64,000 nucleotides of DNA from Nevskiales bacterium (GTDB lineage Bacteria > Pseudomonadota > Gammaproteobacteria > Nevskiales > Nevskiaceae): assembly GCA_028698335.1 (NCBI GenBank), contig JAQVDP010000001.1, positions 248,001 through 312,000 on the forward strand, read 5' to 3'. The notes below the pieces were generated by a model. It saw nothing but the letters and a program-made list of their open reading frames with translations. It made no database searches and had not been told where the DNA came from. A program made the position numbers and the translations under genes. Shown here piece after piece: positions 1 through 64,000 of this stretch (the first letter of the stretch is position 1; each line of letters starts with the position of its first letter).

Positions 1-267
1 CAGCGCCGCGACGGATTCGAACTCGACGAAGCCGCTGAGGTGTCGCCAGCTCGGGCTGCGATATCCCAGCCGCGTCCTCAGCGTCAGCGCCTCGGCCGCA
101 TCGAGCGTGTTGTCCTGGTCCACCGTCTCGTAGCGCAGGCGCAGATTCAGCGCGGCCTGTCCGGCGGGCGCGGCGGGCGCGGCGAGACTGACGCCCAGGC
201 TGGACAACGCCAGCACTGCCGCCACCAGGCGACGGCTGCCGCGACGACTCGGCAAATACAGCTTCAT
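1..267 (-). CDS. Outer-membrane porin, alginate-export-like family (3' part outside window)
   Basis: The N-terminal 89 residues of a secreted protein are visible; the rest lies before base 1. The start ATG at 265-267 is preceded by an AGGAG-type ribosome site about 9 bases upstream. Residues 1-30 form a signal peptide (basic start, hydrophobic VAAVLALSSLGVSLA, small residues ending in AAPAAPAG). The mature part (LNLRLRYETVDQDNTLDAAE, then LTLRTRLGYRSPSW) is the usual opening of beta-barrel porins annotated as alginate-export family, which form channels in the outer membrane. It is divergent from nasT and sits behind a sigma-54 promoter and ANTAR-type leader, so I infer it admits nitrate or another nitrogen-regulated solute. 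Family assignment is moderately sure; the substrate is inference. Confidence 0.72.
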   Translation of the reverse strand, partial: MKLYLPSRRGSRRLVAAVLALSSLGVSLAAPAAPAGQAALNLRLRYETVDQDNTLDAAEALTLRTRLGYRSPSWRHLSGFVEFESVAAL

Positions 268-318
268 GGATCGGAACTCCTCATACGTTTGATGGGTGAT
301 GAAGCCGAACCACGGGCC

Positions 319-355
319 AAAAAAAAGTCCGCCCAAGCGCGCAGGCTCGGCGGAC
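319..355 (-). terminator. Second Rho-independent terminator in the porin leader
   Basis: On the minus strand GTCCGCC (plus 349-355) pairs with GGCGGAC (plus 327-333) around a 15-base loop, followed by eight T (plus 319-326). It lies between the ANTAR-type terminator and the porin start, so the porin leader carries two terminators in series. I do not see a tandem hexaloop of its own upstream of this one. Confidence 0.7.
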
Positions 356-376
356 GGCTCTCGTTTTGCGGGCACG

Positions 377-480
377 AAAAAGGCGTCGCCGAACCGTTTG
401 CACGGTCAGGTGGACGCCTTTGTCCCAGATTCGATTGATGGATCGTTTGCGGGCGGCGGCGCGGTCTCGCCATTGAGTCC
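377..480 (-). promoter_or_regulatory. ANTAR-target leader RNA with terminator, upstream of the porin
   Basis: Reading the minus strand, P1 is GGACTC-AATGGC-GAGACC (plus 463-480) with one internal A-A mismatch. P2 is GGAC-AAAGGC-GTCC (plus 412-425). Both six-base loops have A at position 1 and G at position 4, the known ANTAR recognition pattern. The P2 3' arm overlaps the 5' arm of a terminator (AAGGCGTC pairing with GACGCCTT, then T residues, plus 377-420). P2 and terminator are therefore mutually exclusive, as expected of an antitermination switch bound by NasT. Confidence 0.8.
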
Positions 481-520
481 CACCGTCACGGTGGCGTGGC
501 GCGCAGCCCGCCGGACATCA

Positions 521-536
521 CGCAATGCCCGTGCCA
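521..536 (-). promoter_or_regulatory. Sigma-54 promoter for the porin leader
   Basis: The minus strand reads TGGCACGGGCATTGCG, a full match to the -24 (TGGCACG) and -12 (TTGC) elements with correct spacing. Predicted transcription start is near 510, about 30 bases before P1 of the ANTAR leader. No NtrC site was identified by eye. Confidence 0.82.
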
Positions 537-582
537 ACGGGAGCCCGGCACCCCCGCATTTTCCCGCATGGAATTCGGGACT

Positions 583-600
583 TATACCCCAATGGGTATA
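583..600. promoter_or_regulatory. Perfect inverted repeat TATACCC-CAAT-GGGTATA
   Basis: A 7-bp perfect inverted repeat with a 4-base spacer lies between the divergent porin promoter and nasT, 123 bases before the nasT start. The A/T-flanked C/G tract layout recalls operators of CsoR-family repressors, but that is only resemblance. The rest of 601-722 shows no other feature I can support. Confidence 0.4.
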
Positions 601-722
601 TGGCGGAGGGGCATGCAGCGCGTTGTCGCGGCGGCGGCGGCGGCCGGTCACGACGTGCAGGGCACAGTATTTGCGTAGCGGCAAACCAAGCACTTCCCGA
701 TCCAACGGTAGCCGCTGAACCT

Positions 723-1292
723 ATGCGTGTGATGCTCGTCGATGATGACTACGGCCGGATGGCGCTGTTGCGCCAGGCGCTGCTGTCCGGCGGCAACGAA
801 GTCGTTGCGCAGCTGTCTCCGGCCGACGACCTGCTGCACGCGGTCTCGCAGTGCCAGCCCGATGTGATCCTGATCGAAGTCGACTCGCCCAGCCGCGACA
901 CGCTCGAATCGCTGGGCCAGATCAACCGCGATCGGCCCCGTCCGATCGTGCTGTTCGCGTCGCAGAGCGACGCGGACACCGCACGCCGTGCCATGCGCGC
1001 GGGTGTCAGTGCCTATGTGGTCGACGGCATGTCGTCGTCGCGCCTGAAGTCGGTGATCGACGTTGCGATCGCGCGCTTCGACGAACATCAGGCACTGCGC
1101 AAGGAACTGGCTGAAACCAAAACCCGGCTTGCCGATCGCCGCGATGTCGATCGCGCCAAGGGCGTGCTCATGCAGCGCCGCAAGCTGACCGAAACCGAGG
1201 CCTATGAGCTGTTGCGTAAGATGGCCATGGACCGAAACGTCAAGATCGGCGATGCCGCGCGTTCGCTGCTGGCCGCCGCGGAGTTGCTGTGA
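723..1292 (+). CDS. nasT: NasT-type ANTAR antitermination regulator
   Basis: A 189-residue protein with a receiver-like domain (about 1-120) and a C-terminal ANTAR RNA-binding domain (about 130-187, containing DRAKGVLMQRRKLTETEAYE). NasT proteins bind tandem hexaloop hairpins in nascent leaders and stop terminator formation; without nitrate they are held by NasS. The receiver is degenerate: the end of beta-3 reads ILIEVDSPSRDT with Glu52 at the usual acceptor position, and beta-5 reads AYVVDGM where Lys is normal. Control by NasS binding rather than phosphorylation fits this. The GTGA junction with nasS shows translational coupling. The ATG at 723 is chosen because the receiver begins there; no good Shine-Dalgarno is visible. 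Targets are probably the three leaders at 377-480, 2541-2608 and 3382-3514. Confidence 0.93.
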   Translation: MRVMLVDDDYGRMALLRQALLSGGNEVVAQLSPADDLLHAVSQCQPDVILIEVDSPSRDTLESLGQINRDRPRPIVLFASQSDADTARRAMRAGVSAYVVDGMSSSRLKSVIDVAIARFDEHQALRKELAETKTRLADRRDVDRAKGVLMQRRKLTETEAYELLRKMAMDRNVKIGDAARSLLAAAELL

Positions 1293-2494
1293 ACGTGAAC
1301 ACGACGAGCGCAGGGCTGGAGAAGAAGCGGCTCCAGATCGGCATCATTCCGCTGGTCGACGCCGCACCGATCATCGTTGCGCGCGACAAGGGCTTCTTCG
1401 AACGCCACGGGCTGCACGTCGACATCAGTGTCGAAGCCTCGTGGGCCAGCATCCGCGACAAGGTCGTCGCCGGCATGCTCGACGGCGCGCAGATGCTCGC
1501 GCCGATGCCGCTGGCGGCGACGCTGGGCGTCGACGGCATCGGTACGCCGATGCTCACGGCGCTGTCCCTGAATCTCAACGGCAACTCCATTGCGGTTTCG
1601 GAAGGCGTCTACCGCGCGATGAGGCTGACGCGGCGCGAGCCGGTCAGCGCGGGCCGCGCGCTCAAGGCGCTGCTCGAGCACGACCGCATCGACGGCCGCA
1701 AGCCGCGCGTGTTCGCACACGTGTTTCCGTTTTCGACGCACCACTACGAACTGCGCTACTGGCTTGCGGCCAGCGGCATCGATCCCGATCGCGACCTGCG
1801 CCTCGAGGTCGTGCCGCCGCAGCTGGTGGTCCAGCACCTGCGCGACGGCCGCATCGACGGGTTCTGCGCGGGCGCGCCGTGGGGCGCCGTTGCGGAACTG
1901 GCCGGCGTCGGCCAGCGCATCGTCAACACCCATCAGATCTGGAACAACAGCCCGGAGAAGGTCTTCGGCGTCACCCGCGAATGGGCCGACGCGCATCCGC
2001 GGACCCACCGCGCGCTGGTCGCGGCGCTGATCGAGGCCTGCCGCTGGCTGGACGAAGCCGAGCACCGCCCCGAAGCGGCGCAGCTGCTGATCGATGCCGG
2101 TGCACTCGACGCACCGCCGGCGACGATCCGCACCGCGCTGGACATGCCGGTCCCGGGCGATCCGTTCTTCGGTCCGGGCCTGGTGTTCTACCGGAACGCC
2201 GCAACCTTCCCGTGGGTGTCGCATGCGATCTGGTTCATCCGCCAGATGCAGCGCTGGGGCCAGGTCGCGGAATCCGTCGACGCGGCCGCCGTCGCGGCCG
2301 AGGTCTACCGTGCCGACATCTACCGTGACGCCGCGGGTCCGCTCGGGATTCCGCTGCCCGACACCGATCACAAGGACGAGGGCGTCCATGCCCAGGACTG
2401 GTCGCTGTCCTGCAGCGGCGGCACCCTGGCAATGGGCTCCGACCGCTTCTTCGACGACGCGGTGTTCACACTCGGAGGCGGCCAGCCCGCGTGA
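1289..2494 (+). CDS. nasS: NasS-type nitrate-sensing protein (NrtA homologue)
   Basis: A 401-residue homologue of the nitrate-binding proteins NrtA/CmpA (LQIGIIPLVDAAPIIVARDK at about residue 14, then FFERHGL) that lacks a signal peptide, as expected for cytoplasmic NasS. In the known NasS-NasT pair, NasS binds nitrate or nitrite and otherwise sequesters NasT. It starts with GTG at 1289, overlapping the nasT stop by four bases. Motifs shared with NrtA downstream include [12 protein letters not shown]-type and NNSPEKVFGVT segments. It is followed after 11 bases by a sigma-54 promoter for the globin leader. Confidence 0.92.
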   Translation: MNVNTTSAGLEKKRLQIGIIPLVDAAPIIVARDKGFFERHGLHVDISVEASWASIRDKVVAGMLDGAQMLAPMPLAATLGVDGIGTPMLTALSLNLNGNSIAVSEGVYRAMRLTRREPVSAGRALKALLEHDRIDGRKPRVFAHVFPFSTHHYELRYWLAASGIDPDRDLRLEVVPPQLVVQHLRDGRIDGFCAGAPWGAVAELAGVGQRIVNTHQIWNNSPEKVFGVTREWADAHPRTHRALVAALIEACRWLDEAEHRPEAAQLLIDAGALDAPPATIRTALDMPVPGDPFFGPGLVFYRNAATFPWVSHAIWFIRQMQRWGQVAESVDAAAVAAEVYRADIYRDAAGPLGIPLPDTDHKDEGVHAQDWSLSCSGGTLAMGSDRFFDDAVFTLGGGQPA

Positions 2495-2505
2495 TGCCGG
2501 GGTGG

Positions 2506-2521
2506 TGGCACATCCCGTGCG
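2506..2521 (+). promoter_or_regulatory. Sigma-54 promoter for the globin leader
   Basis: TGGCACATCCCGTGCG matches -24 GG and -12 GC with the correct spacing (one T of the -12 element is G). Predicted start is near 2532, nine bases before P1 of the ANTAR leader. Confidence 0.72.
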
Positions 2522-2540
2522 TATCAATCGGCACACAGCA

Positions 2541-2608
2541 GCCCAACGACGGGCCGCCCCTACGGATAACGAAGTCCATTCACCGCCGGCGCGGGAATGG
2601 GCTTTTTT
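2541..2608 (+). promoter_or_regulatory. ANTAR-target leader RNA with terminator, upstream of the globin
   Basis: P1 is GCCC-AACGAC-GGGC (2541-2554). A nine-base linker follows, then P2 GGAT-AACGAA-GTCC (2564-2577). Both loops have A1 and G4. The P2 3' arm is the start of a terminator stem GTCCATTC (2574-2581) paired with GAATGGGC (2595-2602), followed by six T. This is the most compact and clearest of the three leaders. Confidence 0.87.
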
Positions 2609-2730
2609 GCGTTCGGGCACCGGCGCGTCGCGATGGCTGCGTCCTCGAGCCGGTCTTCAGCGTTGGGGCGGCGCCCGGAATCCGCGTGTTCACGGCCTCT
2701 TTCACGCGGGTTCCGGCGCACCGTTTCCGT

Positions 2731-2767
2731 ATCCGGCAGCGATGCGGCTGCCGGATCCTTTTTGTTT
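2731..2767 (+). terminator. Second terminator in the globin leader
   Basis: ATCCGGCAGC (2731-2740) pairs perfectly with GCTGCCGGAT (2747-2756) around a six-base loop and is followed by CCTTTTTGTTT. It lies 32 bases before the globin start codon, downstream of the ANTAR terminator. The bases between the two terminators (2609-2730) show no gene. Confidence 0.82.
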
Positions 2768-2798
2768 CGATCCTCGACTCCATACACCGTAAGCATCC

Positions 2799-3200
2799 AT
2801 GACCCCGATCCAAATCGAACTGGTGAGGACCACCTGGAAACAGGTTCAGCCGATCCAGGAAACCGCCGCCGAGCTGTTCTACAACAAGCTGTTCGAGCTC
2901 GACCCGAAACTCCGGCCGATGTTCAAGGGCGACATCACCGAACAGGGCCGCAAGCTGATGCGCATGCTCGGCATCGCCGTCAACGGCCTCGACCATCTCG
3001 ACGCCCTGCGTCCGGCACTGGTCGATCTGGGCCGCCGTCATGCCGGCTACGGCGTGACGATGGATGACTACGGCACCGTCGCCGTGGCGCTGCTGTGGAC
3101 CCTCGAGCAGGGGCTCGGCGAGGCGTTCACCGCCGAGGTCCGCAATGCCTGGACCGAGGCCTATATGGTGCTGGCGACGACGATGCAGACCTATCACTGA
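2799..3200 (+). CDS. Single-domain globin
   Basis: A 133-residue globin fold protein: TPIQIELVRTTWKQV (A helix), FYNKLFELDP (B/C), MFKGDITEQGRKLM (E helix, Gln likely at the distal E7 position), and RRHAGYGV with the proximal His of the F helix. There is no reductase domain, so it is not a flavohaemoglobin. Such globins bind O2 or NO. Its placement behind a sigma-54 promoter and NasT-type leader suggests a role during nitrate assimilation, for example handling NO formed from nitrite; this is inference. The start ATG at 2799 follows the second leader terminator. Confidence 0.88.
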   Translation: MTPIQIELVRTTWKQVQPIQETAAELFYNKLFELDPKLRPMFKGDITEQGRKLMRMLGIAVNGLDHLDALRPALVDLGRRHAGYGVTMDDYGTVAVALLWTLEQGLGEAFTAEVRNAWTEAYMVLATTMQTYH

Positions 3201-3345
3201 TCGTTGCCGCGCCGCGGGGAGCCAGCTCCCAGCGGCTGTGCGGACTGCACTGCGCGCGTGCAGGGCATCGCGCCACGCTGGTGCATCCGCCGCGCGAATA
3301 CAGGGTTTGGCGGACCCGATCCGCCCGGATGCGCGCCTCAGGGCA

Positions 3346-3361
3346 TGGCACGACCCTTGCG
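3346..3361 (+). promoter_or_regulatory. Sigma-54 promoter for the nitrate operon
   Basis: TGGCACGACCCTTGCG is a full -24/-12 sigma-54 match with correct spacing. Predicted start is near 3372, ten bases before the first leader hairpin. The preceding stretch 3201-3345 shows no gene. Confidence 0.87.
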
Positions 3362-3381
3362 ATATCACCCCCGAGTAGCGC

Positions 3382-3514
3382 GGGTGCAGTAAGCCAACGG
3401 TGGCCCACCCGGCTCGAAGCAGACGCCGTCCGCCATTAGGCGATCACGACGCATAAACGGACAACGACGTCCATGAAGCGGTTTCTCAAAACCGCGTCAT
3501 GGGCGTTTTTTTTT
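3382..3514 (+). promoter_or_regulatory. ANTAR-target leader RNA with terminator, upstream of nrtA
   Basis: P1 is a two-part hairpin: GGGTG (3382-3386) with CACCC (3406-3410), enclosing GCC-AACGGT-GGC (3393-3404). P2 is GGAC-AACGAC-GTCC (3459-3472). Both loops have A1 and G4. The terminator stem ACGTCCATGA (3467-3476) pairs with TCATGGGCGT (3497-3506), contains an inner GCGGTTT/AAACCGC hairpin, and ends in nine T. P1 has only three bases pairing next to its loop, so it is less certain than P2. Confidence 0.83.
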
Positions 3515-3530
3515 GCCTTGGGGAAACTTG

Positions 3531-4934
3531 ATGACTTCACGCCACACCACGGTCAACCGCCACGTCACCCGCCGCAGCGTCCTGCGCCGCGCGGCTGCGC
3601 TCCTGACTTGTGCCGGGATCGGCCTGAGCAGCGCCGCCGGCGCCATGACCCTCCCTGAAAAAGAGGATCTGAAGTTCGGCTTCATCAAGCTGACCGACAT
3701 GGCGCCGCTGGCGATCGCCTACGAGAAGCGCTACTTCGAGGACGAGGGCCTCTACGTCACGCTCGAAGCCCAGGCCAACTGGAAGGTGCTGCTCGACCGG
3801 GTGATCTCCGGCGAACTCGACGGTGCCCACATGCTCGCCGGACAGCCGCTGGCCGCGACGATCGGCTTCGGCACCAAGGCCGACATCATCACGCCGTTCT
3901 CGATGGACCTCAACGGCAACGGCATCACCGTGTCGAAGGCGGTCTGGGAACAGATGAAGGCCAATATCCCGGTCAAGAACGGCAAGCCGGTGCATCCGAT
4001 CAGCGCGTCCGCGCTCAAGCCGGTGGTCCAGCGGTACCGCGCCGACGGCAAGCCCTTCAACATGGGCATGGTCTTCCCGGTGTCCACCCACAACTACGAA
4101 CTGCGCTACTGGCTCGCCGCCGGCGGCCTGCATCCCGGCTACTACGCACCGCAGACCGGTGACGTGACCGGCCAGATCAACGCCGACGTGCTGCTGTCGG
4201 TGACGCCGCCGCCGCAGATGCCGGCGACCCTGGAAGCCGGAACCATCTACGGCTACTGCGTCGGCGAGCCGTGGAACCAGCAGGCGGTGTTCAAGGACAT
4301 CGGTGTGCCGGTGATCACCGACTACGAGATCTGGAAGGACAATCCGGAGAAGGTCTTCGGCATCCGCGCCGACTTCGCCGAGAAGTATCCGAACACCACC
4401 AAGGCGCTGGTCAAGGCGATGATCCGCGCGGCGTACTGGCTCGACCAGAACAACAACGCCAACCGCGCCGAAGCGGTGAAGATCCTCTCGAAATCCGAAT
4501 ACGTCGGCGCCGACGCCAAGGTGATCGCCAACTCGATGACCGGCACCTTCGAGTACGAGAAGGGCGACAAGCGCGAAGTCCCCGACTTCAACGTCTTCTT
4601 CCGCTACAACGCGACCTACCCGTACTACTCCGATGCGATCTGGTATCTGACGCAGATGCGGCGCTGGGGCCAGATCGCCGAACACAAGCCGGACAGCTGG
4701 TACATGGACGTGGCCAGGAAGGTCTATCGCCCGGACCTCTACGCCGCCGCCGCGAAGGAACTGATCGCCGAGGGCAAGCTCAAGGCGTCCGATTTCCCGG
4801 ATTTCGCGACCGAGACCGGCTTCAAGCCCGCGACTGACGCCTTCATCGACGGCATCAGCTACGACGGCCGCAAACCCAATGCCTATATCGACAGTCTTCC
4901 GATCGGCCTCAAGGGGCAGGACAGCGTCGACTGA
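3531..4934 (+). CDS. nrtA: Nitrate ABC transporter substrate-binding protein
   Basis: A 467-residue CmpA/NrtA-family periplasmic binding protein. Residues 1-38 form a Tat-type signal with twin arginine ([13 protein letters not shown]) before a hydrophobic stretch and AGA-like cleavage region. The mature protein begins around [20 protein letters not shown]. Shared family segments include [20 protein letters not shown] and [12 protein letters not shown]. It delivers nitrate (possibly nitrite) to NrtB. The start at 3531 is chosen because the upstream in-frame ATG at 3513 lies beside the terminator T run. First gene of the operon nrtA-nrtB-nrtCD-MFS-nirB-nirD-reductase-nasA. Confidence 0.93.
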
Positions 4935-4976
4935 CGACGCGACCCGGCACCACAACGATCGGACAGGAGTGCAGTC

Positions 4977-5993
4977 ATGCTCAATCAAACCGTCAACTTT
5001 CTCGGCAAGGCCGGCCTGACCTGGTTCGTGCCGTTCGCGCGCCTCGCCGCCGGCGAGGATCCGCGCGAACAGTTCCGCGAGATCCTGCGCACGATCGGGA
5101 TCCCGGTCGTCGCCTTCATCGTGTTCCTGATGATGTGGGGTGGCGTCGCCAAGGGCATCCAGACCAGCCTCGGCACCCTGCCGGGTCCGGGCCAGGTCTG
5201 GGACGCCGGGATCGGTCTGCTCGACGAGCACTTCGCCGAGCGCGAGAAGGCGCAGGCCTTCTACGAGCGCCAGGTCGAACGCAACGCCAGGATTCTCGCG
5301 GAGGACCCCGACGCCGAAGTCCGCATCCGCGACTGGACCGGCAAGCCGACCTATCTCGACCAGATCGCGACCAGCCTGCTGACGGTGTTCACCGGCTTCG
5401 TGCTGGCGACGATCGTCGCGGTGCCGCTGGGGATCGTCTGCGGACTGTCGCCGACGGTTCAGGCCGCGCTCAATCCGATGATCCAGCTGTTCAAGCCGGT
5501 TTCGCCACTGGCGTGGCTGCCGATCGTGACGCTGGTGGTCAGCGCGGTCTACGTCAGCACCGACCCGCTGTTCGAGAAATCCTTCCTCGTCTCCGGCATC
5601 ACGGTGACGCTGTGCTCGCTGTGGCCGACGCTGATCAACACCGCGGTCGGCGTGGCGTCGGTCGACAAGGATCTGATCAACGTCTCGAAAGTCCTGCAGC
5701 TGTCGTGGTTCGCCAAGGTCCGCAAGATCGTGCTGCCGTCGTCGCTGAAGCTGATCTTCACCGGTCTGCGCCTGAGCCTGGGCGTGGGCTGGATGGTCCT
5801 GATCGCGGCCGAGATGCTGGCGCAGAACCCGGGACTGGGCAAATTCGTCTGGGACGAATTCCAGAACGGCAGTTCGCAGTCGCTCGCCCGGATCATGGTG
5901 GCCGTGTTCACGATCGGCTTCGTCGGCTTCCTGCTCGATCGGGTGATGGCGACGCTGCAGCAGCTCGCCAGCTTCGGCGAGCCGGCCCACTGA
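4977..5993 (+). CDS. nrtB: Nitrate ABC transporter permease
   Basis: A 338-residue inner-membrane permease of the NrtB/SsuC type. A first membrane segment (about 43-58, [15 protein letters not shown]) is followed by a periplasmic stretch of about 80 residues and then the transport domain with about five more segments. The cytoplasmic EAA-like loop lies in [20 protein letters not shown]. It pairs with NrtCD and NrtA to import nitrate. It begins 42 bases after nrtA with an AGGAG site upstream. Confidence 0.93.
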
Positions 5994-6006
5994 GCCGGGG
6001 CGAACC

Positions 6007-7770
6007 ATGGCCGCACCGATGAGAAAAACCCTCGCCCCGCAGGACGCCGCCGTGCTGGCGGCCGGCGACTCGCCATTGATCCCGGCCGATGCCAGCGCCC
6101 GCGTCGAGCTGCGCAAGGTCAGCAAGAGCTATGGCGAGGGCGCCCACCGCGCGCCGGTGCTGGAGAACGCCGATCTGCGCATCGCCGACGGCGAGTTCGT
6201 CGCGATCGTCGGTTTCTCCGGAACCGGCAAGACCACGCTGATCTCGCTGATCGCCGGGCTGATCCAGGCCGACAGCGGCAGCGTCATGGCCAACGGCCAG
6301 CCGGTCACCGGGCCAGGGGCCGATCGCGGCGTGGTGTTCCAGAGCTATTCGCTGATGCCGTGGATGACCGTGCGCGAGAACGTCGCGCTCGCGGTCGATC
6401 AGGTGTTCCGCGACCACCCCAGGGCCGAGCGCCGCGCCCGCGTCGAGAAGTACGTCGACATGGTCGGGCTGACCCCGGCGATGGGCAAACGGCCGGCCGA
6501 ACTCTCGGGCGGCATGCGCCAGCGCGTCTCGGTCGCCCGCGCACTGGCGGCGAGCCCGGACATCCTGCTGCTCGACGAACCGCTGTCGGCGCTCGATGCC
6601 CTGACCCGCGCCAAGCTGCAGGACGAGATCGTGCAGATCTGGGAGCGCGAGAAGAAGACCGTCGTCCTGATCACCAACGATGTCGACGAAGGCATCATCA
6701 TGGCGGACCGCATCATCCCGCTGAATCCGGGGCAGCCCGGCGTCAGCGGTTCGACCTTCGGTCCGGAGTTCGTCGTCGACCTGCCGCGGCCGCGCGACCG
6801 CCGTGCGATGAACCATGACCCCGCGTTCATCCACATCCGCAAGGAAGTGACCGAATACCTGATGGCGGCCAGCGCGCGTCGCAGCGCAGCCGACACCGGC
6901 AAGGTCGTGCCGCTCAAGGGCCTGGTCCCGAACACGCGCGAGGACGCGGTCGAAACGCTGCCGTCGGCGCAAACGCGCCCGCCGGTGCAGCCGGAACGCT
7001 ACGTCGAGTTCTCGCAGATCTCGAAGATCTACCCGACCCGCAAGGGTCCGGTGAAGGTCGTCGACGGCTTCGATCTGAAGATCCACCAGGGCGAGTTCAT
7101 CTCGGTCATCGGCCATTCCGGCTGCGGCAAGTCGACGGTGCTGTCGATGATGGCCGGGCTCAACGCGATCAGCGAGGGCGTGATCGTCCTCGACGGCAAG
7201 GAGATCGACGGCGCCGGACCGGACCGCGGCATCGTGTTCCAGGCCCCGAGCCTGGTGCCGTGGCTGACGGCGTTCGAGAACGTGATGCTCGGCGTCAACC
7301 AGGTGTTCCCGAAGGCCACCGCCGAGGAACGCGCCCAGATCGCCGAACACTACCTGCAACGCGTCGGCCTGTCCGGCGACCTGCACAAGCGGGCGGCGGA
7401 ACTGTCCAACGGCATGAAGCAGCGTGTCGGCATCGCCCGCGCGTTCGCGCTGTCGCCGAAGCTGCTCCTGCTCGACGAACCGTTCGGCATGCTCGATTCG
7501 CTGACGCGCTGGGACCTGCAGGAAGTGCTGATGGAGGTCTGGGCCAGGACCAAGCTCACGGCGATGATGGTGACCCACGACGTCGACGAGGCGCTGCTGC
7601 TCGCCGATCGCGTGGTGATGATGACCAACGGTCCGAACGCCCGGGTCGGCAAGATCCTCGACGTCACCCTGCCGCGCCCGCGCTCGCGCAAGGCTCTGCT
7701 CGAGCACCCCGACTACTACCGCCTGCGCGAGGAGCTGCTGCAGTTCCTCGCCGAGTGCGACCGGCACTGA
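6007..7770 (+). CDS. Nitrate ABC transporter ATPase, two fused ATP-binding domains
   Basis: A 587-residue protein made of two ABC ATPase domains (about 32-285 and 331-585), equivalent to fused NrtC and NrtD nucleotide-binding domains. Domain 1 has Walker [10 protein letters not shown] (69-77), signature LSGGM (166-170), Walker B LLLDE (187-191) and Asn224 in TNDVDEG where a switch His is normal. Domain 2 has Walker [10 protein letters not shown] (369-377), signature LSNGM (466-470, Gly to Asn), Walker B LLLDE and an intact THDVDEA (His524). The Asn224 and LSNGM deviations would face each other in one composite ATP site, so one of the two sites is probably weak. It energises NrtA-NrtB nitrate import. 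It lacks the NrtA-like C-terminal domain of cyanobacterial NrtC. Confidence 0.92.
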
Positions 7771-7782
7771 CGGGACCAGGTC

Positions 7783-9081
7783 ATGTCCGGCCCCTCACAG
7801 GCGACAGCCCTGCGCGCACTGCAGGTACGCGACCCGGCGACGCGGATCTTCCACCTGAGCTGGATGGTCCAGTTCGCCTGTGGTCTGGCGTGGTTCGCAT
7901 ACGCCCCGCTGAAGCCACGGTTCGCCGAACATCTGGCGCTGATGCCGGCGCAGCTGACGCGGATCGACCACGTCGCGGTGGCCGCCGCCATCGCCGCCGC
8001 CTTTGCGGCCGGTCCGATCTGCGCGCGGCTCGGCCCCGGGCGGACCCTGGCGGCACTGCTGCTGCTGAGCTGCCTCGGGCTGCTCGGCATGGCGGCGGCG
8101 GCCGACGCCACCGCGCTGATGACCGCCCGGATCATGCTGGGCTTCGCGGCCGCCGGCTGGGTCGTGAGCCTGGGCTACGTCGCCGCGGCCTATGCGCCGA
8201 ACGTGCTCGGACTCGCGCTGGCCACGGTCACCGGACTCGGCAGCCTCGGCGTGGCGACGGCCTGGCTGCTGCTGCCCGCGCTTGCCGCCACGGACCTGCT
8301 GGGCGGCCGCAGCGCGCTGCTGGTCCCCGCGGCGCTGACGGCGCTGCTGGGCCTGGTCTGCGCGGTCGCCGCGCCGGCCTGTCCCGGCACCACGGCGCGA
8401 CGGACCCCGCGGGCCTGCCGCTCCGGCGCCGCCCGCCGCAACCTGCTGCGCGCAGCGCTCAATTACCGCAGCTGGATGCTGGCCATCGCCTGTGCGGCGA
8501 GCTTCGGCATCGAGGTCTACGTCCACGCCCTGACCGCGCGGACCTGGAGCGGCCAGTTCGGCGTCTCCTTCGGCAGCGTCGGCATCGCCGCCTCCGGCTT
8601 CGCGGCGGCGATCGTCCTGGCCCGCGTCCTCGGCGGAACCGCATCGGACCGGCTCGCCCGCGTCAGCGGACTCGACGGCAGGGGCCTGCTCCTGTTCGCG
8701 CTGCTGTTCGGCGAAGGCATCGATCTGCTGCTGCTGTCGCAGGCACAGGGCACCGCGCTGTCGGCCCTGCTCGTGATCGGCGCGATCGTGCTGGCGACCG
8801 CCGCCGCCGCGGCCGCGTTCGCGCTGGCGCCATTCGTCGATCGCCGCGCGCTCGGCAGCGTGCTGTCGATCACCGTCGCCGGCGGCCTGCTCGGCGCGGT
8901 GGCCGCGACGCTGCTGGCAACGACAGCCGGTGATCCGCACGGCGGTCTGCTGCTCGTCGGCAGCAGCGTCACCATCGCGTCGCTGTCGGCGGTCGCGCTG
9001 CGCTTCGGCGCGCGCCAGCTCGCGCGCGAACACATCCAAATTCATCAGGCGCTGCGTCAACGCGGCGCCGTGACGGTCTGA
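7783..9081 (+). CDS. NarK-like MFS transporter (nitrate/nitrite family)
   Basis: A 432-residue major facilitator with about twelve hydrophobic segments. The opening RIFHLSWMVQFACGLAWFAY resembles the NarK/NasA nitrate-nitrite porter family. Signature-like glycine-rich segments are present (for example TVTGLGSLGVATAW), though they diverge from the classical family signature. Between the nitrate ABC transporter and nirB, a role in nitrate uptake or nitrite exchange is likely. Start ATG at 7783 follows a GGGACC-type upstream sequence 12 bases after nrtCD. Function by homology and context; the ion is not certain. Confidence 0.8.
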   Translation: MSGPSQATALRALQVRDPATRIFHLSWMVQFACGLAWFAYAPLKPRFAEHLALMPAQLTRIDHVAVAAAIAAAFAAGPICARLGPGRTLAALLLLSCLGLLGMAAAADATALMTARIMLGFAAAGWVVSLGYVAAAYAPNVLGLALATVTGLGSLGVATAWLLLPALAATDLLGGRSALLVPAALTALLGLVCAVAAPACPGTTARRTPRACRSGAARRNLLRAALNYRSWMLAIACAASFGIEVYVHALTARTWSGQFGVSFGSVGIAASGFAAAIVLARVLGGTASDRLARVSGLDGRGLLLFALLFGEGIDLLLLSQAQGTALSALLVIGAIVLATAAAAAAFALAPFVDRRALGSVLSITVAGGLLGAVAATLLATTAGDPHGGLLLVGSSVTIASLSAVALRFGARQLAREHIQIHQALRQRGAVTV

Positions 9082-9127
9082 TGCGGACCGCCTCGCCGTC
9101 CGCTCGCCGCACATATCGGAGGTCACC

Positions 9128-11683
9128 ATGAAACTGGTCGTCATCGGAAACGGAATGGTCGGGCACAAGCTGCTCGAGTCGCTGGGCGCTGCCGAGAACC
9201 TGCAGGTCACCGTCCTGTGCGAGGAGCCGCGGCCGGCCTACGATCGGGTACACCTGTCCGAGTTCTTTTCCGGCAAGAGTGCCGACGACCTGTCGCTGGT
9301 CGAACCCGGCTTCTTCGACAACCCGCGCATCGACCTGCGCCTGGGCGCCCAGGCGGCATCACTGGACCGCAGCCTGAAGACGGTGACGACCGCCGACGGC
9401 GAAGTCATTGCCTACGACAAGCTGGTGCTGGCAACCGGCTCTTATCCGTTCGTGCCGCCGATTCCCGGCAAGGATCGCGACGGCTGCTTCGTCTATCGCA
9501 GGATCGAGGATCTCGAGGCGATGACCGCCTGCGGCGCGCAGTCGAAGGTCGGTGTCGTCGTCGGCGGCGGCCTGCTCGGACTTGAATGCGCCAAGGCCCT
9601 GCGCGACATGGGCCTGACGACCCACGTCGTCGAATTCGCACCGCGCCTGATGGCGGTGCAGGTCGACGAGGGCGGCGGCCGCGTGCTGCGCCGCAAGATC
9701 GAGGATCTCGGCGTCAGCGTGCATACCGAGAAGAACACCGTCGAGATCGTCGACGGCGAGCAGTGCCGGCACCGGATGCGCTTTGCCGACGGCAGCGAGC
9801 TGGAGACCGACATGATCGTGTTCTCCGCCGGCATCCGCCCGCGCGACGAACTGGCGCGGGCGTCCGATCTCGGGGTGGGCCCGCGCGGTGGCATCGTCGT
9901 CGACAACCGCTGCCGCACGCTCGACCCGGACATCTACGCCATCGGCGAATGCGCGCTGTGGGACGGCCGCATCTTCGGTCTGGTCGCGCCGGGATACGAG
10001 ATGGCCCGCGTCGTCGCCAGCGACATCCTGTCCGCCGTGGATGCCACCGCCGGTCCGGCCGCTGAATTCCTCGGCGCCGACATGTCGACCAAGCTCAAGC
10101 TGATGGGCGTCGACGTCGCCAGCATCGGCGACGCCCACGGCCGCACCGAAGGTAGCCGCGCGTTCATCTACACCGACGAGCGCAAGCAGATCTACAAAAA
10201 GCTGGTGACCTCGGAAGACGGCAAGCTGTTGCTCGGCGCGGTGCTGGTCGGCGACGCCAACGAGTACGGTTCACTGCTGCAGATGGCGCTCAATCACATC
10301 GAGCTGCCGGAATCCCCGGAGTTCCTGATTCTGCCGAGCAGCGACGGCACCGTCACGACCGGGCTCGGCGTCGACGCGTTGCCGGCGTCCGCGCAGATCT
10401 GCTCCTGCAACAACGTGTCCAAGCTGCAGCTCTGCGAGGCGATCGGGGCCGGAGAGACGACGCTCGGCGGATTGAAGAAATGCACCAAGGCGGCGACCAC
10501 CTGCGGCGGCTGCGCGCCGCTGGTGACACAGGTTCTCAAGGCCGAACTCAAACGGCTCGGCCACAGCGTCAACAATCACCTGTGCGAACACTTCCCGTAT
10601 TCGCGCCAGGAGTTGTATCACCTGATCCGCGTCGGCGGCATCCGGAATTTCGATGAGCTGCTGGCGAAGCACGGCAGCGGCCTCGGCTGCGACATCTGCA
10701 AGCCGACGGCGGCGAGCATCTTCGCGTCCTGCTGGAACGAGTTCGTCCTGACCAGGGACAAGGCGGCGCTGCAGGACTCCAACGACTACTACCTGGCCAA
10801 TATCCAGAAGAACGGCTCGTACTCGGTCGTGCCGCGGATCGCCGGCGGCGAGATCACGCCGGACAAGCTGATCGTCATCGGACAGGTTGCCAAGAAGTAC
10901 GGCCTCTATACCAAGATCACCGGCGGTCAGCGCATCGACCTGTTCGGCGCGCAGGTGCATCAGCTGCCGGCAATCTGGGGCGAGCTCGTCGCCGCCGGCT
11001 TCGAGTCCGGCCACGCCTACGGCAAGGCCGTGCGCACGGTGAAGTCCTGCGTCGGCAGCACCTGGTGCCGCTACGGCGTGCAGGATTCGGTCGGCATGGC
11101 ACTGCTGGTGGAGAACCGCTACAAGGGCCTGCGCGCGCCGCACAAGATCAAGTTCGCGGTATCGGGCTGCACCCGCGAATGCGCCGAGGCGCAGAGCAAG
11201 GACGTCGGCGTCATCGCCACCGAAAAGGGCTGGAACCTGTACGTCTGCGGCAACGGCGGGATGAAACCCCGTCACGCCGAGCTGCTTGCGTCGGATCTGG
11301 ATGACGCGACGCTGATCCGCTACATCGACCGCTTCCTGATGTTCTACATCCGCACGGCGGACCGCCTGCAGCGCACCAGTGTCTGGCGCGACAACCTCGA
11401 AGGCGGACTCGACTACCTCCGGCAGGTGATCGTCGACGATTCGCTGGGACTCGGCGCCGAACTCGAGGCGGAGATGCGCCATGTCGTCGACACCTACGAG
11501 TGCGAGTGGAAGAAGGCGATCAACGACCCCGACACGCTCAAGCGCTTCCGCACCTTCGTCAACAGCGATGCGGACGACAGCGGCGTCGTGTTCGTCGAGG
11601 AGCGCGGCCAGATCCGGCCGGCGACCGACGCCGAGAAGCAGACCCGGTTCAAGGATATCGAGATCGTCGCGGAAGCGACCTGA
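9128..11683 (+). CDS. nirB: Assimilatory nitrite reductase [NAD(P)H], large subunit
   Basis: An 851-residue NirB that reduces nitrite to ammonium with NAD(P)H. Order: FAD-binding Rossmann (VVIGNGMVGHKLLE, residue 3 on), NAD-binding (VVVGGGLLGLECAK, near 147), BFD-type [2Fe-2S] region with CSCNN near 425 and CxGCAP near 458, then sulfite/nitrite reductase ferredoxin-like and sirohaem domains. The sirohaem/[4Fe-4S] cysteines are in SCVGSTWCRYG and GCTRECAEAQ (about 640-686). Length is normal for the family. A GGAGG site precedes the ATG at 9128. Confidence 0.96.
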   Translation: MKLVVIGNGMVGHKLLESLGAAENLQVTVLCEEPRPAYDRVHLSEFFSGKSADDLSLVEPGFFDNPRIDLRLGAQAASLDRSLKTVTTADGEVIAYDKLVLATGSYPFVPPIPGKDRDGCFVYRRIEDLEAMTACGAQSKVGVVVGGGLLGLECAKALRDMGLTTHVVEFAPRLMAVQVDEGGGRVLRRKIEDLGVSVHTEKNTVEIVDGEQCRHRMRFADGSELETDMIVFSAGIRPRDELARASDLGVGPRGGIVVDNRCRTLDPDIYAIGECALWDGRIFGLVAPGYEMARVVASDILSAVDATAGPAAEFLGADMSTKLKLMGVDVASIGDAHGRTEGSRAFIYTDERKQIYKKLVTSEDGKLLLGAVLVGDANEYGSLLQMALNHIELPESPEFLILPSSDGTVTTGLGVDALPASAQICSCNNVSKLQLCEAIGAGETTLGGLKKCTKAATTCGGCAPLVTQVLKAELKRLGHSVNNHLCEHFPYSRQELYHLIRVGGIRNFDELLAKHGSGLGCDICKPTAASIFASCWNEFVLTRDKAALQDSNDYYLANIQKNGSYSVVPRIAGGEITPDKLIVIGQVAKKYGLYTKITGGQRIDLFGAQVHQLPAIWGELVAAGFESGHAYGKAVRTVKSCVGSTWCRYGVQDSVGMALLVENRYKGLRAPHKIKFAVSGCTRECAEAQSKDVGVIATEKGWNLYVCGNGGMKPRHAELLASDLDDATLIRYIDRFLMFYIRTADRLQRTSVWRDNLEGGLDYLRQVIVDDSLGLGAELEAEMRHVVDTYECEWKKAINDPDTLKRFRTFVNSDADDSGVVFVEERGQIRPATDAEKQTRFKDIEIVAEAT

Positions 11684-11697
11684 AGTGGAGTGCTGAG

Positions 11698-12051
11698 ATG
11701 GACGGCGACAGAATGGACGTTGCATGGCACGAGGTCTGCGGGGTTGACGAAATCTGGCCCGACACCGGGATCTGCGCACTGATCGACGGACGCCAGATTG
11801 CGGTGTTCCGGCTCAGCGCCAGCGAGACGCCCGGCGAGTTCTTCGCGATCGACAATCACGATCCGATGTCCGGCGCCAACGTGCTGTCGCGCGGACTGAT
11901 CGGGAATCTCGGCGAACGGCTGGTGGTGGCGTCGCCGATCTACAAGCATCACTACGACCTGCGCACCGGCGAGTGCGTCGAGGATCCGAACGTGTCGATC
12001 CACACGTTCGGTGCGCGCGTGCGCGACGGCCGGGTCTGGATCGGCGCATGA
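11698..12051 (+). CDS. nirD: Assimilatory nitrite reductase, small subunit
   Basis: A 117-residue Rieske-fold NirD subunit. The fold is recognisable (WHEVCGVDEIWPDTG, FFAIDNHDPMSGANVLSRG, SPIYKHHYDLRTGECVEDP), and it lacks the Cys/His cluster ligands, as is normal for NirD. It partners NirB. The start at 11698 is chosen from an AGTG/GGAG stretch just upstream; a second ATG four codons later is possible. Its stop overlaps the next start (ATGA). Confidence 0.93.
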   Translation: MDGDRMDVAWHEVCGVDEIWPDTGICALIDGRQIAVFRLSASETPGEFFAIDNHDPMSGANVLSRGLIGNLGERLVVASPIYKHHYDLRTGECVEDPNVSIHTFGARVRDGRVWIGA

Positions 12052-13337
12052 GTGTTGCGCGTACCCCCGTGTCCACCGATACCTTCGGGCCGCCGCCGGC
12101 GCGCCTGGTGGTGGTCGGCAACGGCATGGCCGGTATGCGCACCGTCGAGGAGCTGCTGGCGCTCGATCCGACCCGCTACCGCATCACCGTGTTCGGCGCC
12201 GAACCGCACGGCAACTACAACCGCATTCTGCTGTCGCCGATGCTCGCCGGCGAGATGAGCGTCGAGGACATCATGCTCAACCCGCCGCAGTGGTATGCCG
12301 ATCAGGGCATCACCCTGCATGCCGGCGACCCGGTCGTTGCGATCGACCGCCAGCGGCGGACGGTGCGCTCGGCCAGCGGGCTTGAGGTCCCGTACGACCG
12401 GCTGCTGCTGGCAACCGGCTCCAGTCCGTTCATCCTGCCGTTGCCGGGTGCCGACCTGCCGGGCGTGGTGTCGTTCCGCGAGATCGGCGACGTCGAAACC
12501 ATGCTGGCCGCATCACGCGACGGCGGCAAGGCGGTGGTCATCGGCGGCGGCCTGCTCGGACTCGAGGCTGCCAACGGCCTGATGCGGCGCGGCATGGACG
12601 TGACGGTCGTCCACGTCATGGACAGCCTGATGGAGCGGCAGCTCGACAAACCGTCGGGCGCGCTGCTCCGGAAAGCGCTCGAACGCCGCGGCATCCGCGT
12701 GCTGCTCGAGGCCAGGACCGAGTCGATCATCGGCACCGATCACGTCACCGGTCTGCGCTTCGCCGACGGCACCGAGATCGAGGCCGGGCTCGTGGTCATG
12801 GCGGTCGGGATTCGCCCGAACATCACGCTGGCGCAGGCGGCGGGTCTGCACTGCGAGCGCGCGATCGTCGTCGACGACACCCTGCAGACGCTGTCGGATC
12901 CCCGCATCTATGCCGTCGGCGAATGCGTGCAGCACCGGCGCGCGACGTTCGGGCTGGTCGCGCCGATCTGGGAACAGGCCAAGGTCTGCGCGGCGCACCT
13001 CGCCGGCGCCGGACACCGTCACTACGTGCAACAGGCCACGTCGACGAAGCTGAAGGTCACCGGCATCGATCTGTTTTCCGCCGGCGAGATCGTCGGCGGG
13101 CCCGACACCGAGGACCTGGTGTTCCGCGATCCGCGCCGGGGCGCCTACAAGCGTCTGGTGCTGCGCGACGCGCGGATCGTCGGCATCGTCCTCTACGGCG
13201 ACGTCGGCGACGGCCCGTGGTACTACGAATTGATGCAGTCACGGCAGGACGTCCGCGCCCTGCGCAGCCGCCTGCTGTTCGGGCGCGCGTACTGCGACGA
13301 ACACCCCAGCAGCGAAGACCTGCGGGAGTCCACATAA
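12048..13337 (+). CDS. FAD/NAD(P)H reductase, probable electron donor to nitrate reductase
   Basis: A 429-residue pyridine-nucleotide disulphide oxidoreductase-type flavoprotein, homologous to the N-terminal half of NirB. FAD motif VVVGNGMAGMRTVEEL near residue 20; NAD motif VVIGGGLLGLEAANGL near 164; a second FAD contact in YAVGECVQHRRATFGLVAP. There is no BFD or sirohaem domain. In several assimilatory clusters a reductase of this type (NasB/NasC-like names vary) feeds electrons from NADH to NasA. Its four-base overlap with nirD and 26-base distance from nasA support that role. The precise partner is inference. Confidence 0.85.
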   Translation: MSVARTPVSTDTFGPPPARLVVVGNGMAGMRTVEELLALDPTRYRITVFGAEPHGNYNRILLSPMLAGEMSVEDIMLNPPQWYADQGITLHAGDPVVAIDRQRRTVRSASGLEVPYDRLLLATGSSPFILPLPGADLPGVVSFREIGDVETMLAASRDGGKAVVIGGGLLGLEAANGLMRRGMDVTVVHVMDSLMERQLDKPSGALLRKALERRGIRVLLEARTESIIGTDHVTGLRFADGTEIEAGLVVMAVGIRPNITLAQAAGLHCERAIVVDDTLQTLSDPRIYAVGECVQHRRATFGLVAPIWEQAKVCAAHLAGAGHRHYVQQATSTKLKVTGIDLFSAGEIVGGPDTEDLVFRDPRRGAYKRLVLRDARIVGIVLYGDVGDGPWYYELMQSRQDVRALRSRLLFGRAYCDEHPSSEDLREST

Positions 13338-13363
13338 GAATGGAACAGGGACAGGGATAGGCC

Positions 13364-16081
13364 ATGAGCACGATCAAGACGACGTGTCCATATTGCGGCA
13401 CCGGCTGCGGAGTCGAGGCGCGCGTCACGCCCAACGGCGTCGACATCGCCGGCGACAGCGGACACCCGGCCAACTTCGGGCGCCTCTGCGTCAAGGGTTC
13501 GGCCCTGAACGAGACGGTGGTCCCTGAAGGCCGCCTGCTGTACCCCCGGATCCGCGACGAACGCGGTGAGCGCGACACGCGGCGGGCAAGCTGGGACGAG
13601 GCGATGGACCGCGTCGCCGACGGCTTCGCCCGCATCATCGACGCGCACGGGCCCGACGCCGTCGCGTTCTACGTCTCCGGCCAGGTGCTGACCGAGGACT
13701 ACTACGTCGCCAACAAGCTGATGAAGGGCTACATCGGCTCGGCGAACATCGACACCAACTCGCGCCTGTGCATGTCGTCGGCGGTCGCCGGACACAAGCG
13801 CGCGTTCGGCGAGGACGTGGTGCCGGTGTCCTACGAGGACCTCGATCACGCCGATCTGATCGTGCTGGTCGGCTCCAACACCGCGTGGTGCCACCCGGTG
13901 CTGTTCCAGCGCATCGTCAAGGCCAAGCAGCGACGCCCGCAGATGAAGATCGTCGTCATCGACCCGCGCCGCACCGCGACCACCGAGCTTGCGGATCTGC
14001 ATCTGCCGCTGCGCCCGGGAACCGACGTCATGCTGTTCAACGGCCTGCTCCACGCGCTGCATACCGGCGGCCATACCGACGTGAACTTCGTCGACCACCA
14101 CACCCACGGCTTCCAGGGCGCATTGAGCTGCGCCGCCGAGCACGCCGGGTCGGTCGCCGGGGTCGCCGCGCACTGCGGCCTCGATCCGGAACTGCTGGAG
14201 TCCTTCTACAAGCTGTTCGGCGAGACCCGGAAGGTCATCACCTGCTTCTCGATGGGCGTCAACCAGGCCTCCACCGGCACCGACAAGGTCAACAGCATCA
14301 TCAACTGCCACCTGCTGACGGGCCGGATCGGCGCGCAGGGGATGGGTCCGTTCTCGCTCACCGGCCAGCCCAATGCGATGGGCGGACGCGAGGTCGGCGG
14401 GCTTGCGAACATGCTCGCGGCGCACATGGATCTCGAGAACCCGGAACACCGCGCCATCGTCCAGGGCTTCTGGAACAGCCCCCGGATCGCGGAGCGCCCG
14501 GGCCTGCGCGCCGTCGAGCTGTTCGAGGCGATCGAGCAGGGACGGATCAAGGCGGTCTGGATCATGGCGACCAACCCCGTGGTGAGCCTGCCGAACGCGG
14601 ATCAGATCAAGCGCGCGCTGGAGCGCTGCGAGCTGGTCGTCGTCTCCGACGTGATCGAGAACACCGACACGACGCCGTTCGCCGACGTGCTGCTGCCGGC
14701 ACATGCCTGGGGCGAGAAGGACGGCACGGTCACCAACTCCGAGCGGCGCATCTCGCGACAGCGTCCGTTCGTCGAACCCGCCGGCGAAGCCCGCCCGGAC
14801 TGGTGGGCGCTGTGCGAGGTCGCCCGGCGCTGGGGCCATGGCGATGCGTTCGCGTACAGCGGTGCTCACGAGATCTTCGACGAGCACGCACGCCTGACGG
14901 CGACCGCGAACCCGACGCCCGGCAGCGATGCCAGCGGACCGTTCCGCTACCTGAATCTGGGCGGTCTGACCGGCATGGATCGTGCCGCTTTCGACGCACT
15001 GGAGCCGGTCCGCTGGCCGGTGCCGCCCGACGGCGCCGCCGCGACCGATCCGGCCCGGCACGCGCCATTCTCGGATGGCCGCTATTTCCACCCGGACGGC
15101 CGCGCGCGCTTCGTCGCGACGCCACCGCGCGCCCCCGGGCACTCACCGGCGGACGACTATCCGCTGATCCTGAATACCGGCCGCGTGCGCGATCAATGGC
15201 ACACGATGACGCGCACCGGCCTGGCACCGCGGCTGGCGTCGCATACCCCGGAGCCCTTCGTCGACTTGCATCCGGAAGACGCGCGCGAGGCCGGCATCCG
15301 CGCCGGCGAACTCGCCAGGATTTCCAGCCGCTGGGGCTCGCTCGTCGTGCGCGCCCGCAGCAGCGGCGAGATGCCCCGGGGGACGCTGTTCGTCCCGATT
15401 CACTGGAACGCCCAGTTCTCGTCGGACGCACGCGTCGGACGCCTCGTCAATCCGGTGGTCGACCCGGTCTCGGGCGAACCCGAGTTCAAGCACACGCCGG
15501 TCCGCGCCGAGCCGTTCGCGGTCGACTGGCATGGCTTCGTGCTGTCCAGGCAGCGGCTGCCGATGGACGGCATCAGCTGGTGGACGCGGATGACCGGGGC
15601 GCAGTTCACCCGCTACGAGGTCGCCGGTCGCCAGCGCATCGACAACTGGCCGGCGATGGCCCGGCGGGCGCTGGGGGTCCGCTCGGAGGACACCGACTGG
15701 ATCGAGTACGTCGATTCCGCGTCCGGCGTCTACCGCGCGGCACTGGTTGTCGACGACCGCATCGAGGTCTGCCTGTTCGTGTCGGGGCGTCCCGATCTGC
15801 CGTCGCGGGCCTGGCTGTCGAGCCTGTTCCAGAAGGACCGGATCGACAACGTCGACCGCATCGGACTCCTGGTCGGCGAACCGCTCGATCGCACCAGCGA
15901 TGCCGGGCCGACAGTCTGCTCCTGCTTCGGCGTCGGGCAGACCGCGATCGTCGATGCGATCCGCAACCGCGGCTGCGACAGCGTCGAAGCACTGGGGGCG
16001 GCACTCAAGTGCGGCACCAATTGCGGCAGCTGCATCCCCGAACTGCGCAAGCTGCTCTCCGGCGCCGAGGTTCCCGCCTGA
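13364..16081 (+). CDS. nasA: Assimilatory nitrate reductase, catalytic subunit
   Basis: A 905-residue cytoplasmic molybdenum-bisMGD reductase that converts nitrate to nitrite. The N terminus has [4Fe-4S] ligands CPYCGTGC (Cys8, 11, 15) and LCVKG (Cys42). The Mo ligand is probably Cys136 in NSRLCMSS. The molybdopterin dinucleotide-binding domain covers about 590-720 (LILNTGRVRDQWHTMTRTG). The C terminus has a BFD-like [2Fe-2S] region, CSCFGVGQ and CGTNCGSCIPEL (about 849-895). No Tat signal is present, which fits the assimilatory type. Last gene of the operon; it converges with the modE-like gene. Confidence 0.96.
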   Translation: MSTIKTTCPYCGTGCGVEARVTPNGVDIAGDSGHPANFGRLCVKGSALNETVVPEGRLLYPRIRDERGERDTRRASWDEAMDRVADGFARIIDAHGPDAVAFYVSGQVLTEDYYVANKLMKGYIGSANIDTNSRLCMSSAVAGHKRAFGEDVVPVSYEDLDHADLIVLVGSNTAWCHPVLFQRIVKAKQRRPQMKIVVIDPRRTATTELADLHLPLRPGTDVMLFNGLLHALHTGGHTDVNFVDHHTHGFQGALSCAAEHAGSVAGVAAHCGLDPELLESFYKLFGETRKVITCFSMGVNQASTGTDKVNSIINCHLLTGRIGAQGMGPFSLTGQPNAMGGREVGGLANMLAAHMDLENPEHRAIVQGFWNSPRIAERPGLRAVELFEAIEQGRIKAVWIMATNPVVSLPNADQIKRALERCELVVVSDVIENTDTTPFADVLLPAHAWGEKDGTVTNSERRISRQRPFVEPAGEARPDWWALCEVARRWGHGDAFAYSGAHEIFDEHARLTATANPTPGSDASGPFRYLNLGGLTGMDRAAFDALEPVRWPVPPDGAAATDPARHAPFSDGRYFHPDGRARFVATPPRAPGHSPADDYPLILNTGRVRDQWHTMTRTGLAPRLASHTPEPFVDLHPEDAREAGIRAGELARISSRWGSLVVRARSSGEMPRGTLFVPIHWNAQFSSDARVGRLVNPVVDPVSGEPEFKHTPVRAEPFAVDWHGFVLSRQRLPMDGISWWTRMTGAQFTRYEVAGRQRIDNWPAMARRALGVRSEDTDWIEYVDSASGVYRAALVVDDRIEVCLFVSGRPDLPSRAWLSSLFQKDRIDNVDRIGLLVGEPLDRTSDAGPTVCSCFGVGQTAIVDAIRNRGCDSVEALGAALKCGTNCGSCIPELRKLLSGAEVPA

Positions 16082-16101
16082 CGGCGGGACGGGACACCGA
16101 C

Positions 16102-16467
16102 TCAGCCGGAGCCGGGTGACAGCAGATCGCCGAGAGCGTTGTTGAGTGCCTCGACGTAGCCGGCGTGGCGGCGCTCGATCTCGCGGAACGTGCGGATCAG
16201 CCGTCTGGCGTCGTCGGTCAGCGTGGCGCCACCACCCCGGCGACCGCCCGCAAGGCGCGTCACCATGACCGCGTTCATGCGCCGGTTGATCGCGTCGACC
16301 GCATTCCACGCGGCGCGATAGCTCATCCCCATGCGCAGCGCCGCCTGCCGGATCGAGCCGGTATCGGCGATCGCCTCCAGCAGTTCGATGCGGCCGGGAC
16401 CGACCAGGCTTTCGTCTCCGGCCATCAGCCAGACATGGGCACGGACGGACAGGTGATCAGCGCTCAT
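16102..16467 (-). CDS. ModE-type N-terminal (winged-helix) regulator
   Basis: About 121 residues matching the DNA-binding domain of ModE (GRIELLEAIADTGSIRQAAL, MGMSYRAAWNAVDAIN, GGGATLTDDARRLIRTF). The molybdate-binding MOP domains of full ModE are absent, as in the short LysR-like ModE-N family. It probably controls molybdenum cofactor or molybdoenzyme genes. I prefer ATG 16467 (MSADHLSV); an in-frame ATG at 16515 would lie only six bases from the operator. It is divergent from mobA across an inverted repeat of ModE type. How a short form senses molybdate is not visible. Confidence 0.85.
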   Translation of the reverse strand: MSADHLSVRAHVWLMAGDESLVGPGRIELLEAIADTGSIRQAALRMGMSYRAAWNAVDAINRRMNAVMVTRLAGGRRGGGATLTDDARRLIRTFREIERRHAGYVEALNNALGDLLSPGSG

Positions 16468-16521
16468 CTTTCTGATTCCCAAACCGGTGGACAGGGCTGC
16501 CGGGATGCTACGCACAACCGG

Positions 16522-16547
16522 GCGTTATGTATACTCGGGAATAACGC
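16522..16547. promoter_or_regulatory. ModE-type operator
   Basis: GCGTTAT (16522-16528) and ATAACGC (16541-16547) form a perfect inverted repeat with a 12-base spacer. The E. coli ModE box has the same CGTTAT...ATAACG arms with the same spacing. A -10-like TATACT (16530-16535) lies inside it, so binding could repress mobA and the regulator itself. Confidence 0.75.
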
Positions 16548-16590
16548 ACCGGCATCGAACCGGCGCGCGACTCAACCACCCCATCCGACA

Positions 16591-17214
16591 ATGGCCGAGC
16601 GCATCTCACATCCGTCCCGGGACGATTCCGCGCCGCCGCGCAGCGGCGTGACCGGCGTCGTGCTGGCCGGCGGCCGCGGCATGCGCTTCGGCGGCCGCGA
16701 CAAGGGCCTGCTGGAAATCGACGGCCGCAGTCTGGCCGAGCGGCAGCTGCTGCTGCTGCGCGGACAGGTCGACCGCTGCCTGGTCAGCGCCAACCGCAAC
16801 CTGGATCGCTACCGCAGCCTCGGCGCCGAAGTGGTCACCGACGCGCGCCCCGGATTCCCGGGTCCGCTGGCCGGAATCGCGGCCGCGCTGCGTGCCGCGC
16901 ACACACCCTGGGTGGTATGCCTGCCTTGCGATACACTCGGGCTGCCGCGCGACGGAGTCGAGCGATTGCTGCGCGCGGCCGAGGAGGAGAACGCAAGCGC
17001 CGCCTACGCGGCCGATCCGGACGGTCCGCAATATGCCCTGTGCGCGCTGCGCAGCACGCTGGCCGATGCCCTGGATGCGGCACTGGACGCCGAACAGCGC
17101 GCGGTACGCCGTTTTCTCTCCGCGCAGTCGGCGATCCGGGTCGAATTCCCCGATTGCCGCTTCAGCAATCTGAACACACCGGAGGCGATGCCGTGCTCAA
17201 TCCGCGCGACGTGA
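16591..17214 (+). CDS. mobA: Molybdenum cofactor guanylyltransferase
   Basis: A 207-residue MobA, which joins GMP to molybdopterin to make the MGD form used by NasA. The nucleotide-binding start is GVVLAGGRGMRFGGRDKGLL (about 22-41), followed by an acceptor-site segment PGFPGPLAGIAAAL and CLPCDTLGLP. The C-terminal NLNTPE motif is present. First gene of the moa/mob operon, behind the ModE-type operator. Overlaps moaA by 22 bases. Confidence 0.93.
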   Translation: MAERISHPSRDDSAPPRSGVTGVVLAGGRGMRFGGRDKGLLEIDGRSLAERQLLLLRGQVDRCLVSANRNLDRYRSLGAEVVTDARPGFPGPLAGIAAALRAAHTPWVVCLPCDTLGLPRDGVERLLRAAEEENASAAYAADPDGPQYALCALRSTLADALDAALDAEQRAVRRFLSAQSAIRVEFPDCRFSNLNTPEAMPCSIRAT

Positions 17215-18239
17215 CGTTCGTTCCGGCGACGGTGTCCGGCACCGTGGCGCCGGCCGACGCGCGCGCGCCGTTGCGGGACGCGCGTGGCCGCACCAAGCGC
17301 AAGCTGCGCATCTCGCTGACCGACCGCTGCAACTTCCGCTGCGTCTACTGCATGCCGGAAACCCCGCAGTGGCTGCCGCGCGAGCAGATTCTCCGCCGCG
17401 AGGAGCTGCTGCGCCTGGCGCGGCTGTTCGTCACCGAGCTGGGCATCACCGACATCCGCCTGACCGGTGGCGAGCCCCTGCTGCGGGCCGACGCCGTCGA
17501 GATCGTCGACGCACTCAATACGTTGCGGCCGTTGGGGCTGGAGCGCGTCGCGATGACCAGCAACGGCGTGCGCCTGACGCGACACGCCGCAGCCCTGCGC
17601 GCCGCCGGGCTCGACGACCTCAACGTCAGCCTCGACGCGCGCACCCCCGAGGTCTTCCATGCGCTGACCGGCGGCGAGGTCGAGCCGGTGCTGGACGGCA
17701 TCCGCGCGGCGCGCGACGCCGGCCTGCCGGTGAAGATCAACAGCGTGGTGATCCGCGATCACAACGAGCACGAGGTCCTGCCGCTGCTGGACTGGGCGCT
17801 GAGCGAACGGATGACGCTGCGCTTCATCGAGTTCATGCCGCTCGACGGGCGCGGCTACTGGAACGCCGAACGCGTCGTTGGCGAGAACGAGATCCTGGAT
17901 GCGCTGCGCACCCGCCACGCGGTGTCGGCCCTGCCGCAGACCGACGATCCGGCACGCTACTTCACGGTGGACGGCGACCAGCGCTTCGGCATCATCTCGA
18001 CGATCTCCAAGCCGTTCTGCAAGCGCTGCGACCGGGTGCGACTGTCGTCGACCGGCACGCTGTACGCCTGCCTGTTCTCGGCCGGCGGCGCCGACCTGCG
18101 CGCGCCGCTGCGCGCGGGCGCCGACGACGACGCGCTGATCCGGCTCGTGCGCGGGCATATCTGGAACAAGGAAGCCGGATACGCGCAGCGGCCCGGTTAC
18201 GTCGAAAGACCGATCACCATGCATGTATTGGGGGGCTAG
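17193..18239 (+). CDS. moaA: GTP 3',8-cyclase
   Basis: A 348-residue radical SAM enzyme, the first step of molybdopterin synthesis. The N-terminal cluster motif is CNFRCVYC, preceded by KLRISLTDR; RLTGGEPLLR follows. The second [4Fe-4S] cluster cysteines are in CKRCDRVRLSSTGTLYACLF. It ends in Gly-Gly, a known functional C terminus of MoaA. The start is GTG 17193 with GGAGG seven bases upstream inside the end of mobA, giving an N-terminal extension of about 30 residues before the core. Confidence 0.95.
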   Translation: MLNPRDVTFVPATVSGTVAPADARAPLRDARGRTKRKLRISLTDRCNFRCVYCMPETPQWLPREQILRREELLRLARLFVTELGITDIRLTGGEPLLRADAVEIVDALNTLRPLGLERVAMTSNGVRLTRHAAALRAAGLDDLNVSLDARTPEVFHALTGGEVEPVLDGIRAARDAGLPVKINSVVIRDHNEHEVLPLLDWALSERMTLRFIEFMPLDGRGYWNAERVVGENEILDALRTRHAVSALPQTDDPARYFTVDGDQRFGIISTISKPFCKRCDRVRLSSTGTLYACLFSAGGADLRAPLRAGADDDALIRLVRGHIWNKEAGYAQRPGYVERPITMHVLGG

Positions 18240-18242
18240 ACC

Positions 18243-18488
18243 GTGAGAATCCAGGTGCAGTGTTTCGGCGTGACCCGCCGCTACGTCGAGTCCGACGTGA
18301 TCGGCATCGATCTCGACGAGCCGGCGACGGTCGCCGACGCGCTGGCGCAACTGGCGTCCCGCAGCGGCGAGATGGCCACCGTGCTCACGCAGTGCGCGGT
18401 CGCGATCGGCGACGAGCTGGTGCGCCGCAACCATCCGCTGCGGGCCGGCGACGAGCTGGCCCTGCTGCCGCCGGTCGCGGGCGGCTGA
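18243..18488 (+). CDS. moaD: Molybdopterin synthase sulphur carrier subunit
   Basis: An 81-residue ubiquitin-like protein ending in LLPPVAGG. The C-terminal Gly-Gly is the thiocarboxylated tail that donates sulphur to precursor Z through MoaE. It starts with GTG three bases after the moaA stop, so it is translationally coupled. Length is typical. Confidence 0.93.
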   Translation: MRIQVQCFGVTRRYVESDVIGIDLDEPATVADALAQLASRSGEMATVLTQCAVAIGDELVRRNHPLRAGDELALLPPVAGG

Positions 18489-18537
18489 GCGGCCCCCGTC
18501 CCGCCACATCGACGCACACGGATCACGGACCAAGGCA

Positions 18538-19050
18538 ATGACCGAACACGACTATCCCCGCATCCAGGACCGCGCGCTGTCGCTGGACGCACTGCTCGCC
18601 GGTAGCGAGCGCCCCGACTGCGGCGCGCTGACGGTTTTTTCCGGCACCGTCCGGAATCATCACGAAGGCCGGCAGGTGCTGCGCCTGAGATACACCTCCC
18701 ACGTACCGCTGGCCGAGCGCATGATCCGCGAGATCGAAGCCGAGACCTGCGCACGCTTCGACGTGCCGCTGTGCCGCGTGGTCCACCGGATCGGCGATCT
18801 GGCGATCGGCGAATCGGCCATCCTCGCCATCGTCCGCTCCGGACATCGCGCCGAGGCCTTCGAGGCCCTCCGCTACCTGGTCGACAAGGTCAAGCACCGC
18901 GTGCCGATCTGGAAGGAGGAGTTCTACGCCGACGGCAGCAGCGCATTCGTCACCGGCTGTTGCATCGCCGAGGACGAGGACGGCGCCGATCCGCACCCCC
19001 ACGCGCATGACCACGATCACGCGCATTCCTCCACCGCCTCCCATTCCTGA
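18538..19050 (+). CDS. moaE: Molybdopterin synthase catalytic subunit
   Basis: A 170-residue MoaE that makes molybdopterin from cyclic pyranopterin with MoaD. Conserved segments: GALTVFSGTVRNHHEGRQV, LRYTSHVPLAERMI, and the active-site region VKHRVPIWKEEFYADG. The last 20 residues form a His-rich tail (PHPHAHDHDHAH) that the family does not need; it may bind metal or be neutral. Lies between moaD and the moaCB fusion. Confidence 0.94.
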   Translation: MTEHDYPRIQDRALSLDALLAGSERPDCGALTVFSGTVRNHHEGRQVLRLRYTSHVPLAERMIREIEAETCARFDVPLCRVVHRIGDLAIGESAILAIVRSGHRAEAFEALRYLVDKVKHRVPIWKEEFYADGSSAFVTGCCIAEDEDGADPHPHAHDHDHAHSSTASHS

Positions 19051-19057
19051 ACCCGCC

Positions 19058-19984
19058 ATGCGCGATATCACCCTCAAGCCGAGCACCCTGCGCAGCGCAC
19101 GCGCCACCGGATTCGTCAGTCTGCCGCCGGACACCGTGGCGCTGGTCCGCGCCAGGGGCGTCACCAAGGGCGACGTCGCCGAAGCCGCGCGCCTGTCGGG
19201 CCTGATGGCGATCAAGCGCACCCCGGACCTGCTGCCGCACTGTCACCCGCTGGCAGTGCTCGACGCCGACCTCGACGTGAACACCGAGGACGGCGGCATC
19301 CGCATCGAAGCGCGGGTGCGGACGATCGCGTCGACCGGTGTGGAGATGGAGGCGCTGACCGCGGTCTCGGTCGCGGCGCTGACCGTCTACGACATGCTCA
19401 AGCCGCACGCACCACCGGAAGCGCTGGCGATCGGCGAGATCCGTCTGCTCGAGAAGCGCGGCGGCAAGACCCAGTACCGCCGGCAGTTGCAGGGCATGCG
19501 CGCCGCCGTGATCGTGCTGTCCGACTCCGTGGCGTCCGGCCGCAAGCCGGACACGGCGGGCGCCAGCGTCCGCGACGCGCTGGCCGACGCGGGCTTCGAG
19601 ATCGCCGGCTACGAGGTGCTCGCCGACGACGCCGACGCGCTGCGCGACTGCCTGCAAGGCTATCTCGACGCCGGGACCGAATGCGTGATCACGGTCGGGG
19701 GGACCGGCCTCGGCCCGCGCGACCTGACCGTCGACACGGTGGCGCCGATGCTGACCACGCCGCTGCCCGGCTTCATGGAGGCGGCGCGCAACTTCGGCCA
19801 GCAACGCACGCCGTTCGCGATGCTGTCGCGCGGCGTCGCCGGCATGATCGGCAGCAGCTTCGTCGCAACGTTCCCGGGCAGCCGCCGCGGTGCCGAGGAA
19901 ACGCTGGCAGCGGTCCTGCCGGGCCTGGTGCACCTGCTCGAGGTCAGCCGCAGCCTGCGGCCGCACGAGGGCGGCTACGCATGA
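19058..19984 (+). CDS. moaCB: Bifunctional MoaC-MoaB fusion
   Basis: A 308-residue fusion. Residues 1-150 are MoaC (cyclic pyranopterin monophosphate synthase), with MAIKRTPDLLPHCHPL and EALTAVSVAALTVYDM. Residues about 152-300 are a MoaB/MogA-type domain (AAVIVLSDSVASGRKPDTAG, VITVGGTGLGPRDLTVD), which adenylylates molybdopterin or is MoaB-like. One protein thus covers an early and a late step. An upstream in-frame ATG exists at 19007 inside moaE, but the MoaC core begins at 19058. Its stop overlaps moeA (ATGA). Confidence 0.93.
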   Translation: MRDITLKPSTLRSARATGFVSLPPDTVALVRARGVTKGDVAEAARLSGLMAIKRTPDLLPHCHPLAVLDADLDVNTEDGGIRIEARVRTIASTGVEMEALTAVSVAALTVYDMLKPHAPPEALAIGEIRLLEKRGGKTQYRRQLQGMRAAVIVLSDSVASGRKPDTAGASVRDALADAGFEIAGYEVLADDADALRDCLQGYLDAGTECVITVGGTGLGPRDLTVDTVAPMLTTPLPGFMEAARNFGQQRTPFAMLSRGVAGMIGSSFVATFPGSRRGAEETLAAVLPGLVHLLEVSRSLRPHEGGYA

Positions 19985-21225
19985 CGCCGACCGATCCCGG
20001 TTGCCACGAAAGCGGCAATCTCTCGATCTCAGCCGCGCAGCAGATCCTGCGCGACACGGTCCGCGCCCTGGAACCGGTGCCCCTGCCGGTCACCGCGGCC
20101 CTGCATCGCGTCAGCGCCGCCACGCTGCGCGCGCAGACCGATCTGCCGCCCTTCGACCAGTCGGCGGTCGACGGCTACGCCGTGCGCGCCGCCGACATCG
20201 CCGCCGCACCGTGCACGCTACCGCTGGCCGGAACCGTTGCCGCCGCACCACAGGCGACGATGCCGCAACTGCCGCCGGGACACGCGGTGCGGATCTTCAC
20301 CGGCGGCCTGCTGCCGGACGGCACCGATACCGTGGTGCGTCAGGAGCTGACCGAGGCCGCGGACGGCGCGGTGCGCGTGCAGCGGCCGCTCGAGCCCGGC
20401 GTCGATCTGCGGCGCCGCGGCGAGGAACTCTCGGCCGGAACCGCGATCATCGAACCCGGCCGGCGCCTCCATGCCGGCATCATCGGCGCGCTCGCCGCCG
20501 CGGGCGTGGCCATCGTCAGCGTCCGCCGCAGCCCGCGCATCCGTGTCCTGGTCACCGGCGACGAACTGGTGCCACTCGGTGGCGAAGCCGGGCGGGGGCA
20601 GATCTTCGATTCCAACGGCCCGCTGGTCTCGGCATGGCTGTCGGCCGCCGGCTACGCCGACGTCAGCCTGCGTTCGGTTCCCGACGATGAGGGCGCCGTC
20701 CGGGCGGCACTCGAATCCGGCTTCCGGGAGGCCGATCTGGTGATCAGCACCGGCGGCGTCTCGGTCGGCGACCGCGACCTGCTGCCGCCGACCGCCGCCG
20801 CGCTGGGCGCACGACAGCTGTTCTGGAAGGTCTCGCAGAAACCCGGCAAGCCCCTGTACGCCGCGATCCGCGACAACAGCCTGTTTCTCGGCCTGCCCGG
20901 CAATCCCGGCGCGGTCCTGATCAATCTGGCGGTCTTCGTCCGGCTCGCGCTGGACCTGATGGAGGGCGTCGCCGACGCCGGCCCGCCGATGGCGGCGGGG
21001 TGCCTAGCGGCGGACGTGCGCGGCGACCGCTTCCGCGACAGCTGGCTGCGGGCACGGCGCAGCATCGATGGCGACGGCCGCGTGCTGTTGCATCCGCTCG
21101 GCCGCCAGGCATCACACATGCTCAGCAATCTGTCCGACGCCGACTGCCTGGCGCTGCTGCCGGCGCGCGAGGGCGGCTGGGCCGCCGGCACCACCGTGCG
21201 GTGGCTGCCGCTGACCAGCGCCTGA
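19981..21225 (+). CDS. moeA: Molybdopterin molybdenumtransferase
   Basis: A 414-residue MoeA that inserts molybdate into adenylylated molybdopterin. The N-terminal lid segment reads LPPFDQSAVDGYAVRAAD, followed by PDGTDTVVRQE. The MogA-like domain has IFDSNGPLVSAWL and STGGVSVGDRDLLPP; then KVSQKPGKPLY and LGLPGNPGAVLI. Length is typical. Last gene of the operon, coupled to moaCB by a four-base overlap; converges with the hypothetical at 21239. Confidence 0.95.
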   Translation: MTPTDPGCHESGNLSISAAQQILRDTVRALEPVPLPVTAALHRVSAATLRAQTDLPPFDQSAVDGYAVRAADIAAAPCTLPLAGTVAAAPQATMPQLPPGHAVRIFTGGLLPDGTDTVVRQELTEAADGAVRVQRPLEPGVDLRRRGEELSAGTAIIEPGRRLHAGIIGALAAAGVAIVSVRRSPRIRVLVTGDELVPLGGEAGRGQIFDSNGPLVSAWLSAAGYADVSLRSVPDDEGAVRAALESGFREADLVISTGGVSVGDRDLLPPTAAALGARQLFWKVSQKPGKPLYAAIRDNSLFLGLPGNPGAVLINLAVFVRLALDLMEGVADAGPPMAAGCLAADVRGDRFRDSWLRARRSIDGDGRVLLHPLGRQASHMLSNLSDADCLALLPAREGGWAAGTTVRWLPLTSA

Positions 21226-21238
21226 CCGGTTCCCGCGG

Positions 21239-21976
21239 TCAATCCCAGGGGTCCGCGACGAACTGTCCCGGGAACGGATCCGGGCGATGCCAGGCGCTGC
21301 GACGGCGCGGTGGCTCGACGATGCCGCGCGCGGCGAGATTGCGACGACTGTCGTAGTAGATCGTGATCACCTCGTCCGGGCGGTTCGAGGCACGCTCGAA
21401 GTGGCTGTACTCGGCCGGCGACCATTCGGAGCGTCCGTGGCCGGTCCCCAGTCCGTCATCGCCGCGCTGCGACTTCGCCTCGGGCGCGCGACCATCCTTG
21501 GCGTACGGCTGGCGACGGTCGTCCCGGTCCCGGTACGGCCGCTCGCGGAACAGCGCCACACCGATGACGCCGACGTCATCGGGACGACCGGTGCGGGTGG
21601 CGTAGGCGTCGCGCAGATCGGTGAAGTAGAAGCGGGCGACGCGGTCCAGGCTCTTGCGCCAGCCGTCGACGACGAGGTCCGCATGGTGGTTCAGGACATA
21701 TCCGGCCTGACGCGGATTGGCGGTGCGGCCGCTGATGACGTTGACGCCGTCGACGCTGGTCACCGCCAGCAGCCGCCCGCCGTCGCGGTTGCGGATCCGG
21801 ATCGAGTACTCGCGCCCCGGCTCGCCGGCGACGTACCAGCGGCCGTCATGCCGGTAGACCGGCAGGCTGCGCCCACTGCCGCGGTCGACGACTTCGATAT
21901 CGGCCATTCGGCCGACGCCCGCGGACGCCAGCATCGGGGCTGCCAGGCACGCTGCCGCCACCAGTCGCTTCCACAT
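21239..21976 (-). CDS. Secreted hypothetical protein
   Basis: A 245-residue protein with a clear signal peptide (MWKRLVAAACLAAPMLASAG). The mature N-terminal part (about 25-130) reads as a compact beta-rich domain (YRHDGRWYVAGEPGREYSIR, RNRDGGRLLAVTSVDGVNV), followed by an Arg/Asp-rich, probably disordered stretch (about 150-195) and a short charged tail. I do not recognise the function. Conserved secreted proteins of this look exist in Xanthomonas relatives; that is memory, not a search. It stands alone with no operon partner. Confidence 0.8.
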   Translation of the reverse strand: MWKRLVAAACLAAPMLASAGVGRMADIEVVDRGSGRSLPVYRHDGRWYVAGEPGREYSIRIRNRDGGRLLAVTSVDGVNVISGRTANPRQAGYVLNHHADLVVDGWRKSLDRVARFYFTDLRDAYATRTGRPDDVGVIGVALFRERPYRDRDDRRQPYAKDGRAPEAKSQRGDDGLGTGHGRSEWSPAEYSHFERASNRPDEVITIYYDSRRNLAARGIVEPPRRRSAWHRPDPFPGQFVADPWD

Positions 21977-22105
21977 GATCGCTCTCCTGTAAGGGTCGAT
22001 CCCGTTGTAGCGTGGTCAAGCTTGCTGACAGGTGAAGCCCCGCGGCGGCGGCTTGCCGCGACCTGAACGCGTCTCGGCCCATTGCTTCGGGCCTCGTCAG
22101 ATCCC

Positions 22106-22798
22106 TCAGCCCGCGGTCAGCCAGTTACGCAGCAGAATGTCCATCCAGCGATTGCCCTGAGCGAAGGTGTCGAGCTCCGGCAGGACCTGCGCGGCGCTCT
22201 GCACGCAGGGACCCGGCTGCGGCGTCTCGGCAGCATAGAGTTCGCGCACGTTCGCGGCGGTGACCTCGAGATGAAACTGCAGGCCGAGCACGCGGCTGCC
22301 GATCGCGAACGCCTGGTGCGCGCAGGCGTCGCTGCGCATCAGGCATTGCCCGCCCGCGGGGATCGCGAAGGTGTCGCCGTGCCAGTGGAACACCCGCATC
22401 CGCTCCGGGATCCCCGCCAGCAGCGGGTGGCCGCGACCGGCATCGGTCCGCTCGACGTCGAACCAGCCGATCTCCGGCTCGGGATTGCGGGTGACCGGCG
22501 CCCCGAGCACATGCGCGATGAGCTGGGCGCCGAGACAGATTCCGAGCACCGGCTTGCCCGCGTCGAGCGCGGCACGGATCAGCCGCTTCTCGCCGCGCAG
22601 CCATGGATATTGCGCCTCGTCGGCAACCCCCATCGGCCCACCCATCACGATCAGGGCGTCGAACGCATCCAGGGCCGGCACCGCCGGAGCATCCGCGTAC
22701 CACGGCGTGGCGCTCAGGCTGTGCCCCTGCTCGACCAGAATCGGAGCGATACAGCCGAGGTCCTCGAAAGGAACATGCTGCAACCAGTGGATCCGCAT
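22106..22798 (-). CDS. Class I glutamine amidotransferase-like protein
   Basis: A 230-residue protein of the GMP-synthase/YfeJ-like amidotransferase family (GATase1). Catalytic Cys is in GKPVLGICLGAQLIAHVLGA; the His-x-Glu pair is in GLQFHLEVT. The beginning MRIHWLQHVPFEDLG and the DALIVMGGPMGV segment are characteristic of the stand-alone form, which may hydrolyse gamma-glutamyl compounds; the substrate is unknown. Start at 22798 chosen from family alignment. Downstream of msrB on the same strand by 32 bases. Confidence 0.88.
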   Translation of the reverse strand: MRIHWLQHVPFEDLGCIAPILVEQGHSLSATPWYADAPAVPALDAFDALIVMGGPMGVADEAQYPWLRGEKRLIRAALDAGKPVLGICLGAQLIAHVLGAPVTRNPEPEIGWFDVERTDAGRGHPLLAGIPERMRVFHWHGDTFAIPAGGQCLMRSDACAHQAFAIGSRVLGLQFHLEVTAANVRELYAAETPQPGPCVQSAAQVLPELDTFAQGNRWMDILLRNWLTAG

Positions 22799-22830
22799 GG
22801 CGCGTCCTCGTGTCGGCTGTCCCGCCGCGC

Positions 22831-23226
22831 TCAGGCGCGGGCCTTGAATTCCAGCGCCGCGGAATTGATGCAGTAGCGCAGCCCGGTGGGGCGCGGACCG
22901 TCCTCGAAGACATGGCCCAGGTGCGCGTCGCAGCGCGCGCACAGCACCTCGACGCGACGCATGCCGTGGCTGCGATCCTCGCGGGTCGCGACCGCGTCGT
23001 TCTGCGCGGGGTCGAAAAAGCTTGGCCAGCCGGTTCCGGATTCGAACTTGCTGCGCGAATCGAACAGCGGCAGATCACAGCAGACGCAGTGGAAGATCCC
23101 GTCGCGATGATCGTCCCAGAGCGCCCCGGTGAACGCGCATTCGGTGCCGCCCTCACGGGTCACCCGGTACTGCTCCGGCGTCAGCTGTGCGCGCCACTCG
23201 GCGTCGCTCTTGATGATCTTGTCCAT
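22831..23226 (-). CDS. msrB: Peptide-methionine (R)-S-oxide reductase
   Basis: A 131-residue MsrB that repairs oxidised methionine in proteins. Two zinc CxxC pairs are present (CVCC and CARC). Family motifs include [18 protein letters not shown] and the active site [10 protein letters not shown]. The start is the ATG at 23226. Divergent from the YhhN gene; transcribed together with the amidotransferase. Confidence 0.95.
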
Positions 23227-23323
23227 GCGCGAGGGTCCTGAGGGGATCGGCCGGCGCGGGCCGCTGGCGGCAACGGCATGCGCTGCCCGGCATACTACGC
23301 AAAATCCCTCAAGGAATGTCTGC

Positions 23324-23962
23324 ATGTTGCCCGCTCTCGGAGCCGCGGCGGCCGTCTCGGCGCTGCTGGCGATCGTCGCCGACTGGAACGAAACCAAGCC
23401 CAGGATCTTCCTGCTGCTCAAGCCGCTGACCACGCTGCTGATCATCGGCATCGCGCTGCTGGCGCCGCCGGGGACCTATCGGGACCTGATCCTGGCCGGC
23501 CTGATTCTGTCACTGCTCGGCGACGTCTTCCTGATGTTCGAAGGCAACGGCCCATTCATGGGCGGTCTGTCGAGCTTCCTGATCGCCCATTTCCTGTTCG
23601 GCTGGACCTACCTGCACGGCGTCGACATCGAGTCGGTGCCACTGTGGGCCGGCGTCTTCGTGCTCTACGGCCTCGCCTTCTCGTTCGTGCTGCTGCCGCG
23701 CGCCGGCAGCCTCGCGATTCCGGTGCTGGTCTACGGTGCGGCGCTGATGGGGATGGCGATCACCGCGTCGATCCGTTACGTCAATGTCGACGACGCCAGC
23801 GGCATCCTGGTTCTGATCGGCGCCAGCCTGTTCGTGCTGTCGGACTCGGCGCTCGGCGCCCGCAAGTTCCTCGGCCGCTACACCGGGGCCCAGGGCGTGA
23901 TCCTGTCGACCTACTGGAGCGCGATCGGCCTGATGGCGCTGTCGGCGCACGCCAGCGCCTGA
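23324..23962 (+). CDS. YhhN family membrane protein (lysoplasmalogenase-like)
   Basis: A 212-residue protein with about seven to eight membrane segments. Family features: [23 protein letters not shown] and [10 protein letters not shown] with conserved Asp residues. YhhN/TMEM86 members hydrolyse the vinyl-ether bond of lysoplasmalogens; activity here is unproven. The start ATG at 23324 has AAGGAA upstream. Confidence 0.88.
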
Positions 23963-23972
23963 GACCGCAGGC

Positions 23973-25463
23973 TCAGTAGCGGCTGAGCAGCTGCTCGACG
24001 TCGGCGCGGATCGCCGCCAGCGAGGTGCGCATCGGCACCGGCCCGGTTCGCGAGCCGTTGACCAGCGCGGCATAGGCGATCCATCCGCCGTCGCGCTTGC
24101 GCAGATAGCCGGCGGTGCCGAACACCGTATGCGGCTCGCTGAGCGTGCCGGTCTTGAGCGCGACGCGGTCCTGCCAGTCGCGATTGCCCGCCTGCAGATA
24201 ACGGTGCGGTGCCTCGCCGGGGACGACGAGGCCACCATAGAACACCGGGAAGCTGCGGGTGTCCCGATACTGCTGCCGCAGCACCGCGACCAGATCCTGT
24301 GCCGACAGGCGATTCTCCGGGGTCAGGCCGCTGCCGCTGTGCAGCACCGGCGGTTCGATGGCCGGGTAGCCCGCGCCCTGCCGCGCCCGCTGGACCAGAT
24401 CCTCGAGTCCGCGCGAAGCGGCGGCCAGCGTGCTGATCGGCTCGGGCGTGCGTTCCGCGGCCAGGTCCACCGTCAGCACGTCGGCGATGTAGTTGTTGGA
24501 GTAGCGCAGCATGCGCGCGATCTGCTCGCGCAGCGGCAGACTGTCGGTGGACGCCAGCGGGTAGCCGTCCCGCGGAATCGCGTCCTCGCTGACGCGGACC
24601 GCGCCTTCGACCTCGATGCCGAGTTCGCCGAGCACCTGGCGCAACAGCAGACCCGCACCCAGTGCAGGATCCGACATCGACCGGTACAGGCGGCGTTCGG
24701 CGCCGACCGGGATGTCGCCGCCCATGCTCAGCATCTCGGTCTCGCCGAGGGTGACGCGATCGAGCCACATCCCGGTCCGGCGACGCTTGGTCTGGGTTTC
24801 GATCGATCCCTGCAGCGGAATCGGCACGTCGACGGCCGCGCAGCTCTGGATCTGCGCGGGCTGGTCGGCCTGGACCGGCAGCACGTCGACGCACCAGGTG
24901 CCGTAATCGACGCCGAAGGCCGCCAACGGCGCGTCGTAGGCGGTGTGGCTGCGGCGCTGGGCATCGCAGCGGTCCTTGGTTTCGCAGTCGAGCGACGCGA
25001 ACGGACCGGCGTTGATCACCAGGCTGCCCTTGATCGCGCGGACGCCCGCCTGCTTGATCTGCGCCGCGAGATACCACAGCGACTGATGGTCGAAAGTGGC
25101 GTCGCCTTCGCTGTAGACGACGACGTTGCCGTACAGATCGCCGTCGCTGATCGGACCGGTGCCGACCGCGCGCGTCGGGAAGGTCTTGTCGACGTCCCAG
25201 GTCTCCAGCGCCGCTGCGGCGATCACGATCTTGGTCAGCGATGCCGGTGTCAGCCGCTGCGTCGCGTGCAGCGACGCCAGGGTCTGGCCGCTGTCGAGAT
25301 CGACCGCGAGCGCGGTGATCTGGGCGCCCTTCTTCGCCTGCAGCGCCTGCAGCTTCGACCAGTCCGCCTGTGCCGGCAGCGCCAGCAGCGCCAGGCCGGC
25401 GGTCCCCAGGATCGTCGCCGCGTGCCGCAGCACGCGGTCCCGCCAATTCAATTTGTCTTGCAT
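23973..25463 (-). CDS. dacB: D-alanyl-D-alanine carboxypeptidase/endopeptidase (PBP4, DacB type)
   Basis: A 496-residue serine peptidase that trims peptidoglycan in the periplasm. A signal sequence lies near residues 11-33 (HAATILGTAGLALLALPAQA). Penicillin-binding motifs: SxxK as SLTK (Ser75), SxN as YSNN, and KTG as LKTGTLSE. A large insertion between the first two motifs is typical of PBP4. I chose ATG 25463 for its upstream GGGA; ATG 25481 is also possible. Confidence 0.92.
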   Translation of the reverse strand: MQDKLNWRDRVLRHAATILGTAGLALLALPAQADWSKLQALQAKKGAQITALAVDLDSGQTLASLHATQRLTPASLTKIVIAAAALETWDVDKTFPTRAVGTGPISDGDLYGNVVVYSEGDATFDHQSLWYLAAQIKQAGVRAIKGSLVINAGPFASLDCETKDRCDAQRRSHTAYDAPLAAFGVDYGTWCVDVLPVQADQPAQIQSCAAVDVPIPLQGSIETQTKRRRTGMWLDRVTLGETEMLSMGGDIPVGAERRLYRSMSDPALGAGLLLRQVLGELGIEVEGAVRVSEDAIPRDGYPLASTDSLPLREQIARMLRYSNNYIADVLTVDLAAERTPEPISTLAAASRGLEDLVQRARQGAGYPAIEPPVLHSGSGLTPENRLSAQDLVAVLRQQYRDTRSFPVFYGGLVVPGEAPHRYLQAGNRDWQDRVALKTGTLSEPHTVFGTAGYLRKRDGGWIAYAALVNGSRTGPVPMRTSLAAIRADVEQLLSRY

Positions 25464-25514
25464 ATTCCCGTCAGCCGACATGGAAGCGGCCGCGGTGGCA
25501 CCCACGCTGGCGCT

Positions 25515-26000
25515 TCATGCCAGCGTCGCCGTCCACACCGCGGCCAGTTGTTCGAGGCCCCGGCGATCGTCCGCGTCGAAACGCGCGGGCCGGGGGCTGT
25601 CGAGGTCGAGGACCCCGACCAGTTGCTGATCGTGCAGCAGCGGCACCACCAGCTCGGATTTGGAGGCCGTGTCGCAGGCGATGTGGCCGTCGAACGTGTC
25701 GACGTCGTCGACCACCTGCGTCGTCCGGGTCGCCGCGGCCGTCCCGCAGACACCGCGGTTGAGCGCGATGCGCACGCACGCCGGCTTGCCCTGGAACGGT
25801 CCGAGCACCAGCTCGCGACCGTCGTAGAAATAGAACCCGGCCCAGTTCAGGTCCGGCACCGAATGCCAGATCAGCGCCGCCAGATTCGCCGCATTGGCGA
25901 CGCGGTCGCGCTCGTTGGCGATGAGTGCTTCAGCCTGCAGCGCCAGCTCGGCATAGAACTCCGCCTTGGTCGCGGACGTACTGGGCTGAATCTGAAACAT
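25515..26000 (-). CDS. msrC: Free methionine-(R)-sulfoxide reductase (GAF domain)
   Basis: A 161-residue GAF-domain enzyme (fRMsr). The three conserved cysteines are present in PFQGKPACVRI, NRGVCGTAA and HIACDTASKSE. It reduces free Met-R-sulfoxide, complementing the nearby MsrB. The start ATG at 26000 has GGAG ten bases upstream. Upstream of dacB on the same strand. Confidence 0.92.
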   Translation of the reverse strand: MFQIQPSTSATKAEFYAELALQAEALIANERDRVANAANLAALIWHSVPDLNWAGFYFYDGRELVLGPFQGKPACVRIALNRGVCGTAAATRTTQVVDDVDTFDGHIACDTASKSELVVPLLHDQQLVGVLDLDSPRPARFDADDRRGLEQLAAVWTATLA

Positions 26001-26206
26001 CGCGCACTCCATCTAGGCCGATGCAGAATCCGGCCGGTTCTGAAATCAACGGAAATCAAGCTTAGTTGCATCAATAATCACAACTCCGCTCGATTTCAGT
26101 CTTAATTTGAGGGAATTTCCGGGCGCGCAGCAAGTCCATGCACCATTAAGCTGCAACGTCATCGCCACCCGGCGTTCCCGTTTTCAAACGACCAAGGAGT
26201 CCATCC

Positions 26207-28258
26207 ATGCGCAAGTTCGCTCTCGGCGCCGTCAGCGCCGTAGCACTCGCGGCCTGCGGTCAATCCGCTGAAACGCCCACCGCGGCGCCCACGGCGGCAC
26301 CCGCGTCCCATCAGGTGGTATCCGGCATCGATACCGCACAGTTCGACGACTCGATCCGCGCCCAGGACGACTTCTACCGCCACATCAACGGCAAGTGGCT
26401 CAAGAACCATCCGGTTCCCTCGGACAAGTCGAACTACGGTTCGTTCACCAAGCTCGCGGACAACGCCGAGCAACAGCTCAAGGCCATCATCGAGGCGTCC
26501 GCGACCAAGGCCGACAAGCAGGCCGGCTCCGACGAGCAGAAGATCGGCGACTACTACGCGGCGTTCATGGACGAGGAACGCGTCGACGCGCTGGGCCTCG
26601 AACCGCTGGCCGGCGAGCTGGCGAAGATCGATGCCCTCGAGGACCGTGCACAGCTCGGCGCGCTGCTGGCCCACCTGTCCCGCATCGGCGTCAACCTGAT
26701 GCCGGGCTACATCGACAACGATGCCAAGGACTCCACGCAGTACATGGTGTACCTGTTCCAGGGCGGCACCGGCCTGCCGGACCGTGACTACTACCTCGAG
26801 GACGACCCCAAGTTCGCCGAGATCCGGACCCGGTACCAGGCCCACATCGGCAAGATGCTCGCGCTGGCCAAGGTCGACAACGCCGAAGCGCTGGCCGCCG
26901 ACATCATGGCGCTGGAAACCCGGCTCGCCGAGAAGCAGTGGACGAAAGTCGACTCGCGCGACGCCGACAAGACCTACAACAAGTACAGCTTCGACGAGCT
27001 GGCCGGGCTGATGCCGAACTTCGACTGGCCGGCGTTCATCGATGGCACCGGCATCGGCAAATCGCCGGGGATCGTCGTCAGCCAGCCGAGCTTCTTCGAG
27101 GCCTACGACGCCATCCTGAACAGCACCGATCTGGCCACGATCAAGGGCTGGCTGAAGTGGAATCTGCTGTCGGACTATGCGCCGTTCCTGTCCAAGCCCT
27201 TCGTCGACGAGAACTTCGCGTTCTACGGCACCACCCTCAACGGCATCGCCGAGCTCAAGCCGCGCTGGAAGCGCGGCGTCGACGCCACCGAGAACGCCCT
27301 CGGCGAGGTTCTCGGCCGGCTCTACGTGGCCGAGCACTTTCCGCCAGAGGCCAAGGCGCGGATGCAGGTACTGGTCGGCAATCTGGTCAAGGCCTACGAG
27401 GTCAGCATCAAGGATCTCGACTGGATGAGCGCGGAAACCAAGACCAGGGCGCTGGAGAAACTGTCCAAGTTCACGCCCAAGATCGGCTATCCGGACAAGT
27501 GGAAGGACTACTCCAGATTGTCGGTCAAGGCCGATGATCTGGTCGGCAATGTGATGCGTTCCAACCAGGTCGAGCACGACCGCGAGGTCGCCAAGCTCGG
27601 CGGCCCGATCGACCGCGGCGAGTGGCACATGACGCCGCAGACAGTGAATGCCTACTACAACCCCGGCATGAACGAGATCGTGTTCCCGGCCGCGATCCTG
27701 CAGCCGCCGTTCTTCGACATGAACGCCGACGACGCGGTCAACTATGGCGGCATCGGCGCGGTCATCGGCCACGAGATCGGCCACGGCTTCGACGACCAGG
27801 GCTCCAAGTACGATGGCGACGGCAACCTCAAGTCGTGGTGGACCGACGAGGACCGCAAACGCTTCGAGGAACGCACCAAGGCCCTGATCGCGCAGTACGA
27901 CGGCTACGAAGCGCTGCCCGGCGAGCACGTCAACGGTGCCTTCACGATCGGCGAGAACATCGGCGACCTCGGCGGCCTGTCGATCGCGTACAAGGCCTAT
28001 CGCATGGCCAACCCGGAGCCACCGGTGATCGACGGCTTCAGCGGCGACCAGCGCCTGTTCATCGGCTGGGCGCAGATCTGGCGCCGCAACTACAAGGACG
28101 CCAACCTGCTGCAGCGCCTGAAGTCGGATCCGCATTCGCCGTCCGAATTCCGCTGCAACGGCATCGTCCGCAACATTCCGGCCTGGTACACCGCGTTCGA
28201 CGTCGGTGCCGAAGACGCCTTGTTCCTGGCGCCGGAGCAGCGCGTCAAGATCTGGTAG
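26207..28258 (+). CDS. M13 family metallopeptidase lipoprotein (PepO-like)
   Basis: A 683-residue neprilysin-like zinc endopeptidase. The N terminus is a lipoprotein signal with lipobox LAAC (Cys18), followed by an Ala/Pro/Thr linker. M13_N domain about 50-430; catalytic domain after that, with zinc motif VIGHEIGHGFDDQG (near 521) and third ligand GENIGDLGG. The C-terminal RCNGIVRNIPAWYTAF is family-typical. Probably anchored in the envelope facing the periplasm. Followed by a strong terminator. Confidence 0.93.
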   Translation: MRKFALGAVSAVALAACGQSAETPTAAPTAAPASHQVVSGIDTAQFDDSIRAQDDFYRHINGKWLKNHPVPSDKSNYGSFTKLADNAEQQLKAIIEASATKADKQAGSDEQKIGDYYAAFMDEERVDALGLEPLAGELAKIDALEDRAQLGALLAHLSRIGVNLMPGYIDNDAKDSTQYMVYLFQGGTGLPDRDYYLEDDPKFAEIRTRYQAHIGKMLALAKVDNAEALAADIMALETRLAEKQWTKVDSRDADKTYNKYSFDELAGLMPNFDWPAFIDGTGIGKSPGIVVSQPSFFEAYDAILNSTDLATIKGWLKWNLLSDYAPFLSKPFVDENFAFYGTTLNGIAELKPRWKRGVDATENALGEVLGRLYVAEHFPPEAKARMQVLVGNLVKAYEVSIKDLDWMSAETKTRALEKLSKFTPKIGYPDKWKDYSRLSVKADDLVGNVMRSNQVEHDREVAKLGGPIDRGEWHMTPQTVNAYYNPGMNEIVFPAAILQPPFFDMNADDAVNYGGIGAVIGHEIGHGFDDQGSKYDGDGNLKSWWTDEDRKRFEERTKALIAQYDGYEALPGEHVNGAFTIGENIGDLGGLSIAYKAYRMANPEPPVIDGFSGDQRLFIGWAQIWRRNYKDANLLQRLKSDPHSPSEFRCNGIVRNIPAWYTAFDVGAEDALFLAPEQRVKIW

Positions 28259-28280
28259 TTCAAGTCCGCAGCAGTCACGC

Positions 28281-28308
28281 AAAGAGGCCGGAACGTTCCG
28301 GCCTCTTT
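28281..28308. terminator. Bidirectional Rho-independent terminator
   Basis: AAAGAGGCCGGAAC (28281-28294) is followed directly by its exact complement GTTCCGGCCTCTTT. The A run on one side and T run on the other allow it to end transcription of both the M13 peptidase and the convergent roadblock operon. Confidence 0.85.
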
Positions 28309-28385
28309 GGTTTCGGCAAGGCAGCCTGCGCGCGGCGGCACGTCTCCCGGGTGCCGGGGTCGCGCGCATTTGAAGACGCGAAGAC

Positions 28386-28793
28386 TCAGGGGCAGTGGTT
28401 CTTGATCTGCGGCAGCACCCCGCGCAGCGCTGCCCAGCCCATGCCCAGATTGGCACGCTTGGTGGTGATCAGCACCGCCAAGGCGTTCGGCTTGTCCGGC
28501 ACGATCGACATGAAGTGAAAGGTCGCCTCGGTGCTCATCTGCACTTCCTTGATCGAGTTGACGACTTCCTTGCCACGCTGCGAGCTGAGCAGTTTCTCGA
28601 CCGTGGTCACGGTCTTGCCGCGGAACATGTCGACCGCCGCCGCCGCCACCGCGTCGAGATAGCTCTGGGTGAAGTACGGCACGTTGTGGGACACCGACAG
28701 CAACAGCCCGGAACTCAGGTCGACGACGGCCATCGCCAGAGAGTCGTTGACGTCCCGCAGGACCGAATCGCAGATTTCGTTGAGGTTTTTCAT
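28386..28793 (-). CDS. Roadblock/LC7-type protein 2
   Basis: A 135-residue protein (MKNLNEICDSVLRDVNDSLA start) with the alternating helix-strand pattern of roadblock/LC7 domains: MAVVDLSSGLLLSVSHNVPY, then a helix (YLDAVAAAAVDMFRG), then FHFMSIVPDKPNALAVLITTK. Such proteins dimerise and act as regulators of Mgl/Rab-like GTPases. AAGGAG precedes the ATG at 28793. Last gene of the kinase/phosphatase-GTPase operon, 28 bases after roadblock 1. Confidence 0.8.
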   Translation of the reverse strand: MKNLNEICDSVLRDVNDSLAMAVVDLSSGLLLSVSHNVPYFTQSYLDAVAAAAVDMFRGKTVTTVEKLLSSQRGKEVVNSIKEVQMSTEATFHFMSIVPDKPNALAVLITTKRANLGMGWAALRGVLPQIKNHCP

Positions 28794-28821
28794 CACATCT
28801 CCTTGGTTGATTCGAAGCATT

Positions 28822-29253
28822 TCATGACGCAATGGACGCCGGCATCGACGTCCGGTTCTTCAGGTCATTGCCGATCGCAACGCAGCAGTTCCGGCACTGC
28901 AGCAACAGCTGCCCGAAAGGACTCTGGTCGGTGACCACCACCATCAGCACCAGCGGCGGCGGCCCTCCCGGAATCGACATCAGCACGACCTTGCCGAGAT
29001 CGCTGTCGACGATGATGTCGCGCGAACGCTCCAGGCCGGTCTCGCGCGCGAGCGCGTCGCCGAGCCCCTGCATCGCGCTGGCCATCGCGGAAAGCTGGCT
29101 GAGCGGCAGCTCGGTGACGGTCACACTGACCAGTTCGAATCCGTCGCTGCTGGCAAGGATCGCGGCTCGGACGCCGGGCAGATCGTCGGCCAGACGCTGC
29201 AGATGCGGTTCGGCCAGCTCGCGCGCGAGCCGGCGGGCGTCGGCGTTGCTCAT
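28822..29253 (-). CDS. Roadblock/LC7 domain protein 1
   Basis: A 143-residue protein with a good roadblock/LC7 pattern: VRAAILASSDGFELVSVTV, a helix LSQLSAMASAMQGLGDAL, and IIVDSDLGKVVLMSIPGGP followed by LVLMVVV. In bacteria this fold forms MglB-type GTPase-activating or regulatory subunits. It overlaps the GTPase stop by four bases (ATGA), so the two are translationally coupled. Contains two adjacent cysteines (RNCC) near the end. Confidence 0.88.
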   Translation of the reverse strand: MSNADARRLARELAEPHLQRLADDLPGVRAAILASSDGFELVSVTVTELPLSQLSAMASAMQGLGDALARETGLERSRDIIVDSDLGKVVLMSIPGGPPPLVLMVVVTDQSPFGQLLLQCRNCCVAIGNDLKNRTSMPASIAS

Positions 29254-29783
29254 AGCGTCATCTCCAGCTGGCTGAGCAGGGCGTTGACCAGCATCAGCAC
29301 ATCGTCGCGCCGGCGGACGTCCGCAGACAGGACCGGGAGCAGGATTCCATCATTGGCGAGCACGTCGCCGAAGTCGTCGATCGCCGGACGCATGTGGGTC
29401 TCGGTCCGGCCGACGGCGACGACCATGCGGCCGTTGCGGGCGAAGGCCTCGAAGTGTCCGACGTAGGTGCGCAGATCGGCGAGCGGATCCGGCCGGGAGT
29501 TGTCGATCAGCAGCACGATCCCGAGTGCGCCCCGCGCCAGCACGCCCCACATGAAATCGAAGCGCATCTGTCCGGGCGTGCCGACGAGTTGGATCTTGCC
29601 GCCCTCCTCGAGCGTGAACTCGCCGTAGTCCAGCGCCACCGTCGTCGTCGCCTTGTCGTAGGCAAGGCGGTCACTGTTGAGCGCTTCGGTCACCACCGGA
29701 GGAATTTCGCTCAGGGCGGCGATCGAGGTGGTCTTGCCGGCGCCCATGGTGCCGGTGAACAGGATCTTGTGTTCGCTGCTCAC
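29250..29783 (-). CDS. Small Ras-like GTPase of the MglA-like bacterial family
   Basis: A 177-residue P-loop GTPase. G1: GTMGAGKTT (11-19). Switch region with conserved Thr: YDKATTTVALDYGEF (42-56). G3: LVGTPGQMRF (66-75), in place of DxxG. The G4 region reads VVAVGRTETH (121-130) instead of N/TKxD, so guanine specificity may be altered. GTG start at 29783 overlaps the upstream gene by four bases. Partner roadblock proteins follow directly. These GTPases act as spatial or signalling switches; the role here is unknown. Confidence 0.87.
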   Translation of the reverse strand: MSSEHKILFTGTMGAGKTTSIAALSEIPPVVTEALNSDRLAYDKATTTVALDYGEFTLEEGGKIQLVGTPGQMRFDFMWGVLARGALGIVLLIDNSRPDPLADLRTYVGHFEAFARNGRMVVAVGRTETHMRPAIDDFGDVLANDGILLPVLSADVRRRDDVLMLVNALLSQLEMTL

Positions 29784-30670
29784 GCCGCCAACCCGAGGCG
29801 CCGGCGCACGGTTGTCAGCAGTCTCCGCAATCCGGCGTCGGCGCCTTGGGCCGGCCGTGGCTCGACCTGCGCCGGTGGCTGATCGAGGCGGGTTGCGAAT
29901 CCGGCCATGACGCAACCACCGAGAAAGGCATCAACATCCGGCTGCGGCACCAGCACGGCCTTGGCCGCCGCCCACGGCGAGCTGCCGTGCCGCGCGAAAT
30001 ACGCCGCCAGTTTCACGAAGCTCGGCCGGTGCGGCAGGCGCCCGAAGTCCGGCCAGCGCCGTAACCGGTAAAACCCCGGATCAACTTGGGCGTCGGCGAC
30101 ACCGGCCCGCCACAGCAGCTCGGTCAACGCGCCTTCGTGCGCCAGCTCTCCGGGTGCGGAACGTGCCTCCGTCCAGCCGCTCTGGCTCAGCGGCACAGCC
30201 GACAGCGGCTGGCTCGCGCGATAGCGCTGCAGCTGGCGATCCGCTTCGATCCGAAGCGTGCCATCGCTCAACAGGAGGCGGGTCTGATCCTGCGGCCATG
30301 CACGGAGCCGGCGTGCCAGCGTCGCTGGGTCGGACGGCATTGCGGCCCGGACTTCGGCGACCATTGGGGACGTGGCCTCCGCGGCTTCTCCCTGCAGACG
30401 CGCCGACGCCCGGTCGAGGGCGCCGATGACCCCGGCAATCCGCAGCGGCGGACACAGCGTGGGACCGGCCGCATTGTCGTCTCCATAGGCAATGACGACG
30501 CGTGTTCCGGGTCGGGGCTCGCGGCCCGCGGGCACGATCTCGGCGTCGGCAACGCCACTGTCGAGATAGGTCCAGTCATCCCGGGTCTTGCCCGGCAGCA
30601 GGGTCAGGTACGACTTGATCAGCATGACCTCCTTGTCAGTCAGTCCTGGGGCATTGACGGTGCGATTCAT
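29780..30670 (-). CDS. Hypothetical protein of the GTPase/roadblock operon
   Basis: A 296-residue cytoplasmic protein that I do not recognise. The first 110 residues alternate strands and helices (VMLIKSYLTLLPGKTRDDW, GTRVVIAYGDDNAAG, LCPPLRIAGVIGALDRA), somewhat like a degenerate receiver-type domain. Residues about 180-265 look helical and may form a winged-helix-like unit (TELLWRAGVADAQV, FVKLAAYFARHGSSPW, AAKAVLVPQPDVDAFLGG). The tail is Pro/Ala-rich then basic (RRLLTTVRRRLGL). It is coupled to the GTPase by a GTGA overlap, so it is probably an effector or adaptor; that is inference from position. Confidence 0.75.
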   Translation of the reverse strand: MNRTVNAPGLTDKEVMLIKSYLTLLPGKTRDDWTYLDSGVADAEIVPAGREPRPGTRVVIAYGDDNAAGPTLCPPLRIAGVIGALDRASARLQGEAAEATSPMVAEVRAAMPSDPATLARRLRAWPQDQTRLLLSDGTLRIEADRQLQRYRASQPLSAVPLSQSGWTEARSAPGELAHEGALTELLWRAGVADAQVDPGFYRLRRWPDFGRLPHRPSFVKLAAYFARHGSSPWAAAKAVLVPQPDVDAFLGGCVMAGFATRLDQPPAQVEPRPAQGADAGLRRLLTTVRRRLGLAA

Positions 30671-30691
30671 GGGCTCGTTCTCGGCAAGGTC

Positions 30692-32212
30692 TCAGGTTCC
30701 GGCACGCAGCCGCTCGATCAGCGCGTCGGGCAGTTCGGCGGCAGCCATGTCGCGCGCAGTGGATTCGACGTCATAGGCCACCGACAGGAATTCGATGCGG
30801 CTGCTGCCCGGTTCGAAAATCGCGAACTGCGCGGCGATGCCGCCGCGACGCGGCTGGCCGACCGCGCCGGGACAGACCAGCGCCTGGCGGTAGTCGCCAA
30901 GCGACTGCTGCATGGACGTGTCGAGTCCGAGCGTCGTTTCGGTGGCGAAGTACACACCGGGGGTATGGGTATGGCCGTGAAAGGCCCAGCGATAATCGTG
31001 GTCGGCCAGGTACCGCAGGTTGTCCTCGTAGGTCAGCCGGTAGACGTAGGCGTTGAAGAACGTCGGGTCCATCGGCGCGCCATGCTGCGCCAGCCAGCCG
31101 TCCCGCTCGATCCGCGTCGGGAGCTGACCCAGCCATTCGAGGTCCTCGGCGTCGAGGTGCTGGCGGGTCCATTCGATGACGCGAAACGCGGTCTCACTGA
31201 AACCAGCCGGGCGGTTGCCGGTTGCGGCCGCTTGGTCGTGATTGCCACGCACGATCTCGAACCCGCTGTCACGCAGCAGACGCACGCATTCGCGGGGATG
31301 CGGCCCGTAGCCGACGATGTCGCCGAGGACGATCCCCTGCGATACCCCCCGGTCACGCAACGCCGTCATCACCGCGTCGAGCGCGGGCCGGTTGGCGTGG
31401 ATGTCGGCAAGCAGCGCGATCGGGCGCTGGGCCTGCACCGAGCGTCTGCTGCGGCTGTGCGGGCTGATCCCGAGCAGACCTTCGATGAAGCCGTCGCGCC
31501 GGTGTTGCTGCAGCTCGCCAGCGAAGAAGGATCCACGCACGCTGTCGGCGATGCGTTCGCAGAAGGCGGCGTCGCCGAAACCGGCAATGACGGCCTGGCG
31601 CACGAACTGCCCGAGCACCTGCGCAAACTTGGGTGACAGCGTCCGCACCTTGCGGATGGTGACCCCGATCGACTGGCTGAAGTTGGCGAAGTCGTCCCAG
31701 GCGTAGACGTCATCATCGACGTAGTAGAGGCGGTCCTGGGCGTCGTACGCGAAGTTCGACAGCCCTTCGTCGAGGCGCACGCGAAAACTTGCGGCGATCC
31801 GGATGTACGCCTGGAACATCGTGCGCAGGTGCCGGAAATACCGCGCCGGATCGGTCTCCGCGGCAGGACGGTGCAGCGGGGTCAGACGCGGTGTGATGTT
31901 GCCGATCCGCGTGCCTCCGGCATCGCGGATGACGAACCAGGTCTTCGCCGGATGATGGACGCGATACAGACGCTCGCGATCGAGTTGGTCCTGCGCCCGG
32001 GTCTCGACGTCCTGTGGCTCGTCCGGGCCGGCGCAGTCGCGCTCTTTGAGCACCCACTCGTCGTCCGCATGCACGTGGGTCGTCGGTCGGCCGGTGAATT
32101 CGCCGTCGTGGTCCAGCCGGACCGGCGCGCCGGTCCGCAGACGCGCGATGACACTCGTGGCGCACTCGCGCCCCGGCTCAATCGCTCCGACGATAACGAT
32201 CCCTTCGCCCAC
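30692..32212 (-). CDS. Protein-kinase-like domain fused to a metallophosphoesterase
   Basis: A 506-residue fusion. The N-terminal part (1-about 245) has a kinase-like residue pattern: Lys56 in EWVLKERD, a catalytic-loop-like LDEGLSNF (Asp148, Asn153, five apart), and YYVDDDVYAW (Asp166/167) at the metal-binding position. The C-terminal part (about 262-500) is a YfcE/ApaH-type metallophosphoesterase: ALLADIHAN (Asp270, His272), VLGDIVGYG (Asp298), RGNHDQ (Asn324, His325), QHG (His378) and FHGHTHTP (His412, 414). First gene of the operon with the GTPase and roadblock proteins. The start is GTG with GGAGG just upstream. Phosphoesterase call is firm; kinase-like call is from motif spacing only. 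Confidence 0.85.
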   Translation of the reverse strand: MGEGIVIVGAIEPGRECATSVIARLRTGAPVRLDHDGEFTGRPTTHVHADDEWVLKERDCAGPDEPQDVETRAQDQLDRERLYRVHHPAKTWFVIRDAGGTRIGNITPRLTPLHRPAAETDPARYFRHLRTMFQAYIRIAASFRVRLDEGLSNFAYDAQDRLYYVDDDVYAWDDFANFSQSIGVTIRKVRTLSPKFAQVLGQFVRQAVIAGFGDAAFCERIADSVRGSFFAGELQQHRRDGFIEGLLGISPHSRSRRSVQAQRPIALLADIHANRPALDAVMTALRDRGVSQGIVLGDIVGYGPHPRECVRLLRDSGFEIVRGNHDQAAATGNRPAGFSETAFRVIEWTRQHLDAEDLEWLGQLPTRIERDGWLAQHGAPMDPTFFNAYVYRLTYEDNLRYLADHDYRWAFHGHTHTPGVYFATETTLGLDTSMQQSLGDYRQALVCPGAVGQPRRGGIAAQFAIFEPGSSRIEFLSVAYDVESTARDMAAAELPDALIERLRAGT

Positions 32213-32302
32213 CCGACCTCCACTCGATGGTGGGCATTCTGTCCGGGGCGTTGTGGATAATTGCGGGATCGGCGGCGAGCGGTCGCCCTGCTCCGACGAA
32301 AT

Positions 32303-32318
32303 GTAGGAATCGTCCTAC
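32303..32318. promoter_or_regulatory. Inverted repeat GTAGGA-ATCG-TCCTAC upstream of the kinase/phosphatase operon
   Basis: A perfect 6-bp inverted repeat with a 4-base spacer, about 90 bases before the operon's GTG start and in the only gap between it and the beta-propeller gene. It may be an operator for this operon. I cannot name the regulator. A related but imperfect GTAGGAATTCCAC occurs near 36191. Confidence 0.4.
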
Positions 32319-32351
32319 GGCACGCCCGTTGATCCGGCGCGCCGACCGTCG

Positions 32352-34499
32352 TCAGGGACTCCCGCCGGGCGTCGCGTCCGTGGCCAGATAGCAGCACGGC
32401 GGGTCATAGGGCAGCCCACGGCTCCCCAGCGTGACGTCCGGTTGCAGCGCATCGCTGGCGATGACGCCGACGGCGGAGATCGTGTACAGATAGGTGCCCG
32501 CACCGTCCTGCATGAACACGCTGCGCCGGGGCTGGGCGGCATAGACCAGATCGCGACACGGTGGGCGCTCGGCGCCGTTGGGTGTCGCGCAGGCGTCGGT
32601 GCCGGCGGCCAGGGCGGTGTGGTCGATGCGGCCGGTTTCCAGCAGCGGACTGCCGCTGTCCGGCGCCACGCGCACGACCAGGAACCCGGCGAAATCGGTG
32701 CCGGCGGCATCCTTGCCGTAAGCCTGCAACGGCACCGCCAGCGTGCCCGGCGTCGCCGCGGCGGCGGCATCGGGGAAATAACTGAACGCGTGCGGATCGT
32801 ATTCGGCGGCGCTGTAGCTGTATCCGGCGTCGCCCGTCCCCGGGGTGACGACCGCCCGCTGCTGGATGCTGTCCAGGTTGCGGACATCGAACAGCTGGAT
32901 CGCCACCTCGCCGGTCAGCTGCTCGTCGGTGCCGGCGCGCCCGATGGTCAGCAGGTAGTCGTCGCCGAGCGGCATCAGGTAGCTGGAGAATCCCGGAATC
33001 TTGAGGGTATCGGCGACGCGCGGCTGGCGCGGATCGGACAGATCCAGCGCGAACAGCGGGTCGACCTGGCGGTAGGTGACGACGAAGCCCCGCGGGCCGA
33101 CGAAGCGGGCACCCTGGACGGTCTCTCCCGGCGCCAGGTCGCGCACCGCACCGAGCTGCGCCATGGTGCCGTCGCCGGTGGCGTCGAGAATCGTCACGTG
33201 ATTGTAGGGGCCACCTTCGCGACCGCGTTCGGTGGTCGCGACGCGCAGTGCCCCGGCGTATTCGGACGCCTGGTAAGCGTTGCCCAGCGAGCCGTCGACC
33301 AGGCCCAGTGCGCGATAGGCCACCGGCCCGTCGGCGCTCAGCGCCAGGCGGTAGATCGCGGTCTGGTCGGCCTGCTCCGGCGCGAAAAACCAGCCGAAGC
33401 TCGATTGCATCAGGTACAGGTTGGCGGCGGATGCGTAGACCTGATAGGCGTTGTTGACGATGGCGCTGATCGCATGCTGGCTGGCGTCGGTATTGAAGCT
33501 GTCGACCAGCGCCAGCCCCATCGCGGTCGTGACCTCGGGATGCGAGATCGCGTCGCAGGCCAGTTGCTGGCGTTGCTCGGACTGACCGGCCAATTGCCGG
33601 CTCAGCGTCGGCAGGAACGGGGCCGCGCCCGCCGCCTGCACCCGCCGCGCGATCTCGGCGCGCACCTGGGCCTTGAGCGCGTCGGCGTCGGCGCCGTCAC
33701 CAGCACCGCGCACCTCGAAATAGCGCTGCCGCAGGTCGGCGAGGGCGTCACCGCCGTCGTAGAACCAGTCCGGCGTCGGCACGTCGAAGCGGCTCACCCG
33801 GTGGATGCGTGCGCCGATGCGCCGCGTCTGCAGGGCATAGCCGTCCACTGACAGTCGCGCCTGCTCGACCGGCGCCAGGGGATCCTGCAGACCGTAGACC
33901 ACCGCCACCGCCCGGGCCCGGTTGTCGGCGTAGCTGCCGCCCAGCACGACGAGGGATCCGGCTTCCGGATCGAGGTAGAAATCGGTGGCGTAGAAGGCCG
34001 GGTCGTCCCCGCCGACGTCGATCGACGTGACCGCCCGTTGTTCCAGGCCCTGCGGTGGAAACGCCTCGAGCACATGCAACTGGCGCCCGGACAAGACGTA
34101 GAGACGCCCGGCGGCATCGGCGCGCACCACGTCGGCCTCGTCGACGCCGGACTCCTGGGTATTGGTGGTCGAGACCCGGTCCGGTTGCGGGTCGGGGGCA
34201 GCGCCCCCCGTCACCGCCGTGTCACCGTCCGTGAACTCCGGCGTCGCGGCGAAAACCGGACAGGGTCCGTCGGCGAAGCAGTAGTACTGCGTCAGGAACT
34301 GCTCGCTGAGCGCATCGGCGGCGTAGTCGAGAAAATCGCCGCAATCGGCCGAGAAGGTCTCCAGCGCAAGCTTGGCCGGCGGCGTCTTGACCAGCTCCTC
34401 CGGAGTCGGCCCGCCGGGATCACTCCCTCCTGAGCCGCCCCCGCACGCACCCAGCAGTCCCGCCAGACCCACGACGATGATCGCGCTTTGCTTGCGCAT
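32352..34499 (-). CDS. Beta-propeller domain lipoprotein
   Basis: A 715-residue envelope protein of the secreted beta-propeller family (the family with conserved STTNTQESGVDEADVVR near 115 and following LYVLSGRQLHVLEAF). Lipobox LLGAC (Cys near 19) followed by a Gly/Ser/Pro linker shows lipid anchoring. Repeated blocks of strand-rich sequence (for example FVVTYRQVDPLFALDLSDPR, YLLTIGRAGTD) support a propeller. Function unknown. The start ATG at 34499 has GGAGGAAG upstream. Confidence 0.87.
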   Translation of the reverse strand: MRKQSAIIVVGLAGLLGACGGGSGGSDPGGPTPEELVKTPPAKLALETFSADCGDFLDYAADALSEQFLTQYYCFADGPCPVFAATPEFTDGDTAVTGGAAPDPQPDRVSTTNTQESGVDEADVVRADAAGRLYVLSGRQLHVLEAFPPQGLEQRAVTSIDVGGDDPAFYATDFYLDPEAGSLVVLGGSYADNRARAVAVVYGLQDPLAPVEQARLSVDGYALQTRRIGARIHRVSRFDVPTPDWFYDGGDALADLRQRYFEVRGAGDGADADALKAQVRAEIARRVQAAGAAPFLPTLSRQLAGQSEQRQQLACDAISHPEVTTAMGLALVDSFNTDASQHAISAIVNNAYQVYASAANLYLMQSSFGWFFAPEQADQTAIYRLALSADGPVAYRALGLVDGSLGNAYQASEYAGALRVATTERGREGGPYNHVTILDATGDGTMAQLGAVRDLAPGETVQGARFVGPRGFVVTYRQVDPLFALDLSDPRQPRVADTLKIPGFSSYLMPLGDDYLLTIGRAGTDEQLTGEVAIQLFDVRNLDSIQQRAVVTPGTGDAGYSYSAAEYDPHAFSYFPDAAAAATPGTLAVPLQAYGKDAAGTDFAGFLVVRVAPDSGSPLLETGRIDHTALAAGTDACATPNGAERPPCRDLVYAAQPRRSVFMQDGAGTYLYTISAVGVIASDALQPDVTLGSRGLPYDPPCCYLATDATPGGSP

Positions 34500-34585
34500 G
34501 ACGGCTTCCTCCCCATTCGCAGGGAGACGAGCATAGCGCAACTGACCCGGGCGTCACGCCCCCCGCCGCAGCGGCGGAATCGCGC

Positions 34586-35071
34586 CTATGTGGCCGCGAC
34601 CGGACCCTGCTTTTCGTGCTCCAGATGCTGGATCAGCCCGTTGAGCACGTACCAGTAGCGATCGGGGTCGCGCAGCAGTTCGGGATAGTGCTTCAGGGCG
34701 CCTTGCAGACGCCGATCGGTCAGGTTCTGGATGCCGATGCGCTCGGCTATCGTCCGCAGCAGCTGCGGATGTTCCTGCTCGACCTCGATGATCTCCTGCA
34801 GCGCCGGACCCAGCAGCCCGCGCCGTCGGTCCCGCACCCGCAGGCGGCGATAGACCGTCGCCAGGTAGCCGGCACCGGTCCCGCCGGCCAGGCCGGTCAG
34901 GACCCACGGCATGTTGCCGGGGTCGAGCAGATAGGGCACCAGCCCGAAGCCGATTCCACCGAGCACGGTCAGTACGTCCAGATCCTTGAAATGCAGGGGA
35001 TCGGCTTCGACGTAGGCCTTGGTGCGGGTCATCTGTGCCTTGGTGCGCAGACTCAGGTGGTAGGGATGCAT
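34586..35071 (-). CDS. Small membrane protein of unknown function
   Basis: About 161 residues. Two hydrophobic segments (VLTVLGGIGFGLVPYLL and WVLTGLAGGTGAGYLA) lie in the middle, flanked by a charged N terminus and a longer cytoplasmic helical C terminus (GPALQEIIEVEQEHPQLLRT, LKHYPELLRDPDRYWYVL). No family recognised. The start is uncertain: ATG 35071 (MHPYHLSL) or ATG 35032 (MTRTKAYV, with AAGG upstream). Confidence 0.65.
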   Translation of the reverse strand: MHPYHLSLRTKAQMTRTKAYVEADPLHFKDLDVLTVLGGIGFGLVPYLLDPGNMPWVLTGLAGGTGAGYLATVYRRLRVRDRRRGLLGPALQEIIEVEQEHPQLLRTIAERIGIQNLTDRRLQGALKHYPELLRDPDRYWYVLNGLIQHLEHEKQGPVAAT

Positions 35072-35180
35072 GCAGGTCGCCCCGAAGATGTATGCCCGGG
35101 CACTGTGCCGGGCCGGCCGGCGCCCGACCGCGGGTGGCGGACCGGCGTCGCCGGCGGCCGGACGGAAGGCAGGGCCGGCG

Positions 35181-35576
35181 TCAGTCGAGCAACGGGGCGT
35201 CGCTGCGCGGCTGCCAGCGGTAGCGTTTGAGATCGACGCGGCCGTTGACGAGTTCGACCCCCTCGGCCTGGAGCCGCTCGCGCTGCCGCGCCGCAGCCGT
35301 GCTGCCGGCGGGCAGAGAGATCCGGCCCTGCGCGTTGAGCACGCGATGCCAGGGCAGCGCCAGCGCTTCGGGCGCGTGCCGCAGGGCGTAGCCCGCCAGG
35401 CGGGCACGGCGCAGCAGGCCGGCCTCGGCCGCGATCTGACCGTAGGTCGCGACACGGCCATGTGGAATCCGGGCGACCACCGCCCAGATCCGCGCGCAGG
35501 CGTCGGCTTCGTTCAACGCGGGCGAAGCCGGCCCGGCCGACGACGGCGCAGCATCACGCGAAGGAGGTCTGGGCAT
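35181..35576 (-). CDS. Alkyltransferase-like protein (MGMT family without catalytic Cys)
   Basis: A 131-residue protein of the DNA O6-alkylguanine binding family. Motifs ARIPHGRVATYGQIAAEAGL and LPWHRVLNAQGRI are clear. The usual PCHR active site is PWHR (Trp76), so it cannot transfer alkyl groups. Known alkyltransferase-like proteins with Trp bind O6-alkylguanine lesions and hand them to nucleotide excision repair. The start is the ATG at 35576. Confidence 0.9.
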   Translation of the reverse strand: MPRPPSRDAAPSSAGPASPALNEADACARIWAVVARIPHGRVATYGQIAAEAGLLRRARLAGYALRHAPEALALPWHRVLNAQGRISLPAGSTAAARQRERLQAEGVELVNGRVDLKRYRWQPRSDAPLLD

Positions 35577-35634
35577 GGCGGAAGCATGCACGATTGCACG
35601 CCCCCTTCGAAATCCGCGGCGGAAATTATTATTG

Positions 35635-35663
35635 GCGTGCCGGACGCCGCATGTCCGGCACGC
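35635..35663. terminator. Perfect hairpin, possible terminator
   Basis: GCGTGCCGGAC (35635-35645) pairs perfectly with GTCCGGCACGC (35653-35663) around a 7-base loop. It lies between the alkyltransferase-like gene and the hypothetical at 35748. On the plus strand CTTCTTA follows, a weak T tail, so terminator function is only possible. Confidence 0.45.
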
Positions 35664-35747
35664 CTTCTTATACCCCCCAACCCCAGCCCGGCTGGGAGAT
35701 GAACCGGGCTGAAGCCGAAGTCAGCTGGATCGGCGCGGTGCCGTGCC

Positions 35748-36134
35748 TCAGGCCGCGACCGGCACCGGCCCGGCGTGGATGCCGGCATCCAGCGCCGGAC
35801 ATTCGTGTCTTGCACTCCAGTCGACCCGCCAACCGGCGGTCTCGAGCCGGGACAGCCAGGCCCCGGCCAGGCCATCGGCGTAGGCCCGCCCGAAACGCGA
35901 ACGGGTCCGGCGCTGATCGACCCAGACCATCCAGCCGTCGTCCGCACCCTCGCAGAGCCGCAGCAGGTATTCGCCACGCTCGTCGCGACTCACGAACAGG
36001 GCGGTCATGCCGCCACGGCCGGTCAGCCGGTCCCGCGTCAGCAGATAACTGGCCAGAAGGGTTTCGTGGTCCTCGATCCACTCGGTCAGCGCCGCATGGG
36101 AGGCCATCGCCGGAAGATAGGATTTCGTGCTCAT
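35748..36134 (-). CDS. Hypothetical cytoplasmic protein
   Basis: A 128-residue protein with no signal or membrane segment. It is rich in Arg, Asp and Trp (LLRLCEGADDGWMVWVDQRR, WLSRLETAGWRVDWSARHE). It seems to form a mixed alpha/beta domain. I do not recognise it. The start is the ATG at 36134 (MSTKSYLP). The gap upstream (36135-36312) holds an imperfect inverted repeat GATCGCGC/GCGCGATC near 36209-36233 and no gene. Confidence 0.65.
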   Translation of the reverse strand: MSTKSYLPAMASHAALTEWIEDHETLLASYLLTRDRLTGRGGMTALFVSRDERGEYLLRLCEGADDGWMVWVDQRRTRSRFGRAYADGLAGAWLSRLETAGWRVDWSARHECPALDAGIHAGPVPVAA

Positions 36135-36312
36135 GTCCGGGTTTTCGGCCCCGGCACCCGCCTTCTGAGAAGGTCGATCTCGATTGCGCGTGTAGGAATT
36201 CCACCTGAAACGAAATGGGATCGCGCCTACACGGAGCGCGATCTCCTGCTTCTTTATCCAATCAATACATGGAGTTGCCCTGAAACGGATGGGCACAGGC
36301 AGCCGCGATCCG

Positions 36313-37212
36313 TCAGGGCGTGCTCAGCAGCCCCTCGGCCACACGGACCGCATAACCGCCGACCCGCACGCACAGGACCGCGGAACCGGCGCGTTCGGCC
36401 GAGACGTGGAGCTGGCTGGGCCGGCCCATCTCCAGGCCCTGGTGCACCACCCACTGCAGCCGCCCCTCGACGATCGGCGATTCGCTGGCCAGCGCCCCGC
36501 CCAGCGCCGCCGCGGCCGAGCCGGTTGCCGGATCCTCGAGGATGCCCATCGCCGGGGCGAACATCCGCGTGCGCAGCTCGCCCTCGTAACCCCGGGCGTA
36601 GACGTACAGCTCCTGCGCCCAGTGTCCGGCGAGCACCGCGCGCCAGAGCCCCTGGTCGACGACGATTCCCGCGAGCACTTCCGGCGCGCGCAGCGGCACC
36701 AGCAGAAACGGCAGACCGCAGGACACGGTCCGCGGACGTTCGCCCTCGCTGCCGATGTCGTCGATCTCGATCCCCAGCATCCGCGCCAGGGTCGCGTCAT
36801 CCGGTGCGTCCGGCCCGTATTCGGGCAACTGCGCGGTGGTCAGCTCGGCGTACGGGGGGCGCCCCTCGGCGCGGCGCACGCGCACTGGCACCGGGCCGAT
36901 GCCCTCGTCGAGGACGAAACGCTGGTCCTCGCCCGGCGCGGCGATTCCGAGCTCGGACAACAGGCACGCGGTTCCGACCGTCGGGTGGCCGGCGAAGGGC
37001 ACTTCGCGCCCCGGCGTGAAGATGCGCGCCCTCACCAGCGCCGTCTCCGACTGCGGCGACTGCACGAACACGGTCTCCGACAGGTTGAATTCGCGCGCGA
37101 TCTTCTGCATCTGGCCCTGATTCAGACCGTCGGCATCCATCACCACCGCCAGCGGATTGCCGCTGAAGGCCTGATCGGTAAATACGTCGAGGATGTGATA
37201 CCGCAGCTGCAT
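36313..37212 (-). CDS. PhzF family isomerase-like protein
   Basis: A 299-residue PhzF/YddE-type protein with the two-domain diaminopimelate-epimerase fold. Family segments: LDVFTDQAFSGNPLAVV, LSETVFVQ with the catalytic Glu (about residue 45), PFAGHPTVGTA and PATGSAAAALGG. No phenazine genes are near, so the substrate is unknown. The ATG at 37212 is the family-typical start. Confidence 0.92.
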   Translation of the reverse strand: MQLRYHILDVFTDQAFSGNPLAVVMDADGLNQGQMQKIAREFNLSETVFVQSPQSETALVRARIFTPGREVPFAGHPTVGTACLLSELGIAAPGEDQRFVLDEGIGPVPVRVRRAEGRPPYAELTTAQLPEYGPDAPDDATLARMLGIEIDDIGSEGERPRTVSCGLPFLLVPLRAPEVLAGIVVDQGLWRAVLAGHWAQELYVYARGYEGELRTRMFAPAMGILEDPATGSAAAALGGALASESPIVEGRLQWVVHQGLEMGRPSQLHVSAERAGSAVLCVRVGGYAVRVAEGLLSTP

Positions 37213-37445
37213 GTTCGGGTTCCCGTCACCGGCGCCAAGGCGGGGATTGTCCTATGCCGGACGCGGAACGCAAATCCCCCGGCGCGCGCACCCCGTCACG
37301 GGCAACGCGGTCTGGACGATCGAGCCTGCTGCGGTAGGATGTAAATGGATCGCCGCTCGCGGGCCGGCAACCATCATGATCGCCGCCGCCCGCGCGCACT
37401 GCCCCGAAGTGGGCGGGACTCACCCATCGACAAGGAGCCGGATTC

Positions 37446-38780
37446 ATGACAGGCCACCGCGATCGTTCGGTGCAGCCACGCCCGGAACCGCCGCTACGTG
37501 CGCGTCTGCGCGGCGTGCTGCCGTGCCTGGCCGCTGCCGCTGCGCTCGCGCTTGCGGTCAGCGCTCCGGCGCAGGCCGGGACCCTGTCGATCTCCTGCGG
37601 CGCACTCGGCCGCGAGCTTCAGCTCTGCCAGGATGCGGTCGACGCCTGGTCCAGGCGCACCGGACACTCCGTGCGCATCGTCTCGACGCCGAACTCGGCG
37701 TCCGAGCGCCTCGCGCTGTACCAGCAGTTGCTCGCCGCGCATTCGCCGGACATCGATGTCCTGCAGATCGACGTGGTCTGGCCGGGCACGCTGGCCCCGC
37801 ATCTGGTCGATCTGTCGCGTTACATCCCGCAGGCCGTCGTCGACCAGCACTTCGAGGCGCTGATCGCCAACAACACCGTCGACGGCGCGCTGGTGGCGAT
37901 GCCGTGGTTCACCGACGCCGGCGTTCTCTATTACCGCAAGGATCTGCTTGAGAAGTACGGCGAGACCCCACCGCAGACCTGGCAGGCGCTGACCCGCATC
38001 GCACGGCGCATCCAGGCCGGCGAGCGCGAAGCCGGGCATCCGCGCATGCAGGGCTTCGTGTTCCAGGCCAAGGGTTACGAAGGCCTGACCTGCAATGCGC
38101 TGGAGTGGATCGACAGCTTCGGCGGCGGCACCGTGATCGCGGCCGACGGCCGGATCACCATCGACAATCCGCACGCAGTCGCCGCGCTGGAACTGGCGGC
38201 GAGCTGGATCGACGACATCGCCCCGCTCGGCGTGCTCAACTACGACGAGGAGGAGAGCCGCGGGGTGTTCCAGTCCGGCAACGCGGTGTTCATGCGCAAC
38301 TGGCCGTACGCGTGGGCGCTGGCCAATGCCGAGGACAGCCCGATCCGCGGCAAGGTCGGCGTGATCGCCCTGCCGCGCGGCGGCGACGCCGGGCATCACA
38401 GCGGCACGCTCGGCGGCTGGCAGCTGGCGGTATCGCGCTATTCGTCCGACCCGGCGGCGGCGGCCGACCTGGTCGCGTTCCTGACCCGCTACGACGAGCA
38501 GAAACGGCGGGCCGTCAGCGCCGCCTACAACCCGACCATCGTCGCGCTGTACAAGGATGCCGACGTGCTCGAGGCGGTGCCGTTCTTCGGCCAGCTCTAC
38601 GACAGCTTCGCGCATGCGGTGGCGCGGCCGTCACGCGCCACCGGCAACCGCTACAACCGCGTCAGCGCGGCGTTCTACAACACCGTGCACGACATCCTCA
38701 GCAAGCCCGATCCGGTGACGCCGCAATTGCAAACGCTGCGCCGGCGTCTGGAACGGCTGTCGCGTGGAGGCCACTGGTGA
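37446..38780 (+). CDS. Sugar ABC transporter substrate-binding protein (trehalose/maltose type)
   Basis: A 444-residue family 1 solute-binding protein. A long basic lead (1-20) precedes the signal hydrophobic core (LPCLAAAAALALAVSAPAQA). The mature start TLSISCGALGRELQLCQDAV and the segment SPDIDVLQIDVVWPGTLAPHLVDL resemble ThuE-type trehalose/maltose binders. First of four genes forming a complete importer. Sugar identity is inferred from family resemblance only. The gap before it (37213-37445) contains no gene. Confidence 0.87.
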   Translation: MTGHRDRSVQPRPEPPLRARLRGVLPCLAAAAALALAVSAPAQAGTLSISCGALGRELQLCQDAVDAWSRRTGHSVRIVSTPNSASERLALYQQLLAAHSPDIDVLQIDVVWPGTLAPHLVDLSRYIPQAVVDQHFEALIANNTVDGALVAMPWFTDAGVLYYRKDLLEKYGETPPQTWQALTRIARRIQAGEREAGHPRMQGFVFQAKGYEGLTCNALEWIDSFGGGTVIAADGRITIDNPHAVAALELAASWIDDIAPLGVLNYDEEESRGVFQSGNAVFMRNWPYAWALANAEDSPIRGKVGVIALPRGGDAGHHSGTLGGWQLAVSRYSSDPAAAADLVAFLTRYDEQKRRAVSAAYNPTIVALYKDADVLEAVPFFGQLYDSFAHAVARPSRATGNRYNRVSAAFYNTVHDILSKPDPVTPQLQTLRRRLERLSRGGHW

Positions 38781-39682
38781 CCGGCGTCGGCGCGACGCCG
38801 ATATCGCGGCTGCGGCGGCAACGGATCCGCTCGGCCTGGCTGTTTCTCGCACCGATGCTGGTGGTGCTGGCGATGGTCGCCGGCTGGCCACTGGCACGCA
38901 CGGTCTGGCTCGGCTTCACCGATGCCACCTTCGGTGCCGCCGACCGCGCCCAGTGGGTCGGCCTGAACAACTACGTCTATCTGCTGCAGGACCCCGACTG
39001 GTGGGGCGCAGTCTGGAACACGGTGCTGTTCGCCGGCGCCTCGGTCGCGCTGGAGACCGTCCTCGGCCTGGCGATCGCGCTGTCACTCAACGCCCGCTTC
39101 GGTGGCCGCGGCGCGCTGCGGGCGGCGATCCTGATCCCGTGGGCGATCCCGACCGTGGTCTCCGCGCAGATGTGGAGCTGGATGTTCAACGACGTGTTCG
39201 GCGTCATCAACCACGTGTTCCTCGGCCTCGGGCTGGTCGACCAGCCGATCGCCTGGACCGCCTCGCCCGACACCGCGCTGCTGGCGATCATCCTCGTCGA
39301 CGTCTGGAAGACCACGCCGTTCATGGCGCTGCTGCTGCTGGCCGGCCTGCAGATGCTGCCGCGGGAATGCTACGAGAGCGCCCGCGTCGACGGCGTGCAC
39401 CCGGTCAGGGTGTTCTTCCGCGTCACCCTGCCGTTGCTCAAGCCGGCGCTGACGGTCGCGGTGATCTTCCGCCTGCTCGACGCGCTGCGCATCTTCGATC
39501 TGGTCTACGTGATGAGCGGCAACAATCGCGACACGATGTCGATGTCGGTCTACGCGCGCCAGCAGATCATCGATTTCCAGGATGCCGGTTACGGCTCCGC
39601 CGCGGCAACGCTGATCTTCATGATCATCGCGCTGTTCACCGCCGCGTACCTGACACTGGCCCGCGTCGGGCGGGAGGCCTGA
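38777..39682 (+). CDS. Sugar ABC transporter permease (MalF/ThuF type)
   Basis: A 301-residue permease with six membrane segments ([20 protein letters not shown] onward). The EAA loop lies in [22 protein letters not shown]. It starts with GTG at 38777, overlapping the binding protein stop by four bases. It pairs with the MalG-type permease that follows. Confidence 0.9.
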
Positions 39683-39686
39683 ACCG

Positions 39687-40526
<840 letters not shown>

Positions 40527-40545
40527 GAGGAGGGCATACGCGACC

Positions 40546-41640
<1,095 letters not shown>

Positions 41641-41675
41641 GCAACGCCCCGGCACGAAGTGCGCAGTGTTACTCT

Positions 41676-42785
41676 ATGCGAACGTCTTCGCCCCGCTCCG
41701 CCGCCCGCATGTATCCGACCAACACGCCGCTGCGCGCTGTGCCCGCCGACTACCATCCGCCGGGATCGGCCCGCTGGTTCAAGCTGCACGGCGGTCCCGA
41801 TGCCGGCAAGACGCTGTTCTACAGCGACCACAGCGTCAGTGCCGCGGCGGCGCAAAGCACGGTCGTGTTCGTGCACGGCAATCCCGAGTGCAGCTATACC
41901 TATCGCCATATCCGCGACCGCCTGATCAGCAACGCGACGCCATGCCGGATCATCGCCAATGATCACATCGGCTTCGGCCTGTCCGACCAGGCCAGCTACG
42001 AGATGGTGGACATGCACCATGCGGCGAACCTGTCGCAGCTGATCCGTCATCTGGATCTGCGCAAGGTGACGCTGGTGGTGCACGACTGGGGCGGGCCGAT
42101 CGGCATCGGCGCCTTCATCGATGAACCCGATCGGGTCGAGCGCCTGCTGGTGATGAACAGCACCGTGTTTCCGATGCCGCCGGACGGCCTGACCTACGAG
42201 AACTATCCGTTCCCGATCCTGCCGTGGTGCCGCACCGCCGACCTGATCCCGGCGCGGCTGTGGGGCGCGGTCGCCGCCTATGTCGTCTCGCATGCATCGC
42301 CGCAGGGATTCCTGCCGTTCATGGCCGGGGTCTCCGGCTGTATCGCGCGCGCGATCACCGGCAGCCTGACCCGCCGGATGGACACGCCGGAATCGGTCTG
42401 GTGCGCGCAGTTCGGGACCCGCATCAACGCGCTCAGCTCGCAGCGCAACGTCCGTCAGACACCGGTCTGGGGACATGGCTATCGCTACACCGATGCGACC
42501 CTCGGCCCGCAGGACAACCGCGCGTTCTACGCCAAGATCCAGTCGCGCATCGCCGCGGCCTGGGGTGAGAACGGACGCAACATCGACGCCGCCGGCTATT
42601 TCGGTGGCTGGGACCCCTGTGGCAAGGACGCGGTCGTCGCCCAGTGGCAACAGGCACTGCCGCGGATGCGCGAGGCCACGTTCCGCTTTCCGGACGTCGG
42701 CCATTTCATCGAGGAATACAAGGGCGCGGAGATGGCGGACACGCTGCACCGCATGATCACGGGCGCCGAACCCGGCGGGCAGTAG
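41676..42785 (+). CDS. Alpha/beta hydrolase, haloalkane dehalogenase-like
   Basis: About 369 residues. Oxyanion-type VFVHGNPECSYTYRH and nucleophile elbow VVHDWGGPIGIGA, where Asp replaces Ser, are like haloalkane dehalogenases and related hydrolases. The catalytic His is likely in FRFPDVGHFIEEY. The lid region is long. Substrate unknown. No ribosome site is clear; ATG 41709 (MYPTNTPL) is an equal alternative start. Confidence 0.85.
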   Translation: MRTSSPRSAARMYPTNTPLRAVPADYHPPGSARWFKLHGGPDAGKTLFYSDHSVSAAAAQSTVVFVHGNPECSYTYRHIRDRLISNATPCRIIANDHIGFGLSDQASYEMVDMHHAANLSQLIRHLDLRKVTLVVHDWGGPIGIGAFIDEPDRVERLLVMNSTVFPMPPDGLTYENYPFPILPWCRTADLIPARLWGAVAAYVVSHASPQGFLPFMAGVSGCIARAITGSLTRRMDTPESVWCAQFGTRINALSSQRNVRQTPVWGHGYRYTDATLGPQDNRAFYAKIQSRIAAAWGENGRNIDAAGYFGGWDPCGKDAVVAQWQQALPRMREATFRFPDVGHFIEEYKGAEMADTLHRMITGAEPGGQ

Positions 42786-42909
42786 GGCCCGTCGCCGCGA
42801 CGGCGGTCACACCGATCAACCGCAGCGGCATCGCGCGCCGGGGACACCGCGATCGGCAGCGGCCGGGGTGATCGGCGATACTCGCCGCTCCGCCGCAACC
42901 CGATTCCCG

Positions 42910-44208
42910 ATGCTGTTCAATCTTCTCATCGTCGCCCTGCTGATGCTGTTCAACGGGCTGCTCGCCATGTCCGAGCTGGCCGTGGTGTCGGCGCGCAAGG
43001 CCCGCCTGCAGGCGATGCAGCGGCGCGGTGTCCGCGGCGCGCGTGCAGCCGCCCGCCTCAAACAGGAGCCGGGACGCTTTCTCAGCACGGTGCAGATCGG
43101 CATCACCCTGGTCGGCGTCCTCGCCGGCGCATTCAGCGGCGCAACGCTGGCGGAGCCCCTGGCCCGCACCCTCCGCGCCGCCGGCTGGGGCGGCGAATGG
43201 AGCGACGAACTCGCGTTGACCGTGGTCGTCGGCGCGATCACCTATCTGTCACTGATCGTCGGCGAGCTGGTGCCGAAGCAGATCGCGCTGCGCAACCCCG
43301 AACGCATCGCCGCGGCGGTGGCGCCGGCCATGCTCGGCCTGTCCCGTCTGACCCATCCACTGGTCCGGCTGCTCGACTGGTCGAGTGCGCTGCTGCTGCG
43401 GTTGCTGCCGGCGCACGGGCCCACGCCGCGGGTGACCGACGAGGAGATCCACGCGATCGTGTCGGAAGCGGCGTCTTCGGGCGTCGTCGAACCGGAGGAG
43501 CGGCGCATGATCACCGCGGTGATGCGCCTGGCCGACCGCAGCGTCCGCGCAGTGATGACGCCGCGGATCGAGCTGGACTGGATCGACCTCGACGCCCCCG
43601 TCGGCACCCAGCGCGCGCAGCTGCGCGCCAGCCGCCACTCGACGCTGATCGCCGCGCATGGCGACGTCGACGAATTCGTCGGGCTGATCTCGGCCAAGGC
43701 GCTGGTCGACGCGGTGCTCGATGGCGCCGGCTCGATCGAACCGGCTGCGCACGTGCACGCCGCGCTGGTACTGCCGGACAGCATCGATGCGCTCGATGCG
43801 ATCGCCAAGCTCAAGCGCGCGATCTCGCATGCAGCCATCCTGGTCGACGAGTTCGGCAGCCTGCAGGGCCTGGTCACGGTCACCGACATCCTGTCGGCGA
43901 TCGCGGGCGAGTTCGAACTCGACACGCCGCCGCCGGGCATGATCGAACAGGCCGACGGGTCCTGGCTGGTCGATGGCGATCTGCCGGCCGGCGAACTCGC
44001 CGACCAGCTCCAGATCAAGCTGCCTAACGCGCGCGACTACGAGACGGTTGCCGGATTGATGCTCGACCTGCTTGGCCACCTGCCGCAGCGCGGCGACAGC
44101 GCGCAATTGCAGGGCTGGACGATCGATGCCCGCGTGATCGACGGCAACCGCATCGACAAGGTCGTCGTCCGGCCGACGCCGGCGAAGGAGCGGCCGGCGG
44201 GCGCCTGA
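42910..44208 (+). CDS. Hemolysin/CorC family CBS domain membrane protein
   Basis: A 432-residue protein with a CNNM/DUF21 transmembrane domain (about 1-180: LIVALLMLFNGLLAMSELAVV, TVQIGITLVGVLAGAFSGATL, VVGAITYLSLIVGELVPKQ), two CBS units (about 205-335) and a CorC_HlyC C-terminal domain (LPNARDYETVAGLMLDLLG). The family is linked to Mg/Co ion handling. Start ATG 42910 chosen at the first membrane helix. Confidence 0.92.
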   Translation: MLFNLLIVALLMLFNGLLAMSELAVVSARKARLQAMQRRGVRGARAAARLKQEPGRFLSTVQIGITLVGVLAGAFSGATLAEPLARTLRAAGWGGEWSDELALTVVVGAITYLSLIVGELVPKQIALRNPERIAAAVAPAMLGLSRLTHPLVRLLDWSSALLLRLLPAHGPTPRVTDEEIHAIVSEAASSGVVEPEERRMITAVMRLADRSVRAVMTPRIELDWIDLDAPVGTQRAQLRASRHSTLIAAHGDVDEFVGLISAKALVDAVLDGAGSIEPAAHVHAALVLPDSIDALDAIAKLKRAISHAAILVDEFGSLQGLVTVTDILSAIAGEFELDTPPPGMIEQADGSWLVDGDLPAGELADQLQIKLPNARDYETVAGLMLDLLGHLPQRGDSAQLQGWTIDARVIDGNRIDKVVVRPTPAKERPAGA

Positions 44209-44553
44209 TCAGCGGAAACGGCCGCCGACGATGTGCCGCTCCTTCTCGTCCATGTCGGCGAAATAGCGGCTGTTGTTGAAACGCAGCTCCTTGGTCGCGA
44301 TGTCACCGGGCAGGACCAGCAACACGTCCGGGTAGGCGGTCCGGAATGCCTCCGGCGTCGGATGTCGCGCAATGAAGGCCTCGAATCGGTTCAGATCGGT
44401 GACGTACCCGGGCGTCGGGGTCATCTCGGGCTCCTGTCGGAACGGCAGATACTGGCACGCGGCCAGCGTCGCCAGCAGGCACAGTCCGGCGAGGCCGCGC
44501 GTCGCAGCGCGGACCGCGCCTGCGCCGGTCGAGCGGTGAATCGGGTTGCGCAT
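44209..44553 (-). CDS. Small lipoprotein of unknown function
   Basis: A 114-residue protein with a lipobox LATLAACQY (Cys near 33) after a hydrophobic core. The mature part (about 80 residues) reads TDLNRFEAFIARHPTPEAFR then YPDVLLVLPGDIATKELRFN. It resembles small conserved lipoproteins but I cannot name it. Convergent with the CorC-like gene, abutting its stop. Confidence 0.78.
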   Translation of the reverse strand: MRNPIHRSTGAGAVRAATRGLAGLCLLATLAACQYLPFRQEPEMTPTPGYVTDLNRFEAFIARHPTPEAFRTAYPDVLLVLPGDIATKELRFNNSRYFADMDEKERHIVGGRFR

Positions 44554-44699
44554 GCGATGGCCTCCGGTCGTTGAGCGATATTGACGGCGCATTATCGGCG
44601 ATCCGCAACCGCCGCGGGCCTATCGACACGGCAGCGGCTGGGAGCGCCGACCCACGCCCCGTTAGAATCGGGGCAGATTCTTCCTCCCCGACTCTGAAC

Positions 44700-46631
44700 A
44701 TGGCGCTCTCCCGTTCCGCCCTTCTCGCCAGCCTGATGTCGGCGGGGCTGTTGTCGGTGTGCTGCACGCCCGCACCGGCTCCGACCCCGGCCGCGCCCCC
44801 CGAAACCCACGCAGCGGAGCCGATCGTGGATCCACATTCCCATGCCAATACCGAGGCGTTCCGCACCCAGCTGTTGCGACTCGACCTGACCGTCGACTTC
44901 GACGCACGCCGGCTGCGCGGCACCGCCGAACTCGATCTGGCCCGTATCGACGGCGCTGCCGACACGCTGGTCCTCGATACCCGGGATCTGCGCATCGACC
45001 GCGTCGAGGTCGCCGAACGCGAGGGCGCCTACGTCGCCACCGACTACGAGCTGGGCGCAGCCGACCCGGTTCTCGGCAGCCCGCTGCGCATCCGCATGCC
45101 GGCGGCGGCGGCCCGCGTCCGGATCACCTACCAGACATCGCCCGAGGCGTCCGGGCTGCAGTGGCTGACGCCGTCGCAGACGGCCGGCAAGGCGCATCCA
45201 TTCCTGTTCACCCAGTCGCAGGCGATTCATGCGCGCAGCTGGATCCCGCTGCAGGACACGCCGCTGGTGCGAACCGCTTACCAGGCACGGATTCGCACGC
45301 CGAAAGGTCTGCTCGCGGTGATGAGCGCCGAGAACGCCATCGCCGACGCCGATACGCGCGACGGCGACTACCAGTTCTCGATGCCGCAGCCGATCCCCTC
45401 GTACCTGATCGCGCTGGCGGTCGGCAATCTGCGTTTCCAGGCCACCGGCAGGCGCACCGGGGTCTACGCCGAACCGGAGGTCGTCAAGGCGGCGGCCTGG
45501 GAGTTCGCCGATACCGAGAACATGCTCGAACGCTGCGAGGCGATCTTCGGCCCGTATCGCTGGGGCCGTTACGACCTGCTGATCCTCCCGCCGAGCTTCC
45601 CGTATGGCGGCATGGAGAACCCGCGCCTGACCTTCGCGTCGCCGACCGTGATCACCGGCGACCGCTCGCTGGTGTCGCTGGTCGCGCACGAGCTGGCGCA
45701 CTCCTGGTCCGGCAACCTGGTGACCAATGCGACCTGGAACGACTTCTGGCTCAACGAGGGTTTCACGACCCATCTGACCAACCGGATCATGGAGGAGATC
45801 TACGGACCGGCGCGTGGCAACGAGGAGCGGGCGATCGGCGCCAACGACCTCAAGGACACCCTCGAACTGCTGGAGATCCCGTCGGACCGGACGCTGGCGC
45901 CCGACCTGGCGGGTCGCGATCCCGACGACAACGTCACCGACGTGCCCTACGAGAAGGGCGCGCTGTTCCTCGCCTACCTCGAGGCGAAGTTCGGCCGCGC
46001 CGAATTCGATGCGTTCCTGCGCGGCTGGTTCGACAGCCACGCGTTCCGCAGCGCGCGGACCGGCGATTTCCTGGCGTATCTGGAGCGCGAGCTGCTGGCA
46101 CGGCATCCAGGGGTGGTCAGTCGCGCCAAGGTCGACGAATGGATCCACTCACCGGAGATTCCGGACGATGCGGTGTGGCCGCAGTCCGATGCGTTCGACC
46201 GCGTCGACCGCAGCCGTGACGAATGGCTCGGCGGCGCCACGGCGGCCTCGCTGCAGACCGCGCAGTGGAGCACAAGGCAGTGGCAGTACTTTCTCGACCG
46301 CATGCCCGACACCCTCGACGATGCGGCGATGGCCCGTCTCGATGCCGCCTTCGACTTCAGCGACAGTCCCAACGCGATCATCGCCAGCCGCTGGTTCCGG
46401 CTGGTCGCGCGACACCAGTACCGCAAGGCCTATCCGGCGATGCAGCGCCATCTCGAATCGGTCGGTCGCATGCTGCTGATCAACCCGGTCTACCGTGAGC
46501 TGGCCGCCACTCCCGAAGGTCTGGAGCTGGCGCAGGCGGTCTTTGCCGGAGCCCGCGACGGCTATCATCCGATCGCCCGCGACGCGGTGGAGAAGATCCT
46601 CGATCGCGCCGTGGCGACGCCAGCCCCATGA
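44700..46631 (+). CDS. M1 family metallopeptidase (leukotriene A4 hydrolase/aminopeptidase type), lipoprotein
   Basis: A 643-residue zinc aminopeptidase. N-terminal lipoprotein-like signal (LLSVCC) then a Pro-rich linker. The exopeptidase motif is PYGGMENPRLTF (near 303); zinc motif HELAHSWSGN (near 330) with third ligand Glu in NDFWLNEGFTTH. The C-terminal armadillo-like domain (about 500-640) makes it LTA4H-like. Likely periplasmic. The start ATG at 44700 is chosen at the signal peptide. Overlaps the next gene by four bases. Confidence 0.93.
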   Translation: MALSRSALLASLMSAGLLSVCCTPAPAPTPAAPPETHAAEPIVDPHSHANTEAFRTQLLRLDLTVDFDARRLRGTAELDLARIDGAADTLVLDTRDLRIDRVEVAEREGAYVATDYELGAADPVLGSPLRIRMPAAAARVRITYQTSPEASGLQWLTPSQTAGKAHPFLFTQSQAIHARSWIPLQDTPLVRTAYQARIRTPKGLLAVMSAENAIADADTRDGDYQFSMPQPIPSYLIALAVGNLRFQATGRRTGVYAEPEVVKAAAWEFADTENMLERCEAIFGPYRWGRYDLLILPPSFPYGGMENPRLTFASPTVITGDRSLVSLVAHELAHSWSGNLVTNATWNDFWLNEGFTTHLTNRIMEEIYGPARGNEERAIGANDLKDTLELLEIPSDRTLAPDLAGRDPDDNVTDVPYEKGALFLAYLEAKFGRAEFDAFLRGWFDSHAFRSARTGDFLAYLERELLARHPGVVSRAKVDEWIHSPEIPDDAVWPQSDAFDRVDRSRDEWLGGATAASLQTAQWSTRQWQYFLDRMPDTLDDAAMARLDAAFDFSDSPNAIIASRWFRLVARHQYRKAYPAMQRHLESVGRMLLINPVYRELAATPEGLELAQAVFAGARDGYHPIARDAVEKILDRAVATPAP

Positions 46632-47659
46632 TCCCGTCGACCCTGCGCGCGATGGTGCTGGAGGCGCCCGGCACCCCGCTGGTCATGCGCGAACGGCCGA
46701 TGCCGGCCTGCGGGCGCGGCGAGGTCCTGCTCGCCGTCGATGCCTGCGGGGTCTGCCGCACCGATCTGCATCTGCTCGACGCCGAACTGCCCGACATCCC
46801 GTATCCGATCGTGCCGGGCCACCAGATCGTCGGCCGCGTGCTGGCCTGCGGCGACGGCGTCGACACGCTGCGGGTCGGCCAGCGCGTCGGCGTGCCCTGG
46901 CTCGGCGGCACCTGCGGACATTGCGACTACTGCAGCCGCGATCAGGAAAACCTCTGCGACGACGCCGTGTTCACCGGCTACCAGCGCGACGGCGGCTACG
47001 CCAGCCACTGCCTTGCGCGCGCCGACTTCTGCCTGCCGCTGCCGGACGGCGATGACGATCTGGCGGTCGCGCCGCTGCTGTGCGCCGGTCTGATCGGCTA
47101 CCGCAGCCTGCGCATGTGCGGCCCCGGCAGGCGTCTCGGTCTGTACGGCTTCGGCGCTGCCGCGCATGTGATCGCGCAGGTGGCGCAGTGGGAAGGTCGC
47201 GAGGTCTACGCGTTCACCCGGCCGGGCGACACCGCGTCGCAAGACTTCGCCCGCGCGCTCGGTGCGGTCTGGGCCGGCGATTCGGACGTCAGCCCGCCGC
47301 AGGCGCTCGACGCGGCGATCATCTTCGCCGCGGCCGGCGAGCTGGTTCCGGCAGCGCTGCGGGCGGTGCGCAAGGGCGGCGCGGTGATCTGCGGCGGCAT
47401 CCACATGAGCGATATCCCGAGCTTCCCGTACAGCATTCTCTGGGGCGAGCGCCGTGTGCAGTCGGTCGCCAACCTGACCCGAGACGACGGCCGTACGTTT
47501 CTGGAAGTGGCACCGCAGGTCCCGGTCCGGACCCAGGTCACGGTCTATCCGCTGGAGCAGGCCAATGCCGCGCTGGCGGACCTGCGCGCCGGCCGCTTCG
47601 ACGGTGCCGCGGTCCTGCGGATCGACCATTCGTCCGCCACGGACGGACCTCCCGGCTGA
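46628..47659 (+). CDS. Zinc-dependent alcohol dehydrogenase family protein
   Basis: A 343-residue medium-chain dehydrogenase. The catalytic zinc region ACGVCRTDLH and GHQIVGRV, structural zinc CGHCDYCSRDQENLC, and a Rossmann segment LGLYGFGAAAHVIAQVA (usual G-x-G-x-x-G with small residues) are visible. It resembles AdhA-type enzymes acting on primary alcohols. ATGA overlap with the peptidase gene. Confidence 0.9.
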   Translation: MIPSTLRAMVLEAPGTPLVMRERPMPACGRGEVLLAVDACGVCRTDLHLLDAELPDIPYPIVPGHQIVGRVLACGDGVDTLRVGQRVGVPWLGGTCGHCDYCSRDQENLCDDAVFTGYQRDGGYASHCLARADFCLPLPDGDDDLAVAPLLCAGLIGYRSLRMCGPGRRLGLYGFGAAAHVIAQVAQWEGREVYAFTRPGDTASQDFARALGAVWAGDSDVSPPQALDAAIIFAAAGELVPAALRAVRKGGAVICGGIHMSDIPSFPYSILWGERRVQSVANLTRDDGRTFLEVAPQVPVRTQVTVYPLEQANAALADLRAGRFDGAAVLRIDHSSATDGPPG

Positions 47660-47701
47660 GCCCCGGCGTCCGCAGCGGCGCCGGCTGCGTATGGTGCGTA
47701 G

Positions 47702-48217
47702 ATGCACGCCGCCGAACGCCGACTGCCGATGAACGCCCACGCCGAACTCCGCCAACGCTACCGCAGCCACCTGGGTGCGCTGCTCGACCGGGTCACCCGC
47801 GCGATCACCGGTCTGCCGGCGGGCCGGCAACGCCTGCTGCTGTCGATCGAGAGCTACTGGGAGGCCTGCCTCGATCACCGCGCACAACGGATCGGCCTCT
47901 ACGCGGCGGCCGCATCGGACGAGCTGATGGCGGTGTTCGACCAGCAGGCCCGCATCTTCGAGCGCATGATCGCCAGCGAACTGACCGCCTGCGGGGTGCG
48001 CGAGCCCCATGCCTTGGGCCGCCGGCTGTTCGAGGAAGTGCGCAGCATCGCCCGCGCCGAGCAACTGTCCGGGGAACGCGCCGCCGCCCAGCGCCAGGCT
48101 TTCGCCGATTTTCTCGACCAGCGACTGGCGCTGGCCCTCGGCGGCGGCAACGCCGCCGTGACGCAGGCCGACCCGCCGGGCCGGCGCTCCGGATCAGGAC
48201 GCCGGCATCTCGGCTGA
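47702..48217 (+). CDS. Hypothetical helical protein
   Basis: A 171-residue mostly helical protein (LRQRYRSHLGALLDRVTRAI, SIESYWEACLDHRAQRIGLY, FDQQARIFERMIASEL). It looks like the ligand-binding half of a TetR-type regulator without the HTH, but I cannot confirm that. The last 25 residues overlap the convergent gene at 48194 by 24 bases. A start at 47729 is also possible. Confidence 0.6.
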   Translation: MHAAERRLPMNAHAELRQRYRSHLGALLDRVTRAITGLPAGRQRLLLSIESYWEACLDHRAQRIGLYAAAASDELMAVFDQQARIFERMIASELTACGVREPHALGRRLFEEVRSIARAEQLSGERAAAQRQAFADFLDQRLALALGGGNAAVTQADPPGRRSGSGRRHLG

Positions 48218-49189
48218 CAGCGGTCCGGCGCCGATCCCGATCGGCGCGGCCAGCACCGGGACACTGACGTCGAGATCGGGCCGGTGCCGTTCGACATAGT
48301 CGAACAGCGGACTCAGATTCACCACCACCGGCATCGGCTGCGGCGGCTGCTCCAGCGACTGGACGAAGTTGTCCCAGTGGGTCAGCAGCACCCGACGGGC
48401 ACCGACGGCGTCGACGACCTCGTCGAGATAGCGCGGCAGATTCCCGACCAGCGCGACCCCCAGAAACACCACATCGGCATGGCGACCGCGCAGGGCGCCC
48501 GGCTCGAAGCCGGCGCTGCCGTGGTGCAGCACGCTGGCCTGCGGATGCTGGATCAGGATCGAATAGGTTCCGCCCTGCCGGTAGTCCATGTAGTGCGCCG
48601 GCACCGCCAGCGGTGCGTCGATGTTGCCCAGCGGTCGGCCACCGGTGGCGCCGGCGTGGCGGCTGGGGATGAATTCGATCCTGAACGGCCCTGCGGTCAA
48701 CGGTTCGAGCGGCGTCGCGAGCTGCAGCTGAGCCGGGTCGAGTCCGGCGCCACGACCGATGTTCAGCGTGCTCCGGGTCCCGATCAGGCGGGCACCGGTG
48801 AGGCGCGCGACGACACCGGCGTCCATCGCGTGGTCGTAGTGCGAATGCGACACCAGCACCGCATCGAGCCGATCGACGCCGATCCGCTCCAGCCACGCCC
48901 GGATTCGCGCCTCGTCCGGTTCGATCGGTCGATTCAGGACCAGCGGCAGCAGGCCCTCCGGCCGGGTGAAGAACGGGTCGATCATCACCGCATGCTGTCC
49001 GTCGGAGAGCAGGACCGCGGAGGTTCCCAGCCAGCGGGCAAACAACGTCCCCGGCGCGAGGGTGGTCAGCTCCGGCGTCCAGTGCCGGGCGATCAGCCTG
49101 GCGTCACGCTGCGGCCGCAGGCCGACCAGCCAGACCGCGGCGATGACGATTGCCACCACGAGGAAAGCCAGAATGCGTTTGAAGGTCAT
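48194..49189 (-). CDS. Metallo-beta-lactamase-fold hydrolase
   Basis: A 331-residue protein with one N-terminal membrane anchor (ILAFLVVAIVIAAVWLV) and an MBL-fold domain. The zinc motif is VSHSHYDHAMD (HxHxDH), with a later His in VLLTHWDNF. The overall pattern resembles UlaG/NAPE-PLD-like hydrolases. Active domain probably faces the periplasm. Substrate unknown. Confidence 0.88.
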   Translation of the reverse strand: MTFKRILAFLVVAIVIAAVWLVGLRPQRDARLIARHWTPELTTLAPGTLFARWLGTSAVLLSDGQHAVMIDPFFTRPEGLLPLVLNRPIEPDEARIRAWLERIGVDRLDAVLVSHSHYDHAMDAGVVARLTGARLIGTRSTLNIGRGAGLDPAQLQLATPLEPLTAGPFRIEFIPSRHAGATGGRPLGNIDAPLAVPAHYMDYRQGGTYSILIQHPQASVLHHGSAGFEPGALRGRHADVVFLGVALVGNLPRYLDEVVDAVGARRVLLTHWDNFVQSLEQPPQPMPVVVNLSPLFDYVERHRPDLDVSVPVLAAPIGIGAGPLSAEMPAS

Positions 49190-49222
49190 CGTGGATTCCC
49201 CGTGGACGGGACGGCCAAGCCC

Positions 49223-49822
49223 CTAGAAGTCGCCCCAGCGACGACGGCGGCTGTGGCGTCCGAGCCAGGGCAGGATCAGACCGCCGAGGATGCCGGCACC
49301 GACCAGACCGGCGCCGGTCAGCATCGTCCGGCGCCGTGCCTTCTGTTCGTTGTAACGCTGGCGGACTTCCTCGGCGCCCCGCTGCAACTCGGTGATCTGC
49401 GCGCGCAGGCGATCGTTCTCGGTCGCCAGCTCCAGCGCCGGACCCGCCTTCTGCAGTTCGCTCTGCGCGGTCTTGAGGTCGGTCTCCAGCGAGCGGATCC
49501 GCGACTGCGCCTGCGACAGCTCGCGGCGCACGCTGATCAGCGCATCCTTGGCCGCCGGTTCGTCGGTCAGGAAGCGGGCGGTGACCCAGCCCTCGGTTCC
49601 GTTCTCGGTGCGGATCTTGGCAAAGCTCTGCGGGCCCAGCGATTCGATCAGGGTGACCCGATCGCCGCTCTTGACCACGCCGAGGTAGGTCGCGTCGTTG
49701 CGCGGAGCGTCGCGCACGGTCACCGAAATTTCGTCGTCGATGTACTGCAGCTTTTCGGCGGCGGCGAGCGTCGGCATCGCCAGCAGCGCCAGAAGCAGGA
49801 ATTTGGAGCAAGATGTTTTCAT
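49223..49822 (-). CDS. SH3-domain protein with coiled coil and membrane anchor (YgiM-like)
   Basis: A 199-residue protein: signal peptide (FLLLALLAMPTLAAA), bacterial SH3 domain (about 27-85; VTVRDAPRNDATYLGVVKSG, GTEGWVTARFL), a coiled coil (about 95-155; RSLETDLKTAQSELQKAG) and a C-terminal membrane helix (AGLVGAGILGGLILPWL) with a basic end. This matches the TIGR04211/YgiM layout. Role in the envelope is unknown. Confidence 0.9.
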   Translation of the reverse strand: MKTSCSKFLLLALLAMPTLAAAEKLQYIDDEISVTVRDAPRNDATYLGVVKSGDRVTLIESLGPQSFAKIRTENGTEGWVTARFLTDEPAAKDALISVRRELSQAQSRIRSLETDLKTAQSELQKAGPALELATENDRLRAQITELQRGAEEVRQRYNEQKARRRTMLTGAGLVGAGILGGLILPWLGRHSRRRRWGDF

Positions 49823-49986
49823 GGCCGGCGGAGTCTAACAACGCAGGCCGGACGAGAACACCGCCGGGCGGGTCGAGCGCTTCAGCGGGCGTTCAGCTGA
49901 GGGCAAACGGCGGCCGGATCTGGGCGGTTTCCCGGCTGTCGGTCGGCGCGCTTCGTGTCAGGCTGACGGCGAGGAGGACAAGGCTC

Positions 49987-51216
49987 ATGGACACATTCGA
50001 TCCGATCGAGGCGATGGCCCGCGCGCGCCACGAATTCGGCGAACACGGCGGCGTCAACATGTCGATCGAGGCCAGCACCACCTTCACGGTGATGCACGCC
50101 GAGGTGATGCCGGAGATCTTCCAGGGGCGGCGCGGTCCCGACAGCGGCGGCTGCTATCTGTACGGCCGGCACTTCAACCCCACGGTCTACGCGCTCGGCC
50201 ATCAGCTGGCGGCGATGGAGGGCGCCGAAGCCGGCTACTGCACTGCCAGCGGCATGGGCGCGATCGCGGCGGTCGTCACCCAGCTCTGCAACCATGGCGA
50301 CCACGTCGTCGTCAGCGACACCATCTACGGCGGCAGCTACGCGCTGTTCCACGACTACCTGCCCGCGAAGAGCGGCATCCGCCCGGACTTCGTCGACGTC
50401 CGCGATCCGGCGGCGGTCGAGCAGGCCTTCACCGCCGACACCCGGCTGCTCTACATCGAAGCCATCGCCAATCCCACGCTCAAGGTCGCCGACATCCGAC
50501 GGCTCGCCGAGATTGCGCACCGGCACGGCGCGCAGCTGGTGGTCGACAATACCTTCAGCCCGCTGCTGCTCAGCCCGATCCTGCTCGGCGCCGATGTCAT
50601 CGTGCACAGCCTGACCAAGTTCATCAGCGGCGCGTCCGACATCGTCGGCGGTGCCGTGCTCGGACGCACCGCGTTCGTACAGCAGCTGATGGACCTGCAC
50701 ATGGGCTCGCTGATGCTGCTCGGGCCCACCATGGATCCGAACCAGGCCTTCGCGATCAGCCTGCGGCTGCCGCATCTGGGCCTGCGCATGCGCGAGCATG
50801 GCCGCCGCGCGCTGGCCTTCGCCGAACGCATGCACGCCCTCGGCCTGCCGGTGATCTATCCGGGCCTGCCCGATCACCCCGATCACGCGCTGCTGGACGC
50901 GCAGCGCAACCCGGACTACGGCTACGGCGGCCTGCTGTGCATCGATCTGGCGACGCGGGCGCGCGCCGAAACCTTCATGGAGCTGCTGCAGAACCGCTAC
51001 GGTTTCGGCTTCATGGCGGTCAGCCTGGGTTACTTCGAGACGCTGATGTCCTGCTCCGGCGCGTCGACCTCCAGCGAGCTGTCAGACGCCGACCAGCACC
51101 GTGCCGGCATCAGCCCGGGCCTGGTGAGGATGTCGGTCGGCCTGACCGGCAGCCTCGAACAGCGCTGGGCCCAGCTTTGCGCCGCACTCGGCGACGTCGG
51201 GCTTCCCGCCGGCTGA
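49987..51216 (+). CDS. PLP-dependent Cys/Met metabolism enzyme (cystathionine gamma-synthase/methionine gamma-lyase family)
   Basis: A 409-residue family enzyme with YGRHFNPTVYALGHQLAAME, IEAIANPTLKVADI and the PLP lysine in HSLTKFISGASDIVGG (near 211). It lacks hallmark differences that would separate lyase from synthase by eye. The start ATG at 49987 has a strong GAGGAGGA site. Some members act as methionine gamma-lyase; others in sulphur amino-acid synthesis. Confidence 0.9.
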   Translation: MDTFDPIEAMARARHEFGEHGGVNMSIEASTTFTVMHAEVMPEIFQGRRGPDSGGCYLYGRHFNPTVYALGHQLAAMEGAEAGYCTASGMGAIAAVVTQLCNHGDHVVVSDTIYGGSYALFHDYLPAKSGIRPDFVDVRDPAAVEQAFTADTRLLYIEAIANPTLKVADIRRLAEIAHRHGAQLVVDNTFSPLLLSPILLGADVIVHSLTKFISGASDIVGGAVLGRTAFVQQLMDLHMGSLMLLGPTMDPNQAFAISLRLPHLGLRMREHGRRALAFAERMHALGLPVIYPGLPDHPDHALLDAQRNPDYGYGGLLCIDLATRARAETFMELLQNRYGFGFMAVSLGYFETLMSCSGASTSSELSDADQHRAGISPGLVRMSVGLTGSLEQRWAQLCAALGDVGLPAG

Positions 51217-51231
51217 CGCCGCTACCCGGAA

Positions 51232-51429
51232 TCAATGCACCTTGCGGCTCTTGCCGGCCCGACGCTCGGCGTCGGGCTGGGGCCGGTTGGAGCCGCCGGC
51301 GCCGGAGCGCGGGCCGCGGCCGCCGAAGGACCAGGGCTCCGGCTTCTGCAGCGCCTGCTTGAACGGCCCCTTGCCGGTATGGGGTACGGAGGCTTCGGCG
51401 GACTTCGGCGGCGTTTTCTTGCGGTTCAT
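51232..51429 (-). CDS. Small basic hypothetical protein
   Basis: A 65-residue, very basic, probably disordered protein (MNRKKTPPKSAEASVPHTG; QALQKPEPWSFGGRGPRSG). Length and charge could suit a nucleic-acid-associated protein, but nothing specific is visible. The start ATG at 51429 lies after a GGTTC/AGAA region without a clear ribosome site. It may not be expressed. Confidence 0.5.
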   Translation of the reverse strand: MNRKKTPPKSAEASVPHTGKGPFKQALQKPEPWSFGGRGPRSGAGGSNRPQPDAERRAGKSRKVH

Positions 51430-51573
51430 GGTCGGTTCTCGGTCGTGGCGCATTCTAGCCGGCTTCGGTGTGCGCCACCGCCGCATTCCCGCACACTTTG
51501 TTGATCTGGCTCAGGCGGTCGGCGGCCCGCGGCGCGCTAAGCTTCGGACAATCGAAGAACGGAGGAGACGACA

Positions 51574-53739
51574 ATGGAGGGCACCCCGCCGCAGGTGGTG
51601 GACAGTGTCGAGCAGGCGGTCGACACGATCCTGCAGCGCGTCGGCAAGCGCGTCGTGCTCGGCATGCCGCTCGGTCTCGGCAAGCCGGTCGAGCTGGTCA
51701 ACGCCCTGTACAAGCGCGCCCGTCAGGACGCTTCGATCCAGCTCAGGATCCTGACGGCGCTGTCGCTGGAGAAGCCCAGCGGCAGCAGCGCGATCGAGAA
51801 CGCGTTCCTGGCGCCGTTCGTCGAACGGGTGTTCGGTGGCGTTCCGGATCTGGACTACATGCAGGCGCTGCGCGACGGCACGCTGCCGCCCAACGTCGAG
51901 GTCTGCGAGTTCTTCTTCCGCCCGGGCAGTCAGCTCAACAACCCCTACGCGCAGCAGCGCTACATCAGCACCAACTACACCTTCGCCGCACGCGACGTGT
52001 TCGAACAGGGCTGCAACGTGCTGTCGCAGATGATCTGCAAGCGCGAGACCGACGGCCGGACCCGCTACAGCCTGTCGAGCAATCCCGACACCGGACCCGA
52101 GATGCTGGAGCTGCTGCGCGAAAGCGGGCGACCCTACATCGTCGTCGGCGAGGTCAACCAGAACCTCCCGTACATGGTCAACGACGCGGAGGTCGACGCC
52201 GACACCTTCGACCTGGTCATCGACAATCCCGAATACACGACCCGGCTGTTCTCGACGCCGAAGATGGCGGTCACCACGTCGGACTACTTCATCGGCCTCA
52301 ACGCCAGCGCGCTGGTCGCCGACGGCGGCACCCTGCAGATCGGCATCGGCGCACTGGGCGACGCCATCGTCGAGGCGCTGCGCCTGCGCCATGCCGACAA
52401 CGCGGTCTACCGCAGCGTGCTGCAGGACGCGGGCATCCTCGAACAGGCGGGGCCGCTGATCCATCGCATCGGCGGCCTCGATCCGTTCGAGCAGGGGCTG
52501 TACGGATCGACCGAGATGTTCGTCGACGGATTCTGGTATCTGATGAAGGCCGGCATCCTCAAACGCAAGGTGTACGATTTCTGGGCCCTGCAGCAGCTGA
52601 TCAACGAAGACCGCTGCGATCCCGAACATCTGCGGGCGGACGTGCTCGAGTCCCTGGAGTCGCTGGGTGTGCGCGTATTGCGCACCGAGGATTTCGAGCG
52701 TCTGCAGCATCACGGCTTCTTCCGCGACGACGCGCGCTACGACCACGGTCACATCATCGCGCCCGACGGCGAGCGCGCGATCGCCAATGTCGCCGATCCG
52801 GACGGACGTCGGGTGATGGCCAAGTGCCTGGGAACGGCGCTGCGCCGCGGCATCGTGATCCACGGCGGCTTCTTCCTCGGTTGCGAGGAATTCTACGAAG
52901 GCATGCGCGCACTCGACGAGGACACTCGCGAGTCGATCTGCATGACCGGGGTCTACAAGGTCAACCAGCTCGACCACAACCCGCGCCTGTACAAGCAGCA
53001 GCGGCGCGACGCGCGCTTCATCAACACCGCGATGATGGCCACGCTGTCGGGCGCGGTGGTATCGGACGGCCTCGAGGATCTGCGTGTCGTCTCCGGCGTC
53101 GGCGGCCAGTACAACTTCGTGTCGATGGCGCACAAGCTGAAGACCGGCCGTTCGATCATTCTGCTCCACGCCGTCAGGGACAACGCCCACGGCCCGGCAA
53201 GCAACATCATCTTCAACTACGGACATACGACGATTCCACGCCACCTGCGCGACATCGTCATCACCGAGTACGGCATTGCCGATCTTCGTTCCCGCTCCGA
53301 CAGCGAGGTCGCCAAGGCGCTGATCAACATCTCCGATTCGCGCTTCCAGGACGCCTTGCTCGCACAGGCGCAGCAGGCCGGAAAGATCGAGCGCGACTAC
53401 CGCATTCCCGAAGCCTTTCGCCACAACACGCCGGAGCGGCTCGAACAGCGCCTGCAGCCGTATCAGTCCGGCGACAAGTTCAAGCCGTTTCCGCTGAGCT
53501 GCGACTTCACCGACGAGGAACTGACGCTCGGCAAGGCGCTCAAGGCCGTGAAGGCACGCGCCGGCACCGAGCCGAAATGGAAGCTGCTGCTGGATCTGGC
53601 GCGGCACGGCCGGCAACCGGTCCCCGACGCGGCCCAGGGCTATCTGCGGCGCCTGGGGCTGGACCGCGCCGGCTCGATGCAGGACCGGGTCGCGCGGATG
53701 TTGCTGCTCGAGGAACTGCGACGCGGCGGCGCAATCTGA
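51574..53739 (+). CDS. Acetyl-CoA hydrolase/transferase family protein
   Basis: A 721-residue protein of the acyl-CoA hydrolase/CoA-transferase family. N-terminal CoA-transferase domain (VVLGMPLGLGKPVELVNALY; DGGTLQIGIGALGDAI) and C-terminal acetyl-CoA hydrolase domain with catalytic Glu in VITEYGIADLRSRS, plus GVGGQYNFVSMA. It is longer than the 430-500 residues common in the family, with an extra C-terminal helical region. The start ATG at 51574 has GGAGGAG upstream. Confidence 0.88.
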   Translation: MEGTPPQVVDSVEQAVDTILQRVGKRVVLGMPLGLGKPVELVNALYKRARQDASIQLRILTALSLEKPSGSSAIENAFLAPFVERVFGGVPDLDYMQALRDGTLPPNVEVCEFFFRPGSQLNNPYAQQRYISTNYTFAARDVFEQGCNVLSQMICKRETDGRTRYSLSSNPDTGPEMLELLRESGRPYIVVGEVNQNLPYMVNDAEVDADTFDLVIDNPEYTTRLFSTPKMAVTTSDYFIGLNASALVADGGTLQIGIGALGDAIVEALRLRHADNAVYRSVLQDAGILEQAGPLIHRIGGLDPFEQGLYGSTEMFVDGFWYLMKAGILKRKVYDFWALQQLINEDRCDPEHLRADVLESLESLGVRVLRTEDFERLQHHGFFRDDARYDHGHIIAPDGERAIANVADPDGRRVMAKCLGTALRRGIVIHGGFFLGCEEFYEGMRALDEDTRESICMTGVYKVNQLDHNPRLYKQQRRDARFINTAMMATLSGAVVSDGLEDLRVVSGVGGQYNFVSMAHKLKTGRSIILLHAVRDNAHGPASNIIFNYGHTTIPRHLRDIVITEYGIADLRSRSDSEVAKALINISDSRFQDALLAQAQQAGKIERDYRIPEAFRHNTPERLEQRLQPYQSGDKFKPFPLSCDFTDEELTLGKALKAVKARAGTEPKWKLLLDLARHGRQPVPDAAQGYLRRLGLDRAGSMQDRVARMLLLEELRRGGAI

Positions 53740-53747
53740 AGCCGGCT

Positions 53748-54272
53748 TCAGCCGCGGCGCGGCAACTCGATCTGCTGCGGATCGTATCCGCGTGACCGCA
53801 ACCAGTCGCGCAGGGCCAGTCCGGTCGCGGCGGGCCAGTAGCGGACTTTGTCGAAAGGCACCCGGATGTATTCGGAGAGCTCCTCGCCGAGTTCGATCCG
53901 GCCGTGCGCAACGACGTGATAGGCGATGATCAGCTGATTCATCCGTTCGAAGCGATAGTGGCCGATGAAACCCGGGTCGCTGCCCTGCAGCCCCAGCTCC
54001 TCCTCGACCTCGCGCAGAACCGCTTCGGCCGGATCCTCGTTACGCTCCAGAAAGCCGGTGACCAGAGCGAAGAAACGCTGCGGCCACAGGGCGTTGCGCG
54101 CCAGGATGATCTCGCCCTCGTGTTCGACCACCGCCGCGACCACGGGTGTCGGATTGTCCCAGTACACGTAACCGCAGCCGGCATCGGGACAGGCCTGCCG
54201 CAGCATGCCGCCGTGCTCGCGTTCGACCAGCGCTTCGGTGCACTGCGGACAATATCGGAACGGCGCGGACAT
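53748..54272 (-). CDS. Nudix hydrolase with zinc ribbon (NudC-like layout)
   Basis: A 174-residue protein. N-terminal zinc ribbon (YCPQC and CPDAGCG) then a Nudix domain with box GFLERNEDPAEAVLREVEEE. It hydrolyses a nucleoside-diphosphate-linked substrate that cannot be named from sequence. Convergent with the acetyl-CoA hydrolase gene. Confidence 0.92.
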   Translation of the reverse strand: MSAPFRYCPQCTEALVEREHGGMLRQACPDAGCGYVYWDNPTPVVAAVVEHEGEIILARNALWPQRFFALVTGFLERNEDPAEAVLREVEEELGLQGSDPGFIGHYRFERMNQLIIAYHVVAHGRIELGEELSEYIRVPFDKVRYWPAATGLALRDWLRSRGYDPQQIELPRRG

Positions 54273-54349
54273 CGGCGGGGCCTCTTCGGCGGAACGGTTT
54301 CACAACTATGCTAGCCGGATTCTGCAACGGCCGGCGCCAACGCGGGGAG

Positions 54350-54805
54350 CTAGGCCTGCAGCCCCGAGGGCAGTGCGACATACGTCGCCTGTGCGACCAG
54401 CGCCGGCGGCTGACCCGCCTCGGATACGCTCGATTCGACACTGATCCGCGCCCGTTCGCCCGCTTCGAGCGTGGCGCGGAACACCGACCATGCCGCTGCG
54501 GGAATCGTGGCCTCGACGATCAGATCGGAACGCAGCGCGCGGCGGTAGTCCAGCGAGGACGAGCGCACCACCAGATCCGCGTCGATCCCGGCGTCGACCA
54601 ACCCGACGTGGACGGCCGCCCAGCCACCGACCACCGCCAATGCCGCAAGGCTGCCGCCGAAGGCGGTGCCGTGATGGTTGAGGTTGGGCGCCAACGGCGC
54701 CCGGATCCGCACACGGCCGCCGTCACAGGATTCGACACGCAGATCCAGCGCTCGGGTCAGCGCGATCCCGCTGCGCAGGAATTCGGTCAGGGCTTCGGCT
54801 TGCAT
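54350..54805 (-). CDS. Hot-dog thioesterase (YiiD C-terminal domain type)
   Basis: A 151-residue single-domain protein (LTEFLRSGIALTRALDL, LAPNLNHHGTAFGGSLAALA) of the YiiD_C thioesterase family. The HHGTAFGG motif is typical. It likely cleaves an acyl-CoA or acyl-ACP. The start is the ATG at 54805. Confidence 0.87.
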   Translation of the reverse strand: MQAEALTEFLRSGIALTRALDLRVESCDGGRVRIRAPLAPNLNHHGTAFGGSLAALAVVGGWAAVHVGLVDAGIDADLVVRSSSLDYRRALRSDLIVEATIPAAAWSVFRATLEAGERARISVESSVSEAGQPPALVAQATYVALPSGLQA

Positions 54806-54848
54806 CGTCAGTCCGCATCGTCCCGGGGACGGCCATTCTAGAGCCCGG

Positions 54849-56345
54849 TCACTCCGGCCGGCTTTGCGCGCGCGGCACCGCCGCGCCGGTATCCCGCGAT
54901 GCCGTCATCGTATCGTCGCTGCGCAGGAAGTAGTGGTCGATCAGATCGACGTCATCGAAGTGGGCCCGGCTCAGGTAGGCGACCGGATGGTGACCGATCT
55001 GCTTCAGGGCGCCCGGCGCACGCACGCCGGCGAGAGTCAGCAGCCAGGACGGCGACCGCGACTCGGTTCCCGGCACGATGCCGTCGGGACCGAACAGGCT
55101 GCGGCTGCCGCCACCGGGCAGCGGCAAGGTATACAGATCCTCGTAGGCCACCAGCCGGTAGCGCCGGAGCGGGCGGTTTGCTGCGGTCTCGTCCAGCGGA
55201 CCGACGTGCCGCAGCGCGTGGCCGTCGCCGGCGAGATCCAGCACGATCGGGCCTTCCGGCGTCCACGGCTGCGGCACCAGCGGTGCCCGGACCGGGGCCT
55301 CCGGCTGCCGCGCATGCAGGCGATGTGCCGGAAACCACAGCACCTCGCCCCCGGACATGTGCAGGCGCTCGTAGGCCAGTCGTTCGCCGCTGGCGTTGAG
55401 CGTCACCCGCCAGATGAACCCGTCGATCGGCGCGACCCCGGCGTCCTGCCGGCGCTGGAACCAGAAGAAATAGTTGAGCTGGACCAGCCGCTCGTCGCCG
55501 GTGCGGGCGAAGGTGATGCGGTAGTACACCTCGGCGCGGCGCGGATCGACCGCGATGCCATCTTCGGTCCAGACGGGCGCGCCCGGATGGGCCATGGGCG
55601 AATCCACCGCCACCCGCAACGCCGGCGCGTACCGCTCCGCGAGCGCACGCCAGTGCGACAACAGAAATCCGGGGTAACCGAGTTCATCCGGCACGGCCGC
55701 GGCGAAACCGCCGTCCAGCTTCGCCGGATCCTCCTGCGCATCGACGGTCCATAGCGTTCCATCGCTGCGGCCAGCGCCGGCATCGCCGGCAAAGGCCGCC
55801 AGCAGGCGATCGCGGCGGGCAGCAAGCTCAGCCTCCAGAAACGGGCGCATCAGCAGATCGAGGCCGAGCGCCCGGATCGCCCCCGCATACAGATCGGGCG
55901 GAGCGACAACGGTCCGCAACCGGTCGATCTGCTCCGGCTCCGACAGCTCGATCGCGGCGAGGCCGCGACCGCAGTCACGCAGCTTGTCCCGCCACCAGGC
56001 GCGCTCGCTCAGCGGCAGTCCCAGATTGATCAGTTCGTAGTCACGCGATTCCTGGTCATATTCGCGCATGTGCCGCAGCCAACCGCCGACCTCGTCGATG
56101 GTCCGCACTTCGTCGGCAAACGAAGCCAGCGTACGGTCGGTGCGCAGATACGGATAACCGGGCACCCGGTAGAAGCTCGCATCGCGGACGCCGGCCGCAT
56201 CGATGCGGGCATCGATTTCGGCATACCGCTCGCGACAGTCCCGGTATGGCTCGAACCACCCGGTGAACGGATCCGGCCGTGGCGGCGCGCAGGCCGAGAC
56301 CACAATGGCCACAGGGACGACGATCAGCTGCGCCAGCAGTCGCAT
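54849..56345 (-). CDS. Large lipoprotein of unknown function
   Basis: A 498-residue protein with lipoprotein signal (LIVVPVAIVVSACAPP, lipobox VSAC). The mature protein is soluble and Asp/Arg-rich, with segments such as VRLNYFFWFQRRQDAG-like VQLNYFFWFQRR and DGFIWRVTLNASGERLAYE. It resembles conserved gammaproteobacterial lipoproteins of unknown role. I choose ATG 56345, seven bases after GAGGAG; ATG 56360 and 56351 are in frame. The gap to mnmE (56346-56501) holds nothing I can support. Confidence 0.78.
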   Translation of the reverse strand: MRLLAQLIVVPVAIVVSACAPPRPDPFTGWFEPYRDCRERYAEIDARIDAAGVRDASFYRVPGYPYLRTDRTLASFADEVRTIDEVGGWLRHMREYDQESRDYELINLGLPLSERAWWRDKLRDCGRGLAAIELSEPEQIDRLRTVVAPPDLYAGAIRALGLDLLMRPFLEAELAARRDRLLAAFAGDAGAGRSDGTLWTVDAQEDPAKLDGGFAAAVPDELGYPGFLLSHWRALAERYAPALRVAVDSPMAHPGAPVWTEDGIAVDPRRAEVYYRITFARTGDERLVQLNYFFWFQRRQDAGVAPIDGFIWRVTLNASGERLAYERLHMSGGEVLWFPAHRLHARQPEAPVRAPLVPQPWTPEGPIVLDLAGDGHALRHVGPLDETAANRPLRRYRLVAYEDLYTLPLPGGGSRSLFGPDGIVPGTESRSPSWLLTLAGVRAPGALKQIGHHPVAYLSRAHFDDVDLIDHYFLRSDDTMTASRDTGAAVPRAQSRPE

Positions 56346-56501
56346 GTTCATTCTCCTCACCTCGGCGGTCGGCGCCGGGCGGATCGCGGTGCCGTCGACG
56401 ACACCGTCGTCCGCCCGTGCGGACAGAGGTCCATGATGCGCGACTGTGGTCGCGACGGACCCTGCAGAAAGTACGGGGCCCCCTGCGTGGCCGGATGCGC
56501 G

Positions 56502-57860
56502 CTACTTGCCGATGCAGAAGCTCGAGAAGATGTGACCGAGCAGGTCGTCGCTGCTGACGCGGCCGGTGATTTCACCCACCGCGTCCTGTGCCAGCCGCAG
56601 CTCCTCGGCGGCGAGTTCGGCCATGGCGCCGGTGCCCAGGTGTTCGATCGCGGTTTCCAGATGGGTCCGGGTCAATTCCAGCGCGCGGACATGGCGGCTG
56701 CGCGCCGAGAACAGGCTGTGGCTGTCACCGACCAGACCGGCCAGCGACCGCAACTCGGCCACCAGCAGCTCGATGCCCCGGCCGTCGGCGGCGGACAGGT
56801 ACAGATGCGGCTGGCCGTGGTGTTCGCGGCGCTCGATGGCATGCCCGCTCAGATCGCACTTGTTGTGGACGACGATGCGGCGGAGTCCGTCCGGCAGATC
56901 GGCAAGCAGCCGGTCGTCGTCGGCGCTGCGGCCGTGGCGATCGTCGATCAGGTACAGCGCCACCTCGGCCTGCGCCAGGGCGGCACGCGCGCGGCGCACC
57001 CCTTCGCGTTCGACCGGATCGTCGCTGTCGCGCAGGCCGGCGGTGTCGACGATGGTGACCGGCAGGCCGTCCAGATCGAGATTCTCCCGCAATGGATCGC
57101 GCGTGGTTCCTGCGATTTCGGTGACGATCGCCACATCGGAGCCGGCGAGCCGGTTCATCAGGGTCGACTTGCCGACATTGGGCTGACCGGTCAGGGCGAC
57201 GGTGAGCCCTTCGCGCAGGCGTCGGCCACGGCCGACGTCAGCCAGCAGGGTATGGAGGTCGCGCCGCAGCCGTTCGAGACGCTGCTGCAGCTCACGGTCG
57301 GCCAGCCAGTCGATCTCCTCGTCCGAGAAGTCCAGTGCACCCTCGACGAAGACGCGCACCGCGGTGAGTGCGTCGGCCAGCGCGGCGACACGGCCCGACA
57401 GTTCACCGTCCAGGGACCGCAGCGCGGCGCGCGCGGCGTCGCGGGTGCCGGCGTCGATCAGGTCGGCAATGGCTTCGGCCTGCGCCAGATCCAGCCGTCC
57501 GTTGACGAAGGCTCGCTCGGAGAATTCACCCGGCCGGGCGATGCGCGCGCCATGGTGACAGCAGCTGCGCAACAGCACGTCCATCACCATCGGACCGCCG
57601 TGACCCTGCAGCTCGATCACGTCCTCGCCAGTGAACGACGCCGGGCCCGGAAAGTACAGCAGCAGCCCGTGGTCGACGCGTTCGCCGTCGGCATCGGAGA
57701 AGTGGCGCAGGGCGGCCTGGCGCGGCGGAGGCAGACTGCCGGCGATGCGTTCGGCGATCACGGCGGCGTCCGGCCCCGACAGTCGCACGATGCCGACCGC
57801 GCCGCGACCCGGCGCGGTGGCGACGGCGACGATGGTGTCGGTGACCGCGGATCCGCTCAC
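56502..57860 (-). CDS. mnmE: tRNA uridine-5-carboxymethylaminomethyl modification GTPase
   Basis: A 452-residue MnmE/TrmE. N-terminal folate-binding domain (TIVAVATAPGRGAVGIVRLSG), helical domain, and inserted GTPase domain with GQPNVGKST (G1), GTTRD (G2), DTAG (G3) and NKCD (G4). The C-terminal FCIGK carries the conserved cysteine. With MnmG it modifies the wobble U34. Downstream of yidC, the usual gammaproteobacterial order. Confidence 0.97.
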   Translation of the reverse strand: MSGSAVTDTIVAVATAPGRGAVGIVRLSGPDAAVIAERIAGSLPPPRQAALRHFSDADGERVDHGLLLYFPGPASFTGEDVIELQGHGGPMVMDVLLRSCCHHGARIARPGEFSERAFVNGRLDLAQAEAIADLIDAGTRDAARAALRSLDGELSGRVAALADALTAVRVFVEGALDFSDEEIDWLADRELQQRLERLRRDLHTLLADVGRGRRLREGLTVALTGQPNVGKSTLMNRLAGSDVAIVTEIAGTTRDPLRENLDLDGLPVTIVDTAGLRDSDDPVEREGVRRARAALAQAEVALYLIDDRHGRSADDDRLLADLPDGLRRIVVHNKCDLSGHAIERREHHGQPHLYLSAADGRGIELLVAELRSLAGLVGDSHSLFSARSRHVRALELTRTHLETAIEHLGTGAMAELAAEELRLAQDAVGEITGRVSSDDLLGHIFSSFCIGK

Positions 57861-57900
57861 GCGAAGCCCGCCCGCAACGTCGTGTCGCTGCGCGCCCGGG

Positions 57901-59607
57901 CTAGCGCTTCGCGGCGGCCTTGGCCGCCTCGTCGCGTTCCAGCCGGCGCGTGATGAACCACTGCTGGCTGATGCCGACCAGATTGCTGACGAACCAGTAC
58001 AGCACCAGTCCCGACTGGAAGAACGTGAAGAACGCGGTGAGCATCACCGGCATGATGTTCATGATCTTCTGCTGGGTCGGATCGGCAACCTGCTGTCCGG
58101 ACAGCTTCTGCTGCGCGAACATGCTGATGCCGAACAGCACCGGCAGCACGTAGTACGGGTCGGGCGAGGTCAGGTCGGTGAGCCAGAACGCGAACGAGGC
58201 CTGGCGCAGCTCGACCGATTCGAGCAGCACCCAGTACAGCGCGATGAATACCGGAAACTGCACCAGCAGCGGCCAGCACCCGGCCAGCGGGTTGAAGCCC
58301 TCTTTCTTGTAGAGCTCCATCATCGCCTTCTGCATGCGTTCGCGGTCGTCGCCGTAGCGCTCCTTGAGATCCTGGATCTTCGGCGCGAACTTCTTCATCT
58401 TCGCCATCGAGCGGTACTGCGCTTCCGACAGCTTGAACATCGCGCCCTTGACCAGCAGGGTCAGCAGGATGATCGCGACGCCCCAGTTGCCGGTCAGGCC
58501 GTGCAGATGCGACAGCAGCCAGAACAGCGGCTCGGAGATCGGCGTGAGGATGCCGTAGTCCAGGGTCAGCTCGAAGCCCGGCGCGATGTCGTCGAGGCGG
58601 TCCTGCAGTTTCGGGCCGAGGAACAGCGAGGTGCTGAACGTCGCCTGCTGCCCGGCCGGGATCGTCTCGGTCGCGCCGACGTACTGGGCCATGTATCCCT
58701 GACCCTGCGCCGGCTTGGCGGTGAACGTCCCCTGCTGGTCCATCGGCGGCAGGATCGCCGCGGCGAAGTAGTGCTGCAGCATGCCGATCCAGCCACCGGT
58801 CTGCTTGATCTGGTAACCGTCGTCGCCGAGATCCTCGAGCTTGGTCTTCTTGAAGCGATAGCTGTCGCCGCCATCCTTCTGCTCGTAGAAACCGACACCG
58901 GTGAAGGTGTGGGCAAAGCGCGGTTCGCCGCCTGCCTTGAACGCGGTCCGCACCAGGCGAACATAGGGGCTGGCGACGAGGTCGGCGGTGTTGACGTTGT
59001 CGTACTGCTGGACCAGTTCGACCTTGTAGTGACCGCGCTCGAAACGGTAGATCTTGCGTGCGCGGTTACCGTTCGGATCGACGTAGTCGAGCGCAACCTC
59101 GAGCTGGTTCTGGTTCGGCTGCATCCGGTATTCGGTCTTCGCGCTGGTGAATACCGAACGATGCGTGACCAGCGGTGCCTGCGTACCGGCCAGGCCGCTC
59201 TGCAGTACGAAGTAGCGGCCGTCACGGTCGTCGAGCAGCGCCATCTTCTGATCCGGCGCATCCTTGGTGACCGCGTAGTCCTTGAGCTCGAGCCGGCGCA
59301 GTTCGCCACCGGTCAGGCTGATCTCCGCCCGCACCAGATCGGTCTCCACCAGAACGCGCCCACCGGCTCCGGCCACCGCGCCCGCAGCGTCGTCCCCGAC
59401 CGCGCTGGCGTCACCCGCCGGATGTGAAGCGGTCGGAACGTCGCTCGGCGTCACCGCGCCGTCGCCCGGCTCGATCGCCAGCGCAGCGGTCGAAGCGTTC
59501 TGCGCCGCCGGCTGGTTCTGCGGGGCGTAGTCGGCCTCCCAGGCCTGGTAGATGAAAAACAGCAGCACGCCGATTAGCGCGATCAGAAAAAAGCGGCGGT
59601 TTTCCAT
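57901..59607 (-). CDS. yidC: Membrane protein insertase
   Basis: A 568-residue YidC. An N-terminal membrane segment (FFLIALIGVLLFFIYQAW) leads to a large periplasmic beta domain (about 80-355) and then five membrane segments (WGVAIILLTLLVKGAMF, FPVFIALYWVLLESV and others). It inserts and folds inner-membrane proteins. Part of rpmH-rnpA-yidD-yidC-mnmE. Confidence 0.97.
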   Translation of the reverse strand: MENRRFFLIALIGVLLFFIYQAWEADYAPQNQPAAQNASTAALAIEPGDGAVTPSDVPTASHPAGDASAVGDDAAGAVAGAGGRVLVETDLVRAEISLTGGELRRLELKDYAVTKDAPDQKMALLDDRDGRYFVLQSGLAGTQAPLVTHRSVFTSAKTEYRMQPNQNQLEVALDYVDPNGNRARKIYRFERGHYKVELVQQYDNVNTADLVASPYVRLVRTAFKAGGEPRFAHTFTGVGFYEQKDGGDSYRFKKTKLEDLGDDGYQIKQTGGWIGMLQHYFAAAILPPMDQQGTFTAKPAQGQGYMAQYVGATETIPAGQQATFSTSLFLGPKLQDRLDDIAPGFELTLDYGILTPISEPLFWLLSHLHGLTGNWGVAIILLTLLVKGAMFKLSEAQYRSMAKMKKFAPKIQDLKERYGDDRERMQKAMMELYKKEGFNPLAGCWPLLVQFPVFIALYWVLLESVELRQASFAFWLTDLTSPDPYYVLPVLFGISMFAQQKLSGQQVADPTQQKIMNIMPVMLTAFFTFFQSGLVLYWFVSNLVGISQQWFITRRLERDEAAKAAAKR

Positions 59608-59626
59608 GGCTCTTCAAAGGGTCTGT

Positions 59627-59905
59627 TCATGGCAGCCGATCGCGACGGAGGTCAGCGGACCGCGGCGGGCTGGGTTCGGGCACGGGATCATAACCGCCCG
59701 GGTTCATCGGATGACAGCGCAGGATGCGCCGCAGCGCCAGATACAGGCCACGCAGGGGGCCGTGCAGGCGCAGGGCATCGATGGCGTAGTGGGAACAGCT
59801 GGGGTAGAAGCGGCAGCGCGGACCCAGCAGGGGGCTGATCAGGTATTGGTAGACGCGGACGAAGCCGATGAGGAGTCCGCTGACGAGGCGCCGAGCCGGC
59901 GCCAG
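59627..59905 (-). CDS. yidD: Membrane protein insertion efficiency factor
   Basis: A YidD protein: [20 protein letters not shown] and [16 protein letters not shown]-like, [13 protein letters not shown] are diagnostic. No ATG, GTG or TTG exists at the expected start; I place it provisionally at CTG 59905, giving 92 residues, but the true start may be nearer 59867. It overlaps the 3' end of rnpA. It lies just before yidC and helps insertion of membrane proteins. Confidence 0.85.
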
Positions 59906-60222
59906 ATCTGATCGAGGTTGGCGCGGATCTCCTGGCGGGTCGCCTGCGCCGCACCCGGCTTGGCCAGAATCACCACATCCACAGGGCGCAGACACGGCTG
60001 GGCCTCGCGGAAGGTGGCGCGAATCTGTCGCTTGAGAATATTGCGCTGGGTGGCCTTGGCGACCGACTTCTTCGCGATCGCCAGGCCCAGCCTCGGATAA
60101 TCCAGCGCATTGGGGACCGCGACCGCTGTCAGCCAGCGCCCGTGGATTCGCTTGCCCTGTTTGAATGCGGCCCGGAACTCGCCCGGCTTGAGCAGGCGGG
60201 CGCGCCGTGAGAAGCGCGCCAT
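59839..60222 (-). CDS. rnpA: Ribonuclease P protein component
   Basis: A 127-residue RnpA with the conserved RN-x-x-KR motif ([17 protein letters not shown]) and [13 protein letters not shown]. It pairs with the RNase P RNA for tRNA 5' maturation. The C terminus is Ser/Ala-rich ([13 protein letters not shown]). Overlaps yidD. Confidence 0.95.
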
Positions 60223-60241
60223 GCTTCACGCCAAGGTCCTG

Positions 60242-60379
60242 TCAGGCCGACAGGCGCTTGCGGCCCTTGGCACGGCGGCGGGCGAGCACCTTGCGGCCGC
60301 CCGGCGTGGCCATACGGGCGCGGAAGCCGTGCGTGCGCTTACGGCGCAGTTTCTTCGGTTGGTAGGTACGCTTCGACAT
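60242..60379 (-). CDS. rpmH: 50S ribosomal protein L34
   Basis: A 45-residue, highly basic protein: [19 protein letters not shown] at the start and [12 protein letters not shown] at the end match L34. First gene of the minus-strand rpmH-rnpA-yidD-yidC-mnmE run, divergent from dnaA. Confidence 0.97.
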
Positions 60380-60464
60380 AAATCACCCGAACAAGGGGTT
60401 GGACAAAAAGGGCGCGGAGTTTAGCGGCTGGCGGTTTTTCGATCAAGGTGCACGGCCACCGGTC

Positions 60465-60473
60465 TGTGGATAA
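60465..60473. promoter_or_regulatory. DnaA box upstream of dnaA
   Basis: TGTGGATAA, the exact complement of the consensus DnaA box TTATCCACA, lies 76 bases before the dnaA start in the rpmH-dnaA gap. It may serve autoregulation of dnaA. Confidence 0.75.
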
Positions 60474-60548
60474 GTATGCCGCGAAGTCTTAGACTGCGGA
60501 GCCGGCGCGGTCGAGCGGCCGCGCCTCACGCAGACGCAGAACCATTCA

Positions 60549-61892
60549 ATGTATCAAGAGGACCTCTGGACCCTGTCCGTGCGCTGGCTGGAAGGCGAGC
60601 TGTCGGACCGGGACATCAATACCTGGATTCGGCCGCTGCATGCGGTGGTCAGCGACGGCAGGCTGCTGCTGCTCGCGCCCAACCGCCTCGTCGTCGATCG
60701 TGTTCGCGAGCACTACCTGCCGCTGATCGAGCGCGCGGTCAGTACCGCCAGTGGCGGTGCGACCGCGCAGGTGGATCTGAGCGTCGGCTCCGCCGAGTTG
60801 CGTACCGCGCCGGCGCCGGCAGCTGCGGCGAGCATCGCGCCCTTGGCCCCGGCCGAAGAGGTCGCCTCGGTCGTCTCCGGAAAGCTCAACCCCGACTACA
60901 CCTTCGTCAACTTCATCGAAGGCAAGTCCAATTCGCATGCCCGCGCAGCCGCCCAGCACGTCGTGGAGACGCCGGGCAGCGCGTACAACCCGCTGCTGAT
61001 CTACGGCAGCTCGGGCCTGGGTAAGACCCACCTGATGCACGCCATCGGCAACGCCATCCTGTCCGCCAATCCGCGCGCGCGGATCGCGTACATGGGGGCG
61101 GAGCAGTGGATGAACCACTTCACCGCTGCGATCCGGCATGGCCGCACCGAGGAGTTCAAGAACCTCTATCGCTCGGTCGATGCCCTGCTGATCGACGACA
61201 TCCACTTCTTCGCGCACAAGGAGCGGACCCAGGAGGAGTTCTTCCACACCTTCAACGCGCTGATCGATGCCCGCAAACAGATCGTGCTGACCTCGGACCG
61301 CTACCCGAAGGAAGTCGACGGCATCGACGAGCGTCTGAAATCACGATTTACCTGGGGACTCTCGGTCGCGGTCGAACCGCCGGATCTGGAAACCCGGATG
61401 GCGATCCTGATCGCCAAGGCCGAAGGCAACCATATCCGCCTGCCGAAGGAGGTCGCGCTGTTCGTCGCACAGCGCGTGCGCTCCAACGTCCGCGAACTCG
61501 AAGGTGCGCTGCTGCGGCTGACCGCCAGCTCCCGCCTCAAGGGTGAGCCCTTGTCGGTGGATTTCGCCCGCACCACCCTCAAGGACCTTCTGGCCGCCTA
61601 CGAGCGTCTGATCACGATCGACAACATCAAGCGCACCGTCGCCAACTACTACAACATCCGCGTGGGCGACCTGAATTCGCCGCGGCGGACCCGGTCGCTG
61701 GCGCGACCCCGCCAGGTGGCGATGTCGCTGGCCAAGGAACTGACCCAGCACAGCCTGCCGGAGATCGGCGAGGCCTTCGGCAAGGACCATACGACGGTGC
61801 TGCACGCCTGTCGCAAGATCAGCGAACTGCGCGAGCAGGATCTGAAGATTCGGGAGGACTACGAAAACCTGCAGCGGCAGCTGGGCGCGTGA
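60549..61892 (+). CDS. dnaA: Chromosomal replication initiator
   Basis: A 447-residue DnaA. Domain I about 1-90, AAA+ domain with Walker A GSSGLGKTHLM (near 155) and Walker B LLIDDIHFF, and a C-terminal DNA-binding domain with GKDHTTVLHACRKI. It melts the origin and regulates its own gene. Domain II is short and Ala-rich (PAPAAAASIAPLAPA). Standard start. Confidence 0.98.
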   Translation: MYQEDLWTLSVRWLEGELSDRDINTWIRPLHAVVSDGRLLLLAPNRLVVDRVREHYLPLIERAVSTASGGATAQVDLSVGSAELRTAPAPAAAASIAPLAPAEEVASVVSGKLNPDYTFVNFIEGKSNSHARAAAQHVVETPGSAYNPLLIYGSSGLGKTHLMHAIGNAILSANPRARIAYMGAEQWMNHFTAAIRHGRTEEFKNLYRSVDALLIDDIHFFAHKERTQEEFFHTFNALIDARKQIVLTSDRYPKEVDGIDERLKSRFTWGLSVAVEPPDLETRMAILIAKAEGNHIRLPKEVALFVAQRVRSNVRELEGALLRLTASSRLKGEPLSVDFARTTLKDLLAAYERLITIDNIKRTVANYYNIRVGDLNSPRRTRSLARPRQVAMSLAKELTQHSLPEIGEAFGKDHTTVLHACRKISELREQDLKIREDYENLQRQLGA

Positions 61893-61978
61893 GCACCCGT
61901 CGCCACCAACCCGGTGTCGCCGCTGGAAAGTTGTCAGCGCATCGTTGAATCGGTGCGTGAATCGAGACTGGAGCAAGT

Positions 61979-62110
61979 TGTGGACAAAATTGGTCCTCAA
62001 CTTATCCACAAGAGTTTGGTGGGCGCACACAGTGTCCAGATAAGCTGTTTTTTTGGTTTAAGTTTTTGTTTTTTATTGTTATTCCGGACTTATTCAAGTT
62101 CACGACAGGG
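61979..62110. other. Putative replication origin (oriC)
   Basis: The dnaA-dnaN gap holds a consensus DnaA box TTATCCACA (62002-62010) and a near-consensus TGTGGACAA (61979-61987), followed by an A/T-rich stretch (about 62038-62110, long T runs) that would suit an unwinding element. This is the usual origin position in gammaproteobacteria such as Pseudomonas and Xanthomonas. GC skew was not computed. Confidence 0.7.
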
Positions 62111-62166
62111 CATTACTACTGTTACAGTCTTGAATATATGAACAGGTATTGAAATTGGGTGACGTC

Positions 62167-63267
62167 ATGAAACTGCAAGTGGGGAGAAACGAACTGCTGT
62201 CCGCCCTGTCCGCCGTGATCGGCGTGGTCGAACGGCGCCAGACTCTTCCGGTCCTGTCCAACTTTCTGCTGGAGTTGAAGGACGATGAGTTGATCGTCAC
62301 CGGTACGGACCTGGAAATCGAACTCGAGGCCCGGGCCCGGGTGCAGAACCTGGCACCGGGTCGCGCCACGATTCCGGCCCGCAAGTTGTTCGATATCTGC
62401 CGAGGCCTGCCTGAGGGCGCCGAGATCAGCCTCGAGGTCGGCGCCGAGAAGGCGCAGCTGAAGTCGGGTCGCAGCCGGTATTCGCTGGCCTGTCTGCGCG
62501 CCGAGGAGTTTCCGGCGATGGGTCGGGTCGACAGCGGGCAAAGCTTCGTGATTCAGCACGGCCAGCTGAAACGGCTGATCGAGAAGACGCAATTCGCGAT
62601 GGCACAGCAGGATGTCCGCTATTACCTGAACGGCATGCTGCTCGAAGTCGGCGACACGCGCGCACGGACGGTTGCAACCGATGGCCACCGGCTCGCGCTG
62701 AGCGAGGTCGAACTGGGCGAAGGCCTGTCGGAACAGGTGCAGGTGATCGTACCGCGCAAGGCGGTGCTTGAACTGCAACGTCTGCTGGATGGCGGGGAGG
62801 AGAACGTCACCGTGAAGCTCGGTCCGGGACAGATCGAGGTCGAGCTGGATGTGGTGCGGATGACGTCGAAGCTGATCGATGGCCGTTTCCCGGACTACGA
62901 GCGCGTGGTGCCGGATTCCGGCGACAAGCGTCTCGAGGCCGATCGCGAGATGGTCAAGAAGGCACTGGCGCGGACCGCGATTCTGTCGAACGAGAAGTTC
63001 CGCGGTGTCCGGCTGGTCCTCGAGGGCAGCAAGCTCACGCTGCAGACGCACAACCCTGAGCACGAGGAAGCCGAGGAAGATCTCGAGGTCAGCTATGAAG
63101 GCGAGGCGTTGGAGATCGGATTCAATGTCAACTATCTGATGGACGCCCTAGGCGCGCTGGACGGCGAGCGTTTCGTCATGCTGTTGAAGAACCCGGATTC
63201 CAGCGGCCTGATCCAGGGCGCGGAAGATGCCAGCAGCCGTTACGTCGTCATGCCGATGCGGCTGTAA
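62167..63267 (+). CDS. dnaN: DNA polymerase III sliding clamp (beta subunit)
   Basis: A 366-residue clamp with the three-domain repeat (VGRNELLSALSAVIGVVERR; LSNFLLELKDDELIVTGTDL) and C-terminal SSRYVVMPMRL. The start ATG 62167 follows a TTG six codons earlier and gives exactly the family length. Between putative oriC and recF. Confidence 0.97.
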   Translation: MKLQVGRNELLSALSAVIGVVERRQTLPVLSNFLLELKDDELIVTGTDLEIELEARARVQNLAPGRATIPARKLFDICRGLPEGAEISLEVGAEKAQLKSGRSRYSLACLRAEEFPAMGRVDSGQSFVIQHGQLKRLIEKTQFAMAQQDVRYYLNGMLLEVGDTRARTVATDGHRLALSEVELGEGLSEQVQVIVPRKAVLELQRLLDGGEENVTVKLGPGQIEVELDVVRMTSKLIDGRFPDYERVVPDSGDKRLEADREMVKKALARTAILSNEKFRGVRLVLEGSKLTLQTHNPEHEEAEEDLEVSYEGEALEIGFNVNYLMDALGALDGERFVMLLKNPDSSGLIQGAEDASSRYVVMPMRL

Positions 63268-63282
63268 CGAGGGTGTCGATAG

Positions 63283-64000
63283 ATGCGGCTGTTGCAGCTC
63301 AAGGCTGACAACTTCCGGCTGTTCAGCGAATTGAGCCTGTCATTGCATGACAGGCTCAATTTCTTTTTCGGGCCGAATGCGGCCGGCAAGACGACGTTGC
63401 TGGAAACGATGTTCGCGCTGGGACGGGGCAAGTCGTTCCGCGGTAGCAGTTCGGCCGAGCTGGCCGGTGCGGGCGGACGCCACTGGACGGTATTCGCCCG
63501 TGTCGAGCGCGAGGCCGGCGTGACCGGGACACAGGCGATCGAATGGCGGGAGTCGGCGTTGCGAGCACGCGTCGACGGCCGACCTGCTCAGGGTGTCGAG
63601 TTTGTCCGGCGTATGCCGGTACAGGTGCTGGAGCCGGGGATGCACCGGGTGCTGCAGGATGGACCGACCTACCGACGCGGGTTCATGGATTGGGGAGTGT
63701 TCCACGTGGAACAGTCCTTCATCGGAGTCTGGCAGCGCTACCGCCGGGCGCTGCAACAACGCAACAGCGCGCTGCGCAATGGGGCTTCGAGCCGGGAGAT
63801 CGCGGTGTGGGAGCCCGAGCTTGCCGAGACAGGAGAACAGTTGCAGGCGATGCGGAGCCGGCATGTCGCCGCGTTGCAGGCAGCGCTTCCGGCGCAGCTC
63901 AGTCAGCTTCTGGACGAGGGCGAGTGGAGCCTCGATCTGCGCGCAGGTTGGGGCGAGTCGGAAAGTCTCGCCGAGGCGCTGGCCCTGCATCGGGAGCGCG
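63283..64000 (+). CDS. recF: DNA replication and repair protein RecF (5' part)
   Basis: The first 239 codons of RecF, running past the window end. MRLLQLKADNFRLFSEL start, Walker A FFGPNAAGKTTLLET, then LGRGKSFRG and DWGVFHVEQ are family-typical. RecF is an SMC-like ATPase for gap repair with RecO and RecR. An ATG at 63283 lies 15 bases after dnaN. The coding region contains a perfect long hairpin (63329-63361) and a parS site (63698-63713). Confidence 0.95.
   Translation, partial: MRLLQLKADNFRLFSELSLSLHDRLNFFFGPNAAGKTTLLETMFALGRGKSFRGSSSAELAGAGGRHWTVFARVEREAGVTGTQAIEWRESALRARVDGRPAQGVEFVRRMPVQVLEPGMHRVLQDGPTYRRGFMDWGVFHVEQSFIGVWQRYRRALQQRNSALRNGASSREIAVWEPELAETGEQLQAMRSRHVAALQAALPAQLSQLLDEGEWSLDLRAGWGESESLAEALALHRER
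63329..63361 (+). repeat. Perfect 15-bp hairpin inside recF
   Basis: AATTGAGCCTGTCAT (63329-63343) and its exact complement (63347-63361) flank the loop TGC and are followed by TCTTTTTC. It lies in codons 16-27 of recF and has the shape of a terminator or attenuator. No mismatch is present in the stem. Confidence 0.85.
63698..63713. other. parS centromere-like site
   Basis: TGTTCCACGTGGAACA is a perfect 16-base palindrome identical to the ParB-binding parS consensus known from Pseudomonas. It lies inside recF, about 1.6 kb from the putative oriC, the expected location for chromosome segregation sites. Confidence 0.88.

Follow-up and report, generated by a model that had tools for sequence, protein, structure and literature searches.

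A candidate NasS-NasT regulon of seven sigma-54-type transcripts with ANTAR-type leaders in a Nevskiales bacterium

NasS-NasT control of nasA leaders is known from Paracoccus denitrificans and Azotobacter vinelandii. The stretch of Nevskiales DNA analysed here (the window, 64 kb) carries nasT and nasS between a porin gene and genes for a globin and for nitrate assimilation. Judging by sequence, the host, a Solimonas relative, appears to use a nitrate-sensing RNA stop/go switch before seven transcripts. The switch type (NasT/ANTAR antitermination behind a sigma-54 promoter) is already known, and the findings point to a nitrate response wider than the usual nitrate-use operon, one that would also take in outer-membrane proteins, a globin and a haemoglobin system predicted to be exported. 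Our main reading, a NasS-NasT regulon with a sigma-54 start and then an ANTAR-type leader at each of seven transcripts, we hold at a probability of about 0.85; directly visible are the anatomy of the leaders, their conservation and covariation, the cluster statistics and the nasTS adjacency.

Leaders within the window and beyond it

On inspection of the sequence, porin, globin and nrtA each show a -24/-12 promoter followed by the hairpins P1 and P2, whose hexaloops begin with A and have G as the fourth base (A1/G4), and a P2-based terminator (Table 1). These elements had been claimed in the original prediction, and they are borne out: the sigma-54 matches (GG-N10-GC, -24/-12 consensus, with rpoN in the genome) amount to 11, 9 and 11 of 11 letters for porin, globin and nrtA, both six-base loops have A1 and G4 in all three leaders, and the terminator 5' arm begins within P2 in 3/3, which makes P2 and terminator mutually exclusive. 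The globin -12 element is GTGC instead of TTGC, and the nrtA P1 inner stem has three pairs only. Porin and globin have second terminator-like hairpins, which had not previously been distinguished from the first ones.

Table 1. Features of the window (positions in the window; strand; support)
Feature	Position	Strand	Support
Porin gene 5' part, Alginate_exp-type barrel	1-267, runs on to window -920	-	Pfam PF13372 E 3.9e-8 on L003:15080-16267
Extra terminator-like hairpin + T8, 5' of porin start	319-355	-	
Porin terminator, 5' arm built from P2 loop + 3' arm	377-421	-	
Porin P2 GGAC(AAAGGC)GTCC	412-425	-	
Porin P1, loop AATGGC, stem with one A.A mismatch	463-480	-	
Porin sigma-54 promoter TGGCACGGGCATTGC	522-536	-	11/11 consensus letters
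nasT, response-regulator-like domain + ANTAR	723-1292	+	Pfam PF03861 E 2.2e-19, PF00072 E 1.2e-12
nasS, NMT1_2 nitrate-binding-like protein, overlapping nasT stop	1289-2494	+	Pfam PF13379 E 2.8e-84
Globin sigma-54 promoter TGGCACATCCCGTGC	2506-2520	+	9/11 consensus letters
Globin P1, loop AACGAC	2538-2557	+	Within Rfam narK match, 31.1 bits
Globin P2 GGAT(AACGAA)GTCC	2564-2577	+	
Globin terminator, overlaps P2 3' arm	2574-2608	+	
Extra terminator-like hairpin 5' of globin gene	2731-2763	+	
Single-domain globin	2799-3200	+	Pfam PF00042 E 4e-15
NtrC-like site	3246-3262	+	1 mismatch to TGCACYN5RGTGCA
NtrC-like site	3269-3285	+	2 mismatches to TGCACYN5RGTGCA
nrtA sigma-54 promoter TGGCACGACCCTTGC	3346-3360	+	11/11 consensus letters
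nrtA P1, loop AACGGT	3382-3410	+	
nrtA P2 GGAC(AACGAC)GTCC	3459-3472	+	
nrtA terminator, overlaps P2 3' arm, T9	3469-3514	+	
nrtA, nrtB, nrtC, MFS, nirB-like, FAD/NAD reductase, nasA-like molybdoprotein	3531-16081	+	Pfam

The number of transcripts, originally put at three, is right within the window and too low for its neighbourhood: a 17-kb part of the contig holds seven such leaders, four of them outside the window, and the count of three is an artefact of the window edge. Of these four, one precedes a DUF3034-globin-FMN_bind-PepSY operon and another a partial copy of that operon; the remaining two precede an OmpA-cupredoxin gene and a TPR operon. The first protein of the TPR operon (596 aa; fold predicted from a relative, pLDDT 69) has TPR-like fold matches, none of them at E 0.001, and is given no functional assignment. 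The two-hairpin A1/G4 arrangement recurs in these four leaders, with the exception of the OmpA-cupredoxin P2, which has G1. By gene order, the nitrate assimilation genes of the window are taken as one operon.

Promoters and their activators

The evidence bears out only in part the proposal that the transcripts form a single AND-gated regulon. They have sigma-54 promoters in common, and ntrC and two rpoN genes are present in the genome, but convincing NtrC sites stand before nrtA alone; as a common gate, NtrC sites are unsupported at porin and globin. In the window as a whole, sites with up to three mismatches are not enriched (71, against 84 by chance). Counted across leader classes (up to two mismatches, within 300 bases), NtrC-like sites occur at 3/4 nrtA-class leaders, against 0.07 in shuffles, and at 1/9 porin, 0/2 globin and 0/4 FMN_bind leaders.

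This distribution, together with the eight NtrC-like activators of the genome (E <=1e-50), one of which exceeds the ntrC cut-off, speaks for the alternative that sigma-54 and antitermination are both real while the promoters are driven by different enhancer-binding proteins, so that no single AND gate exists. We give it somewhat less than an even chance: the sites are also raised in the MFS (2/4), nirB (2/4) and DUF3034 (5/19; shuffles 0.06) classes, enhancers may act from a distance, the NtrC-like sites of nrtA lie less than 1 kb from the globin promoter and, in P. denitrificans, NasTS is described as lying under NtrC control (PMC5424462).

Leader classes, relatives and chance

An ANTAR response-regulator-like protein adjoins an NMT1-type nitrate-binding protein in the window, as a NasS-NasT pair should, and nasTS had accordingly been named the obvious regulators. 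The adjacency stands; the assignment of the leaders to NasT is less certain, because the genome has two ANTAR genes, the second (NasT2, 59% identical to NasT over 189 residues) lying 10 bases past porin, outside the earlier reader's view. The P1-P2 linker measures 6 nt in the globin leader, 37 nt in porin and 48 nt in nrtA, and in the 42 leaders whose P1 could be measured it is bimodal, with 26 at <=16 nt and 16 at >=26 nt (one long value, 28 nt in L140, is a P1 mistaken for P2, and the real split is nearer 26 short to 15 long). The class mostly tracks the target gene. In an actinobacterial survey of ANTAR-target RNAs, the linker rule is 2-25 nt (PMC8164766); the globin leader falls within it, nrtA and porin fall outside, and the long-linker subclass found here (about 26-50 nt) exceeds it. 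The leaders might be shared out between the ANTAR proteins, with NasT serving some and the porin-linked NasT2 others, perhaps one per linker class. The kinship and position of NasT2 and the largely target-dependent linkers would fit such a division, which we nevertheless consider unlikely: G035, with one ANTAR gene, has both spacing classes with good P1s, and both classes are likewise present in G005 and G006, where a single ANTAR gene per genome was found and the long-spacing P1s are weak.

A leader model (R1) recovered five leaders of the own genome at E <=3.4e-5, including OmpA-cupredoxin, which was outside the training set; the porin leader was missed in this search, and one place without sigma-54 promoter or T run (C26:207071, 26.2 bits), probably a false match, outscored nrtA (25.9 bits). 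Across 369 genomes of the class R1 gave 25 matches in 19 genomes, and each of the 20 beyond the own genome has a homologue of nasT, nasS, nrtA, porin or reductase next to it, in 15 cases a nasT homologue.

At Rfam gathering thresholds there was no match. Below them, narK RNA (RF03032) matches at 2507-2578 (31.1 bits, cut-off 43.2), and P11 of Pseudomonas (RF00625) reaches 21.6 bits within the window (gathering score 70). Matches of RF03032 in 274 genomes were such leaders in 5/5 cases, with sigma-54 promoter, P1, P2 and terminator, and P11 overlaps these places at 3/5 loci (24-32 bits, gathering score 70). At a loose E-value the own genome gave 19 RF03032 matches, those at leaders being globin (31.1 bits), TPR operon (18.5) and nrtA (15.1); of 15 loose matches inspected by eye, the 12 other loci showed no such unit, and several resemble coding or repeat noise. 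Both families overlap leaders of this kind; they share no clan in the cmscan output. The overlap suggests that two separate Rfam families (P11 less firmly) are the same NasT-type leader. Decoy RNAs that titrate an ANTAR protein exist, as EutX in Enterococcus, and the short terminated leaders could likewise work in trans, as NasT-titrating decoys or as small RNAs. Seven leaders in one genome would suit this, as would the listing of P11 as an sRNA in Rfam, given its overlap with narK RNA; every leader, however, lies directly 5' of genes, and the terminator shares letters with P2, which is what a switch in cis requires, and we regard action in trans as improbable.

The leaders were also set against chance. 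With a rule of an A1/G4 hexaloop with at least four pairs, a terminator stem beginning in P2 and at least five T, both strands of the window yielded three sites, exactly the porin, globin and nrtA leaders, all with a sigma-54 promoter; ten first-order Markov copies yielded three in total, one with such a promoter. The genome search for the paired hexaloops, suggested in the original prediction, was run: the bare pattern GGAYANNGNNGTCC is not enriched (30 matches, 37 in the reversed control), and six matches cluster in one 17-kb stretch, 6/6 with sigma-54 promoter and T run, against 0/24 of the others. Among 66 non-identical leaders, a set which takes in close relatives and in whose choice P1 played no part, 33 have a P1 A1/G4 hexaloop with at least five pairs between promoter and P2 (1.65 in shuffles), and any other letter pair at these loop positions occurs in at most seven. 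Even in a relaxed search P1 was absent from 14/66, including 4/4 FMN_bind leaders, and 17/40 relative regions examined gave no leader with a sigma-54 promoter at this stringency.

Covariation of P1 was measured in two sets made up solely of leaders where a P1 had been found. The short-linker set (21 of 27 leaders, six identical or near-identical ones dropped; the 27 are those of 42 short-target-class rows with P1 at spacing <30) has 26 double-change cells against 6.7 shuffled, with a score of 0.419 against 0.154, and the long-linker set (19 of 24 long-target-class rows, three without P1 and two with weak P1 being left out) has 26 against 8.0, with 0.594 against 0.157. The pairs changed on both sides were equalled by 9/500 shuffles in the short-linker set and by 49/500 in the long-linker set. 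Chance hairpins next to ordinary terminators, to which GC-rich, hairpin-prone sequence and the unenriched bare P2 pattern might have pointed, can be dropped, since the P1 covariation speaks strongly against them and the clustering, window scan and P1 hexaloop enrichment do likewise. As far as sequence can tell, antitermination of the NasT type is strongly supported by the dual hexaloops, covariation, terminator overlap, nasTS adjacency and R1 matches.

Target genes, known systems and the proposed switch

The 162-aa small globin outside the window is a group-1 truncated haemoglobin by sequence and fold, and apparently an exported one. It matches HbN at E 3.6e-9 (TyrB10Phe mutant) and 9.1e-9 (1idr), the His aligned with the proximal one is invariant, and its 43 best Foldseek matches are all haemoglobins (13 at E <=0.001), which we take, partly from their titles, to be of truncated type; against Pfam Bac_globin it scores 19.3 bits, below the cut-off of 21. 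HbN-type NO dioxygenases are characterised, in positions and roles, by Tyr B10 and Gln E11. The aligned places here hold Phe and Asn (with no variation in either column among 6 and among 22 sequences), and a NO dioxygenase role is weakened because of this distal pocket. The leader precedes this operon at 18/25 related loci; the link is lineage-specific, since 5/25 loci (Zhongshania/Spongiibacter) have the operon without it. The operon resembles PepSY-type flavinylated extracytosolic electron transfer systems in its PepSY_TM and FMN_bind genes, which ApbE adjoins in one relative (L144); the main text of two flavinylation papers (PMC8238504, PMC11334425) contains neither 'globin' nor DUF3034. 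The single-domain globin of the window matches the NCBIfam flavohaemoprotein NF009805 at E 3e-18 (66 bits, under the cut-off of 432). Its leader is rare in relatives, not a conserved trait: among 22 globin places it occurs at two (own genome and G044), G041 has an incomplete one, and three others have a sigma-54 promoter and no leader.

In P. denitrificans, nitrate frees NasT from NasS, and NasT binds its own nasA leader (PMC3795266); the nasTS pair and the hairpin leader before nitrate assimilation genes are alike here. What differs from the nasA leaders is their number, seven, most of them at genes that do not belong to nitrate assimilation itself, and the presence of a -24/-12 promoter at every one. 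The layout is that of the ANTAR-target RNAs of EutV, NasR and AmiR (Ramesh et al. 2012; two hairpins with A1/G4 hexaloops 5' of a terminator; PMC3369931), except for the one P2 with G1. In Bradyrhizobium, NasT is described as regulating a single-domain haemoglobin with nitrate assimilation, for NO detoxification (narK-bjgb-flp-nasC; PMC4724949). The haemoglobin is of the same kind, but the globin gene of the present genome is one of many transcripts and carries a leader for itself, and the exported truncated haemoglobin operon is extra. Two Bradyrhizobium observations of one study count against the NasT model: most nasT-dependent genes are without a hairpin, and narK-bjgb, with a predicted hairpin, is up in the nasT mutant (PMC6759348). 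Among the open-access literature matches listed, none connects NasT with narK RNA, DUF3034 or truncated haemoglobin.

In the proposed mechanism, each transcript would begin at its sigma-54 promoter and then reach the ANTAR-type leader. Without nitrate, NasS would hold NasT and RNA polymerase would halt at the terminator of the leader. Once nitrate or nitrite is present, NasT would be freed and an ANTAR dimer would grip the P1 and P2 hexaloops, so that P2 would retain the 3' arm (GTCC...) that it shares with the terminator 5' arm, allowing read-through. The predicted targets are the nrtA operon, globin, porin-nasT2, OmpA-cupredoxin, the DUF3034/exported truncated haemoglobin/FMN_bind/PepSY operon, its DUF3034-haemoglobin copy and the TPR envelope operon. 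NasT binding, nitrate dependence, read-through and an activator for each promoter (NtrC being likely for nrtA) are what we infer from this anatomy.

More tentatively, and with the odds on the other side, Nevskiales NasS-NasT may be a master nitrate response governing periplasmic haem, flavin and copper machinery (exported truncated haemoglobin, FMN_bind protein, PepSY_TM, DUF3034 barrel and OmpA-cupredoxin) and the TPR envelope operon, which would jointly handle nitrogen oxides outside the cytoplasm, with short and long linkers as two geometries that set different read-through thresholds. The long-linker leaders would be left out by the published linker rule. A textbook one-operon switch would thereby become a multi-transcript regulon, its members readable from sequence, and a testable regulator and inducer would be assigned to several envelope genes that are conserved but functionally uncharacterised (DUF3034, the exported truncated haemoglobin, OmpA-cupredoxin and the TPR operon).

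Leaders in the window and beyond its edge

The original prediction placed leaders, each formed by a sigma-54 promoter, two hairpins (P1 and P2) with A1/G4 hexaloops and a terminator sharing P2 sequence, ahead of the porin, globin and nrtA genes, and all three were confirmed where it placed them. A scanner requiring an A1/G4 hexaloop on a stem of four or more pairs, a terminator stem starting within the hairpin and at least five T recovered exactly these sites in the 128 kb of strand of the window (both strands), all with the promoter, and ten Markov copies of the window gave three sites altogether, one with a promoter. The porin (319-355, minus strand) and globin (2731-2763, plus strand) leaders each have a second terminator-like hairpin and T run in the stretch from the NasT terminator to the gene, with no A1/G4 P2 unit seen by eye ahead of either; the globin leader of another genome, G044, has a single T run only.

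Leaders, sites and genes in and beside the window (negative coordinates lie outside it; L003 and L004 are fetched loci)
Feature	Coordinates	Strand	Remarks
nrtA leader	sigma-54 promoter 3346-3360, P1 3382-3410, P2 3459-3472, terminator 3469-3514	plus	
Globin leader	sigma-54 promoter 2506-2520, P1 2538-2557, P2 2564-2577, terminator 2574-2608	plus	
Porin leader	sigma-54 promoter 522-536, P1 463-480, P2 412-425, terminator 377-421	minus	
NtrC-like sites, nrtA promoter	3246-3262, 3269-3285		
Porin, second NasT		minus	GTG start 10 bases past porin stop
Second NasT	L003 14341-15069; window -931..-1659	minus	59% identical to NasT
Group-1 truncated haemoglobin, apparently exported	L003 12356-12841; window -3159..-3647	minus	162 aa
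DUF3034 operon		minus	DUF3034, 162-aa protein, FMN_bind, PepSY_TM
TPR operon		minus	596-aa protein without family, 965-aa TPR protein, TPR lipoprotein-like protein
Exact 1,757-bp duplication	L004 4603-6359 and 16350-18106; window -15397..-13641, -3650..-1894		leader, DUF3034, exported haemoglobin

The window covers positions 248001-312000 of contig C44 in a 4.3-Mb genome, where 30 places match the P2 pattern GGAYANNGNNGTCC, six of them inside C44:234256-251472; a sigma-54 promoter and a T run accompany all six, versus none of the 24 elsewhere. Promoter sites of the form TGGCAYN5TTGC (26 in the genome, the globin promoter being absent from the set because its -12 element is GTGC) also number six in this cluster, and the scanner calls five of them full leaders. 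The sixth precedes an OmpA-cupredoxin gene, with P1 GGACC(AACGAC)GGTCC, P2 GGAT(GAAGAC)GTCC and a terminator, and was missed by the scanner because its P2 breaks the A1 rule. No leader was found at 19 of the 20 sites outside the cluster, the set covered being all but L181. R1, a covariance model of short-linker leaders, matched the OmpA-cupredoxin leader, which lay outside its training set, at E 3.4e-5; its further matches in this genome were four places (trained-on or identical), nrtA (25.9 bits) and the probably false C26:207071 (26.2 bits, with neither sigma-54 promoter nor T run), and the porin leader was not matched in this search. The predicted count of three transcripts stands for the window, but seven leaders emerge in the genome once the search passes the window edge (those divergent in both P2 and promoter would escape these searches), two of them identical copies inside a duplication that could be genuine or an assembly effect.

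Hairpin structure and linker geometry

The hairpins were assessed in 66 non-identical leaders with a sigma-54 promoter (near relatives are included, and a few, L111 and L124:408 among them, are probably false), the stretch between promoter and P2 having played no part in their selection. In this stretch an A1/G4 hexaloop on at least five pairs is present in 33 of the 66 (shuffle mean 1.65), other letter pairs at loop positions 1 and 4 reach at most 7 of 66, and a relaxed search found no P1 in 14 of 66. Covariation was computed on sets holding only leaders with a P1 already found, which biases them towards pairing: for 21 short-linker leaders it is 0.419 (0.154 shuffled, at most 0.101 slid), with double-sided changes at five of the six P1 pairs, and for 19 long-linker P1s it is 0.594 versus 0.157, a set in which 49 of 500 shuffles reach the observed count of double-change pairs. 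P2 is nearly invariant in the short-linker set, and RNAalifold, unaided, predicts the same pairing.

P1-P2 linker lengths, available for the 42 leaders in which P1 could be measured, fall into two groups, 2-16 nt (26 leaders) and 26-50 nt (16 leaders, one of which, L140, owes its length to an artefact in how P2 was chosen), and none is 17-25 nt. Short linkers occur in DUF3034, globin and "other" leaders (L140 excepted), long ones in nrtA, porin, MFS and three of four nirB leaders, and TPR operon leaders are of either kind, P1 being weak in those with long linkers. The window's genome has linkers of 6 nt (globin), 37 nt (porin) and 48 nt (nrtA), and genome G035 combines both classes with one ANTAR gene. 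The long linkers differ from those of a published actinobacterial ANTAR-RNA curation, which allowed 2-25 nt (PMC8164766).

Distribution among relatives and Rfam families

The truncated haemoglobin served as query to retrieve 25 loci from named genomes (Solimonas, Sinimarinibacterium, Hydrocarboniphaga, Stenotrophobium, Nevskia, Oceanococcus, a Salinisphaerales MAG, Zhongshania and Spongiibacter). At 18 of the 25 loci the DUF3034 operon has a leader with sigma-54 promoter ahead of it (one genome contributes two of these, as copies); L157 has a leader-like unit without this promoter, ahead of a NasT-like gene, L146 lacks the DNA upstream of the operon, and five Zhongshania/Spongiibacter loci have no leader. 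ANTAR matches at E 1e-5 occur in 63 of 85 genomes of the order, and 23 of 40 hand-picked regions (39 around ANTAR matches, one around a globin) hold at least one leader with sigma-54 promoter, the targets being porin, nrtA, nirB, MFS, DUF3034, FMN_bind, the TPR operon and others. The globin leader is not kept widely (2 of 22 globin places, plus one partial). A sigma-54 site without a leader lies 66-69 bases ahead of three Solimonas-group globin genes (L029, L030, L031).

Against 369 genomes of the class, R1 gave 25 matches in 19 genomes, 20 of them outside the window's genome. P2 and an overlapping terminator are present in 19 of these 20 (in the twentieth, P2 reads GGAC(GAAGAC)GTCC and the terminator was seen by eye), and a nasT homologue lies within the 3-kb locus of 15, the other five adjoining nasS/nrtA-like, porin or reductase genes. 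A good sigma-54 site (at least 9 of 11) accompanies just 8 of the 20, so the switch does not in general include this promoter.

At E 1e-4 the Rfam narK RNA had matches in five of the 274 class genomes (two over cut-off), and all five places (L199-L203) are such leaders, one lying, by eye, between ANTAR and MFS genes; the narK RNA begins with the letters of the sigma-54 promoter, and P2 falls outside its annotated structure. From these sequences we take narK RNA to be a NasT-type leader and, less firmly, P11, which overlaps three of the five places below its gathering score; among the open-access papers listed on the subject, none is seen to call them so.

Target genes and possible nitrogen control

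The window's genome has two ANTAR genes, two rpoN genes and eight related activators of which one exceeds the NtrC cut-off. The second NasT differs from NasT in having Asp for Glu at the aligned position of the receiver and an ANTAR motif that opens with AKL, not AKG. The window has only two one-mismatch NtrC-like sites, one being 3246-3262; the best upstream site of the DUF3034 promoter has two mismatches and lies 231 bases away, and the best ones of the TPR operon, globin and porin have three, three and four. Counting only leaders with at least 150 upstream bases, sites with two mismatches or fewer are present in 3/4 nrtA, 2/4 MFS, 2/4 nirB, 5/19 DUF3034, 1/4 TPR operon, 1/12 other and 1/9 porin leaders, and in none of the globin (0/2), FMN_bind (0/4) and nasT (0/3) leaders, the shuffle rate being 0.04-0.09. 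From this distribution, NtrC nitrogen control appears likely for nitrate assimilation and possible for DUF3034.

In Solimonas fluminis (L144), two ExbD genes come after the TPR operon genes, together with a TonB_C-like gene (below cut-off). In several Solimonas species (L119-L123) a nasTS pair adjoins the TPR operon, with a NasS about 38% identical to that of the window, the ligand of which may be other than nitrate. In S. fluminis and relatives (L143, L144, L145) a lone NasT paralogue separates the haemoglobin gene from FMN_bind, the latter having its own leader there, and an ApbE gene lies near this locus in L144. The FMN_bind protein of the window's genome (L003 11642-12235, minus strand) contains the letters DNISGAT, which resemble the ApbE flavinylation motif. 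DUF3034-haemoglobin pairs are repeated in Sinimarinibacterium CAU 1509 (L140) too, there in tandem.

M. tuberculosis HbN matches the 162-aa haemoglobin at E 3.6e-9, the N-terminus looks by eye like a signal peptide, and the aligned proximal His is invariant. When the protein of a relative (L140) was modelled with AlphaFold2 (pLDDT 68), its 43 best PDB matches were all haemoglobins, either titled as truncated or taken to be so. An HbN-like NO dioxygenase role is unsupported as such, because Phe and Asn stand in the sequence alignment for Tyr B10 and Gln E11 of HbN.

According to the respective papers, nitrate releases NasT, which binds the nasA leader (PMC3795266), dual hairpins with A1/G4 are established (PMC3369931) and NtrC control sits above NasTS (PMC5424462); in Bradyrhizobium, haemoglobin was linked to NasT (PMC4724949), and in a later study the NasT-linked haemoglobin genes went up in a nasT mutant (PMC6759348). 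For the leaders described here, we infer NasT antitermination from their anatomy and evolution; what the original prediction observed is confirmed, and its interpretation, a single AND-gated regulon, is partly supported. New here, to our knowledge, are how many leaders there are, which types of gene they precede, the two linker classes and the conserved link of such leaders to an operon for an exported truncated haemoglobin.
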